Source: Odontesthes bonariensis (Eukaryota; Chordata; Actinopteri; Atheriniformes; Atherinopsidae). From it: a DNA stretch of 64,000 bases. The notes below the pieces were generated by a model. The model saw nothing but the letters and a program-made list of their open reading frames with translations, had not been told where the DNA came from and searched no databases. Shown here one piece after another: positions 1 through 64,000 of this stretch; within the stretch, counting starts at the first letter, position 1; the number at the start of each line of letters is the position of its first letter. The translations under genes were made by a program, and so were the position numbers. The DNA is taken from NCBI RefSeq assembly GCF_027942865.1, contig NC_134507.1, positions 37,606,797 through 37,670,796 on the forward strand, in the 5' to 3' direction.

Positions 1-354
1 TTTCTTTTATCCACGAATCAACAAGGACTGAGCACATGATGAAAAAGTTCTGGAAATGAGAACAGGTTTAGAAACAGAGAGAATCTGAACCTCAGTCTTT
101 GGGATGATATTGGGACCCTTTCCTCAAACAGGGTCATTGTCTTAATGTAGTAAAATGATTTAAGTTGATGGTGTTCCACTGACTCAGATGAGATTTATGG
201 GATATTGCACACAGTGGGTGGCGGTCTACAGAGTTATTATTACATTTTTTTTCTGAATGTGATCAAAAAGCTACAAATATTTTGAACTGTGATCTTAGTG
301 GGTCTTTAAAGAAGCATTTTAAAGTTCACAGGGATTTAAATAAAAACCAAAATA
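1..354. other. AT-rich stretch with no recognised gene
   Basis: I see no convincing coding potential, RNA gene or repeat here. It runs directly into the 12-bp minisatellite. Confidence 0.5.
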
Positions 355-424
355 ATGAGTTTAATGGAATGTGACTGGATGGTTAAAAACTGTGCAGAAA
401 GGTTATCAAGAGAAGAAGAAAAGT

Positions 425-1107
425 GGGCAGAACCAGGAGCTGAACCAGGAGCAGAACCAGGAGCTGAAGCAGAAACAGAACCAGGAGCAGAACCAGGAGC
501 AGAACCAGGAGCAGAACCAGGAGCAGAACCAGGAGCTGAAGCAGGAGCTGAAGCAGGAGCAGAACCAGGAGCTGAAGCAGGAGCTGGAGCAGGAACAGAA
601 CCAGGAGGTGAAGCAGGAGCTGGAGCAGGAACAGAACCAGGAGGTGAAGCAGGAGCTGAACCAGGAGCAGAACCAGGAGCTGAAGCAGAAACAGAACCAG
701 GAGCTGAAGCAGGAGCAGAACCAGGAGCAGAACCAGGAGCAGAACCAGGAGCAGAACCAGGAGCAGAACCAGGAGCTGAACCAGGAGCTGAACCAGGAGC
801 TGAACCAGGAGCTGAAGTAGAAACAGAACCAGGAGCTGAACCAGGAGCTGAACCAGGAGCTGAACCAGGAGCTGAACCAGGAGCTGAACCAGGAGCTGAA
901 CCAGGAGCAGAACCAGGAGCTGAAGCAGGAGCTGAAGCAGAAACAGAACCAGGAGCTGAACCAGGAGCAGAACCAGGAGCTGAACCAGGAGCAGAACCAG
1001 GAGCTGAAGCAGAAACAGAACCAGGAGCAGAACCAGGAGCAGAACCAGGAGCAGAACCAGGAGCAGAACCAGGAGCAGAACCAGGAGCAGAAGCAGGAGC
1101 AGAACCC
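425..1107 (+). repeat. 12-bp minisatellite, readable as (EPGA)n or (NQEQ/NQEL)n
   Basis: About 57 copies of a 12-bp unit, GAACCAGGAGCA or GAACCAGGAGCT, with interspersed GAAGCAGAAACA variants. Because 12 is a multiple of 3, every frame repeats with the same period and long open frames appear on both strands: Glu-Pro-Gly-Ala in one plus frame, Asn-Gln-Glu-Gln/Leu in another. The plus frame with the more protein-like lead-in (LKTVQKGYQEKKKSGQ) has an in-frame TAG at about 818 inside the array. A possible splice donor (CCACAG then GTCAGT) lies at 1157 after the array, so this could be a repeat-bearing exon of a host gene, but I see no acceptor or homologous domain. I therefore annotate the repeat and not a gene. 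Confidence 0.85.
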
Positions 1108-1356
1108 CTCCACCAGGAACAGTGCCGGCTCATCCTCTGGGTCCACCGGGCCACAGGTCAGTGTGGAGGACGTTTTTATTTTATTTCTTATTTATTTGGT
1201 TAGGACACTGCACATTAATCAACATATCAGCAAAGCATCAATGTAAATATGCCGGAGTTAGCACAGTTGCTATATTTTACATGTTGACAATACACCATGA
1301 CAAAAAACTAAAGAAGAAACAAACAGAAAACATTTTCAAAGATTCACATCAAAGTT

Positions 1357-1768
1357 AAAGGGATAGTTAGCCTCTTTTGACATGAAGCTGTATGACATCC
1401 CATGTTAGCAATATCATTTATGAACATTGACTTACCCCCTGCTGCGTCCTGTGAGCAGAGTTCCAGCCGAGTTTTGGTGTTGATGAAAGTAGTCCGGCTA
1501 GTTTGCTAGGGTCCCGAAAATAAAGCGTTTTGCTTTTCAAAACAATATGCGTTCAAAAGAGTAATACATTTGCATCACAAAATCCTCCCTCCAGAAAAGT
1601 CAGTCCTCACATCGCTTGGCGCTATTTTCTCTCTCCCTTCGTATCACTGCCTGCTGTGTAAACCGTGCAGACCGAAGTGCAGACCAAGCACTCCCCTGCT
1701 TCCGAGCAGCAAACACCGTAACAGGTGCAGCTATCGCTAGGTGGCTGTTCGCATTGATATTAAAGTGA
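1357..1768. repeat. Truncated copy of the TTAAAGGGATAG fold-back element
   Basis: This begins TTAAAGGGATAGTTAGCC and matches the left arm of the large palindrome at 12.1-12.8 kb, then its central loop segment (about 1650-1757). The loop is in the opposite orientation to the 12.1-kb copy. This is expected when an element with near-identical inverted arms inserts the other way round. The right arm is missing: after about 1768 the sequence switches to another repeat. Confidence 0.75.
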
Positions 1769-2140
1769 TAGTTCGGAGTAGATTCACCCTAGGGTCATTT
1801 GAACCGTGACATCCTGCCAAGTAGCCCACCCAAAGTTTTTTCGATATTGGCTGAACATCAGCTGAGTTACTGAGTTAACCCGAATAGTTTAGTACAAGCG
1901 CTAATGGAACCTAGCAGTATCTCCAAAATTACCACACTAAAATCACATGCCATGACACCAAACTTCTACAGTAGTACAAATATGGTCTGTACTCACAAAA
2001 CGATGCATTTGGATGTTTGAAAATAGTCCAGGAGTTTATTATTATCAACACAAGCCTAATAGCTTCTCTGCTGCTAAAGCTGCGTCGACGTCACTTCTGG
2101 GAGCTGGGAGCTTCAAAGTAAGATGAGGGTTGATCTACTA
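1769..2140. repeat. Interspersed repeat fragment starting TAAAGTGATAGTTCGGAG
   Basis: This begins abruptly in the truncated right arm of the preceding element. The opening motif (AAAGTGATAGTTCGGAGTA, followed by CACCCTAGGGTC) is one I associate from memory with a recurrent teleost interspersed repeat. There is no coding capacity, and I do not see the matching terminus. The family name is not assigned. Confidence 0.4.
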
Positions 2141-2470
2141 CTGTAGACAACAAAGTATATGCTATATTCTACATGGTTTTTTATGAATTTTTATGTTGTA
2201 GAGTTGTGAATTTATTTTATCAATGGAGAAATTGAGCAGCCTTGCTCTTCTGTTTGCACATACTCAGACAGCCATTCCATCCTAAAAGAACCGCATTTCT
2301 TTTTTACTTTGGCTTGGTGAGTGGATGTGTCGCTGGTGCTGCCCGTTCGTTTCACCATGATAAGGGGTTGCGTCTCACTGTTAGCTAGCTAACCTGTACG
2401 GCGCGTATGGGTAGGGCACATATGCAAGCACTATCAATGGCTGCCTAGCGTAAGTAAGCCGTATCGTATC

Positions 2471-2895
2471 CAGTGTTTCCCGCAGGAAAATGCTTAGTCA
2501 AGGTGGTGAGTCGTCGGCTGGGACCAGGGGTTTTGCGCGGATAGCGTTCCGTCGGGTGGCGGGGGGGGGGGGGGGGGGGGGTACTTGGAATGGGACGGGG
2601 GCTGTTAGAGCAATAACGAAGCTGTTTAAAAGCTGAAACACTTTTTTTATTTACATTATTAACTATTTACATTAACAACCAGTAGGTGTCGCAATTCAAT
2701 GTTATCAATGCTGTCTTTTAATGTCTGGGCATGGCAAAGCATTATTACTTCGATTTAAAAAATATTTATATATATATGTATATATATATATATACATATA
2801 TATATTTTTTTTGTTTGTTTGGGAACGTTGGCAAGGCGGCAGTGCGAGTTTGCTAAGGCGGCCGCCTTAACTATAATGCGCTGCGGGAAACACTG
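2471..2895. mobile_element. Non-autonomous hAT-like element (CAGTGTTTCCC termini)
   Basis: The termini are inverted: CAGTGTTTCCCGCAG at the left and CTGCGGGAAACACTG at the right. CAGTGTTTCCC is a familiar hAT-type end in vertebrates. Both flanks carry GTATC directly against the termini, but a clean 8-bp target duplication is not evident. The interior is non-coding and includes a G homopolymer of about 21 bases (2561-2581) and a TA-rich microsatellite (about 2766-2806). Confidence 0.75.
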
Positions 2896-3480
2896 GTATC
2901 ATTGGCTGAACACCTGTCACTCACTGCTTTACATTGAAAAATGGTACAGAAAAACACAGTATTGGTCTAATTAATTAGATTAGGTCTAGTATTAGATATT
3001 AATTAATACGTTTATGGTGAATTTTATTTTATGCACTGCATAGATTTTCTTGTGCGCTGAGAATGTGCGAGCAGCTTAGAGGGAACATTGCTTAGCTGCA
3101 CAATCAAAGACGACACGTACCTTTCCAGGCTTGCGTGGATGAGTCACTGGGTGATGTGGGAGGTACCAGATCTTGCTATCGCTGCGGTCAAGTGACGAAG
3201 CTGAGACCTCTTCTGCATAACCTTTGTCGATGGTCGACTCCATCGCCTCCACATACTTCTCATTCAGGTCTGCGTTCTTTCTTAGTCTGCGTTCCAGTAA
3301 TCGTAGTCTGTGTTGCTAAGTTGATATTGTTTGGTAATGTCACTGTTTCATTTTTGAAAGGTATGTCTAAGCTATAGTGTAAGCCTTCTTTGGAGAATTA
3401 ATTTTTCCACAGTTTAATTACTTTGTGGTCATTCATTGATAGATTGTTCTTGTGTGTGGGGTCATCAAGTTTCCAAAACC
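2896..3480. other. No recognised gene
   Basis: There is an 80-codon open frame on the plus strand (3135-3377), but it has no recognisable domain, and the stretch lies next to a retroelement fossil. It could hold degraded downstream parts of that fossil. I see no pol motifs. Confidence 0.35.
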
Positions 3481-5735
3481 TTTCTACCTGAGTTTGCAGG
3501 CTATGATCGGACTTGAGGAAGTAGGCCCTGTTCTTCCTTCTTTCCTTGTAATCAATTGGTCCAGACCTCAGCGTTGTGTCCCATCATGAATCAGTTTTGG
3601 CACAGGTTTTTCTCCTGAACGAACACGAGGGGATCTGGCACAGTTAGTGAGCGGAAAGCTGGACACTGGTTCAAGAAGTGGCGCTCTAAGCACTTCAGAC
3701 ACTTTAGATTAACTGGTTGCTTGGTACGTGTAGACTTGTTCTCCTGAACAGCAGCTGCCTTAACACTTGTGGGGTAGTTTTGAAAGTTTTTGTTTGGTTT
3801 CTCCTGTTTCTTACAGCTAACTAACCCACCAAAGACTGGATAAGACCTCTTTTCAGCCTCAGTCTCTACGAAGCTGACAACGTCGTCAAGTTTCGGAAGA
3901 TGTTCTTCTTTTGTAATTTAATAATAATAATAATAATACATTTTATTTCGAGGCGCCTTTCAGGTCACCCAAGGTCACCTTACATTAAAATTTGAGAGCA
4001 TTAAGAAAAATAATAAAAGCATAAAAACATGAGACAACATAAAACAGAAGTGCACAGAGTCCAGTTATAGGGAGAATGCCAGTTTGAATAGGTGAGTTTT
4101 AAGTTGGGATTTGAATGATGTGATGGAGTCTGACTGTCTTATGAGTGGGGGGAGGGAGTTCCAGAGCCTGGGTGCTGAGCAGCTGAAGGCTCGGTCACCC
4201 ATGGTCTTGAGGCGTGACGTGGGGATGGTTAGCAGTCCAGCAGAGGTTGAGCGGAGGGTGCGGGAGGGAGTGTGTTGGTGAAGGAGGTCGCTGAGGTAGG
4301 TGGGGGCTAGGTTGTGGAGAGCTTTATAGGTGAGGAGAATATTTTTGTAGTGAATGCGGTATTGTACTGGGAGCCAGTGAAGTTGGATGAGAACAGGGGT
4401 GATGTGGTCTGAAGATTTGGTACCGGTGATGATCCGGGCGGCTGAATTCTGGATGATTTGCAGTCTGTTAATGAGTTTGGTGGGGAGTCCAGTGAGCAGG
4501 GCATTGCAATAGTCAATGCGGGATGTGACAAATGAATGAACCAGGATTTCAGTGCTGGATTGGGGCTGGTGATGGGCGGAGTCTGGAGATGTTGCGGAGG
4601 TGGAAGAATGCGGTTCGGGTGATATTTTGAATGTGGGGTGCAAATGAAAGGGTGCTGTCCAGAATAACGCCGAGGCTCTTGACTTGGGGTGAAAAGGGTA
4701 CAGGAAATCCGTCGATGATGATGGGTGGAACTGGGTTGTGATGTGATTTGGTGAGGATGGATTTGGAGCCGAGGAGCAGGGCCTCGGTTTTGTTGCTGTT
4801 AAGTTTAAGGAAGTTCCTGCTCATCCAGCTCCGGATGTCTTCAAGAAAGATGATGAGGGAGGGGGGAGGGATGGCGGCGGTGGGTTTGGAGGAGATGTAG
4901 ACCTGTGTGTCGTCAGCGTAACAGTGAAAATGGACTCCATGGTGACGGAGGAGTGTGCCCAGGGGGAGAAGGTAGATGATGAACAGAAGTGGACCCAAGA
5001 CTGACCCCTGGGGGACACCCAGTGAAACACCCGAACACCCAGACTTGTGGTTCCTTAGTTGCACGAATTGTTGGCGGTCAGTGAGGTATGATGTGAACCA
5101 GGAGAGTGCAGCACCAGTGATCCCAATGCCAGCCAGGCGGTCCAGGAGCAGAGGGTGGGAGATGGTGTCGAACGCTGCACTGAGGTCGAAGAGGATGAGA
5201 ATGGTGAGGAGCCCAGAGTCAGCTGCACGGAGGAGGTCGTTGGTGATTTTGACCAGGGCTGTTTCAGTGCTGTGTTTTGGACGGAAGCCAGATTGGAACG
5301 GTTCGTGGAGGTTGTTTGTGTCAAGGTGGGACTGTAGTTGTGCTGCAACCACCCTTTCAAGTGTCTTGGAGATGAAGGGGAGGTTGGAGATGGGCCGGTA
5401 GTGGTTGAGGACAGCTGGGTCAGCACCAGGTTTTTTCAGGATGGGTGTGATGGCAGCCAGTTTGAGAGTGGGGGGTACAATACCAGTGGTGAGGGAGGAG
5501 TTAATTATGTTGGGGATTATGGGAGAAATGGAAAGCAGACAGGCTTTGACAAGCGAGGTGGGAAGAGGATCAAGCTGACAGGTGGTGGTTTTGGCTTTAT
5601 TGATGTATTCCGAGATGGTGTGTTCTGATGCTGGGGTGAAGTCAGAGAGAGAGCTGATGAGAGGTTGTCCAGTGGTGATCATCCAGGGTGGATCTTTTGG
5701 GGAGGTGCAGGATGAGGCCAGTTGTTGGTGAATAG

Positions 5736-6510
5736 TAGTGATGCTCCGATCGATCGGCCGATAATGCCCAAAAATAGCCTGATCGGCGATCGGAAAAATA
5801 TGCCGATCAAAAAACCGATCACGTGACGTAAATTAGGCTTCTAGCGACCACTTTCTAATGTGTTACGTGACGTGTGTACAGAACCGAACAGGCAAAACCT
5901 CTACAGTGCATCTCGACAACATGACCTCTCCTGTCTGGAATTTCTTCAAAGTGTGTCAGAAAGATGTGAAACTTACTGCGGTCACGCTATCTGCGCTTCG
6001 GAGTGGCACGGTCGCGCTAGCTACACTTGAAAATCGAGTGCCCGTTTACATCACGTTATACGGTAAAACGTGTGAGCGGTTTCATGGTGCATTCAAGTGC
6101 ACCCCGTAAACTCAGAAATCTATATCGAAGTTGATTTTTCATTTGTTGGAATACATACACCTGTCATTACTTGGTTGTTTTTTTACTACATTCTTTTTAA
6201 TGATTAAAACAAAATGATAGAACAAAATTATTGAAGCATATTCAGAATCAAACTCATTTCTGCATAATCAGATTTGAAAACTTCATTTAGAACCAAATCA
6301 AAATGTTCTCTGCCGACTCCACCAGATTCTTGTTCTACATGTCCCCAGCTACCTCTGGCGGTTTAATTTCTATAAATGGTGCACTCTCTGCTAGATGAAA
6401 GGCATGGAAATGTCCGATTCCTTCCGTGATCGGCAGTGATCGGCAATCGGGCAGATCATGATTTTGGTGATCGGTGATCGGTCCAAAAAATGCTGATCGG
6501 AGCATCACTA
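5736..6510. mobile_element. Non-autonomous hAT element with perfect 8-bp target duplication
   Basis: Terminal inverted repeats TAGTGATGCTCCGATC and GATCGGAGCATCACTA are flanked by the direct repeat GTGAATAG (5,728-5,735 and 6,511-6,518), the hAT hallmark. Further GATCGG motifs are clustered inside both ends as subterminal repeats. The plus-strand interior at 5,858-6,109 encodes a short remnant beginning near MTSPVWNFFKVCQKDVKL, which resembles the start of the BED zinc finger at the N-terminus of hAT transposases. This is therefore an internal-deletion derivative of an autonomous hAT. It sits inside the L2 LINE. Confidence 0.93.
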
Positions 6511-6638
6511 GTGAATAGTGTTGATTTTGGAGTTGAAGAAGTCCAAGAAGGCAGTACACTGATCGATGGAGATGTCAGGAGGGAGGGTTTTAGGCGGTTG
6601 AAGCAAGCGGCTGACAGTTGAGAAGAGGACTCTGTTGT

Positions 6639-6950
6639 TTCAATTCAATTCATTTTTATTTATATAGCGCCAAATACAACAAATGTCATCTCAAGGCACT
6701 TAGATAGTAAGTCCAATTCAAGCCAATTGGAATTCAATTAATTAATAATAATCATAATTCATAAAATAATCCAATTCGTTCATATAGAGCCAATTCAAAA
6801 ACAATATCCTAGCTAAGAAAACCAACAGATTGCACTGAAAACTTTTTGTTTTTCGGTCCAATCTCCCGGCCTGAGCGGCGTGCCTGAGGCGACTGTGGAG
6901 AGAAACGACTCCCTTTTAACAGGAAGAAACCTCTGGCAGAACCAGACTCA
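6639..6950 (-). mobile_element. LINE 3'-tail fragment (GAATTG tail)
   Basis: A short 3'-end fragment in minus orientation. The tail at the left is CAATTCAATTC, followed by TTTATTTATATAGCGCC. At the right it holds a CTTTTAACAGGAAGAAACCT block and CTGGCAGAACCAGACTC. These motifs recur in tails of teleost LINEs and derived SINEs, from memory. It has no coding capacity and was inserted into the older L2 copy. Confidence 0.6.
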
Positions 6951-9900
6951 GGTCCTGTACCAGTGTTGATGAGGTTGGAGTAGTATGAAGATTTGGCAGT
7001 GGTGAGGGCATCCTTGTAGTGATGGAGGTGGTCTGAGTACGCTCCAATCGACGGCCAGTGGCTTTGAGCTGGCGAAGCTCAGGGGTGATCCAGGGAGCAG
7101 TGTGGGTAAATGAGACTGAGCGTTTTTTCAGGGGGGCCAGGGTGGTGAGAGAAAAGGAGAGGCAGTTGTTATAGTGAGTCACCAGGTCAGCCGGGGAGGA
7201 TTCTGGGTGAGGGCTGGGGTAGGAGCTGATCAGGGTGGAGAGATCTGTGGTGTCGATGTGTTTGATGTTTCTGAAGAAGATGGTCCGTTGTTCTTTGGCT
7301 TTGTGTAGTTGGGTGTGAATGTCAAAAAGTACAGCTTTGTGGTCGGAAATGGGGAAATCAGTGACATTAAGGTTAGTGGGGGTGATGTCAGTACAGCAGA
7401 TTAAGTCCAGTATATGACCTTTGTTATGGGTTGGGAGGTTGACATGTTGTGTGATACTAAGACAGTCCAGGAGTGATGTGAAGTCTTTAGCAAAGATACT
7501 AGATGGGTTGTCAATGTGGATATTGAAATCACAGAGGAGGATAACTGTGGGGGACATTGCACATACAGATGTTAATAGTGATGAGAATTCAGTGAGGAAG
7601 ACAGCAGAGGGTTTTGGTGGTCTGTAGATAGTCACAATAATAGTTGGTTTGGGGCCTGTAAGTTTTATAGCTAAACATTCAAAAGAGGAGTTATGGGGGA
7701 TTGTGACAGCAGTGACTTTGATGTTATCACGGTAAAGGAAAGCGAGACCACCCCCCCTTCCAGTAGCACGGGCTTTACTAATAAAAGAAAAACCAGGCGG
7801 GACAGCGGCGTTGAGATGGGAGAAGTCATGTGGTTGTTGCCAGGTCTCAGTGAGGCATAGAATATCCAGGTTGTGGTCAGCAATAAAGTCGGCGATCAAC
7901 AGAGCCTTGTTACTGAGGGATCTGATATTAAACAGACAGAATTTCAGACAGGTGAGTGGTATGTAATTGGTTGCAATGAGCAGCGGGGACAGTACACGGT
8001 GATTTTGGCGGAGGGCGGGGCTACTCATCGTGTACTCTGTGGCCGCCGTGGCAACGCGTACAGTGCTGGGAAGGGGACGGAGCCTAGTGGACCAGAAGGA
8101 GCGGATGTTTGTATTGCTGTTGTGTTGAGTGTAGTGAAAGTTCTGTCCAGAGCCTCGGTGGATGTATCTTGGTCGTTTGAGAATGTAGTGATGGGATACA
8201 AGCTGGGGTGGGGGGGTCCTTGAGAAGGTCCAGAGATGTAACACCTCCGCTGCCGAGTAACGGAGCGGCGGAGATGCGCTCGCGAGAGTCAAGCACAGCG
8301 CAATCCAGAGGAACAGATTAAAAATCCACATGGTGTGAGATCGGCAGCAACGTAATCCAACAGTGGATGGTGAAGCCACAGAGCCAGCGCAACGGAGGCA
8401 GAGGAGTGGGGCGTGCTGGTTGTAGCTTCGCTTGAAACGGGGGGCGGCGTTGGGGATTATCAGCAGCAGGCTAGCCGGCCGGCAGGTGGACACCGTCGGT
8501 GTTACAGGGAGGCGGCGTCCCCCGCACTGACAGCAATCCACAGGAGCAGACGGGCTCCCAGGAGAGCCGGCAGGTTGGCAACGGACCGGCCCGAACCGGT
8601 GTGCTTCGAGGGGCACACCAGTACAGATTTATCCAGCCACAGAGTGCGGAGAGGAGCCATAGGAGTCCCATACAGGTGAGCCCTGTACCGGTGTAGCTAG
8701 CTGCTGGCTAACGAGTGGCGAGGCAGTGGCAGCAAACAGGTAGAGACTGTTTGCTGCTGATTCGGTGTCGCAGAGTGCTAGGTCCCGCACTCTGGACTTT
8801 CTCAAGCAAGCCGGTTCTAGTAGATGTGTTTAAAATCCAACGTTAAAACTAGACTTAAAAATAAAAATAGCGAATACAGCGTGGAGGCGCGGCAGCAGCT
8901 TGCCAGCGGTCCCTCCACCTGTCACTAATTAACTAGTTTAACTACTCTCAGTCAATGATGGACAACAGCAGGAGAAAAAGACAGAGAGAAAGGGTGAAGA
9001 AACAGACACGTTTGTCAGCATGATTGTCATAGATCTTATTTAACCATTTGGCCCTGAGGTCTGATGGTAGCTTGCCAATGATCTCAACCAATGTGCGGTG
9101 ACCACTGAGCTCTTCCTCACACTTCATGGCAGCAAGCGTATCCTTACAGCCTCTCAGTTGGTCTGCGAAGTCTCTGAGTTGCACATTGTCACTTATCTCC
9201 TTAAAGTTCAAAACCTTTCCAACCCAAGCTTGTGAGATGGAATGAGGATTTCTGAATCTTGTTCTTCGTCACTCAAGTGCCTCCTTGCTACCCGCACTAG
9301 GATTTGGGTTGTATAAGCAGTGACTTATGGCATCTCGAGCCTTTCCTTCGGTGTACTGATGTAGACGAGTTAACTTTTCTGGAGCAACTGACTCCTTGTC
9401 CACCATTGTGGTGAAAAGCCTCATGAACTTCCAATACTGGAGGGGGGTCACCATCAAACTTGACCATATCCCTTGGTGGGAGCCTAAGAGAGTCTACTTG
9501 GTCTTGATACTGCTGCCTTGAAAACTCTAGCAATTGTGATATTGAATCCCTAAATATTGGCGAAAGTGACGGTTTTGTCATTGCAGGGATCCTGCCAGCT
9601 CTCGGTGTAGAATAGAAATCTGCAGTCAGGGCTTGCTTCTTTTGTTCATTGTGTAGCATCTGTGCATCTCGCTCGGCCTTGTGATGCATTCGCTGGAGTT
9701 CCAGCTCAAACTCCTCTTTGTTGCATTGATGCAGCATTTCAAAGTTTTCCTGTTCCCTCTTTCACAGAGCTTGTAGCATCTCTAGCTCTCCTGACACAGA
9801 ATTTTCATCATTTGTGTCGGCTTGAGGTTCATTGACTAAATCATTTTGGTTTGTGACATCTAACTCTTCATCAACATCTGGATGATCGTCAACTCCATTT

Positions 9901-10240
9901 TTCACTTCATGCAGCCAGGCTAGAGCCTCGTGACGCACATCATGAACGCTCATCAAGATAAGCCTCTCATAGGCATCAAACTCTTCTTTGTCAATGTCAT
10001 CAGTGAGTCTATCATGATAACATCTGTGTGCATCTTGAAGTTGTGTGAGGGCTAGGTCGAGGCTTTCCAATGCTGCTTTCAACTCTTCAGGTTTGTTTTC
10101 TCGGATTTTTACATTCACAGCCATTATCATCTTGGTTACAGCTGCTTTAGCTTGTCCTCACCTCCTTTTCAGTGTTGTAAGGTCCTTTTCTCCTGCAGAA
10201 TCTTTGGCTTCAGATATGGTTGCCACTCGTGTTTAACTTT

Positions 10241-10581
10241 ATGTTACGAATAACACAAGGTAGTTCTTTGTTGTTGTTGTTGTTTATTGCCTTGTGAATT
10301 ACACGGTCAAACACGGTCAAAATTTTAGCATTTTTTAGCATTCAAATACACACAAATTTTAAACCATACATTTTAAAGCTTCACAGTAAAACATATGAAC
10401 ATATCACAGCCAAAGTTGAGCTGGCTTTAACTCACATTTTACAAAATTATAATCCACATATAATTTCCCTTTGAACACATCATCCTCAATCTGTTTGGTG
10501 AACTAAACAAGTGCTAACATTTCGCTAACTAGCCGCTAACATAAAAAAAACCCTTAGAAACAGCTAGTATATTTCAATAGC
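10241..10581. other. No recognised gene
   Basis: AT-rich sequence with a GTT trinucleotide run near 10,270 and a duplicated ACACGGTCAA. It could include remains of the 5' end of the adjacent Pao-type fossil, but no LTR pair can be shown. Confidence 0.35.
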
Positions 10582-10585
10582 TTAA

Positions 10586-11814
10586 AGCTGCTGTCGGCAA
10601 CTTTTTTTTTGTCATATTAGCTCGAACTGTCATGGGATTCTGCAAGTAGAATATTAAATAGGCTGTTTAGGAAAAATAACTAAATCTGTAGCTCCCTCTG
10701 AAGCCTGTAATCATGCTTGCAAAAATCGAGCGCTCCCGGCTGTTTGTTTTTTTTTTTTTTTAATTCAAGAAAGCACAAAGTAAGATACTTTAAATACAAT
10801 ATCTTGAATTGTTTTCTTTTCTTTTTAACTAAACAGAACCCATCCAACCACCCACAACACCCATATACAGCTGTAAAGGAAAAGGAAAGGGAAAAAAATA
10901 AATAAATAAATAAATAAAAAAAATTAAAAAATTCATAAGCATAAATAGCAAAGTTAAATAAATAAACAATGCCATAAATTAAATAAATAGCTAAAAGAAA
11001 ATAACATTAATAATGATAGTAGTTATGCTAGTAAGAATTAAAGTGTCCATAATGTAATGGCAAAATTAAGAAGAAAATAAATAAACAAACACTAATAATA
11101 ATGAAAATAAAAATAATGACAGACAATGGGGGCATTGTATATCCATGTACATGTCAATAATTAGGCAAGGTCAAATATATATCTATCTCAGGGCTTCATA
11201 GGCTTATGGAAGGGCCTTAAGATTTTTAAAGTATTCAATTAGAGGTTCCCACATTTTGTAAAATTGTTTTGTTGAGCCTCTCGAAAAGCATTTAATTTTC
11301 TCTAATTTCAAAAAAAACATTAATTCAGTGAGCCAGACAGAAACTTTGGGTGGTTCAGGGGATTTCCAATGTAAAACTAAATTTCTACGGGCTATCAAAG
11401 AAGCAAAGGCAAACGCGTTCATCTTATCAATGGGTAGCTTGTGCTCATCAACCAACACTCCAAAGATGGCCATATCTGCTGACGGTTTGACTTTGGTGTT
11501 AAATGCATCATTTAATATTTTACAGATAGCTAGCCAAAATTCAGGCTCCCGGCTGTTTTTAACCAATCAAGTTAGGGTGGAGGAATCCTACCTGTCAATC
11601 ACAGCTTGTGCACACGCTGCTGAGCGTGAGTCTGCCCCAGCTTGTGTGCGCTCACACTGGTGTGAACTCACGTGCACAACCTCGTCCACAGAGGGGGAGG
11701 GGTTTGGGGGGCGATTCGGAGCTTGTTAGAGGTTGGGGGAGGGACCTGAAAGTTGTATCAGTTCGAATTTTCCGACTTTAGACTCAGAATTTTGAAAACC
11801 TGCCAACGGCAGCT
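10586..11814. mobile_element. TTAA-flanked terminal-inverted-repeat element, host of an L1 insertion
   Basis: The ends are inverted: AGCTGCTGTCGGCA at the left and TGCCAACGGCAGCT at the right, each flanked by TTAA (10,582-10,585 and 11,815-11,818). A TTAA duplication is typical of piggyBac-type integration, although these termini are not classical piggyBac ends. Without the inserted L1 the element is about 420 bp and non-coding, that is MITE-like. Confidence 0.75.
10746..11544 (-). mobile_element. 5'-truncated L1-clade LINE with 14-bp target duplication
   Basis: Inserted on the minus strand inside the TTAA element. The direct repeat GCTCCCGGCTGTTT flanks it at 10,732-10,745 and 11,545-11,558. 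The plus-strand T run right after the left copy is the poly(A) tail. The open frame 11,566-11,204 is the extreme C-terminus of an L1-like ORF2: KILNDAFNTKVKPSADMAIF, LARRNLVLHWKSPEPPKV with one substitution, then LEKIKCFSRGSTKQFYKMW. About 460 bp of A/T-rich 3' UTR follows. Upstream endonuclease and RT domains are absent, as is usual after incomplete target-primed reverse transcription. Confidence 0.88.
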
Positions 11815-11818
11815 TTAA

Positions 11819-12101
11819 TGCTAATCTGCCAAACAGCCCATGCAGAAAAAACACATTTCCCGATGGTTTACAACGTTCAAAATGAATTTGCCGCGTTGGG
11901 CAATGTATCAGAATTTAAGTCAAAGTATTGAGTTTCATGTCGTTGGTATGCTTCTTTTAATGACAGCAAAGAAGTTCCCGTTTTATCCTGTTTTTATTTT
12001 CTTAACGACATCACTTCCGGTTTTTGTCAAGACCCAAATCGATGCGATCTAAACAAAATATACAACCTCCCGGGAGGAGTGAAAGGAGTGAACACAAGGG
12101 A
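11819..12101. other. No recognised gene
   Basis: About 280 bp of unique-looking sequence between two inserted elements, with nothing I can assign. Confidence 0.4.
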
Positions 12102-12792
12102 TAAAAGGATAGTTTGCCTCTTTTGACATGAAGCTGTATGACATCCCATATTAGCAACATCATTTGTGAACATTGACTTACCCCCCGCTGCGTCCTGTGA
12201 GCCGAGTTCCAGCCTCGTTTTGGAGTTGACGAAGGTAGTCCGGCTAGTTGGCTGGGGACACAAAAATAAAGCGTCTTGCTTCTCAAAACAATATGCGTTC
12301 AAAAGAGTAATACATTTGCATCACAAAATCGTTGTCCAGGAAAAAGTCAGACCTCACATCGCTTGGCGCTATTTTTGCCTCCCTTGATATCAATGCGTCC
12401 AGCCACCTAGCGATAGCTGCACCTGTTACGGTGTTTGCTGCTCGGAAGCAGGGGACTGCTCGGTCTGCTCTTCGGTCTGCACAGTTTACATTGGATGCAT
12501 TGATATCAAGGGAGGCAAAAATAGCGCCAAGCGATGTGAGGTCTGACTTTTTCCTGGACAACGATTTTGTGATGCAAATGTATCACTCTTTTGAACGCAT
12601 ATTGTTTTGAGAAGCAAGACGCTTTATTTTTGTGTCCCCAGCCAACTAGCCGGACTACCTTCGTCAACTCCAAAACGAGGCTGGAACTCGGCTCACAGGA
12701 CGCAGCAGGGGGTAAGTCAATGTTCATAAATGATGTTGCTAATATGGGATGTCATACAGCTTCATGTCAAAAGAGGCAAACTATCCCTTTAA
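12102..12792. mobile_element. Large palindromic fold-back element
   Basis: Two inverted arms of about 290 bp (about 12,106-12,397 and 12,495-12,791) are nearly identical. They surround an asymmetric loop of about 100 bp that includes CTAGCGATAGCTGCACC. The outer ends read AAAGGATAGTTTGCCTC and GAGGCAAACTATCCCTTT, and the right end is followed by AA, giving TTTAA. A truncated relative lies at 1,357-1,768. Open frames on both strands mirror each other because of the palindrome and are not genes. The arms are long enough that a transcript would form a long hairpin. The element abuts, and probably interrupts, the LINE at 12,793. Confidence 0.85.
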
Positions 12793-14580
12793 TATTAGTA
12801 TCAAAGATTACCCCAAGGTACTTCAAGTGTTCAACCACATCAAGTGTCTCTGCATCCACCATGACTGATGGTTGCTGTCCCTCTGTTGGCTGCCGGGAGT
12901 AAAACATACAGACTGTTTATTTTTTTATTCAAATGTAAACAGTTTTGGAGCCAATAGGACACTGGCACCATGGCTCCTGAGAGAATTGCAGCAGCTTCTT
13001 GAATTGAATTGGCATGACAGTATAATACAGTGTCGTCAGCATATGGTTGCATCTTTATATTTCTACAGACATGTGGTAAGTTATGGACATTTAGGCTGAA
13101 TAAAACAGGACCCAATATTGAGCCCTGTGGTACTCCAGCAGAAGAAGTGAGGTATGAAGATGACGAATCACCAATTTGAACTGCCTGTTTCCTGTGCGAG
13201 AGGTATGATTTCATCCAGCAGAGGGCACTTTTTGAAAAGTTGAAATGAGTTGATTTAGCAATAAGCACATCATGATTAATGGTGTCAAAAGCACGCTTTA
13301 AATGAAGAAATACAGCAGCTACAAAGCCACCCTGATCCAACAAGCTCTATGTTTTCTAGGAAATAACAGGTAGCTGTTGCAACTGGGTCAGTAAGAGCCT
13401 GTTTATTGGTCTTTAAAAGGTCACTAGTAAGACCAAATGAATCTCTGGCCTTTTTAGAGATGAAATATGTGAGCATTTAAAGGGCTTTGCAAGTTCCTCA
13501 ACTGAGCCAATGAAAAATCTATTGATAACTCACAGTTTTCCCCAGATTGTCAGTTATCTCATCATTTACCTGGAGCTGTAGATCACTAAAATGGGGAGAT
13601 AACTCATTTAGATTGTTCCATATTAGCTTTTAATTACCATTTTCCCCATTTATGGCCTCAATATAGAATCTGCTTTCACCTTACGGGTCACCCTTAAGAC
13701 TTTATCTCTATTTTTCATTTATTTTATAATATCATTGTTCAACCAGGACAGATTATTTCTATGTTGCTTGGATTTACCTTTTTTTTTGTGAAGTGTGTTA
13801 TAATATCATTGACTTTTTTAATAAAGTTATCTGAGATAGCCTCAATGTCGTTATTTTCCAGAATATTAGACCTTCTAGATTTTGGATTTCCTCATTCAGG
13901 AATTGTTGCTGGCTTTTGGGTATGAAGTAGAACTGGTGACCTCTGGTGGATGCCATTAAATGCTTCCTCTTAATTTTCCATGAGCACAAGATAAAATTGT
14001 GATCTGACAGGCCAGATAATAGATTAAAAGTCTTAGAGATTCTTCCAGGATTATTAGTAAATATTAGATCAATTGTTGTATTTGACGTATTAGTTATTCT
14101 TGTCGGTCCTTTCATGATTTGTGTCAAATTGTATTCATCCATCAGCTGTTTATTTTTTTTCCTGACTTGATGTCCCAGTTGATATTAAAATCACCGAGTA
14201 GGATGATTTCCTTTTTCGAGTTGCAGTGATTTAAGATTGTCTGAAGATGATCATAAAACATATCCTTTGCTGAGGTGGATCCACTCGCAGTAAAATACAT
14301 TGCAGAGCAGAGTGATGCATTTAGACCAATACACTCAGCGTTAACGTCTTTAGGCCACCTTATTAGTTCACGTTGAAACTTCTCTCTGACATAGATTAAT
14401 ACTCCCCCACCTCGCCCTGCTTCTCTAGCCTTTCTAAATACATTATATCCTGGAATGCTGGTAGCTGCTGTAGATGATGATGAATGTGTCAACCAACTTT
14501 CAGATATTCCAAGTATATCAATATTAGAGTCACTTAATAAATGTTCAATTTGCTCAGTTTGTGTTTTTCCTGGTTAAAAA
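12793..14580 (-). mobile_element. CR1/Rex-like LINE fragment
   Basis: The minus strand encodes pieces of a non-LTR retrotransposon. The endonuclease half is at about 14,492-13,800 (GRGGGVLIYV, LLGDFNINWD, GLSDHNFILC). The reverse-transcriptase half is at about 13,343-12,840 (KRAFDTINHDVL, AGVPQGSILGPVLF, PYADDTVLY). The frame is broken at several points between and within the domains. The 3' end is cut off where the palindromic element begins, in the region following the RT (TISHGGCRDT frame and beyond). The exact clade is uncertain; the RT motifs suit CR1/Rex-Babar-like elements. Confidence 0.75.
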
Positions 14581-15398
14581 CAGCAAAGTGTTTCCTGGTT
14601 TCATCTCCTCTCTCTGAGCTGCAGATCCAGATTTGCTTAGACTCAACATATGCTGCAGGCTGAATGATCTGCTGGAAGAAAATCAGCGGGCAGATTGTTG
14701 TGGTGGGACGTTTTCTGGCTCTGTCTGCAGATTTGAGAGGTTCAGGAGCTAATCTTCATTATTTGTGTTTAAAGTCTCTGGGTTACATGAATTGAACCTG
14801 GTGGTGGTAATATTCTGGGTCTTTAATGGTTAGATGACAGGTTTGTAGAGTTGTTTTAACAAAGAGAAACAAAGGTTGAGTTAAAACGGACTGTGTTTCC
14901 CTGATGGCTGTTGATCTGAATGGCTGCAGACCTCTGAGTTGTAAGCTGGAACAGAAGGTTAGTGTAAAGAATGTCATGTATTACCACCACCGTTATTTGT
15001 ATTCCTTTAAACCAGTGGTCATCAACCTTTTTCAGCCCAACCTCAACATGGTGTTTAAGTGAACAACTTGGACAAGACTCTGGTTCCTTCCATCATTTAG
15101 AAATATTGTAGCTCAAGTTCCTTTTCAGAGTTTCATCATGACAAAAAGAATTAGTAAAAGAGCAAAAAGCAAGAGTTTACTGCTTAAAAAGCTGAACGTG
15201 TGCAGAACACATCAGAGCACAGTGCTGATAGCTGAGGGCACTTATAAACGCACCCTCAGCTTTCACGTTTGATCTGTGATATTGAGACCTATGTGGCTCG
15301 GCCTGTCCAGGTCCAGTTAGAATATGTTGGTTAGCTTAGAGAAATCTTTTGTGTGAACTTCAAAAGGATCTAAGTCTTCTTCCTCTCTGTCATTGCAG
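14581..15398 (+). other. Probable intron upstream of the zinc-finger exon
   Basis: There is no coding signal. The stretch ends with a pyrimidine-rich acceptor (TCTTCCTCTCTGTCATTGCAG) immediately before the zinc-finger exon, so at least its right part should be intronic. Earlier exons of that gene are not identified in this window. Confidence 0.5.
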
Positions 15399-16433
15399 AA
15401 ACATAGAGCCCAAGAGGGATCCAGATGGCACTGCTGTAAGGACTGTGGGAAAGTTATCAAACGATCTCGTCTGAGGTATCATCAGAGGCTTCATACTGGA
15501 GAGAAGCCATACAGCTGTGACCAGTGTGGGGCAGCTTTCACTGAATTAGGTAGTCTAAAGACGCACCAACGTATTCACACAGGAGTGAAACCTTTCATCT
15601 GTGGTCAGTGTGGGGCAGCTTTCAATCAATTATCTAATCTAAAGAAACACCAACGTATTCACACAGGAGAGAAACCTTTCAGCTGTGGTCAGTGTGGGGC
15701 AACTTTCACTGCATTAAGTAGTCTAAAGACACACCAACGTATTCACACAGGAGAGAAGCCTTTCAGCTGTGGTCAGTGTGGGGCAGCTTTCACTACATTA
15801 TCTCATCTAAAGAGACACCAACGTATTCACTCAGGAGAGAAGCCATACAGCTGTGGTCAGTGTGGGGCAGCTTTCACTGAGTTAGGTAGTCTAAAGACGC
15901 ACCAACGTATTCACACAGGAGAGAAACCTTTCATCTGTGGTCAGTGTGGGGCAGCTTTCAATCAATTATCTAATCTAAAGACACACCAATATATTCACTC
16001 AGGAGATAAACCTTTCATCTGTGGTCAGTGTGGGGCAGCTTTCACTGCATTATCTCATCTAAAGACACACCAACGTATTCACACAGGAGAGAAGCCGTTC
16101 AGCTGTGGTCAGTGTGGGGCAGCTTTCACTGCATTATCTCATCTAAAGACACACCAACGTATTCACTCAGGAGAGAAGCCATACAGCTGTGATCAGTGTG
16201 GGGCAGCTTTCACTCAATTATCTCATCGAAAGACACACCAACGTATTCACACAGGAGAGAAACCTTTCATCTGTGGTCAGTGTGGAGCAGCTTTCACTGT
16301 ATTATCTCATCTAAAGACACACCAACGTATTCACACAGGAGAGAAACCTTTCATTTGTGGTCAGTGCGGGGCAGCTTTCACTGAATTATCTAAACTAAAG
16401 AAACACCAACGTAGTCACACTGCAGAGAAATGA
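15399..16433 (+). CDS. C2H2 zinc-finger protein, terminal exon with 12 fingers
   Basis: This is a 3'-terminal exon of a Kruppel-type zinc-finger gene, presumably a nuclear sequence-specific DNA-binding protein. The acceptor at 15,393-15,398 gives a phase-0 entry (AAA CAT AGA), and the frame stays open for 344 codons to TGA at 16,431. I count twelve fingers. The first is divergent (CCKDCGKVIKRSRLRYHQRLH); the other eleven follow CGQCGAAFTxLxxLKxHQRIH with TGEKPF/Y linkers. The protein ends right after finger 12 (SHTAEK). There is no KRAB, SCAN or BTB domain in this exon, and any N-terminal domain must lie in upstream exons I cannot find. The finger helices are very similar to each other, suggesting recent internal duplication: fingers 2-3 and 6-7 repeat as a pair. 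No in-frame ATG starts this exon, so it is not a complete gene. Confidence 0.85.
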   Translation, partial: KHRAQEGSRWHCCKDCGKVIKRSRLRYHQRLHTGEKPYSCDQCGAAFTELGSLKTHQRIHTGVKPFICGQCGAAFNQLSNLKKHQRIHTGEKPFSCGQCGATFTALSSLKTHQRIHTGEKPFSCGQCGAAFTTLSHLKRHQRIHSGEKPYSCGQCGAAFTELGSLKTHQRIHTGEKPFICGQCGAAFNQLSNLKTHQYIHSGDKPFICGQCGAAFTALSHLKTHQRIHTGEKPFSCGQCGAAFTALSHLKTHQRIHSGEKPYSCDQCGAAFTQLSHRKTHQRIHTGEKPFICGQCGAAFTVLSHLKTHQRIHTGEKPFICGQCGAAFTELSKLKKHQRSHTAEK

Positions 16434-19400
16434 TTGGCTTAAATCAACAACAATTTTCACGGCAGATAAGCAAACATTCACCTGAGAGCAGCAACAGGAA
16501 CTACCAATCAGAAGCCTTGCCTATGTTCAGATTAAAAATCTTCTTTGTGGATTACCACCTTCTCTTGTCAGGACTTTAGTTCTGAATGTTGTGTGGGGAG
16601 CACATGTTTGAAGAACCATTGAAAGTGCTTTATAATTTGTTGGGATTGCTTTAACTGGGGACGGATCTCCCGACGTTCAAGACAAACATGGCATCAATTG
16701 TGAGTTGATGGACAGAACAAAATGCAGTCTGTTTGAAACTAGAAACATGTTTATTCTGTTATACTGAACATATTTGTTTTGTTTAAAGTTAAGATCCACA
16801 AAGTAGCTTTGCACCAGCTTTGTTTATTTATGTAAACATCTGAAGAAGCAATATTTCATTTCACTTTGATGTGAAGTCGAGCTTTACACTCGTCTGTATT
16901 TCATTGTTCATTAAAGGTCAGATGTTAACTTTTCTCATGCTTTTCTTGTTCTTGCTACACAGATATTTTTGAAGAAAATGTGTGTTTGGTTACGAGGGAA
17001 AGTTGACCCTTATCATCTTCCCCAAAGACCCAGAAATCTTTAACGCAGTCTGAAAAAGGTTTGGAGTTGTTCCCTGTACTTCCCAGACAGCTGTATGATG
17101 CTCATGACTGAAGCTGAAAGTTAAGGCTGTTCCAACACTAAAAGGGCACGAGGCTCAACATCAAGCTGTGAAACTCTTTCAAATGTCTGTTGTGTTGGAA
17201 TCAGATGTGTGAACGGATTTTAGTCCAAACATAATGGCTGCACTGAGGGAAAAGGCAGCTAAGCAGGCTAACGGTACTTTGAATTGAACCGTTTAACAGG
17301 AGAAAACTGAACTGATCTGTTTGTTGCTTCTACAACTGCTCAGTTACTCACACAATCAGGTACTGAGCAGATTTACCAAACAGACATTCTGCTGTAATCT
17401 CAGATGCTCTCAGTCGCGCTGCTCACATTGTTTTAGTCCACAACTCTTCTTCTTCTTCTTCTGCCCCGACGGCTACACAACTTACCCAGAACACCCGGTG
17501 GCAGAGTGTGCACACGACACCCTTATACTTTATTGGATTGTATCTACAAACTCAAACGCTGATCATGTAAACCTGCTTCAGGCTGTTTTTGTTCCCTTTA
17601 GTTTTAAGCTGACTGTGTTTGGCGTACCCTGAGCATTTCAGTGGAAAATGTTCAGCACAGACTTGGAGTTGTATTGTGTTCTTGTGGTAACTACTTCCCC
17701 ACAGCTATTATGTCCTGAAGAGTTTCTTAGAAAGCGCTTTGTGCCGCTCACAGTGGGAGAATCTCACTGACAAATCCCACTTTGGCCTAAAGATGTGATC
17801 ACGGTGACTTTTGTGTGTTAGCGACTGGCGCTACGGTCCTGGCTGAACAGGAAGTAGCCACCAGAAATGCAAGACAGTCGCTGTAGCGACTGAATGTTAC
17901 GCAGGACTGTCTTCCTGTATGCAGATGGTCATCAGTGAAGTCACCTCCCCCGAATGAACCCCGTCATGTTGTGTATATGTGGCAAAACATGGCGAGCCAG
18001 CCGGGGGGGCTGTTAGCGTGACAGAGACAGTCCCTCAGTCAGAGACCAACCTCAGAAGTTAAACCCAGTTTGTAACTGAGCTGACTCACAGTGGAAGTCA
18101 CACGTTAGATCTGGTTCTCAGTGAGTGTTTCCTGTTGAGATCCAGCCGTGTCTGATCAGTGCTGCATCTTCTTGTTTTGCATTATTCTCTCCTCTTACTC
18201 AGACTACACCTGAAACTAATCAAAATCAGGAAGCAGCAAGAAGAATTGTCTCATCAGCCAATTCAAAGAAGTAATAACAAGTGCTTGAAAAAGGCAAATG
18301 AATGAAGGGACGTAAAAATGAGGAAAATACCCTCAGTCCCCAGAAGTCTTTCTGGGGTTCCTGCTCCCAAAGCACACTGAGCGCTGCTTCTGTGCTTCAG
18401 TGTTTTTCAGTAGGTTGTGTTTACTTTTTCCACCTCCGTAATGATCTGTAAAACTGAAGGTTGTTGAAGAACACAGTGCTGGATCCAAACAATAGTGTAA
18501 TGTTCCAATTTGACCTCCTGGTGGCAGTGTCGTCTCACTGGTGGGGATTTCTAATTGATTATTTTAAAAGCAGGAATCAACGTCAGATATTCATAATCTG
18601 AAGGGGATGAACTCCTGTGCTTCTGCAGAATACCTGAGTTTCCTCCAGTGCGACCATGAAGTTAGTGTTTTTCACCATATATATTTATATTCACACTAAC
18701 TTATAGATTTAATCTGCTGTAACTCGTGGTTAAATGGAGGTTTTCCTCTTTCTTTAACTGCAGAATTCCACCGTAATATAATTCTAGTTAAAAAAATAAA
18801 ATAATAAACTCATATGTCAGCTTTAGTTATTTATAAATGTAGATTGATGATACAAATTGGATGGAAGCTTTTGGCTCCGGATGAAATGTTTTGGGTTCAG
18901 GTGGAACCGAACCAGGTCAGCACCATTATCCCAGAATTCTTTGCATCTTCTTCAGATTTTCTCTGTGAAAACAGAGACTTCTGAAACATGTTTCTGAGCT
19001 GGTGTGGATGCTGCTGGAAGGACTTCTGCTGGTCACTCTGGTAGTTTTTCACATCTGTTATGATGTGTAACCGTAGCAACGGGAAAGTTGTTCACCTGTT
19101 GGTGCAGCTAACTGAGCTTCACAAAAGCCCAAGAAATGGCTGGAAAAATACCCCAAATCTGGATGAGCTGAAGAGGAGACGTCTAGGAATGCAGAGCAGG
19201 AACAACATGGAGGAAAAGGAGGAGGAAGTTTAAAGCATTTCTTACCTCGATCATCAGGGGAAATGTGAGGTCACTGGTGGATAAGACAACTACATGGATC
19301 AACTACACACTGAAAGGTTGAATCCTAAACTTTCTCTTTTCATTTTCTTTTCATAGGGACTGAGTTCAAGCCTTTTCCAGATTCCACTCAATTTTATCAG

Positions 19401-19476
19401 TCTTCAAAGTTTGAAACCAACAAGTTTTGAGACTTTATTGGGATACAGAGCATGAGACAGAACACCAAGCAGCTGA
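16434..19476. other. 3' UTR of the zinc-finger gene, then intergenic DNA
   Basis: The first part should be the zinc-finger 3' UTR. An ATTAAA near 16,910 is a possible polyadenylation signal. Beyond it I see no gene, RNA or element I can support. Short open frames (for example 17,321-17,632) have no recognisable domains. Confidence 0.45.
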
Positions 19477-19795
19477 TGTTGTGGAGAAATTAGAGTCGAA
19501 TCCCGCGTTGGTCAGCCGTCCATTGGGGAGTTTATTGAACAAACCGTCACAGCAAATGTGCATACAGAATGTACAAAATGTCCACCGTCTTCATACTGTG
19601 AACCAACTTTATACTGGTTTAATCATAACATGCATGCGTCATCCGAACTCAATCTCTTTCTGCGACGCCGAGCGTCTGCCCTAAATGTAAACAGCCCATA
19701 CTACCTTTTACCCATATTCATATGAACCAGTCAACAAGGCCCAGGATGTAACTAGGCCAGAAGTCATGAGCATGTCATGACATCCTTCTCCCACA
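19477..19795 (-). repeat. 3' LTR of the endogenous retrovirus
   Basis: The direct repeat partner lies at 29,176-29,494. By eye it is identical to the partner over the last ~267 bp (plus-strand order), but clearly diverged over the first ~52 bp. Confidence 0.9.
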
Positions 19796-22700
19796 TAGTC
19801 CCCCCTGAAATCACTTATCAGTGATTTAATAAAGAAATAATCTAATATGAAAGAAAATCATCCCACATAGTTAATTAAGAATTAATTAACATAATCAACA
19901 CTAAATTATTCTAATAATTCTACAATATCAATCAACGGGACCATTTTGAATAAATGAAAAGGAATATATATATGTGTACTCGAATCACATTAAATGATTA
20001 AATTAAATTAAACGATATTGAATTCAACAACACTACAAGTTTTACATTGCCATCACACTTGTCCACTGTTCGCAGTGCATAGGTGCGAAAAACCCACCGG
20101 CTGCTACTTTCGTAACTCATGTTCTTATCTTGGGAAAATTCACCTACGGCCCCCCCCACTGGCGACCGACCACTTTACCAAGGTCGCACTCCGAACAGTT
20201 GACTGACACAATTGGCAATGGACATATCAGTGATCAGTTTTGATTGATAATACACATCGACTGAATACACCACCTTCAAATCAGTTAATCACCGTTTTGC
20301 ATCGAGTACAATACATAAAATTATGGATTATCACACAACAATAGTAATAAAATGCAATGTAATGCAGCTCTTCCAGTCCCGTCCCATCTCCCGTACTCTG
20401 GTGTCGTCTGCTTCTGGGCGAACATCCGTCCGGCTGGGTCTGGAACTGCTAAGCTAACTCTGGGAGGAGAGGTCGCCAGTACGTCACCCCCAATCAAAGA
20501 GATCTTCAGCATCTCTTCTCCCTATTAGACTAACCTTGGTTCCACCCTCGAGGAAAGAAACTTGTGAACCGTCCGTTGATAACCTTCATTCGTTGACCCG
20601 CTCTCCCATGCGTTGGTCCTCAGACCTGGTCTCGCATGGTCATCTGCCTCCTGATTCCTTCCCCTGTTTGTTTGAACATCACTTGCAGCAAACACCTTCT
20701 CAGAATGGGTATAATGCAACACCCCAATAGGGAAACCATCCTCACTATCAACAATATTGCTATTCCCGCCTTAACTGTCATCGCTCCCCCTTCTCCCAAA
20801 ATCCCAAACAGACCAGTCCACTACCGTTCACCTCCACCAGCATTACCCTTCAGCTCCTCTCTCCGTTCTCTGAACTCCTTCACGGCCGTTGTAAACGTTC
20901 TATCAGCTGCAGTGTTCCCGGGTATAAATGTACAACATTTTCCCCAACCATCTGGCAAACACCAATTTTCCCTTCTAATATACATTCTAAAACTTGTCTG
21001 TTCTACCAAGCCATCATACTCGTCTCATGTAGTTGTTCTCCAAAGCCTGCAAGCCCTTCACTCGTGTAGCTAAGAATTCCCTGTTGGTTGTATTATATGT
21101 AATTAGTCCATTCCCCATTTTGTTAAATATGATCCACGGCAAAATAGACTCAAATCCAGCTGCAATCTCCCTGCGTGCTTTGAGCTCAAAGGGAACCCCT
21201 CTCGGCTGCCATATTGCATCCAAGTAAACGTGCTTATCCATGATGTAGTTACCACTATATGTTTTAACTCTCCCTTTTTCCACATCCAAACCTCGCATCT
21301 CGTTTACCTTGTCATACACTAACACAACTGATGTGTTCCTCCTCACCAGTGCCCAAAGACCTATCCACCTGTTGGGTAGCACATTTAACAAAACATGATC
21401 TCCACACATCCAGTAACTCTCAGCTACTGGGTGTGTCTGATCCCCAAAAAGATATAGAGTTAAAATGATCATTTCTATATTTTCACAAAATGATCCAAAT
21501 AAATAAATCCCAATAAATCTTGTTTTCATTTAACAGTAGTATTACCTACGCGAGTTCCAAAAGCATTCAAACTCACCATCGTAATCTACTCTATCATCAG
21601 TGGGAGGCCCATCCTGTGATGTACTATGATTAAATTCCGCACAAGAAGACTCAAATTTGTGGCCCTCCCTTATTTTGAAAATAACTATGTAATTTATTTG
21701 GCCCAAACATCAATCTGCATTTAATACCACACATAGGAAACAATAACCATTTATCCTCTGCCGATGTGAACCTACCTTTCCTGCATTCCCGTTGCTGGAC
21801 CACTGCACAATCCCTGAAGGTGTGTGGCTCCTGAACAACAACAGGCAATGCTCCTGGAGCGTCTGCGCATACGAGACACTCCGTCGCTGTCAGTTCTCTC
21901 GTAGTGTACCATGCCCATCTAAACCGCATATCCTGTGCTGCCTTAACCCATTTTCCACAGTTACACTGTTTTCCCGACTCCACCTGTGCATGTACACTCC
22001 ATCTGTTCTTGGATTAACATGATTATTCTGTCCTGCAGTGCTAATGGTAGCAAATCCCCCTAGACTTCCCCAAAAAATCTTTCTATTCTTACCACCATTG
22101 TGAACAACTTCTTCTGACCCGATCTGACATGATCTTACCAGATTGCCCCTTTGTTGTGGCGTCCAGAGGCGGTGATTTGGTCGTCTCCTCCTCCGGACCC
22201 ATGATCCACACTTCCTCACACTTACCCATACTTACTCATCCTTCCTCACACTTCCTCACCCTTTATTCCCACGTACTTAAATTCAAGCAGCAGATACCTC
22301 TTCACGACTAGCTCTAGTGTGTATTGCTGGCAAAGTTCGTGGCGTGGCATGGTCTGAGTGGGTGTGTATTGTTGCATCATACTCATCTGACCCAGGCTGG
22401 CTACTTCCCCTGCAGGGTGGCTTCATCACGGGACCCTTCCAGCCTCTCCTGTCTGCGGGATCCCGTCCAACATCTCCAGGCTTCGTTCTCCTGAGCCCAT
22501 GCTGTCGGCCAACCCACTCACCTGGAGGCTCACAGTGTCAGAAATCTTAACCTCTTCCTTTTGTTAATCCTTTCCCTCGGACTCGACTCCGTCTGTGTCT
22601 TTAGTTCGAACCTTAGTGCAGTGATTCAAATGGTACCATGTGTTGCTACCTTCCACTTGAACTGCTGTTGACGTTGCTCGCACCATTGTGTACGGTCCTT

Positions 22701-24354
22701 TCCGTCTTGGCTCAAGCCACTTCCTCCGGAACACTTCGATGTGCACCTGGTCGCCTGGCACCACTGGTCTCTCAACCAGCTGTTCGAGACCTGAGACTCT
22801 GGACTCCTCCTGTAGATAGATTGTTCTGTGGATTGCAGTTAGTTGCTTCATGTACGCTGTCCACTCTATTTGCACCTGCTCAAGTGGGAACTGAGGTGCC
22901 GGCCTGGGTCGACCCGTTAGCATTTTATGCGGTGTTAGTGCGTGACTCTATGAGTCTGCATAGGACATCTCATTAGTGCAAGCGGCAAAGCATCTAGTTA
23001 GTTTAGTTGAAGCACAGATTCAATTCAATTTCACTTTCCAGGTTCCATTGATCCTCTCAACCACCCCTTGACTCTGTGGATGATAAACGGCCCCACAGCG
23101 CTGCTTGATTCGCAGCTGCTGCAGAATGCCTCTTGCACTTTTATAAACAAACACTTAACCCTTATTTGAGCTAATCTCTGATGGAATGACAAACAGATGA
23201 ATCAATGCTCTTACCAAAAAAATTTACGACTATTTATCCAATATGTATGACCAATATCCTTGTGATGGCGCGACCTCTGGCTCCAGTAACACCATTGGTG
23301 CCAAAACAGCAAGCTGGCACTTTGATGCTACTTTCGCTGCTTCATCAGCCGCGATATTACCTTTACCAACCATTTTGTTACCTCTACGATTATTTGACAC
23401 TGTATCACTGCCAATTTTCAATTTTCATGACTGCAATCCGCTCCTTCATTTGGACCTCCTGTCGCACTGGACTTCCGTCTGACCTCCTGAACCCTCTCTG
23501 CTTCAAAACTGCTTCAAACAAATAGCAACTATCATGAGCATATGCAGAATCTGTGTACACATTCGTAACCTTACCTTTCACCAGTCAACATGCTTCCGTT
23601 AGTGCCTTCAGTTCAGCCAACTCTGCCGAACATGGCTGTTCCCACTTCTCAGCTTTCACCATCACAAAGTTTTCCACCTTCCTGTTTCACAACTGCAAAA
23701 CCTGCATGATCACCCAAATGATCTCACAACATGAACCATACACAACATAAGTGACATCAGCCTGCACAAGTGAAGTTGCTTCTAAGTCAGGTCTCAGTTT
23801 AATGTATCTCACAGCTTCTGACACACGCTCATGTGGTTCTCCTTCAAACTCACGTGGAATGACATCCGCAGGATCTGATGTAGTACACTTCTGTAATCAC
23901 ATCTGGATGTGTCAAAAGATGCACAACCTGCAAACATCCTGTCCGAGTCACAACATACCTACTCTGATTTATTAGTTCTGAAATCTTATGGTTTTTATTG
24001 GAGACATATAAGAAAAATGGCTTCTCATAGACTAGTGTTGGCCGTTTTGGATGACTTTTGCTAATTTCGTTTCAAATTTTCAAAGGCTAACTTAGCCTCG
24101 TTTGTCCTCTCCAGTTGTGCTTTCAACCTTTGATCTTTGGATCTTTCATGATTCCTTCCAGAGGAAGCGCATTTTATTGCATAATCCTCCCAAAAGAAGA
24201 TCATACTTGTTGTATTTTAATTTTACTTATTTATTCATTAGATATTTATTCATTTATGTTGGACATGGCGCTTTTCTTACTCCCTCCAAGTGGGATGGAG
24301 AGATATCAGTAATTCCCTATGGGCTAAATAGATACTCTACTTCAGGCTATCAAT

Positions 24355-24560
24355 GCTAAAATTTAAATTAGAAACTTGTTCCGTTCAAATTTTAGAACTT
24401 CGTAATAGTGGCACATTTAAATTTTAAATTCAGAAACTTGTTTTGTTTTGTCCTAGTAACAGTGACCTATTTAAATTCAAGTTTTAGAAACTTAGCAGTC
24501 GTGACACATTTAACTTAAAAACTTTGTTTTGTTTTGTAATAATGACACACCTGAGGGCGG
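24355..24560. repeat. Degenerate ~65-bp tandem repeat inside the retrovirus
   Basis: About three copies of a unit containing TTAGAAACTTGTT, then GTAATAGTGGCACATTTAAA or close variants. It lies on the pol side of the gag remnant. No function is inferred. Confidence 0.5.
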
Positions 24561-26229
24561 TTTTTAAACCCTTTTGAGTACGTCTGGTGTAAGTGTACTT
24601 CTTACCTCTATATGTCAATGTAAACCAATACTGGGATTCCTCTGCCAGAGGAACGCCTTGGACCTGCCGGGCCACTTGCTCCGCCCCGCAGGGACTGGCC
24701 ACGGTCCTGCCGAACACTCGGGTTTCTCGGTGCTCTCGGACAGCTGTCAGCAAAGTGTCCCCTCTCGCCACAGGCCCAACATGCCCCCGAGGACCTTCGT
24801 CCTCCAGGTGCACCTCTTCTTGACCTTTGACAGGGTCGACGATGGACTCGCCCCTGTGATGGCTGTTCAGCGGCCCCCGCTGTTATGGCCTCATTTCGTA
24901 CTTCTTGCTTCGCTTGCAGTTCTTCTAACTGCAACCGTGCAAGTTCCCTTTGCATATCCTTCTCCTGCTCATTCCGTTTCAGTTCTTTTCTGTATTTGTT
25001 TACTGCATGCACCACGTGGTCTCGGAATTGTCCATGTGACATTGAATTCAACCCCATCACATCCTCCAGCCTCCCCTGAACTGGGGCAGGCAGAGCCTCT
25101 TTGATGGAAACTCTGAACAATGTCACCCAAGCTGGGCTCTTCTCGATTTCTCCCTCAGACTCTTGTCTCCATTTCTTCAATTGTTGGGCAATGTACACAG
25201 CTGGACTCTCTGTTCCTGACAGTGGTTGCTCCTTTAATGCTTCGAGGTCCACTCCCACAGGAAACTCAGCTCGTAACGCTCTCCAGAGTGCAGCTCAATA
25301 TGCATTAAAGTCAGTTCCATCAGCTCGGTGGCTCAACATCCAGTCATTCTCACTGTGTCTCAAAATGCCCTCCATGGTAGAAGTTCCCAAACACAGTGCC
25401 CACACTGCCTTAATGTGTCCAACAGACAACAGTTTATGCACAGTCTCTTGTTCAAAAGCTCTTATCCATTTGCTTGCACCTGTGTGAATGTAATCGAGCA
25501 ACCAGCCCCCCTAAGACGAGCGTCTGCCACGGCACATACTGTCCCTGCGTCATTTCTATCAAACTCGGTGCTGACGCTGTTGGACTCTTATGTTCTTCAG
25601 AAGATGCCTTTTGAACTGGTGGTGCCAGTTCGGGTGATTTTTGGTATTGTGGGAGCTGTCCCCTTGCCTGATCTGAATTACAGATGGCGTCTGGCTCAGG
25701 AGCTCCATGACTGCTTGATGTAGCTATTTGTGGTTCTGGACGTTCATGAGATATTTTATGATCTTTTATTTCAGAACCTCCTTGTATGTTTGCTGCTCCC
25801 GGCAGTGTTGGATATAGCTCTGCATTTTCAAAGAAATGTAGAACTTTTAATTCAAGCTCTCTCTTTTCCTGTCTATTTTTGCTTTTGTCCTTTGGTTTGT
25901 AAGCTTTAATCCTTTATTCCATAATCTTACAGGTAGTTACATTGAAAGTGCCACCTTTTGGCCAGGGTGAGACGTTATTTTTTGTTCGTTTTTCCCATTT
26001 TTGAGATATCTTTTTAATATCTTTGGAATGTTCAGGGTGTTTGGCGCTGATGATTATTGTTAGTGTTACATCCATTGTTTCAACTAGTTAGTTCCCTTCT
26101 ATTGACTTTTGACTTTTTCTTTTTATTTACTTATCTATTTTCTAAATTTTCCTTATTTATTATTCGTATTCCCCCTTTTTTTTTTTTTTTTTTTTTTTTA
26201 TTTGAAAGTCAATTTAAATTAACTCATTA

Positions 26230-26850
26230 TTTAACTCTAATCAATGCTAATTTAATGCTCGGCTAAATTTAGCTTAGATGCAGCTAATTATTGGATTGGA
26301 TGTTGTCAATGCTAATGTTAAGGTTAGCCTACGTTAGCTTTGAAAGCTTATGCTCTAGGTTGTTTTTTTTTTAAATTAAACCAATGTTAATTCAATGTTA
26401 GGCTAATTTAGCTTTTTGACTTCCGGTTTGGAGTTCGGTTACTATTATTGCTAATGTTAATGTTTGCTAACCAATGCCAATTGATGTTAGCTTCCTAGCT
26501 GTTGCTAATAAATGCTAACCTCTTGCTAATTAAGATTTAAACCAATATTTGCCTTATTGCTATTGCTAATCAATGCTAATTGTCTTTCTGATCAATGCTA
26601 ATTATGGCTAACGAAATGCTAACAAATGCTACTAATGCTAACCAATGCTAACTATTGCTAATCAATGCTACTTATTGCTAATCAATACTAGCTTCCTTGT
26701 TGACCAATGCTAATTGAATGCTAATTATGCTATTCAACGCTAGTGATTGCTAATCAATGCTAGTTATTGCTAATCAATACTTGCTGTATTGCTAATGCTA
26801 CCCAATGTTAATTTATTGCTAATCGAAAGCTCAGTTAATGCTTACTCTGT
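26230..26850. repeat. Degenerate GCTAAT/AATGCTA short-motif field in the retrovirus leader
   Basis: Dozens of loosely spaced GCTAATCAATGCTA-like motifs over about 600 bp, inside the long 5' leader of the endogenous retrovirus. The spacing is irregular, so this is a diffuse simple repeat and not a clean satellite. A run of 20 or more T bases lies just to the left (about 26,170-26,200). Confidence 0.6.
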
Positions 26851-29175
26851 TTGAAGTGACTCAGGCTAAAGGCGTTGCCCCAACTTTTGCTCACATCCGG
26901 ATGTTGCCGATCCAATCCACACACAATGTCCTCCACCAATCCAGATGATCCAATGTACGTCACAGCTACGTCAATTCTGACCAATGAAATAAAAATATAT
27001 ATTTTGACCAATGAAATCTGAACACACCTCTAAGCCCGCCTCCAATGAACCACGTGAATTTCTAACCAACCAAATATGAACACATCATTACATCTACTTC
27101 CTAGACTGTTATTAACTCCTCCCAAGCATAACAATTGAACCAGACATAACAATTGAACCACACCCCAACTCAAAATGGCGTTTGTCACACTTTTTGTTAC
27201 AAGTTAAGAAAAAGGAGGAAATACAAACTTTCCAGCTGGACAGAGAAAAAATACAAACCAAACACAGAAATAACAGTTGCACTATTCTTCACCTCAAAAT
27301 GGCATTTGTTAAGAAAGAGAAAGAAATACACTTTAACGCGCTGTGAACAGAGAAAATACAGACCAAAAGATACAGAAACAATGCATAAGCGAAAAACATC
27401 CTTTATCAGGAATGTTAACATTCAACTTGACTAGAGACAGAAACTCTCCTCTAGAATTGCGAAACCCTCATTACTCGACTGATAACAACTCCGCAATTAG
27501 CACATTACCTAAATAAAACTAATAATTATTACAGTTCAACCATAAATTGCCCCTGGAAGACACAAGGAAAGAAAATGCGGTCACACACGAACATTTGCAG
27601 CAGCAGAAAACTGTCAAGGACAAACCACGCTCCTTCACACCAGCCGCGTGGACGCGCAGCACCCTCTGTCCCCCTGAAATCCAAAACACCTTCACTTGCC
27701 TGTTGAGAATAGAACTTTAGAAACTTAACACCAATCACAGCAGTATTCAATAATCAATAGTAACAAGATGCACTCAACGAAAATACAGAATCTTAAAGAA
27801 ATAAACACTCAGCGTTTAAAAATCACAGCACATTACTGCAACAACTCCTTATCTCCCCAAGTTATTAATGTGGCAACTATAACAATTAAGCAAACTATAA
27901 AAATGAAGCAAATTATAACAATGAGGCAAATCTGAGTTTAACTTAAAATACTACGAATACTCAAAAGTCAAGGGATGATATGAGTTAGAACTTTTTCCTT
28001 TTCTTGTCTTTCTTGATTCACACAAACATCAGATTTCACACACACTGACAGACAACAGAGACCGGTCACACTCACACCAGGTCAGTCGATAAAAGTTTTG
28101 TGTCAGTCACCGTTCAAATCTTCACATTTTTTAATTATCAATTTCTTTCATTTAGACTTTTAATTGTTCAGAAGATGTGGGTGTCGGCAATATATGAAAT
28201 ACAAAATGTGTTTTCCCTACAAGCCTTGTGATATGGTTTCTTGACCAAAGCAACAGATGCTGACGTGTACTTTACCAGCCTCGCTGTGACCTCTTAATAA
28301 TAATCTCCTGTGGCCAATTTCATGAACGAATTTGAATTTTCTTCTCAAAATGTCTTTATACTGAGGTCTCGGATAACTCCAAAGAGTTCTAGGCAGATAT
28401 ATAAAATGATATAAACATATATACTTAAAATGTGCTCCTCATAGAACTGGATTTTTTCATTTCAGAGTTTTTTTTGAAAGCCTGATTGATTCAATCGTTG
28501 AACTTTAATGTTCGCCAGTCAATCAATTATCAGTATTCGTTTTACTCCTTGACTAGTGAAAATAATTTTCACGTATGTTTAATGAGTCTAGTGTACCCCG
28601 TACTCCCGTCAGTGTTCCTCCCCCCAATGCATTGAAGGATGGCTGATAGGATGCAAGAGGTACTATTGGTGGTTGCTCAACAACCTACCCGCTTCTTTAC
28701 AGCTATTAATTAATCCAGTTTGAATTCATCCGATTCACAATTGGCCGGAGCGCAGCGACTATAGTCCTTCTTAATTACCCCAAAAATACAACAACCACAC
28801 AAGCCAGACCAACTGACCACAGCTGTCTGCTTTACAACTCACATCAGCTGCTGTTTACCCAATTTTATCCCAATTCACACATATGGCTCCTCTTGGCCCA
28901 AAATTTCCCAAACAATTTCAGCAGCCCCCCTGCGCAGAGGAAAGCAATGGAAGAGCTTACCGAATGCAGGATCCGTCTCTCTCCTGTGTTCTTTTAAATT
29001 TGGGGAAGCCGGAAGAAGCCGTCAGCTGTGCTCCACTAACCGAGATCAACTGCATAATGGTAGGAACAAAATCCCACCTGCCGGCTTGTTACAGCTGATG
29101 TCGGCTGTCGGGGCACAGAGGACACGCTCCGCCGGGATCCAGATGCAAACTCTCACGCACTCGGGGTCACCATTA

Positions 29176-29494
29176 TGTTGTGGAGGAAATAGGGCCGAGT
29201 ACACTGTCGGCCAGAAGTCCATTGGGGAGTTTATTGAACAAACCGTCACAGCAAATGTGCATACAGAATGTACAAAATGTCCACCGTCTTCATACTGTGA
29301 ACCAACTTTATACTGGTTTAATCATAACATGCATGCGTCATCCGAACTCAATCTCTTTCTGCGACGCCGAGCGTCTGCCCTAAATGTAAACAGCCCATAC
29401 TACCTTTTACCCATATTCATATGAACCAGTCAACAAGGCCCAGGATGTAACTAGGCCAGAAGTCATGAGCATGTCATGACATCCTTCTCCCACA
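29176..29494 (-). repeat. 5' LTR of the endogenous retrovirus
   Basis: The 319-bp partner of the repeat at 19,477-19,795. It is followed on the right by the target-duplication copy CTGA and on the left (downstream on the minus strand) by the primer-binding region. Confidence 0.9.
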
Positions 29495-29498
29495 CTGA

Positions 29499-31040
29499 AC
29501 AAACCAGAGACAGTTGATGAGCAAAGCTGCTTCACAGGAAACATGTTGGAAGACTAAAAGATAGTGTCTGTGGCCATCAGTCTCAGGTAAAAAGTGCCAA
29601 GAAAGCAGCACAAAGCAGGAGAGGCATCGCTCAGAGGGTCAATAAACTAATTTGGGACTCGAAGATCATATGTTCAAGTCCTGTGAGAGCTGCTTACAGA
29701 GTTTAAATGTCTCCAGGTTTTAGAGGCCAAAGCAAAGAGTGAAAAGCTTTAAGGTGGAAAGTTTCATTCTCTGATTTAATGGCTCAAACTGGTACTGAGC
29801 AGCTTTTAGTTTGTCAAGATGAGGGATGAAAGCTCCTAAAGAAATAAAGTCTGCAGTTCAGCATCCCAACAGAACAATGGAAGCAGCTCAGAAAGGAGGC
29901 TGAAGCTGTGATTGGGTGGTTCAGGCAGATGCAGAGCAGCTTCTGGAAGCAGAGGGAGGGGCTTCAGCTCCTGTGGATGCTGATGGCTGTTAGGAAAGGA
30001 AGGGCAGGTTGTTTAGCTCAGAGCAGGCTGGGATTTATCAAGCCAAAATGAAAAGAGAAACTTTAGGATCCAACCCTTGAACAGCTCAGGCTGTCGGCTG
30101 AAAGCTTTGAGCCTCCGAGAACGGGGAAACTACGACCAGACGACTTTTAAAGTTCAACAACACTGCTCACAAGGAGCAGCTCAGGATGATGGGACACTGC
30201 CTGGGGTTGGACTCATCATGGGTTCAGTTCCCTCAGATGCTCTGAGTCACAGCTGTCTTTCAGCTCGCAGCCCAAGCCGTGCGTCCAGATGCTCAGTCAT
30301 ACATCAGTTAAAGGCAGATGATTTATCTGATCTGATTATTTACAACATGTTCATTCAACTTTGGACATATTTCTGGAATTAATGGTGTATTGCTTGTATC
30401 TTTAAAAACTTTGCCCCCTGGTGTATGAAGAGAAGAAGAAACCACAGGGACCCACTCAGGAAGAGGGCGGGCTTTATTTGGGGCTTCAACAACCAGCTCA
30501 AACTGGCCAAATGAGTGAGAGACACAACACTGGAAACAAGTGTTCAGCAGCTGCTCTGTAAGTAGAGAAGCTGTGTTTTTCTGCTTCAGCTGAAATCCTT
30601 TAACTGTTCCTGCTCTGTGGAGAACTTCTGATAGTGGAGGGGACATTAAAACAGCTCAGGCTGAGGTCGGATGGAAAACACATGATGATGAGCTGCTTCA
30701 GGAGGAACTTTACACAACTCAGAGCGGACAGAAACTAAGTGAAAAGAATGCAAAATAAGTGCTCAGTTTGATCCAAACTCCTGCAGCTGAGCGTGTAAAG
30801 AATAAACGGTGTGAGTGGTCTGTGGGGGGGGCAGCAGGGCTTTACCACTGCTCGCCCCACCTTGTTTCAGCTCAGGTGTTTTCTGCTAAAGTCGACAGCA
30901 GGAAATGTTTGAGGAACTCTAAGAGACAGTGGTGTCAGATAGAGATGGGCTTTAGGCCACGCCCACACAGACCCTTATCAGAAAGTAGAAATGGACTGTT
31001 CCTGTACAGCACTTTTCTGATCTTAATGAGCACTCAGAGC
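29499..31040. other. Intergenic DNA between the retrovirus and the U1 array
   Basis: No supported gene. A stretch near 29,620-29,690 (GACTCGAAGATCATATGTTC, then AAGTCCTG) faintly resembles the B box of a tRNA-derived SINE, but the rest of the head does not fit well enough to call one. Confidence 0.4.
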
Positions 31041-31277
31041 TGCCGTATTCACATCTCGTTGTTGCCATCACTAAGGCAACACCCACCTGCCTGGGGTGAC
31101 TGCACTGTATGACCTCACCTGACAACTGCGCAGCTGCATATCAGCTGTGCAGACCTGCCGCAGCATTCAGCAAACCTTGCAAAACATGGGTTTTAAAGAT
31201 GGAAAGGTGTCCTTAAAGCAGCAACGCCAGGAACCAAGGTTGAGTTGCCCAGGTATATTCACGTTATACAGTCAAAT

Positions 31278-31441
31278 CAGGGGAGAGCGCGAACGCAGTC
31301 CCCCACTACCAGAAATTATGCAGTCGAGATTCCCACATTTGGGGAATTCGCAAGAGTCAGCACAGCCGGTGTGCAATGGCTGAGCCTCGTCCTGGGTGAA
31401 CCACCTTCTTGATCATGGTATCTCCCCTGCCAGGTAAGTAT
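31278..31441 (-). ncRNA. U1 spliceosomal snRNA, copy 1
   Basis: U1 RNA is the core of the U1 snRNP, which recognises 5' splice sites in the nucleus. On the minus strand the gene starts ATACTTACCTG, the sequence that pairs with the 5' splice site. It then shows stem-loop I (GATACCATGATCAAGAAGG, 70K-binding), stem-loop II with the U1A motif ATTGCAC, stem-loop III, the Sm site (AATTTCTGG) and stem-loop IV with a GCGTTCGC hairpin, ending TCTCCCCTG. The length is 164 nt, as in human U1. Relative to the array consensus this copy differs at RNA positions 81 (G; consensus A) and 87 (U; consensus C). G81 matches human U1. It is the copy nearest the left edge of the array. Confidence 0.96.
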
Positions 31442-31989
31442 GAGTTGGAACTGTCAGAGGCTGACACCTCTTTTCCAGGTGCCTCACTCGGCCGGACGGT
31501 GCAGCAAATTCAACTGTCTGCAGTGCCATGCCAGCAGCTAACCTGAATCTGAAAAGCTTGCAGATTAAAACAGTCCGGCTTTTCTTCATCTTTCTGATCA
31601 GTTCTTGTTTCAACAACCAAGGAACTTGGAGCACAAATTGATTTAGTTTTTCCACTCTCCCCGTCTCTAGAGCCACACCCATCCACACTGGGAAAATTCT
31701 TAGTTGAGGCAAACCCTCACGGCTTAATATCTCCAGTGCAGAAATGCTGCCGTATTCTCATCTCGTTGTTGCCATCACTAAGGCAACGCCCACCTGCCTG
31801 GGGTGACTGCACCGTATGACCTCACCTGACAACTGCGCAGCTGCATATCAGCTGTGCAGACCTGCCGCAGCATTCAGCAAACCTTGCAAAACATGGGTTT
31901 TAAAGATGGAAAGGTGTCGTTAAAGCAGCAACGGCAGGACAAAAACCAAGGTAGAGTTGCCCAGGGATATTTACGTTATACAGTCAAAT

Positions 31990-32096
31990 CAGTGGAGAGC
32001 GCGAACGCAGTCCCCCACTACCAGAAATTATGCAGTCGAGATTCCCACATTTGGGGAATTCGCAAGGGTCAGTACAGCCGGTGTGCAATGGCTGAG
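31990..32096 (-). pseudogene. U1 snRNA copy 2, 3' part, cut by an LTR element
   Basis: RNA positions 58-164 of U1. The remaining 57 nt lie 6.7 kb away at 38,821-38,877, beyond an inserted Gmr1-like element. The last five bases here (CTGAG, 32,092-32,096) are duplicated at 38,816-38,820 as the target duplication. One further change is at position 161 (C to A). This copy can no longer give a normal U1. Confidence 0.95.
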
Positions 32097-33119
32097 TGTG
32101 AGAAAGGGGGCTTCTCTACCCCCAGCTCACGTCAGGACTGGCCCTCTCCAATAAAGATTAAAAGAAGACTGAAACTAGGCAACTGAAAATATCGTGATAC
32201 GGGTGCGGATTTATTTCCAGTGCAGAAGTGCATACAAAATATGAAAACAAAAACTGAATCAACGCAAAAGAAAACCGGCCTCAATCAGGCAACTCAAATA
32301 AACTATAACAAAAGACTTTCTAAATACAAACTTCTTAGCATTTACTTCTTTTACACAGCCTCACAGCAAGCATGTGCATTCACCTCACCCTCTTTCTCTA
32401 GAATGAGACAGGCCTGCCCTTTTGAAGGGCTCACAGACTGCAGCTCACTGATGATTGGTTCAGTAATCAACCAATAGAAAAATAAAGTCACAAAAAGCAT
32501 TAAAACACCCATTTAAATCCCCATACAAAATATCACAATACTCCCAAACCTACATTAAAATACTAGAATAGACACAGACCAAATTGACATTCCTAAATGT
32601 TTGCAATAAAGAGATACAATATTATTTCATTAAAACATTCCACTTCCGGGTGCCGAAAGCTCTCTCCACTGCCAGATCAGTGTATAAGAACTTTGGTTCC
32701 GAGAGGCTCTGGTTTCCTCCCGGACCCGATGGTTGACGCACCAATGCAAGGTGAGCGAAATGTTTGACTGTCTCGTGGGGGTTATTGTAATGCGTGTGGA
32801 TTATGGAGCCAAGACAACGGGTACCGCGCTGCTTGCTAACATGGTGAGTAAATGAATGTTCAAACAAAGTGTACATGTAATTGCGTGTGGGTGTCATCTC
32901 GCGCTAGCCGCGGTAAAACAATGAATGAATGTTTGTAAGGCTAACAGGTGTCTCGGCTGTGTGCGCCTGCGTGCGCCTGTGTGTGTGTCTGTGTGCTACT
33001 GCGCAAATGAGAGGGTCTTGTGAGTGTCGGAGGTGTCTGTGAGTGTAGACGAGTGTAGGTAAAGTCTGTAGTAGCGTTTCTGTGGAAAATGTGATTACCA
33101 TCCGTCGTCATTTTCCACA
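32097..33119 (-). repeat. 3' LTR of the Gmr1-like element
   Basis: A 1,023-bp direct repeat beginning TGTGAGAAAGG and ending TTTTCCACA on the plus strand. It contains an AATAAA and a T/G-rich CTGTGTGTG segment. Confidence 0.95.
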
Positions 33120-36100
33120 TTTCCTCCCCCTTCTGTTGGCTCGCCACCCGGGTGGCGAGACAGGAAGTCCGCTACAGGGTTTTGTGACCCTGCCCTGTAT
33201 TTCACTGTGAACCTGAAGGGCTGCAAGGAGAGAAACCAACGTGTAATGCGTGCATTAGAGTCTTTCATTCTCCCCAGCCACTGCAACGCTCTGTGGTCAG
33301 TCTCAAGTACAAAGTCTCTGCCCAACAGGTAGTACTTGAATGTCTCTAGCGCCCATTTCACGGCAAGGCACTCGAGCTCCACCACCGAGTACCTTGTTTC
33401 TCGGGGGAAAAGCTTTCGGCTAATATAAGCCACCGGCTTCTGCTGCTCTGCCTCTCCCTGGAGAAGGACTGCCCCCAGCCCAACCCCAGAGGCATCCGTT
33501 TGCACCGTAAAGCTCTGTTCAAAGTCTGGGCTCTGTAGCACAGGCTCACAAAGCAGAGACCCTTTCAGATCCTGGAAGGCCTGCTCCTGCACCTCCCCCC
33601 ACTCCACCTTTGCCGACCCCGACTTGCGAGTCAGGTCAGTGAGGGGTGCAGCCCGGGTGGCGAAGTTCGGAATGAACCTCCGATACCACCCAGCAAGGCC
33701 CAGGAAAGAGCGGACGTCCTTCTTGGTCCGTGGTCGCTGGCAGTCCCGGACCGCCTCGAGCTTGTCCTTCTGTGGCTTGATCACACCATTGCCAATGATG
33801 TGGCCCAGGTAACGAACCTCCTGCTGAGCCAGGGAACATTTCTTTGGGTGGACAGTCAGGCCCGCCTCGCTGATGCGCCGGAACACCTCGGCCAGGTGTT
33901 GGAGGTGCTCCTCCCAGGTGTCGCTCCATACCACGACGTCGTCAAGGTAAGCTGCGCCGAAGCCCCCCATGCCCTCTAGGACATGGTCCATGAGTCTTTG
34001 GAAGGTCGCCGGTGCCCCCTGCAGGCCAAAGGGCATGGTTGTGAATTGGTACAGGCTTTGAGGGGTACGGAAGGCGGTGTACTGTTTCGCCCCCTCGGCC
34101 ATCGGCACCTGCCAATAACCCCTGCAGAGGTCAAGGGTCGTGATGAACGACGCCCTCCCAAGCCCCTCGATCAAGTCGTCCAGTCTGGGCATTGGGTAGG
34201 CGTCAAATGTGGACTGCGAGTTCAAGTGTCTGAAATCAATACAAAAGCGGATGCTGCCATCCTTCTTTAGGACCAGCACCACCGGGCTGCTCCAGCTGCT
34301 GCTGGACCGCTCAATGACCCCCAGCTGCTTCATGACCTCCAGCTCCTCCCGCAGAGCAGGAAGCAATCGCTCTGGGATGCGGTACATCCTCTGCCGCACT
34401 GGATTCGAGTCTTTAAGCTGGAGGTCATGCTCCACCAACGAAGTGCGCCCAGGCTGTTCGGAAAACAGGCCAGGCGGGATGATGGCCTGCAACTCCTCTG
34501 CTTGCTGAGCTGTCAGGTGGGAGACATCGGGGTCAGTTGGTGCGGCTGCTGCAGGGAAGAACTGCTCCTGCGGCTCCACATCACCTTCCACGTCCTGCAC
34601 CAGGAGCTGCAGGCTGGGCGGCACCTCCCGCTCATGCCACTCCTTAAGCAGGTTAATGTGAAAGACCTGCCTGGTCTTCCGGCATCTCCACCTCGTAGGT
34701 CACCGGCCCCCGCTGACGCGTCACGGTGTAGGGACCTTGCCAGCGGGCCAGCAACTTGTTCTCCGTCGTTGGCAACAGCAAGAGAACCTGCTGCCCGGGT
34801 GCGAAGCTCCTTTGCCTCGCCCTCTGGTCGTACCACTGCGACTGGGTCTGCTGGGCCTTGGTCATGTTCTCCTCCACCAAGCTGGCCATCCTCCCCATCT
34901 TCTCCTGGATCCGCAGGACGTAGGAGAGCACACTGTCTGGCTCCTGGGGTTTTGGTGTCACCCAGGCATCACGGAGTAGATCCAACGGGCCCCGGACCTG
35001 GCGCCCGTACAGCAACTCAAATGGGGAGAAACCAGTGGAAGCCTGTGGTACCTCCCTATAGGCGAAAAGGAGGTATGGCAACCACTGGTCCCAGTCTTTG
35101 CCGTTCTCCGCCACAAACTTTCTCAGCATCGACTTCAGGGTTTGGTTGTACCGTTCCACCAGCCCATCAGTCTGGGGGTGGTAGGGAGTGGTCCGTATCC
35201 CCTTTATCCCCAGCAAACTATACACTTGTCTAAGTGTCTTGGACAGGAATGCGGTGCCTTGGTCTGTCAGTATTTCATGTGGTATGCCTACTCGTGATAT
35301 CAGTTGTAACAGTGCTCTTGCAACTGACCCTGCAGTTATCTTACGAAGGGGGAATGCCTCTGGATAACGTGTGGCATAGTCACACATGACTAGAATGAAC
35401 CTGTGCCCTGACCTGGTTCTTTCCAATGGTCCTACAATGTCCATCCCTATCCTCTGAAATGGAACGCCTATGATGGGAAGTGGTTGTAGAGGGAAGGGTC
35501 TAGCCTTGTGTTTGCTAGTGAGTTGACAGGTAGCACATGTGCGACAGTATTTTTGAACATCAGTGTAGAGCCCTGGCCAGTGAAAGCGTTGTGCAATTCT
35601 TTCAAGGGTCTTAACAGTACCCAAATGCCCCGCCCAAGGTATATCATGGCCAAGACTGAGCACTCTCTCTCTCAGACATTTCGGCACTACCACCTGCTCT
35701 ATACTGCCATTTTCAGGTTGGTGGTACAATAAGTCATCTCTCACAAAGTAGTATTCACCCGTTAGCGCCTTAGCCACACCGGTTTGCACACCATCAATAT
35801 CTGTCACTTTAGCAAATGCATCCTTCAAAGAGTCATCATTCTTCTGCAGATCATTAAGATTATGGGGAGGCTTCCACACATCACTTTCATCAACAGGTTT
35901 TGGCAACTGGCCAACAACCTTAGCTGCTGTGCCCTGCAGTTTAGCACGTCTTCGTTGCCTACGTGTCTTAGGCATTCTAGTAACAGGGGGATCAATGTCA
36001 CATTGGCTATAGGGCAACATCTCACACACTTCCTTCTGTGCCTCTTCCTGTGCATCCTCCTCAGCAAACTGCTTAGCCATGGCCCTTGTGACTACCATGC

Positions 36101-37792
36101 TAACAGGCACCGATGACAGTACCAGCTCAGGCAAAATGAGGACATCTTGACCCAGCACTACAGGATACCGTAATCCTTGTACAATGCCTGCCCTCAGAAG
36201 GAAAGCTTGCCCCTGAACCTCAAGAAAAATATCTCCCACAGGGTACACATGCTCGTCTCCATTCACACAACACACTCTAAGCTGCTCTGTCCTCAATACC
36301 GCTGACTTATCGATCAGGTGTGGCTGGACAAGGGTGTGTGTGCTGCCAGTGTCAAGCAGGGCAAATGTTGGCTTCTCATTTACAGTTACCGGGATCGTTT
36401 GCACTTTGGATAACACATCATCAGCTCTAGGGACATTACAAAAACTGGACCCCTGAGCTTTCCTGCTCGGGCAGTCTCTGGCAATGTGGTTAGGTTTACC
36501 ACAGTTATGGCATGTGAAGGGCGGCCTATGAGTGGTAGCTGTGGGTGCCGGGTGTCTAGACGGTGGTGTGTAGGGGCGTGTAGGAGGCCTAGGTGATGGG
36601 GTGTAAGGGGAAGTGTAGGTGTGGTGCGGTGGCCTGACCTGACCTAACCCCCTAGGACCAACTCCCCCACCAGGAACCCCAGACTTACCACTGCCGGCTG
36701 GTCGGTTGTAGTTCTGGCTCCGGAACACCTTCGGACCCGATCGAGCTGCCAGGAACGCCTCCACCAGTTCAGCTGCTTGCTGGCCTGTGGTTGGGTTGTG
36801 CTCCTTAACCCAGACCCGGATTTCAGGAGCTAGGGTGCGCAGGTACTGCTCAAGCACGAGGATTTCTCCAATATCCTCCACAGTCTTGCCTGCCGGTCTC
36901 ACCCACTTCTTGTATAGGTCCATCAGGCGGTTGTACAGTTCCCGAGGGTTCTCCTCTGCTCGCACATCTGGATCCCGGAACCGCTGCCGGTACGTCTCGC
37001 CGTTGATTTCATACTTGGTGAGTATTGCTGCCTTCACTTTGTCGTAGTCCATGGTCTCATTCATGTCCATCGCGACATACGCCGCTCGGGCCCGACCCCT
37101 CAGGTATGGGACCAGGTAAATGGCCCAGTCTGCCCTCGGCCACCGGTAGGCCAAGGCCAGTCTCTCAAACGTTGTCAGATATTGTTCAATATCATCTCCT
37201 TCTTCCAGCTTTGACACTGATGCCCTCGTCCAGGCAACAGGATTCAGTGCGGCTGGGCCGATTACAGGGTGTGGTGCTGGAGGCTGTGATGGTGCTGGAG
37301 CTGCTGGCGCTGCTGCTACGGCTGCTGGAACTGCTGGTACCGGGAAACCTGGCGGTGGCGCTACTGGGTTGTGTTGAGGTCTCAGCTGTAGTAGACCCCC
37401 GTCGTCATCATCATCTGGCTGCTGATGCTGCTCCTCTCTTGCCTTTCGTCGATCTCTCTCCAGCTCGTCGTGTACAGTGTTGAGCTGAATCTGGACGTTG
37501 CGCCATCTCATTTCCTGCTTGTTCGCCTCACGTTGCTGGTCCAGTATGGATTTCTGTAGCAGACCGTACAGCGCGCTCATGTCCATTGTCTGCGGAACAC
37601 CATCTTCTCCGCCCATGGCTCCTCCGTTCGTCTCACCAGCCTCACGCTCCTCCACCTCTTCGGCTCTCACCTCCTCCCCGGCATCTTGGAGTAGACGCCG
37701 ATACGCCATGCCCCGTTTAGGCTGAACCCGTCTGCCTGTCGTCTTCTTCCCAATCTTCCGAGGCGCCACTGTCACCACTTCTGAACACCACT

Positions 37793-38815
37793 TGTGAGAA
37801 AGGGGGCTTCTCTACCCCCAGCTCACGTCAGGACTGGCCCTCTCCAATAAAGATTAAAAGAAGACTGAAACTAGGCAACTGAAAATATCGTGATACGGGT
37901 GCGGATTTATTTCCAGTGCAGAAGTGCATACAAAATATGAAAACAAAAACTGAATCAACGCAAAAGAAAACCGGCCTCAATCAGGCAACTCAAATAAACT
38001 ATAACAAAAGACTTTCTAAATACAAACTTCTTAGCATTTACTTCTTTTACACAGCCTCACAGCAAGCATGTGCATTCACCTCACCCTCTCTCTCTAGAAT
38101 GAGACAGGCCTGCCCTTTTGAAGGGCTCACAGACTGCAGCTCACTGATGATTGGTTCAGTAATCAACCAATAGAAAAATAAAGTCACAAAAAGCATTAAA
38201 ACACCCATTTAAATCCCCATACAAAATATCACAATACTCCCAAACCTACATTAAAATACTAGAATAGACACAGACCAAATTGACATTCCTAAATGTTTGC
38301 AATAAAGAGATACAATATTATTTCATTAAAACATTCCACTTCCGGGTGCCGAAAGCTCTCTCCACTGCCAGATCAGTGTATAAGAACTTTGGTTCCGAGA
38401 GGCTCTGGTTTCCTCCCGGACCCGATGGTTGACGCACCAATGCGAGGTGAGCGAAATGTTTGAATGTCTCGTGGGGGTTATTGTAATGCGTGTGGATTAT
38501 GGAGCCAAGACAACGGGTACCGCGCTGCTTGCTAACATGGTGAGTAAATGAATGTTCAAACAAAGTGTACATGTAATTGCGTGTGGGTGTCATCTCGCGC
38601 TAGCCGCGGTAAAACAATGAATGAATGTTTGTAAGGCTAACAGGTGTCTCGGCTGTGTGCGCCTGCGTGCGCCTGTGTGTGTGTCTGTGTGCTACTGCGC
38701 AAATGAGAGGGTCTTGTGAGTGTCGGAGGTGTCTGTGAGTGTAGACGAGTGTAGGTAAAGTCTGTAGTAGCGTTTCTGTGGAAAATGTGATTGCCATCCG
38801 TCGTCATTTTCCACA
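37793..38815 (-). repeat. 5' LTR of the Gmr1-like element
   Basis: The partner of 32,097-33,119, with equal length and nearly identical sequence. It is followed by the target-duplication copy CTGAG at 38,816-38,820. Confidence 0.95.
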
Positions 38816-38820
38816 CTGAG

Positions 38821-38877
38821 CCTCGTCCTGGGTGAACCACCTTCTTGATCATGGTATCTCCCCTGCCAGGTAAGTAT
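38821..38877 (-). pseudogene. U1 snRNA copy 2, 5' part
   Basis: RNA positions 1-57 of U1 with the consensus ATACTTACCTG start and an intact stem-loop I. Its own promoter region follows at the right, so transcription could start here and read into the inserted element. It continues at 31,990-32,096 across the insertion. Confidence 0.95.
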
Positions 38878-39421
38878 GAGTTGGAACTGTCAGAGGCTGA
38901 CACCTCTTTTCCAGGTGCCTCACTCGGCCGGACGGTGCAGCAAATTCAACTGTCTGCAGTGCCATGCCAGCAGCTAACCTGAATCTGAAAAGCTTGCAGA
39001 TTAAAACACTCCGGCTTTTCTTCATCTTTCTGATCAGTTCTTGTTTCAACAACCAAGGAACTTGGAGCACAAATTGATTTAGTTTTTCCACTCTCCCCGT
39101 CTCTAGAGCCACACCCAACGAACACTGGAAAAATTCTTAGTTGAGGCAAACCCTCACGGCTTAATATCTCCAGTGCAGAAATGCTGCCGTATTCTCATCT
39201 CGTTGTTGCCATCACTAAGGCAACGCCCACCTGCCTGGGGGGACTGCACTGTATGACCTCACCTGACAACTGCGCAGCTGCATATCAGCTGTGCAGACCT
39301 GCCGCAGCATTCAGCAAACCTTGCAAAACATGGGTTTAAAAGATGGAAAGGTGTCGTTAAAGCAGCAACGCCAGGAACCAAGGTTGAGTTGCCCAGGTAT
39401 ATTCACGTTATACAGTCAAAT

Positions 39422-39585
39422 CAGGGGAGAGCGCGAACGCAGTCCCCTACTACCAGAAAATATGCAGTCGAGATTGCCACATTTGGGGAATTCGCAAGAG
39501 TCAGCACAGCCGGTGTGCAATGGCTGAGCCTCGTCCTGGGTGAACCACCTTCTTGATCATGGTATCTCCCCTGCCAGGTAAGTAT
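39422..39585 (-). ncRNA. U1 snRNA, copy 3 (divergent)
   Basis: Full 164 nt, but the most diverged continuous copy. Changes from the array consensus are at RNA positions 81 and 87 (shared with copies 1 and 4), 110 (G to C, in stem-loop III), 126 (A to U, inside the Sm site AATTTCTGG) and 138. A changed Sm site and a stem mismatch make this a candidate pseudogene. Confidence 0.9.
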
Positions 39586-40133
39586 GAGTTGGAACTGTCA
39601 GAGGCTGACACCTCTTTTCCAGGTGCCTCACTCGGCCGGACGGTGCATCAAATTCAACTGTCTGCAGTGCCATGCCAGCAGCTAACCTGAATCTGAAAAG
39701 CTTGCAGATTAAAACATTCCGGCTTTTCTTCATCTTTCTGATCAGTTCTTGTTTCAACAACCAAGGAACTTGGAGCACAAATTGATTTAGTTTTTCCACT
39801 CTCCCCATCTCTAGAGCCACACCCATCCACACTGGGAAAATTCTTAGTTGAGGCAAACCCTCACGGCTTAATTCCTCCAGTGCAGAAATGCTGCCGTATT
39901 CTCATCTCGTTGTTGCCATCACTAAGGCAACGCCCACCTGCCTGGGGTGACTGCACTGTATGACCTCACCTGACAACTGCGCAGCTGCATATCAGCTGTG
40001 CAGACCTGCCGCAGCATTCAGCAAACCTTGCAAAACATGGGTTTTAAAGATGGAAAGGTGTCCTTAAAGCAGCAACGCCAGGACAAAAACCAAGGTTGAG
40101 TTGCCCAGGGATATTCACATTATACAGTCAAAT

Positions 40134-40297
40134 CAGGGGAGAGCGCGAACACAGTCCCCTACTACCAGAAATTATGCAGTCGAGATTCCCACATTTGGGG
40201 AATTCGCAAGAGTCAGCACAGCCGGTGTGCAATGGCTGAGCCTCGTTCTGGGTGAACCACCTTCTTGATCATGGTATCTCCCCTGCCAGGTAAGTAT
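40134..40297 (-). ncRNA. U1 snRNA, copy 4
   Basis: 164 nt with an intact 5' end, U1A motif and Sm site. Differences from consensus are at RNA positions 51 (G to A), 81, 87, 138 and 147 (C to U, in the stem-loop IV hairpin). Positions 81, 87 and 138 are shared with copy 3, so these neighbours are recent relatives. Its upstream spacer carries the TTTATATAG variant also found beside copies 10, 11 and 13. Confidence 0.93.
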
Positions 40298-40845
40298 GAG
40301 TTGGAACTGTCAGAGGCTGACACCTCTTTTCCAGGTGCCTCACTCGGCCGGACGGTGCAGCAAATTCAACTGTCTGCAGTGCCATGCCAGCAGCTAACCT
40401 GAATCTGAAAAGCTTGCAGATTAAAACAGTCCGGCTTTTCTTCATCTTTCTGATCAGTTCTTGTTTCAACAACCAAGGAACTTGGAGCACAAATTTATAT
40501 AGTTTTTCCACTCTCCCCATCTCTAGAGCCACACCCACCCACACTGGGAAAATTCTTAGTTGAGGCAAACCCTCACGGCTTAATATCTCCAGTGAAGAAA
40601 TGCTGCCGTATTCCCATCTCGTTGTTGCCATCACTAAGGCAACGCCCACCTGCCTGGGGTGACTGCACTGTATGACCTCACCTGACAACTGCGCAGCTGC
40701 ATATCAGCTGTGCAGACCTGCCGCAGCATTCAGCAAACCTTGCAAAACATGGGTTTTAAAGATGGAAAGGTGTCGTTAAAGCAGCAACGCCAGGACAAAA
40801 ACCAAGGTAGAGTTGCCCAGGGATATTCACGTTATACAGTCAAAT

Positions 40846-41009
40846 CAGGGGAGAGCGCGAACGCAGTCCCCCACTACCAGAAATTATGCAGTCGAGATTC
40901 CCACATTTGGGGAATTCGCAAGGGTCAGTACAGCCGGTGTGCATTGGCTGAGCCTCGTCCTGGGTGAACCACCTTCTTGATCATTGTATCTCCCCTGCCA
41001 GGTAAGTAT
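40846..41009 (-). ncRNA. U1 snRNA, copy 5 (U1A-loop variant)
   Basis: 164 nt. Two changes: position 66 (U to A), which turns the U1A-binding loop motif AUUGCAC into AAUGCAC, and position 25 (C to A) at the top of stem-loop I. The position-66 change recurs only in copy 12, 18.7 kb away, with the same flanking-spacer variants. Confidence 0.94.
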
Positions 41010-41553
41010 GAGTTGGAACAGTCAGAGGCTGACACCTCTTTTCCAGGTGCCTCACTCGGCCGGACGGTGCAGCAAATTCAACTGTCTGCAGTGCCATGCC
41101 AACAGCTAACCTGAATCTGAAAAGCTTGCAGATTAAAACAGTCCGGCTTTTCTTCATCTTTCTGATCAGTTCTTGTTTCAACAACCAAGGAACTTGGAGC
41201 ACAAATTGATTTAGTTTTTCCACTCTCCCCATCTCTAGAGCCACACCCAACCCACACTGGGAAAATTCTTAGTTGAGGCAAACCCTCACGGCTTAATATC
41301 TCCAGTGCAGAAATGCTGCCGTATTCTCATCTCGTTGTTACCATCACTAAGGCAACGCCCACCTGCCTGGGGTGACTGCACTGTATGACCTCACCTGACA
41401 ACTGCGCAGCTGCATATCAGCTGTGCAGACCTGCCGCAGCATTCAGCAAACCTTGCAAAACATGGGTTTTAAAGATGGAAAGGTGTCGTTAAAGCAGCAA
41501 CGCCAGGAACCAAGGTTGAGTTGCCCAGGGGTATTCACGTTATACAGTCAAAT

Positions 41554-41717
41554 CAGGGGAGAGCGCGAACGCAGTCCCCCACTACCAGAAATTATGCAGT
41601 CGAGATTCCCACATTTGGGGAATTCGCAAGGGTCAGTACAGCCGGTGTGCAATGGCTGAGCCTCGTCCTGGGTGAACCACCTTCTTGATCATTGTATCTC
41701 CCCTGCCAGGTAAGTAT
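41554..41717 (-). ncRNA. U1 snRNA, copy 6 (A25 variant), upstream region split by a LINE
   Basis: 164 nt with a single change from consensus (C25 to A), making it identical to copy 13. Only about 170 bp of native upstream sequence remains before the L2 LINE at 41,888. The proximal promoter is therefore retained, but anything equivalent to a distal enhancer near -200 has been displaced by 4.8 kb. Confidence 0.94.
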
Positions 41718-42090
41718 GAGTTGGAACTGTCAGAGGCTGACACCTCTTTTCCAGGTGCCTCACTCGGCCGGACGGTGCAGCAAATTCAACTGTCTGCAGT
41801 GCCATGCCAGCAGCTAACCTGAATCTGAAAAGCTTGCAGATTAAAACAGTCCGGCTTTTCTTCATCTTTCTGATCAGGTCTTGTTTTAACTTCCTGCTCC
41901 TGAAGAGTGCAGACGTGTCTCTGCTTCCTCCTGCTTCCTCCTGCTGCTTATTGCTTTATTCGCTTTTAAATCATTCTACTTCTTTCCACAAGTCTTGGAT
42001 ATAATTTTATTCTTTTATTCTTTTTCTTTTAATTGTATATTTGTAAACGGTATTAGCCCTCCTGTTTACAAAAAGAATCGGACAGAAAAA

Positions 42091-43530
42091 ATGTCTCCTA
42101 ACCCTGCAGTATCAGTGAGCTGCACACAGTGTGAGCTACTCTTTGCGAAGGTAGCACAGCTCGAGAAGAGGATTGAAACGCTGCAAGACATTCGTAACGA
42201 CGAGGAATTTATTGACTCTATTATAGTTCCTGCGCAGGCTGTGGAGCCTTCATGTGCCAAAGGACTAACTCAGATCTTTCTACACGGGATCACAGCTGAT
42301 GTGGAATCTCACACTGCAGCCCTGGCTGACACACTTCCCTGGATCTGTCCAAATGACACTGGAATATCTGGTGAAGCTTCCAAACTGGACGGTCCGACTG
42401 ACATCTCACACTGGAACAGTGTTGGTGCCAAACCCAAATCATCAACCCCAGCCAGGATCTGGTCTCATGTTGTCCGTCGCAGAGGTAAATCCAGCACCAA
42501 AACTAAACCTCCAGCACTCACTCCGCCACCTGAAGTTCTATTGCACAATAGATACGATCCATTGACTCAAAATAGAGTGTGTGATGATGAATGTAACCCA
42601 AACATGAAGACAAACAAAATAAATGGCCCCAAACCTCAGCCTAGGGCTAACCAGATCATCAGGAGAAGCCCAAATCCCACAACCAAGGTGAGGACTACAG
42701 AAGCGATCGACACCTCCACACAAAAAGCAATAGACACCATTCTAATCGGGGACTCTATAACACAGCATGTCAGAATGGCAAAGACGGAAAATATAACTTT
42801 TTCTGATATATCAGTCAGGGAACTGATAGATATTTTGCCGACCATTCTGTCTACTCATCCAGATGGCACGAGGATCATTGTCCACACAGGGTCTTTTGAT
42901 ATTCTGAGAAGGAAGACTGGCTCTGAGATCCTGAAGAAGGATTTTTCTCTGCTGTTTGAGAGACTGTGTCACTATGGAGCACACCGGGTCTCCATTTCTG
43001 GCCCCATTCCTACTGTGGGTAAAGGAATTGAACTTTTCAGCAGACTTCTTGGCCTGAACACATGGTTGTCAAATGCATGCATCGCCCATGGGATTAAGTT
43101 CATTGATAACTTTAATATCTTTTGGAACTGTAAGGAGCGTTTCAGACCTGATGGCGTGCATCCCAATCGAACTGGATGCAGATTACTTGGTGCACATTTA
43201 CGTCATGCTGTTGGGACGGCAAACCCAAACATGACTGTACAGATTAGACTGAAGGACACAGCAGCGAGGCAAACAACCCCCAGCCCTCCCCCCTCACCAG
43301 ACCCTTTACTCCACATCACCCAAGGTCTCAAAAGGATGTCTCTATCCCAGCCAGGACTCCAGCGACCACAATCAACCGAGAAACGCAGGGCACCCCCTCC
43401 TCCTCCTCTTACATCATCTGTCCTGGCAGAGCAGGACACAGGGGGGGGTGCAGGATGTTCAAGGAGCAGCACAACACCCAGAGTTCAAAACAAAGATAGC
43501 ACTGTTCAAACCAAAGATACCATGCCATGA
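42091..43530 (+). CDS. L2 LINE ORF1 protein, esterase-like
   Basis: 479 aa from the first ATG (MSPNPAVSVSC) to TGA at 43,528-43,530. The N-terminus has a CTQCELLF Cys pair and a short heptad-like stretch (AKVAQLEKRIETLQ) that could be a coiled coil. The C-terminal half is an SGNH/GDSL hydrolase-like fold: TILIGDSITQH with the likely nucleophile Ser at about 42,754, and DGVHPN with Asp/His at 43,151 and 43,160. Esterase-type ORF1 proteins are known in CR1 and L2 LINEs and are thought to help bind RNA or membranes. The C-terminal tail is Pro/Ser-rich. It is in the same frame as ORF2, separated by a single stop codon. Confidence 0.88.
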   Translation: MSPNPAVSVSCTQCELLFAKVAQLEKRIETLQDIRNDEEFIDSIIVPAQAVEPSCAKGLTQIFLHGITADVESHTAALADTLPWICPNDTGISGEASKLDGPTDISHWNSVGAKPKSSTPARIWSHVVRRRGKSSTKTKPPALTPPPEVLLHNRYDPLTQNRVCDDECNPNMKTNKINGPKPQPRANQIIRRSPNPTTKVRTTEAIDTSTQKAIDTILIGDSITQHVRMAKTENITFSDISVRELIDILPTILSTHPDGTRIIVHTGSFDILRRKTGSEILKKDFSLLFERLCHYGAHRVSISGPIPTVGKGIELFSRLLGLNTWLSNACIAHGIKFIDNFNIFWNCKERFRPDGVHPNRTGCRLLGAHLRHAVGTANPNMTVQIRLKDTAARQTTPSPPPSPDPLLHITQGLKRMSLSQPGLQRPQSTEKRRAPPPPPLTSSVLAEQDTGGGAGCSRSSTTPRVQNKDSTVQTKDTMP

Positions 43531-46527
43531 TGTGTTCAGGGTCCCTGCTATAGAAGTCCGACTTCTGACAGCTGTTCTGAGAACAAGCTGGGGCCCAATA
43601 GGATTCCTGTATTAGTTAGTAAAAGAAGGAATCGAAAACAGTCAACCTGCTGGGTGAATTTATCTAATCTGTTATCGGTACCACGTACAACTCAGAATAC
43701 AACAGAGACCAGTGTAAACTCCACAAAGCTAGCCTTACTTAATATTAGATCTCTGTCCAATAAGTCACTGTTAGTTAATGACTTCATCATTTCACACAAT
43801 TTAGATTTTCTTTTTCTGACAGAAACATGGTTAACAGAGAGCACAAGTGCTACTGTTCTTAATGAAGCAGCCCCCCCAAACTTTAGTTTTATGGATAAAT
43901 GCCGAAATGGGAGGAAAGGTGGGGGGGAGGCTGCCTTATTTAAAGATACATTCCAGTGTAAAGAGATATCATTTGGGGAATTCACTTCTTTTGAATATCT
44001 GAGTTTTATTTTAAAGGGTGTTCCTAAAATCCTGTTCTTAATCATTTACAGATCTCCAGGATACTGTGCAAGTTTTATTGATGATTTTTCTGAATTATTG
44101 TCTGTTATTTTGACTGATTTTAACCATTTTATCTTGACCGGGGATTTTAACATTCACATGGATAATATGACGGATGGTACTGCCAAAGAATTTTCTTCTG
44201 TGCTGGACATGTTTGGTTTGTGGCAGCATGTAACAGAACCAACCCACCTTCGAGGTCACATTCTGGACCTGGTCATTTCTAAAGGTGTTGATATTTCTTC
44301 TGTTGTGGTTACTGATTTGGCCTTGTCTGACCATTTTTGTATTTTATTTGATTTACATATTACTCAGAATGTTCAAACAACCAGCTTCTCAGTTAAGAAG
44401 AGGTATATCAATGAGAAAACAAGTGCTCAGTTTAGGGAGGCCATAGTTATGTTACCAACAATGAGCGCAGAGTCGGTTGAAGGAATGCTGGATCATTTTA
44501 ACTTGAAAATTTTTAATGTAATGGAAGCTGTTGCACCGATAAGAATCAAGAGCACCTTGATTAAACAGAAAACCCCATGGAGAAACACCACTACGGTCAA
44601 AAATCTGAAAAGAGAATGCAAGAAAGCTGAACGTAAATGGAGGAAAACAAAGCTTCAGATTCACTATGAGCTATATAAAGAAAGCCTGCGTAGTTATAAC
44701 AATGAGCTGTGTAAGGCCAGACAGCTGCATTTATCTGAAATGATTAATAAGAATGTCAACAATTCTCGAACTCTGTTTGCTATGGTTGAAAAACTCACAA
44801 ATCCTCCTAAACAGTCAAACCCAGACCTCCTCTCCACTGAGAAATGCAACGAATTTGCCAACTTTTTTAGCCAAAAAATCAAAACAATTAGACAAAACAT
44901 TCACGCAACACAGACAAACAAGAAAACTAATCTGTGTCTAAAACCTAGAAATAACTCTGACGTTATGTCACAATTTAATAATGTTGATTTAAAAATCCTA
45001 GAGGAAACAGTTCGGCAGCTGAAATCAACAACTTGTTCTCTGGACATAATACCATCCGACTTTTTAAAAACTGTTTTTACCTCAGTAGAAAGTGATCTCC
45101 TACGAATAGTTAACAGCTCACTGGCATCAGGCATTTTTCCCAAGTCACTAAAGACAGCTGCCATTAAGCCACTCCTAAAGAAGAGAACTCTAGATGCCTC
45201 TATGATGAACAACTACAGACCTGTCTCTAACCTCTCTTTTATATCCAAGATTATTGAGAAAGTTGTATTTAACCAGCTCAACGACTTTCTGAATGAAAGT
45301 GGAAGTCTTGATAAGTTTCAATCAGGCTTCAGACGTCATCACAGCACTGAAACAGCTCTGGTCAAAGTGTTAAACGACATTAGGTTGAATACTGATTCTG
45401 GTAATGTTTCAGTCCTGGTTCTGTTGGACCTCAGCGCTGCGTTTGATACTGTAGATCACAGAATCCTGTTGCACAGGCTGGAAAACTGGGTTGGACTTTC
45501 TGGAGCGGTCCTTAACTGGTTCAGGTCCTACTTAGAAGGCCGGAGTTATTTTGTTACAATTGGCAGCTATGAATCTGAGCGAGTGGCCATGACTTGTGGA
45601 GTCCCCCAGGGGTCAATTCTTGGACCTCTTCTGTTTAACTTGTATATGCTCCCTTTGGGTCAGATATTGCAGAATTTTAACATCAATTATCACAGTTATG
45701 CAGACGATACACAACTTTATGTGTCTCTGTCACCGGACGACTGCAGCCCAGCAGACGTGCTGTGTCAGTGTCTGGAGGAAGTAAACACCTGGATGAGAGA
45801 GAATTTTCTACAATTAAATGAAGACAAAACTGAGATCATTCTGTTTGGGAGCAAAGAGAAGAGGGTCAGCGTTGGTACATATCTTGAGACTCGGGACCTT
45901 ATAATCACTGACCAAGTTCGTAACCTCGGAGTGTTGATAGACTCAGATCTGACTTTCAGCAGCCACATCAAAGCTGTCACCAAGGCAGCTTTTTACCACC
46001 TCAGAAATATCAATAGAATTAAAGGTTTCCTCTCCCAAAAAGACCAGGAGAAACTCATCCATGCATTCATCTCCAGTAGACTCGATTACTGTAACACTCT
46101 TTTAACTGGACTTCCCAAAAAGAGCATTAAACATCTGCAGCTCATCCAGAACGCTGCTGCTAGAGTTTTAACCCGGACTAAGAGATCTGAACACATCACA
46201 CCAGTTTTAAAATCTTTACACTGGCTTCCAGTCAGTCATAGAATAGATTTTAAAAGCCTGCTGATGGTTTACAAATCCCAGAATGGTTTAGGCCCAAAAT
46301 ACATCTGTGATATGTTCAGAGAATATAAACCCAGCAGAGCTCTTAGATCCAAGGACTCAGGTCAGCTGGTCCAGTCCAGAGTCCAGACTAAACATGGAGA
46401 AGCAGCATTTAGCTGTTATGCTGCAAATAAGTGGAACAAACTGCCAGTGGAGATTAAACTTTCACCAAATGTAGACATTTTTAAATCCAGGTTAAAAACA
46501 TTTCTTTTCTCATGTGTCTATGCATGA
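43531..46527 (+). CDS. L2 LINE ORF2 protein, endonuclease-reverse transcriptase
   Basis: About 998 codons, open from directly after the ORF1 stop to TGA at 46,525. The apurinic-type endonuclease lies at about 43,730-44,370 (LLNIRSLSNKS, FLTETWL, LTGDFNIHMD, LSDHFCILFD). Reverse transcriptase lies at about 45,150-45,950 (NNYRPVSNLSFISK, LLDLSAAFDTVDH, GVPQGSILGPLLF, YADDTQLY with catalytic Asp codons at 45,703 and 45,706). The C-terminal block ends KSRLKTFLFSC. All expected motifs are present. The frame contains no ATG before codon 43,891, which is already inside the endonuclease. Production therefore probably depends on read-through or re-initiation at the ORF1 stop, or on a non-ATG start such as GTG at 43,654. 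Confidence 0.93.
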   Translation, partial: CVQGPCYRSPTSDSCSENKLGPNRIPVLVSKRRNRKQSTCWVNLSNLLSVPRTTQNTTETSVNSTKLALLNIRSLSNKSLLVNDFIISHNLDFLFLTETWLTESTSATVLNEAAPPNFSFMDKCRNGRKGGGEAALFKDTFQCKEISFGEFTSFEYLSFILKGVPKILFLIIYRSPGYCASFIDDFSELLSVILTDFNHFILTGDFNIHMDNMTDGTAKEFSSVLDMFGLWQHVTEPTHLRGHILDLVISKGVDISSVVVTDLALSDHFCILFDLHITQNVQTTSFSVKKRYINEKTSAQFREAIVMLPTMSAESVEGMLDHFNLKIFNVMEAVAPIRIKSTLIKQKTPWRNTTTVKNLKRECKKAERKWRKTKLQIHYELYKESLRSYNNELCKARQLHLSEMINKNVNNSRTLFAMVEKLTNPPKQSNPDLLSTEKCNEFANFFSQKIKTIRQNIHATQTNKKTNLCLKPRNNSDVMSQFNNVDLKILEETVRQLKSTTCSLDIIPSDFLKTVFTSVESDLLRIVNSSLASGIFPKSLKTAAIKPLLKKRTLDASMMNNYRPVSNLSFISKIIEKVVFNQLNDFLNESGSLDKFQSGFRRHHSTETALVKVLNDIRLNTDSGNVSVLVLLDLSAAFDTVDHRILLHRLENWVGLSGAVLNWFRSYLEGRSYFVTIGSYESERVAMTCGVPQGSILGPLLFNLYMLPLGQILQNFNINYHSYADDTQLYVSLSPDDCSPADVLCQCLEEVNTWMRENFLQLNEDKTEIILFGSKEKRVSVGTYLETRDLIITDQVRNLGVLIDSDLTFSSHIKAVTKAAFYHLRNINRIKGFLSQKDQEKLIHAFISSRLDYCNTLLTGLPKKSIKHLQLIQNAAARVLTRTKRSEHITPVLKSLHWLPVSHRIDFKSLLMVYKSQNGLGPKYICDMFREYKPSRALRSKDSGQLVQSRVQTKHGEAAFSCYAANKWNKLPVEIKLSPNVDIFKSRLKTFLFSCVYA

Positions 46528-47104
46528 AATATCTTTTAACTTATCTAGACTGTTGCCTGATTTTAAATTCATTTAAATGATTTTATTTGTTTCTCTTTAT
46601 ATTATTTTATGTATTTTTAATGCTTCTTGCACTCCCTGCTGCAATGCTTTTATTTTATGTAAAGCACTTTGAACTGTTTGTACATGAAATGTGCTATACA
46701 AATAAATTTGATTTGATTTGATTTGATTTGAACAACCAAGGAAATTGGAGCACAAATTGATTTAGTTTTTCCACTCTCCCCATCTCTAGAGCCACACCCA
46801 ACCCACACTGGGAAAATTCTTAGTTGAGGCAAACCCTCACGGCTTAATATCTCCAGTGCAGAAATGCTGCCGTATTCTCATCTCGTTGTTGCCATCACTA
46901 AGGCAACGCCCACCTGCCTGGGGTGACTGCACTGTATGACCTCACCTGACAACTGCGCAGCTGCATATCAGCTGTGCAGACCTGCCGCAGCATTCAGCAA
47001 ACCTTGCAAAACATGGGTTTTAAAGATGGAAAGGTGTCGTTAAAGCAGCAACGCCAGGAACCAAGGTTGAGTTGCCCAGGGGTATTCACGTTATACAGTC
47101 AAAT

Positions 47105-47268
47105 CAGGGGAGAGCGCGAACGCAGTCCCCCACTACCAGAAATTATGCAGTCGAGATTCCCACATTTGGGGAATTCGCAAGGGTCAGCACAACCGGTGTG
47201 CAATGGCTGAGCCTCGTCCTGGGTGAACCACCTTCTTGATCATGGTATCTCCCCTGCCAGGTAAGTAT
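47105..47268 (-). ncRNA. U1 snRNA, copy 7
   Basis: 164 nt, intact 5' end, U1A motif and Sm site. Differences from consensus are G at position 81 (human-like) and C to U at position 77 in the stem-loop II region. Confidence 0.94.
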
Positions 47269-47816
47269 GAGTTGGAACTGTCAGAGGCTGACACCTCTTT
47301 TCCAGGTGCCTCACTCGGCCGGACGGTGCAGCAAATTCAACTGTCTGCAGTGCCATGCCAGCAGCTAACCTGAATCTGAAAAGCTTGCAGATTAAAACAG
47401 TCCGGCTTTTCTTCATCTTTCTGATCAGTTCTTGTTTCAACAACCAAGGAACTTGGAGCACAAATTGATTTAGTTTTTCCACTCTCCCCATCTCTAGAGC
47501 CACACCCACCCACACTGGGAAAATTCTTAGTTGAGGCAAACCCTCACGGCTTAATATCTCCAGTGCAGAAATGCTGCCGTATTCTCATCTCGTTGTTGCC
47601 ATCACTAAGGCAACGCCCACCTGCCTGGGGTGACTGCACCGTATGACCTCACCTGACAACTGCGCAGCTGCATATCAGCTGTGCAGACCTGCCGCAGCAT
47701 TCAGCAAACCTTGCAAAACATGGGTTTTAAAGATGGAAAGGTATCGTTAAAGCAGCAACACCAGGACAAAAACCAAGGTTGAGTTGCCCAGGGATATTTA
47801 CGTTATACAGTCAAAT

Positions 47817-47980
47817 CAGGGGAGAGCGCGAACGCAGTCCCCCACTACCAGAAATTATGCAGTCGAGATTCCCACACTTGGAGAATTCGCAAGGGTCAGC
47901 ACAGCCGGTGTGCAATGGCTGAGCCTCGTCCTGGGTGAACCACCTTCTTGATCATGGTATCTCCCCTGCCAGGTAAGTAT
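47817..47980 (-). ncRNA. U1 snRNA, copy 8 (stem-loop III variant)
   Basis: 164 nt. Differences are at positions 81 (G), 99 (C to U) and 104 (A to G). The last two fall in stem-loop III, altering UUCCCCAAAUG to UUCUCCAAGUG. The upstream spacer has a GAGGGTGACACC variant, where others have GAGGCTGACACC, in the proximal promoter region. Confidence 0.93.
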
Positions 47981-48528
47981 GAGTTGGAACTGTCAGAGGG
48001 TGACACCTCTTTTCCAGGTGCCTCACTCGGCCGGACGGTGCAGCAAATTCAACTGTCTGCAGTGCCATGCCAGCAGCTAACCTGAATCTGAAAAGCTTGC
48101 AGATTAAAACACTCCGGCTTTTCTTCATCTTTCTGATCAGTTCTTGTTTCAACAACCAAGGAACTTGGAGCACAAATTGATTTAGTTTTTCCACTCTCCC
48201 CATCTCTAGACTCACACCCACCCACACTGGGAAAATTCTTAGTTGAGGCAAACCCTCACGGCTTAATATCTCCAGTGCAGAAATGCTGCCGTATTCTCAT
48301 CTCGTTGTTGCCATCACTAAGGCAACGCCCACCTGCCTGGGGTGACTGCACTGTATGACCTCACCTGACACCTGCGCAGCTGCATATCAGCTGTGCAGAC
48401 CTGCCGCAGCATTCAGCAAACCTTGCAAAACATGGGTTTTAAAGATGGAAAGGTGTCGTTAAAGCAGCAACACCAGGACAAAAACAAAGGTTGAGTTGCC
48501 CAGGGATATTCACGTTATACAGTCAAAT

Positions 48529-48603
48529 CAGGGGAGAGCACGAACGCAGTCCCCCACTACCAGAAATTATGCAGTCGAGATTCCCACATTTGGGGAGCTC
48601 GCA
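48529..48603 (-). pseudogene. U1 snRNA copy 9, 3' part, cut by a Dada-like transposon
   Basis: RNA positions 97-164 (48,529-48,596), followed by GCTCGCA (48,597-48,603), which would be the diverged left copy of the target duplication. It carries C153 to U, shared with copy 10. The other 96 nt are at 57,502-57,597; 68 + 96 = 164, so no U1 sequence was lost. Confidence 0.95.
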
Positions 48604-48659
48604 GAAGATTTCCGAACTGAAGTGCAAAAGTCTACGTTGCTTGTAGACAGTTACGGCCT

Positions 48660-48760
48660 GTCATTGGCCTAGACTCTACGTTAAGTGTAGACTCTAGGCC
48701 AATCAGAGAGGAGTCTACATTCTAAATGTAGACTCTAGGCCAATCAGAGAGGCTCTTGGC
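48660..48760. repeat. Subterminal inverted/direct repeats near the left end of the Dada-like element
   Basis: ATTGGCCTAGACTCTAC (from 48,664) is followed by two direct copies of TAGACTCTAGGCCAATCAGA, so the first can fold on the second. The same GACTCTA(A/G)GCCAAT core recurs 50 bp from the right end of the element. These are candidate transposase-binding sites. Confidence 0.6.
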
Positions 48761-48819
48761 CAATTCAAGCCAAACCAACTCGCGAAATACCGAGAGGCTG
48801 CTACGAAGGTACAGTTTGT

Positions 48820-49475
48820 TACTACGATCATATTCTAGCGATATACCTCTGTAATTGATAAAAAATGTCCCGCATTTACCTACTACGATTATATTCTAGC
48901 GATATACCTCTGTAATTTATCAAGAAGATCACCTGTTTATATGTAATACAAGGTTTTTAGCGTAATGTTAAAGCTGGGTGACCGGAGGGTGTTAGCAACG
49001 CTATAAAGTTTATTTTTAGCAAAAAAAATATACAGCATGGCTTTATTTATATCATTTTCCTGTCTTCTTTGTGAATGTCACATCAACAGATAACAGATAA
49101 CGTTTTTAACGTTGTAACATGGAAGTCGAGTGACACCAGTGGCAGTAAAGGTCTGCAGCCAGACCCTCTAGCTCGTCTGCGATCATATTCTGGCGATATA
49201 CCTCTGTAATTTATTAAGAAGATCACCTGTTTATTTTTAATACAAGGTTTTAAGCGTAATGTTAAAGCTGGGTGACCGTACGCTGTAAATATCTCCGCGT
49301 TGCTCCATGGGTGTTTTGTTTAATCAACGCTATAAAGTTTATTTTTAGCAAAAGACAAAAATACGTCATGGCTATATTTATATCATTTTCCTGTCTACTT
49401 TGTGAATGTCACATCAACAGATAATAGATAACGTTTTTAGCGTTGTAAAATGAAAGTCGAGTGACACCAGCGACA
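48820..49475. repeat. Imperfect ~295-bp tandem duplication in the 5' region of the Dada-like element
   Basis: The segment at about 48,880-49,150 is repeated at about 49,178-49,470. Both begin CGATTATATTCTAGCGATA or a close variant and include AGAAGATCACCTGTTTAT, GTAATGTTAAAGCTGGGTGA and GAAGTCGAGTGACACCAG or close variants. A short third start (TACGATCATATTCTAGCGAT) lies at about 48,822. It precedes exon 1 of the transposase gene and probably contains its promoter. Confidence 0.8.
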
Positions 49476-49734
49476 GTGCACATGCGCTCTTTCAAGCTGC
49501 AACTCTGTCAAGTGCGTCTGTGATTTGGCCCGGAGCCATTATTTATGCAAAAAAAATAAATAAAATATCCACCTCGTTTGGATGAATTTTAATACGTGTT
49601 ACATTTGCCTGTTGTACATTTTCAATTCTGGTGGCAATGCTATGGCTTTTGCCTCCATTTGTCTAATAATAGTGACCATTGCAATGGTTATAATGATCAT
49701 GATATTGCTAAAAGTCTGTTGACAATTTCAGGAC

Positions 49735-52700
49735 ATGGATACTTTGCTGCCAGCCCTCAACATCCTGAACACCAGCCTGCCGGCAGAGAGGCAGCAATGC
49801 GTTCTGGCAGCCTCCAAGGCAGCCAAGGCCCAGCAGGGGAGAGGTCAGGTTTGTCCGAGGGACGATAAACTGAGGGACCCCAAGACTGCCTTTGAGGAGG
49901 GTAAACATCTTGGCATTGCATTTATACTATAAATATATAAGTAATGACAATGTGGTGCACCAGAGCTTTTGCTTGCCTGTTCACTGAGGTCATAACATGT
50001 CTCGTCTTCAGCAAAGAGGCGCTGCGGCGTACAGAGGCCGACTGAGGCCCAGTACTTGGGGCAGCTGGTCCTGACCTTCGGCCGCTACACCGGCCGGACC
50101 TTCAAGTGGCTGGTCGAGAACGACGTGGGCTACGTCAAGTAGTAAGCATTTACAAGAAAACCAAAGCAAGCCAGGAACAGTTTTCCCTTCACTGAAAATA
50201 ACAGCGATGTGTGTGTGTGTGTGTGTGTGTGTGCATTTCAGTCTTGTCGACCGCCACGTTAAAGAGAGCCGGCAGCCGGAGAAGCGTGGGGCCTTAAACG
50301 AGGAGTGGTTGAAGGACAGCCTGCTGCAGTACGTGGAGCTCTTTCCGGCCATCTCCTGCCACCTCGAGAGGAACGTGGACAAGGCCATTTACGGCATGGG
50401 CCGTTTCCGGTCGTTCACGTTCCTCGAGATGTGGCAGTGGTACCAGCACCACCAATCTGACCCTCAAGCCGGCAGTGAGCAGGAGCGGAGGATGGCGCAG
50501 GAGGCCCACACCTCTGTCAAGCAGTGGCTGCTGATGCGGGAGAGTGACATCACCTCGAAGTCACTCAAACGCTTCAGACAGTATATACTGGATAAAGAGG
50601 TAACTACACTGCATTCTGTAACTACACTGCATTCTGTAACTACACTGCATTCTGTAACTACACTGCAAAACCCAATAATAATGTAATAGCTCACACTCAC
50701 CTGTAATTCACAGAGCGCCACTCCTCCTCCTGCTGCTGCCGCCGCTGCCACTTCAAGGGCCCCTGCTGCAGCTGCCACCTCCCAGGCGCCATGGTCTGAC
50801 GACGCTCCGGACGACACTGCTCTGGTGGATGCCCTCGTCACCTTCGAGAGCCATGGGGAGCCCATCTCCGCCAGTCAGCCTCCTCCTATGTCCGCCTAGG
50901 GTCCCAAACAGCCGTCGCCACTCTCCACCAGCGTGCCAGCTTCTCCAAAGAAGTCTACCAGCAAGAAGGAAAGGCGCAGCAAGCAGCAGAAGCCGTCCTC
51001 ACAGCCCTCCACCAGCACGGCTGCCTTAACACAGCACAAGCAGCTCCTGCTGTCCTCACAGCCCTCCACCAGCAAGGCTGCCTCAAAGCAGCTCCTGCTG
51101 TCCTCACAGCCGTCCACCAGCACGGCTGCCTCAACACAGCACAAGCAGCTCCTGCTGTCCTCACAGCCCTCCACCAGCAAGCCTGCCTCAAAGCAGCTCC
51201 TGCTGTCCTCACAGCCGTCCACCAGCACGGCTGCCTCAACACAGCACAAGCAGCTCCTGCTGTCCTCACAGCCCTCCACCAGCAAGGCTGCCTCAGAGCA
51301 GTTCCTGCTGTCCTCACAGCCGTCCACCAGCACGGCTGCCTCAACACAGCACAAGCAGCTCCTGCTGTCCTCACAGGCGTCCACCAGTAAGGCTGCCTCA
51401 AAGCAGCTCCTGCTGTCCTCACAGCTGTCCACCAGCAAGGCTGCCTCAAAGCAGCTCTTGCTGTCCTCACAGCCGTCCACCAGCAAGGCTGCCTCTACTG
51501 AGTCTCCTGAACAACAGACGCCCGTGCCGTCCTCAGCGCCTGGTCAGGGTCCCCCTGATGCTCGTCCCGAGGAGCCGCCGTCGACCTCACAGCCTGCGTC
51601 TGCCACCACCTTGTCACAGAGTGACTCTTCTGTAAGTGTAAAATCACAAAATACACAAGCAATGTTAATGCATTTCACAAAATCACCACATTAGGGAAAA
51701 TAAATAACTAAATGTTGTGCGTTGTTGTACACCTTGTGTCTTGCAGGTGGAGCTGGAAGGCTGGGTGCGCCTCTGGGAAGACCCCAACGGAATCCCCTCT
51801 GCCGACATCCCCTGGCTGAAGGAGGACAGCGAGCGAGGCCTCTTCACACCAGTCCAGGTCTACAAGGACATAAAGGGCGCCATTAGAAGGCGGCGAGTGT
51901 TGAAGTCAGACCGGATGTGGTTCTACCCACCCGAGCCACCCGGCTTTGTGAGCGGCGGCATTCCCACTCCACAGGCCTTTTTCCGAGGCCGCTTTTTCTT
52001 CTGGCGTCCCGTCGGAGTGTGGCGGTGCTCCCTGAAGTGTCCGCGCGGAGAGAAGTGTGCCGGGGCTGGAGGCAACTCACACCTCTCCAAGTCTGGCTAC
52101 CACTCCCGGGTAAGGCTCAGTCTCTGCACAGCTGTGCTCAGAGAAATACACACATCACCATGGACTACTTAACCTTGTAGCACCCAAGCATACGAATAAT
52201 CATTGAAAAAAATCATTTTGGCTCTTCTTTCATCTTTTTGGGTGGGAATAAACCAATATTTTTGGAATTTTTGAAATTGGGCTATTTTTAATCATTTTAG
52301 GCAATGTTGCAAATTTGCAACTGTGGGCTTTCCTGATTAATTTTGTTCACACAACCAAGTCATTCTCTGCAGATCGATTGGCAAAAAAGGTATAGTGAAC
52401 TGCTGCTACCACAATAAAATGTATGTAATAGATCTTTATTGAACATTCTTAATACAAAGTGCGGAACGCAACCATCATAAACTTTCCATTCAACAACAAA
52501 TCAAAAAGATTTCACAGATCTTTGTTGTGAAAAAGGGAAGCACACATAAAATGCAAAAAATGTAATGTAAATAAATAATGTAAATAAATAAAAAGCTTGT
52601 TGCATATCTGCAACCTGTGATTGACCTGTGATTCTCTCTCTCTCTGTTTTAGGTACGTCACATCTGTGATGTGTTGGGCTGGTACACCCTGGCGACAGAG

Positions 52701-53916
52701 GTGTTGTCGTGCGGGCCGTGTCTCAAGGCTGCCAGAGGTGGAGAGAGCGGACCCATGGGTCGGTGGCTGGCGTGGGACGACGCCATCCTCCGGCAGCTGA
52801 GCGAGGCACATCGGGCCAGGTTTCCCGCCATACTGACTGCCAGGCGAGGGGTGGACAAGACCATCATTCGCCTCCTGCGTGACAGAACGGAGGGTAACAC
52901 GATGGTCAAGGTGTGGCGGCAGGTGCAGGAGAACCACCTGGAGGACTACCATGAGAGGAAGGACCTCTACACCACACTCCTCATGGCCCTGGTGGAACCC
53001 AGAGGCATCGTCTCTGCGCTGGGCCACAGGGAGTTCCAGGCACCGCCCCCTCCGAGAGCGGTTCCCTGCGCCCGGCTCCTGTGCCACGCCTTTCTCCTGG
53101 CCGAGGCGGACAACGTGCAGGATTACCGGAGCCAGATCCTGTCCACGTTCGGCAAAGTGCTGAAAATGGACTCCACGAAGAAGGCAAGTTAGCCAAAAGT
53201 GTGTTGCATACAAGTACTCACAGGGAAACACCACATTATGCAAAGCTAAACTGTATTTGTTTGTTTGTTTTGTTGTAGGTGGTGAAGAAGCTGTCTGGGG
53301 AGGGCAAGGGCTCGGCTGAGTGGTTCACCAGCATCGGCAACGAGCTCTCCCAGATCGTCAGCTTTGTGCTCACCTGCGAGGAGTCGGTGGAGAAGCTGGG
53401 GCCCATGTGTCGTGGGGTGATGGAGAGGTTTCGCCTCGCAAACCAGCCCGTCCCCCAGATCCTCTACATCGACCGCGGCTGCTGCAAAGCACAGGGTCCG
53501 ACCGCGGTGGAGATCATGTTCCAGTCCTGGGTGGACGAGGGGATGGTGGTGAGGCTGGACATTTTCCACTGGCTCCACCGCTTTGACGCCGCTCTAAGAA
53601 CGGAGGCTCACTCCAAATACGGCCCCTTTAAATCCGCGCTGGTCGGGGCGGTGCTGGCCTACAACCGCGAGGACCTCCAGCTCCTCATCGCTGCCATCAG
53701 GGCCAGAGACCCGGCCACCATGGAGGTGGTGAGTGACGAGGACGTGGTCCGGCGGTACGTCTCCCGGGACCAGCTGAAGCACCATGTCCGGCGGGTCACC
53801 CTCGGGGCCCAGGAGACGTTTCGCCTGGTCCACCTCCTCATCGAGGACATGAAGGGTCCAGCAGGGCCGGATGAGAGCGGCGTCAGCCTCTTCAAGTCCC
53901 CTGGTAAGAAAAAAAA

Positions 53917-53956
<40 letters not shown>

Positions 53957-55969
53957 AAAATGACTGCAGCTCAACATGTGTGTGTGTGTGTGTGTGTTTA
54001 CAGCGGCCATTGATGAGATGTGGGCAGCCCAGCAGCGACATCTGGAGTGCATCCAGGACCCCCCAGGCATGGTCATGAATCGTGTCGCCCGCACCACCAC
54101 CATCAACAGTGTGGACGTCCCGTATTACAAGGGCCTGCGTGGGAGCAACAGCCTGGAGGGGTTCCATAAATCTTTGCCCCACATGATTCCAGGTAATCTA
54201 AGGGGGAAAAATACCAAAAAAAAAAACACGTTTATCACATGATAACTGAGGCACTGATAATACCTGTTTGTTGTGATGTTCAGGTCCCCACTGTGCGGCG
54301 CGGCCTGGCATCGCCAGGTGGAACGCTGACCGCAGCTCAGACGCGGTGTTTGGGGGCGGAGGGCGGCACCACCGGGTGTACTCTGCGCCACTCATTGACC
54401 GCCTGAACTCCCGCTGCCAGCAGCTGTTGGGCGAGCCAGTGGAGCGCAACTTCCGGGCCCCGGCTGATGTCCAGTCCGATGAGCTGCTCGGGCTGGAGTA
54501 CCTCTTCAGCCAAAGCACGGGGGAGGCGTTCTCGCTGGAGGGCATCGTCAGCGACGGTCCTGGGCCGGAGGAGGAAGTCGTTCAGCCTGGGGAGGTCGAC
54601 CCAGACGCCGACGAGGCGTACCAGAGCGAGGAGGACCGTACTGATGTGGAGCCCTACATCAGACTGACCAGCAGCGAGACTGCTTCGGATTGGACTCACA
54701 AAGGCAGGAGCCTTTGTGAGTCCAATACATACTGATAGAAGAGAATACAGCGATACATACATGTGACCCACTGAAAAAACAAGACATCGTATACATTGAA
54801 ACTTACCTACTTTTCTGTGTGTGTGTGTGTGTGTTTTACAGGACGATGTCTGCAGTGTCAGTCCTCTGCCCGGGTTCCAGAAGCTGGAGGCTTTCTGTGC
54901 TGCGCTGCTGGAGGTCGGCTTGACAGAGCAGAAGCTGCTCCTCAGCACAGCAGAGCGGAACAGGGTCCTTCATGCCTGGAATGGGGTGAAGGAGCATGAC
55001 AAACAGCCACAGCGGTACCACCAGCTCTACCGCACCCACTGGGGCAACACGCTATATTGTCGGACCAAGAGGGACGACCTGGCTGACGCCGCTGTGGTCC
55101 AGCGGGTAAAGATGGCTAGGAGGTACGCGCCAGCTCAGCAGGACATCAGCCCGCAGCACAACCGGCTGATGTGCGTGCTGGTCAAGCTGCTGTGGCTGCG
55201 CAGCCCTCAGGCCTCCCGCTCCAGCCCTGAGAAGGCCAACATTCTCAAGGCCTATGAGAGGATCCAGCACCGGGTCTTGGTAGAGGACCCCGTCCTTTGC
55301 AAGGCGGGCATCCCTCTCCCCAAAATTAACACCAAGACGGTGAGAGACTTCATCCGCCAGCAGGAGAGGCTGGTCAACCTCCACGCCACCAGGCAGCCAG
55401 CTGTGACCTCAAAGGCCGCGTCTGTGTCTTGTGAGCAGCTGCCTCCTGCACCACGCCAGCCGGACGTCCTCCCTCCACCCGACTACCCCGTGATGGAGTA
55501 CGTCCCCACGTCCAGCACAGCCGGCACCAAGGTGTTGAAGGGTCGGACCAACCTGCTGCTGGAGACGCCGCAGCCTCCTCCACAGCTGCTCCGTCTGCCG
55601 GTGAGGAGAATCCCCACCACCTCCACCATCACCAGGCCTCCTGCAGTGCTGCCCCTCGTCTCCTGCTCTGCCCCGTCCACCATCACCACGCCTCTGCTGC
55701 CCCTCGTCTCCTCCTCCACACAGCCTGCTGGTCAGGCCTCCATCCCGCAGGTCACGGCGTCTGTGCCCATCAGGCCAGGTGTAAAGCCGCCCTCTGGACA
55801 AAGTGCTGTGGCAGGGTTGTCGTGGTCCCGATCGACTCTGTACAAGAGAAAGCTGGCAGACCACCCCACTGAGCTGGGCGTGAAGGTTCAGCGTCTCCCG
55901 GCCTGCAAAGTTTGCGGGCACAAAATCCAGGGACACAAAAAATATAAAAAAAAAGACATATTGCCCTGA
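49735..55969 (+). CDS. Dada-type DDE transposase, ten-exon gene, probably damaged
   Basis: Phase-consistent exons are 49,735-49,900, 50,012-50,141, 50,242-50,599, 50,714-51,631, 51,747-52,109, 52,653-53,183, 53,279-53,903, 54,004-54,192, 54,284 to about 54,715, and 54,842-55,969, giving about 1,600 codons. The ATG is MDTLLPALNI. Exon 4 is low-complexity. Exons 5-6 carry a Cys-rich domain (GVWRCSLKCPRGEKC, then VLSCGPC) resembling DUF6729. Exons 7-8 hold the likely catalytic core: Asp in LYIDRGCC (53,471), Asp in VRLDIFHW (53,558) and Glu in SNSLEGFHK (54,156). Exon 10 ends with CKVCGHKIQGHKKYKKK. Intron 6 uses a GC donor. Oddities: an in-frame TAG at 50,897 in exon 4, and an exon 9 donor (GTGAGT, 54,716) that would put exon 10 out of phase. 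The copy is therefore probably non-functional as it stands, or splicing differs from my model. Confidence 0.8.
50600..50666. repeat. 18-bp tandem repeat in transposase intron 3
   Basis: About 3.5 copies of GTAACTACACTGCATTCT, beginning exactly at the splice donor, so the donor motif CTGTAACT is repeated every 18 bp. Confidence 0.9.
51035..51500 (+). repeat. Coding minisatellite in transposase exon 4 (Ser/Gln-rich)
   Basis: Alternating in-frame units of 48 bp (QLLLSSQPSTSKAASK) and 57 bp (the same with STAASTQHK), about nine in all. It encodes a flexible Ser/Thr/Gln linker between the N-terminal and Cys-rich parts of the transposase. Confidence 0.9.
54689..54726. repeat. Perfect 17-bp inverted repeat over the exon 9 donor
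   Basis: Arms ATTGGACTCACAAAGGC (54,689-54,705) and GCCTTTGTGAGTCCAAT (54,710-54,726) around the loop AGGA. The GTGAGT donor motif lies in the right arm, and its exact complement lies in the coding sequence just before it. Confidence 0.9.
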
Positions 55970-56114
55970 GATCCACCGTTCACCCTCCAAAGGACTGGAA
56001 GACATAGTTTTCAAAAACTTTGAACACTTCATGTCCGTTGTGGACGGACTGGAGGAGTGAACGGTCGGCCCCTTGTAAATAGTGTATATAGTTCCTGTGT
56101 TCATGCTCTGCGTT

Positions 56115-56760
56115 CTGTGTGTTGTTCTCTGCACTGTTGCCCTATTTCATTCACTTTATGTGGGGTTGTTCTCTGCACTGTTGCCCTATTTCATTCACTT
56201 TATATGGGGTTGTTCTCTGCACTGTTGCCCTATTTCATTCACTTTATGTGGGGTTGTTCTCTGCACTGTTGCCCTATTTCATTCACTTTATGTGGGGTTG
56301 TTCTCTGCACTGTTGCCCTGTTTCATTCACTTTATGTGGGGTTGTTCTCTGCATTGTTGCCCTATTTCATTCACTTTATGTGGGGTTGTTCTCTGTGTTC
56401 TGGACGAACAATTGCCCTTAAACATGTCACGTGTTGTTCTCTGCACTGTTGCCCTATTTCATTCACTTTATGTGGGGTTGTTCTCTGCACTGTTGCCCTG
56501 TTTCATTTACTTTATGTGGGGTTGTTCTCTGCACTGTTGCCCTATTTCATTCACTTAATGTGGGGTTGTTCTCTGCACTGTTGCCCTATTTCATTCACTT
56601 TATGTGGGGTTGTTCTCTGCACTGTTGCCCTATTTCATTCACTTAATGTGGGGTTGTTCTCTGCACTGTTGCCCTCTTTCATTTACTTCATGTGGGGTTG
56701 TTCTCTGCACTGTTGCCCTATTTCATTCACTTTATGTGGGGTTGTTCTCTGCACTGTGCC
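56115..56760. repeat. 44-bp minisatellite in the 3' region of the Dada-like element
   Basis: About 14 copies of a 44-bp unit containing GTTGTTCTCTGCACTGTTGC, CCTATTTCATTCACTTTATG and TGGG. One copy is interrupted by a segment with ACGAACAATTGCCCTTAAAC. 44 is not a multiple of 3, so all three frames look open; these frames are not genes. It lies after the transposase stop, in the probable 3' UTR. Confidence 0.93.
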
Positions 56761-57501
56761 CTTTAAAGTTGCACTTCTGTGATGCTCTGTAAACTGTGCC
56801 ATTACATTTTGTATTGCTCCACAATGCCATGCAATTCATGGTCCTCTGTGCCCTCTCTGAGTGCCCTTTAACGCAGCACCTTTTGTTGTTCCTCGGCACT
56901 GCACCCTCTGGTGTCAACATTGCCCTTGGATGCTGTTTGCTGTGGTACTGAATAAAAATGGTCAGTGCTACAGTCACAATGAGTCGTGGAGTGTCTGTCA
57001 ATTGATTCAACAATAACAGAGCCTAGTTATCAGAAATAAGGGCCATATAAATAAATGGCTTCTAGGGAAGTAGCATAAGAGGCATAGGAGTAAGTGATAA
57101 TCAATAATACTTTATTGAAAGAAAGGGAGCAAAAAAAAAACTACATGGCATGAATTTTGAATAGCTTTTTGTTCATACACACACTTGAGATATAGCAAAA
57201 GTATGACAATAAATGCATTTAACACTTTATTCTGTTGATTGCCATGACAATACCATGCAAAAGCATGCCAGGAGGGGACTTTTGTGCGCAAATGGATGCA
57301 GGGGGCTTATGCTTGGTGCAACTATAAAATTGTGTGCCATTTGTGCTGTAATATCCTGGTCCTTCCTGGTCCACAAGACCTGGGGGAAGGCATATGCAAA
57401 TTACTCTTGAGGTCAGTGATATCAGAATTCTTAATTGCACCCACATGGACTCTAAGCCAATGGCTCGCAGGGTCAATTGCACTCCTATTCAGCACATTGC
57501 C
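56761..57501 (+). other. 3' end of the Dada-like element
   Basis: Non-coding. An AATAAA at about 56,951 is a reasonable polyadenylation signal for the transposase transcript. The last 55 bp contain the subterminal motif GACTCTAAGCCAAT and GCTCGCAG, the same 8 bp found at the left junction (48,597-48,604). Confidence 0.6.
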
Positions 57502-57597
57502 ATTCGCAAGGGTCAGTACAGCCGGTGTGCAATGGCTGAGCCTCGTCCTGGGTGAACCACCTTCTTGATCATGGTATCTCCCCTGCCAGGTAAGTAT
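57502..57597 (-). pseudogene. U1 snRNA copy 9, 5' part
   Basis: RNA positions 1-96, matching the array consensus exactly, with its own upstream region intact. Transcripts starting here would run into the right end of the transposon. It pairs with the 3' part at 48,529-48,596. Confidence 0.95.
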
Positions 57598-58144
57598 GAG
57601 TTGGAACTGTCAGAGGCTGACACCTCTTTTCCAGGTGCCTCACTCGGCCGGACGGTGCAGCAAATTCAACTGTCTGCAGTGCCATGCCAGCAGCTAACCT
57701 GAATCTGAAAAGCTTGCAGATTAAAAAAGTCCGGCTTTTCTTCATCTTTCTGATCAGTTCTTGTTTCAACAACCAAGGAACTTGGAGCACAAATTGATTT
57801 AGTTTTTCCACTCTCCCCATCTCTAGAGCCACAGCCACCCACTCTGGGAAAATTCTTAGTTGAGGCAAACCCTCACGGCTTAATATCTCCAGTGCAGAAA
57901 TGCTGCGTATTCCCATCTCGTTGTTGCCATCACTAAGGCAACGCCCACCTGCCTGGGGTGACTGCACTGTATGACCTCACCTGACAACTGCACAGCTGCA
58001 TATCAACTGTGCAGACCTGCCGCAGCATTCAGCAAACCTTGCAAAACATGGGTTTTAAAGATGGAGAGGTGTCGTTAAAGCAGCAACGCCAGGACAAAAC
58101 CCAAGGTAGAGTTGCCCAGGGATATTCACGTTATACAGTCAAAT

Positions 58145-58308
58145 CAGGGGAGAGCACGAACGCAGTCCCCCACTACCAGAAATTATGCAGTCAAGATTCC
58201 CACATTTGGGGAATTCGCAAGGGTCAGCACAGCCGGTGTGCAATGGCTGAGCCTCGTCCTGGGTGAACCACCTTCTTGATCATGGTATCTCCCCTGCCAG
58301 GTAAGTAT
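58145..58308 (-). ncRNA. U1 snRNA, copy 10
   Basis: 164 nt. Differences are at positions 81 (G), 116 (C to U, after stem-loop III) and 153 (C to U, in stem-loop IV). C153U is shared with copy 9, the adjacent unit before the transposon arrived, which supports these being neighbours in the ancestral array. Confidence 0.94.
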
Positions 58309-58856
58309 GAGTTGGAACAGTCAGAGGCTGACACCTCTTTTCCAGGTGCCTCACTCGGCCGGACGGTGCAGCAAATTCAACTGTCTGCAGTGCCATGCCA
58401 GCAGCTAACCTGAATCTGAAAAGCTTGCAGATTAAAACAGTCCGGCTTTTCTTCATCTTTCTTATCAGTTCTTGTTTCAACAACCAAGGAACTTGGAGCA
58501 CAAATTTATATAGTTTTTCCACTCTCCCCATCTCTAGAGCCACACCCACCCACACTGGGAAAATTCTTAGTTGAGCCAAACCCATACGGCTTAATATCTC
58601 CAGTGCAGAAATGCTGCCGTATTCTCATCTCGTTGTTTCCATCAGTAAGGCAACGCCCACCTGCCTGGGGTGACTGCACTGTATGACCTCACCTGACAAC
58701 TGCGCAGCTGCATATCAGCTGTGCAGACCTGCCGCAGCATTCAGCAAACCTTGCAAAACATGGGTTTTAAAGATGGAAAGGTGTCGTTAAAGCAGCAACG
58801 CCAGGACAAAAACCAAGGTAGAGTTGCCCAGGGATATTCACGTTATACAGTCAAAT

Positions 58857-59020
58857 CAGGGGAGAGCGCGAACGCAGTCCCCCACTACCAGAAATTATGT
58901 AGTCGAGATTCCCACATTTGGGGAATTCGCAAGGGTCAGTACAGCCGGTGTGCAATGGCTGAGCCTCGTCCTGGGTGAACCACCTTCTTGATCATGGTAT
59001 CTCCCCTGCCAGGTAAGAAT
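58857..59020 (-). ncRNA. U1 snRNA, copy 11 (5'-end variant)
   Basis: 164 nt. It is the only copy with a change in the splice-site-pairing end: it starts ATTCTTACCT where all others start ATACTTACCT (position 3, A to U, which pairs with intron +6). It also differs at position 121 (G to A), just before the Sm site. Confidence 0.93.
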
Positions 59021-59568
59021 GAGTTGGAACTGTCAGAGGCTGACACCTCTTTTCCAGGTGCCTCACTCGGCCGGACGGTGCAGCAAATTCAACTGTCTGC
59101 AGTGCCATGCCAGCAGCTAACCTGAATCTGAAAAGCTTGCAGATTGAAACACTCTGGCTTTTCTTCATCTTTCTGATCAGTTCTTGTTTCAACAACCAAG
59201 GAACTTGGAGCACAAATTTATATAGTTTTTCCACTCTCCCCATCTCTAGAGCCACACCCACCCACACTGGGAAAATTCTTAGTTGAGGCAAACCCTCACG
59301 GCTTAATATCTCCAGTGAAGAAATGCTGCCGTATTCCCATCTCGTTGTTGCCATCACTAAGGCAACACCCACCTGCCTGGGGTGACTGCACTGTATGACC
59401 TCACCTGACAACTGCGCAGCTGCATATCAGCTGTGCAGACCTGCCGCAGCATTCAGCAAACCTTGCAAAACATGGGTTTTAAAGATGGAAAGGTGTCGTT
59501 AAAGCAGCAACGCCAGGACAAAAACCAAGGTAGAGTTGCCCAGGGATATTCACGTTATACAGTCAAAT

Positions 59569-59732
59569 CAGGGGAGAGCGCGAACGCAGTCCCCCACTAC
59601 CAGAAATTATGCAGTCGAGATTCCCACATTTGGGGAATTCGCAAGGGTCAGTACAGCCGGTGTGCATTGGCTGAGCCTCGTCCTGGGTGAACCACCTTCT
59701 TGATCATGGTATCTCCCCTGCCAGGTAAGTAT
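59569..59732 (-). ncRNA. U1 snRNA, copy 12 (U1A-loop variant)
   Basis: 164 nt with a single change, U66 to A, giving AAUGCAC in the U1A loop. The same change is in copy 5, and the adjoining spacer shares the CCATGCCAACAGC variant with it. Confidence 0.94.
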
Positions 59733-60280
59733 GAGTTGGAACAGTCAGAGGCTGACACCTCTTTTCCAGGTGCCTCACTCGGCCGGACGGTGCAGCAAAT
59801 TCAACTGTCTGCAGTGCCATGCCAACAGCTAACCTGAATCTGAAAAGCTTGCAGATTAAAACAGTCCGGCTTTTCTTCATCTTTCTGATCAGTTCTTGTT
59901 TCAACAACCAAGGAACTTGGAGGACAAACTGATTTAGTTTTTCCACTCTCCCCATCTCTAGAGCCACACCCACCCACACTGGGAAAATTCTTAGTTGAGG
60001 TAAAACCTCACGGCTTAATATCTCCAGTGCAGAAATGCTGCCGTATTCCCATCTCGTTGTTGCCATCACTAAGGCAACGCCCACCTGCCTGGGGTGACTG
60101 CACTGTATGACCTCACCTGACAACTGCGCAGCTGCATATCAGCTGTGCAGACCTGCCGCAGCATTCAGCAAACCTTGCAAAACATGGGTTTTAAAGATGG
60201 AAAGGTGTCGTTAAAGCAGCAACGCCAGGACAAAAACCAAGGTAGAGTTGCCCAGGGATATTCACGTTATACAGTCAAAT

Positions 60281-60444
60281 CAGGGGAGAGCGCGAACGCA
60301 GTCCCCCACTACCAGAAATTATGCAGTCGAGATTCCCACATTTGGGGAATTCGCAAGGGTCAGTACAGCCGGTGTGCAATGGCTGAGCCTCGTCCTGGGT
60401 GAACCACCTTCTTGATCATTGTATCTCCCCTGCCAGGTAAGTAT
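60281..60444 (-). ncRNA. U1 snRNA, copy 13 (A25 variant)
   Basis: 164 nt with only C25 to A relative to consensus; identical to copy 6. It forms the first half of a two-unit block that repeats as copies 15-16. Confidence 0.95.
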
Positions 60445-60990
60445 GAGTTGGAACAGTCAGAGGCTGACACCTCTTTTCCAGGTGCCTCACTCGGCCGGAC
60501 GGTGCAGCAAATTCAACTGTCTGCTGTGCCATGCCAGCAGCTAACCTGAATCTGAAAAGCTTGCAGATTAAAACACTCCGGCTTTTCTTCATCTTTCTGA
60601 TCAGTTCTTGTTTCAACAACCAAGGAACTTGGAGCACAAATTTATATAGTTTTTCCACTCTCCCCATCTCTAGAGCCACACCCACCCACACTGGGAAAAT
60701 TCTTAGTTGAGGCAAAACCTCACGGCTTAATATCTCCAGTGCAGAAATGCTGCCGTATTCTCATCTCGTTGTTTCCATCACTAAGGCAACGCCCACCTGC
60801 CTGGGGTGACTGCACTGTATGACCTCACCTGACAACTGCGCAGCTGCATATCAGCTGTGCAGACCTGCCAGCATTCAGCAAACCTTGCAAAACATGGGTT
60901 TTAAAGATGGAGAGGTGTCGTTAAAGCAGCAACGCCAGGACAAAAACCAAGGTAGAGTTGCCCAGGGATATTCACATTATACAGTCAAAT

Positions 60991-61154
60991 CAGGGGAGAG
61001 CGCGAACGCAGTCCCCCACTATCAGAAATTATGCAGTCGAGATTCCCACATTTGGGGAATTCGCAAGGGTCAGTACAGCCGGTGTGCAATGGCTGAGCCT
61101 CGTCCTGGGTGAACCACCTTCTTGATCATGGTATCTCCCCTGCCAGGTAAGTAT
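60991..61154 (-). ncRNA. U1 snRNA, copy 14
   Basis: 164 nt with one change, G133 to A, immediately at the end of the Sm site (AAUUUCUGA); shared with copy 16. The flanking spacer has a 3-bp deletion (CCTGCCAGCATTC), also shared with copy 16. Confidence 0.95.
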
Positions 61155-61703
61155 GAGTTGGAACTGTCAGAGGCTGACACCTCTATTCCAGGTGCCTCAC
61201 TCGGCCGGACGGTGCAGCAAATTCAACTGTCTGCAGTGCCATGCCAGCAGCTAACCTGAATCTGAAAAGCTTGCATATTAAAACACTCAGGCTTTTCTTC
61301 ATCTTTCTGATCAGTTCTTGTTTCAACAACCAAGGAACTTGGAGCACAAATTGATTTAGTTTTTCCACTCTCCCCATCTCTAGAGCCACACCCAATCCAC
61401 ACTGGGAAAATTCTTGGTTGAGGCAAACCCTCACGGCTTAATATCTCCAGTGCAGAAATGCTGCCGTATTCCCATCTCGTTGTTGCCATCACTAAGGCAA
61501 CGCCCACATGCCTGGGGTGACTGCACTGTATGACCTCACCTGACAACTGCGCAGCTGCATATCAGCTGTGCAGACCTGCCGCAGCATTCAGCAAACCTTG
61601 CTAAACATGGGTTTTAAAGATGGAAAGGTGTCGTTAAAGCAGCAACGCCAGGACAAAACCCAAGGTAGAGTTGCCCAGGGATATTCACGTTATACAGTCA
61701 GAT

Positions 61704-61867
61704 CAGGGGAGAGCGCGAACGCAGTCCCCCACTACCAGAAATTATGCAGTCGAGATTCCCACATTTGGGGAATTCGCAAGGGTCAGCACAGCCGGTGTGC
61801 AATGGCTGAGCCTCGTCCTGGGTGAACCACCTTCTTGATCATTGTATCTCCCCTGCCAGGTAAGTAT
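61704..61867 (-). ncRNA. U1 snRNA, copy 15 (A25 variant)
   Basis: 164 nt with A25 and G81. Its upstream spacer shares the CTGCTGTGCCATG variant with copy 13, consistent with being the duplicate of that unit. Confidence 0.95.
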
Positions 61868-62413
61868 GAGTTGGAACTGTCAGAGGCTGACACCTCTTTT
61901 CCAGGTGCCTCACTCGGCCGGACGGTGCAGCAAATTCAACTGTCTGCTGTGCCATGCCAGCAGCTAACCTGAATCTGAAAAGCTTGCAGATTAAAACACT
62001 CCGGCTTTTCTTCATCTTTCTGATCAGTTCTTGTTTCAACAACCAAGGAACTTGGAGCACAAATTGATTTAGTTTTTCCACTCTCCCCGTCTCTAGAGCC
62101 ACACCCACCCACACTGGGAAAATTCTTAGTTGAGGCAAAACCTCACGGCTTAATATCTCCAGTGCAGAAATGCTGCCGTATTCTCATCTCGTTGTTGCCA
62201 TCACTAAGGCAACGCCCACCTGCCTGGGGTGACTGCACTGTATGACCTCACCTGACAACTGCGCAGCTGCATATCAGCTGTGCAGACCTGCCAGCATTCA
62301 GCAAACCTTGCAAAACATGGGTTTTAAAGATGGAGAGGTGTCGTTAAAGCAGCAACGCCAGGACAAAACCCAAGGTAGAGTTGCCCAGGGATATTCACGT
62401 TATACAGTCAAAT

Positions 62414-62577
62414 CAGGGGAGAGCGCGAACGCAGTCCCCCACTATCAGAAATTATGCAGTCGAGATTCCCACATTTGGGGAATTCGCAAGGGTCAGTACA
62501 GCCGGTGTGCAATGGCTGAGCCTCGTCCTGGGTGAACCACCTTCTTGATCATGGTATCTCCCCTGCCAGGTAAGTAT
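62414..62577 (-). ncRNA. U1 snRNA, copy 16
   Basis: 164 nt with one change, A133, as in copy 14. This is the last U1 gene in the window. Its upstream spacer is cut at 62,838, 261 bp from the start site, by unrelated sequence. Confidence 0.95.
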
Positions 62578-62603
62578 GAGTTGGAACTGTCAGAGGCTGA
62601 CAC

Positions 62604-62623
62604 CTCTTTTCCAGGTGCCTCAC
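62604..62623 (-). promoter_or_regulatory. Candidate proximal sequence element of the U1 promoter (copy 16 shown)
   Basis: On the minus strand the conserved upstream region contains GGCACCTGGAAAAGAGG at about -27 to -46 from the U1 start. It resembles the CACC...AAAAG layout of vertebrate snRNA proximal elements, but is closer to the start than the usual -55 or so. The same motif is present upstream of every copy. I could not identify a distal octamer or a clear 3' box. Confidence 0.4.
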
Positions 62624-62838
62624 TCGGCCGGACGGTGCAGCAAATTCAACTGTCTGCAGTGCCATGCCAGCAGCTAACCTGAATCTGAAAAGCTTGCAGA
62701 TTAAAACAGTCCGGCTTTTCTTCATCTTTCTGATCAGTTCTTGTTTCAACAACCAAGGAACTTGGAGCACAAATTGATTTAGTTTTTCCACTATCCCCAT
62801 CTCTAGAGCCACACCCACACACAGTGGGAAAATTCTTA

Positions 62839-64000
62839 TGTAACCCGGAGGTATCCCCGAGTCACGTGATTTCAGTTCAGTATGTCAATTTATTCTCAGT
62901 AATAAATAAATAGTTACACTTATGATAAATAGTTTATTTTTACTTTTTTTTGTTTATTTGTACTTGTAAAAACATGGTAAAAACACACTATATAGGATAT
63001 AATGTGAAATATTTAATTTGAACATAACTGTGAAATATATGCGAGTTCAGGAGGGTATCGCGGGAATTGGGGAAAAAGAGAGGGAGAGAACGGGAGGAAG
63101 AAGCTCCAGGCAGGTTTGCTAGGAGAAGTGTTTGAGAGTTACACGATTAGTTTCCTCTGTTAAGTAGTCATTTATCATTTATTGTGACACTTAGTGTTTT
63201 ATGGCGCAAGCTCAATCCGGGTTTGTGAATTTGATTTATTACATTGTTTTTACTATTGGTGAAGTACTACGAGTGTAGACACCGCGATAAGGCAACGCAC
63301 ATGACCGAGTGGTGCATGATAGCTAGCTAAAGTAAAAGAACTGTACACCAGCGCGCCGATTGTTGCTGGTTATTTTGATAGCAGGACAAAGCAGTGAATG
63401 TTGCTTGGTTAGCGCCTCAGACTACCAGGGACGTCTGAGGTTCCACCAGGTTAACCATCGAGGGATCAACGCGCCCCGGAGAGTGCCACTGGCGACCAGG
63501 ATAAAGTCAGTGGTTCCTCCGGGCACCGAGGGAGGCTCGCGCTTCGTGTCTCCACGTTTGCATGGGAGACGTGTGACACCACAGACAACCCACTGCAGCT
63601 CTCTGGGGTCGTGAGTAAAGACAGACTTTGACGGGAACAAACTTGAGAGAATTAACAGGCCTGCAACGTTTGTTGTTTTCATAGCCGGCTTTTTGTTTCT
63701 TTTATTTGGTGCACCGGTGCATTTTTGTATGAGTGTTGTGACTAGAAGGGTGACGTAAGCCTCACGCTCTACTTTCGGGAGTGTGGGTAACATTTGGTTT
63801 TATACTGTGGGGCTACTGTCTGCAATAGTAGCCTAGTCTAAGGGAAGTATTGGCCAACTGCTTTTGTTTTGTCTTTGATTAAGGGGGAGAGGTTTTTTGT
63901 CAATGTTTATGTTGAGTTACAGGGACAACGTTGTGCTGGGTTAGAGGAGGAGGAGCCTACTCTTCCATGCTCTTTTGAAGTTGAAGGGGCTGGTACTTAA
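62839..64000. mobile_element. Unassigned insertion that interrupts the U1 array, possibly an LTR
   Basis: The U1 unit stops in mid-spacer (GGGAAAATTCTTA) and new sequence begins TGTAACCCGGAGG. It is consistent with the 5' edge of an LTR (starts with TG; AATAAA at about 62,900; GGGTAACA at about 63,785 could be the matching end, giving about 950 bp). No coding domain or second LTR lies in the window, so the class is unproven. If it is an insertion, the U1 array should resume beyond 64,000. Confidence 0.4.

Follow-up and report, generated by a model that had tools for sequence, protein, structure and literature searches.

A tandem array of U1 snRNA genes, with a repeat unit of ~712 bp, lies in the window, i.e. 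the whole 64,000-nt stretch of DNA that was analysed, and all coordinates given here are positions within this window on its + strand, position 1 being the first letter. The U1 matches detected by Rfam all lie on the minus strand and number 15: 14 complete genes and, at 69.8 bits, the right part of an interrupted gene. In total, the array comprises 16 U1 genes: 14 intact, one split by an LTR element and one split by an insert that we identify, with a probability of about 0.93, as a Dada-U1 DNA transposon residing within a single U1 gene of the array. The gene parts flanking this insert, namely a 3' part of 68 nt (48529–48596, minus strand) without private change and a 5' part of 96 nt (57502–57597, minus strand) retrieved by Rfam, are both in register with U1 and sum to 164 nt. 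The split of one U1 gene, as proposed by an earlier sequence-only reading of this DNA, was thus confirmed. The Dada-U1 element was examined as one copy, within the window, and the array itself provided an empty-site control, ATTCGCAAG being found at the target position in 14 of the 14 intact U1 copies.

Another U1 gene of the array is interrupted at RNA positions 58–62 by a Ty3/Gypsy-like LTR element (32097–38815, minus strand; type assigned by eye from its frames), with LTRs of 1023 bp that are 99.6% identical, TG...CA ends and a 5-bp duplication, CTGAG. In addition, a U1 spacer hosts on the + strand (41891–46722) a long non-LTR retrotransposon, recognised by eye, that has an (ATTTG)n tail and two long frames, which measure 546 and 998 aa from stop to stop.

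The transposase gene, its relatives and its lesions

The insert carries on the + strand a gene (49735–55969) for which ten exons were modelled (49735–49900, 50012–50141, 50242–50599, 50714–51631, 51747–52109, 52653–53183, 53279–53903, 54004–54192, 54284–54715 and 54842–55969), their borders being placed by eye at GT-AG and, in one case, GC-AG sites. The modelled gene is collinear with the full-length protein P0089 of Alosa sapidissima, with 68% identity over 1566 aligned positions. Its core corresponds to Pfam DUF6729 (E 6.8e-43, residues 53–268 of the exon 5–9 protein), exons 5 and 6 (51747–53183) containing most of this match together with the cysteines of a CCCC zinc finger. Furthermore, 88 of the 7990 scored candidates, mostly fish by name, were homologues at E <= 1e-3, which together with the DUF6729 score excludes a chance match; the top identities were 88% with a Pimephales protein (421 residues) and 89% with a Leuciscus protein (234 residues). 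Following the lead of the earlier reading, which advised a search of the exons against DUF6729-containing fish proteins, we infer that DUF6729 marks Dada proteins; a literature search on DUF6729 found no paper. Among viral contigs, no relative of the exon 7 protein was found.

Homologue alignment located the candidate catalytic residues, i.e. a first Asp in KMDSTKK (53169–53171), a second Asp in YIDRGCC (53471–53473), the DxxH signature DIFH (53558–53569) and a Glu in SNSLEGF (54156–54158), all in columns that are invariant or nearly so across 30 homologues. The DDE triad and the DxxH following the second D, both features of the Dada superfamily, are thus present, with predicted spacings of 69 (D-D) and 195 (D-E) residues and the DxxH in between, compared with 68 and 176 for the residues D567, D635 and E811 given for Dada-U6_DR in the available text of PMC3706591. 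The N-terminal CCCC zinc finger of Dada proteins was also recovered, by hand from the translation, as C-x5-C-x36-C-x2-C, published spacings being 1–2 residues shorter. The multi-exon transposase-like gene with DDE residues announced from the letters alone is therefore borne out, with ten modelled exons and each of the D, D, DxxH and E signatures.

Several other features were observed along this gene. Near the N-terminus, exons 2–3 (50071–50248) show a weak resemblance to ExoX-like_C (E 0.0026, below cut-off), and in four homologues this match was either below cut-off (two) or not found (two). A 105-bp coding repeat of 4.9 copies occupies 50995–51495 in exon 4, and a 44-bp minisatellite of 14.5 copies lies inside the element downstream of the gene (56121–56762). 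A Pfam Adeno_VII hit on exon 10 (25.0 bits for a cut-off of 21.2, E 3e-5) was judged to be a chance or composition match.

This copy, as written and modelled, would be unable to make a full transposase. An in-frame TAG (50897–50899), seen in the translation and the homologue alignment, falls in a poorly conserved linker of exon 4. In exon 9, downstream of the catalytic Glu, a 7-codon in-frame gap (54295–54321) corresponds to seven missing residues conserved in relatives (YQVYLxS); this pattern occurs in 32 of the 41 homologues carrying the Glu motif (93 looked at), with a near variant in 5, and the sequence of the other four differs or ends there. A palindrome with perfect 16-bp arms (54690–54725) lies at the end of exon 9, where the joint with exon 10 is out of phase in the exon model. 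Finally, after a run of nine A (55946–55954), the open frame ends within the C-terminal zinc finger, and homologue-like sequence continues past the run in another frame. The CCHC finger that characterises Dada proteins is consequently cut after C, C and H and lacks its last residue; all four residues are present in full-length P0089 and others, and we take this loss for a lesion or a sequence error of this copy and not for a family difference. Some of these lesions may be assembly errors, or may reflect a wrong exon model at the exon 9–10 joint. With a transposase frame that is apparently broken, this copy is unlikely to be active, and the earlier description of the insert as autonomous-sized holds for its length but not, given these defects, for an intact gene.

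The fold of the transposase was approached through its homologues, with structure models built from sets of 30 (A1) and 43 (A2) of the 93 sequences. A sequence search for solved relatives gave nothing credible (best E 0.19), and Foldseek returned no match at E <= 0.001 for the first model, its top rows being mostly retroviral integrases. On a second look at the Foldseek list with VIA-align, both homologue models displayed a predicted RNase H-like core, for which ISCth4, of the IS256 family, was the best solved match among the chains compared. The alignments, of 241 and 262 residues, span the helical insertion (domain limits from the accessible portion of PMC7780238). ISCth4 and the IS256 family are bacterial, and identity to the fish homologue models is 9–11%. 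Structures of Hermes and other hAT transposases were not among the 50 matches listed for either model, which excludes nothing. IS256 elements move by copy-out/paste-in with a circular intermediate, and we know of no tie between this family and small-RNA genes. A fold predicted to be shared with ISCth4 would not establish a shared pathway; this putative IS256-type match of the homologues is an addition of the present work.

Element boundaries, subterminal motifs and the doubled right end

At its borders, the insert reads GGGGA-GCTCGC-AG on the left and ATTCGC-AAGGG on the right. On the left, past the 68 nt in register, the sequence continues as GCTCGCA where U1 has ATTCGCA, so that 74 nt (48529–48602) are readable as U1 with 2 mismatches, and the blastn match to U1 stretches to 48603 at 96%. 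The left hexamer, GCTCGC (48597–48602), replaces the ATTCGC found there in 14/14 intact U1 copies, and the right hexamer, ATTCGC (57502–57507), is the same as in intact U1; 4 of their 6 positions are identical, making them a candidate 6-bp duplication, where Dada elements characteristically produce one of 6–7 bp. Judged from these letters, the preferred reading gives the left U1 part 74 nt, two of them altered within the duplicated hexamer, and makes the putative element, delimited by end and junction comparison, the 8899 bp between 48603 and 57501 (+ strand). The 68 + 96 = 164 arithmetic of the sequence-only reading is correct as a sum, but it overlooked this degenerate duplicated hexamer, or else described an insertion without duplication.

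The insertion occurred at the GCGAAT hexamer (U1 sense), which is the published Dada-U1 target site; for zebrafish Dada-U1, the available text of PMC3706591 gives GCGAAT or GCGAAC, which read as ATTCGC and GTTCGC on the + strand of the window. The element is oriented opposite to U1, as is also implied by the published target ATTCGCAGGGGTC (PMC8869645). None of the 25 listed inverted-repeat pairs (of 26, at least 20 nt long) connects the two ends, and the tips are unlike by eye, so the lack of terminal inverted repeats expected of the Dada superfamily is found here. Left subterminal inverted repeats, GGCCTAGACTCTAC and GTAGACTCTAGGCC, were detected by repeat search at 48658–48749.

Dada-U1 elements are described, in the accessible part of PMC3706591, as carrying a subterminal motif, GTGCAAT/ATTGCAC, equidistant from the hexamer in their ends and in U1. 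In the present copy this offset is 19 nt in the left end (GTGCAAA, 48622–48628, one base off GTGCAAT), in the right end (ATTGCAC, 57476–57482) and in U1; the joint frequency of GTGCAA at offset 19 in both ends and U1 was ~3e-7, based on word counts inside the element. No significant local alignment was obtained between the element ends (100 nt each) and U1, 216, 230, 967 and 1000 of 1000 shuffles reaching the observed scores. According to the Rfam alignment, the U1 motif ATTGCAC corresponds to the loop of stem-loop II. In vertebrates this loop is bound by the protein U1A, whose counterpart in Drosophila is SNF. SNF binds a stem-loop II loop starting with AUUGCAC, according to the available part of PMC5992148. 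Its location within a loop to which a protein binds would account for the conservation of the target motif. Neither "loop" nor "SNRPA" appears in the main text of PMC3706591; the 19-nt spacing and its coincidence with the stem-loop II loop are added here for this copy.

The rarity of private changes around the insertion bears on the left hexamer. Comparing the interrupted unit with 12 of the 14 intact ones (the other two having truncated units), we counted no private change in the left 68 nt and 6, one of them a gap, in 639 aligned right positions, the other compared units showing 0–2 (left) and 0–7 (right). Private changes thus number 2 in the 6 nt of the hexamer, compared with 6 over the 707 aligned flank positions (~0.001 by a hand-calculated Poisson estimate), which makes drift an improbable source of these two changes.

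Furthermore, GCTCGC occurs again 39 bp inside the right end, at 57463, followed by the target-like AGGGTCA, and these two copies, at 48597 and 57463, are the only ones that the + strand contains from 48500 to 57620. The right end reads successively ATTGCAC (57434–57440), 22 nt, GCTCGCAGGGTCA (57463–57475, its hexamer being that of the left flank), ATTGCAC (57476), 19 nt and ATTCGCAAGGGTCA. Global alignment of these two modules, whose borders were picked after the match was seen, was equalled by 0/5000 shuffles and 0/8816 sliding windows of the element; their local alignment is weak, 198/5000 shuffles reaching its score. Placing the right border at the inner hexamer yields an element of 48603–57462 flanked at each end by GCTCGC, a perfect duplication of 6 bp. 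This doubled right end with its GCTCGC pair, also added here for this copy, suggests either what is left of a tandem copy or a flank carried along from the donor.

The first of these scenarios, which we hold tentatively and at less than even odds, supposes two Dada-U1 elements inserted in tandem in the same U1 gene, the outer one reduced to a 33-bp remnant (57469–57501) and the inner one bounded by the perfect duplication. It would account for the exclusive pairing of GCTCGC and for the repeated right-end module, and zebrafish Dada-U1A/U1B and U1A/U1A tandems with one hexamer between them are reported in the accessible text of PMC3706591; however, the inner motif lies 22 nt and not 19 from its own hexamer, the remnant has no clear left end, and the module comparison suffers from its post hoc borders, its weak local alignment and the modest likeness of the right end to U1 (230/1000). 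Rather unlikely in our view, a donor hexamer GCTCGC kept on excision, as a single-stranded flap or coupling sequence, could instead have replaced the left target hexamer; with no true duplication involved, the split of U1 into 68 + 96 = 164 nt would then be literal. Such a transfer fits the excess of private changes in the hexamer, the one-sided hexamer replacement reported for Dada-tA and Dada-tY (PMC8869645) and the comparable GCGAAT/GCGAAC variation of zebrafish Dada-U1 in the available text of PMC3706591. It is weakened by the fact that no donor site was identified for this single copy, and by GCGAGC not being among the Dada-U1 cases of the published main text.

Doubtful as well is a plain 6-bp duplication of ATTCGC whose left copy later acquired two point changes, the inner GCTCGCAGGGTCA being in that case the normal right end of the family. 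Both changes are transitions, and the inner sequence has no significant local alignment with U1. Repeated motifs are common near transposon ends, and their presence here would be ordinary; but two changes would have struck six bases adjacent to 68 bases devoid of any, and the match between the altered hexamer and the inner one would be a coincidence. Far less probable than any of these, a misassembly in which a Dada fragment became attached to the U1 array could be invoked from the difficulty of assembling tandem arrays and from the nine-A run, a potential sequencing error; against it, both junctions fall at the published hexamer, each with the 19-nt motif spacing, and the flanks vary as in other units.

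Dada-U1 affiliation and a putative insertion route

A Dada-U1 insertion into a U1 gene, in a host that the homologues suggest to be a ray-finned fish, remains our preferred reading: the element is a Dada-U1 of an already described type, in the published site and orientation. The Dada assignment made by the earlier reading is thereby narrowed to Dada-U1 on the grounds of the DUF6729 relatives, the D-D-DxxH-E signature, the lack of long terminal inverted repeats, the hexamer site, the orientation and the 19-nt motif. Its closest systems, Dada-U1A_DR and Dada-U1B_DR of zebrafish, share with it the target gene, hexamer, orientation, GTGCAAT/ATTGCAC motif, size class and DDE transposase. It differs from the Dada-U1 lineage by its left hexamer (GCGAGC in U1 sense, absent from the main-text GCGAAT/GCGAAC), its doubled right end and its apparently broken transposase gene. 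Dada-5S shares a tree branch with Dada-U1 and has a similar target (PMC8869645), but this target is the 5S rRNA and not, as in the window, U1. Known Dada-U1 hosts belong to the Cyprinidae, Danionidae, Anabantidae, Adrianichthyidae, Percidae and Tetraodontidae (PMC8869645, Table 1). For the one copy seen here, strict targeting would follow by analogy with the literature.

Unusually for DNA transposons, Dada elements insert at a single position of multicopy small-RNA genes; they have also been discussed as gene-delivery tools (both from the available text of PMC3706591). The association of a copy and its empty-site controls in one window brings out a ruler-like motif spacing common to the target and both ends, together with a structural lead (the predicted IS256-type core) and a boundary anomaly. 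In the route that we propose, the DDE transposase would recognise, 19 nt from the GCGAAT hexamer (U1 sense), the ATTGCAC of the U1 DNA that encodes the loop of stem-loop II, cut at this hexamer with a 6-nt stagger and join the element, both ends of which share the motif and its spacing with the target. Redundancy of the array would allow the host to tolerate losing one U1 gene, and the copy may have decayed later, or may have been moved by the transposase of another copy.

A bolder synthesis, which we consider improbable, would make Dada a eukaryotic element of IS256 type, with an intermediate that keeps a donor spacer hexamer, as in IS256/IS3 circles, and a duplication that is not always clean. 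One-sided replaced hexamers, tandem copies with one hexamer between them and the 68 + 96 = 164 split would follow from it, the ends copying the U1A-binding stem-loop II loop DNA of U1 at the 19-nt ruler. A literature search combining Dada, DNA transposon and copy-out retrieved only Kolobok work naming Dada among superfamilies; as far as this search goes, such a route appears unproposed for Dada.

A tree of 46 of the 93 homologues, picked for coverage and built with a quick method, carried no target labels and thus leaves the U1 lineage unproven by tree. In this tree, the window's protein shares its clade with sequences from hosts belonging to several fish orders, the end branch of Etheostoma being 0; this mixture could be a sign of horizontal transfer or hidden paralogy. 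Elsewhere in the window, we observed a 12-bp tandem array of 57 copies, open in several frames (427–1106), interrupted minus-strand frames of retroelement-like character that resemble gag/pol pieces by eye (21000–25500), and tandemly arranged C2H2 zinc fingers in an open frame with an 84-bp repeat (15357–16433).
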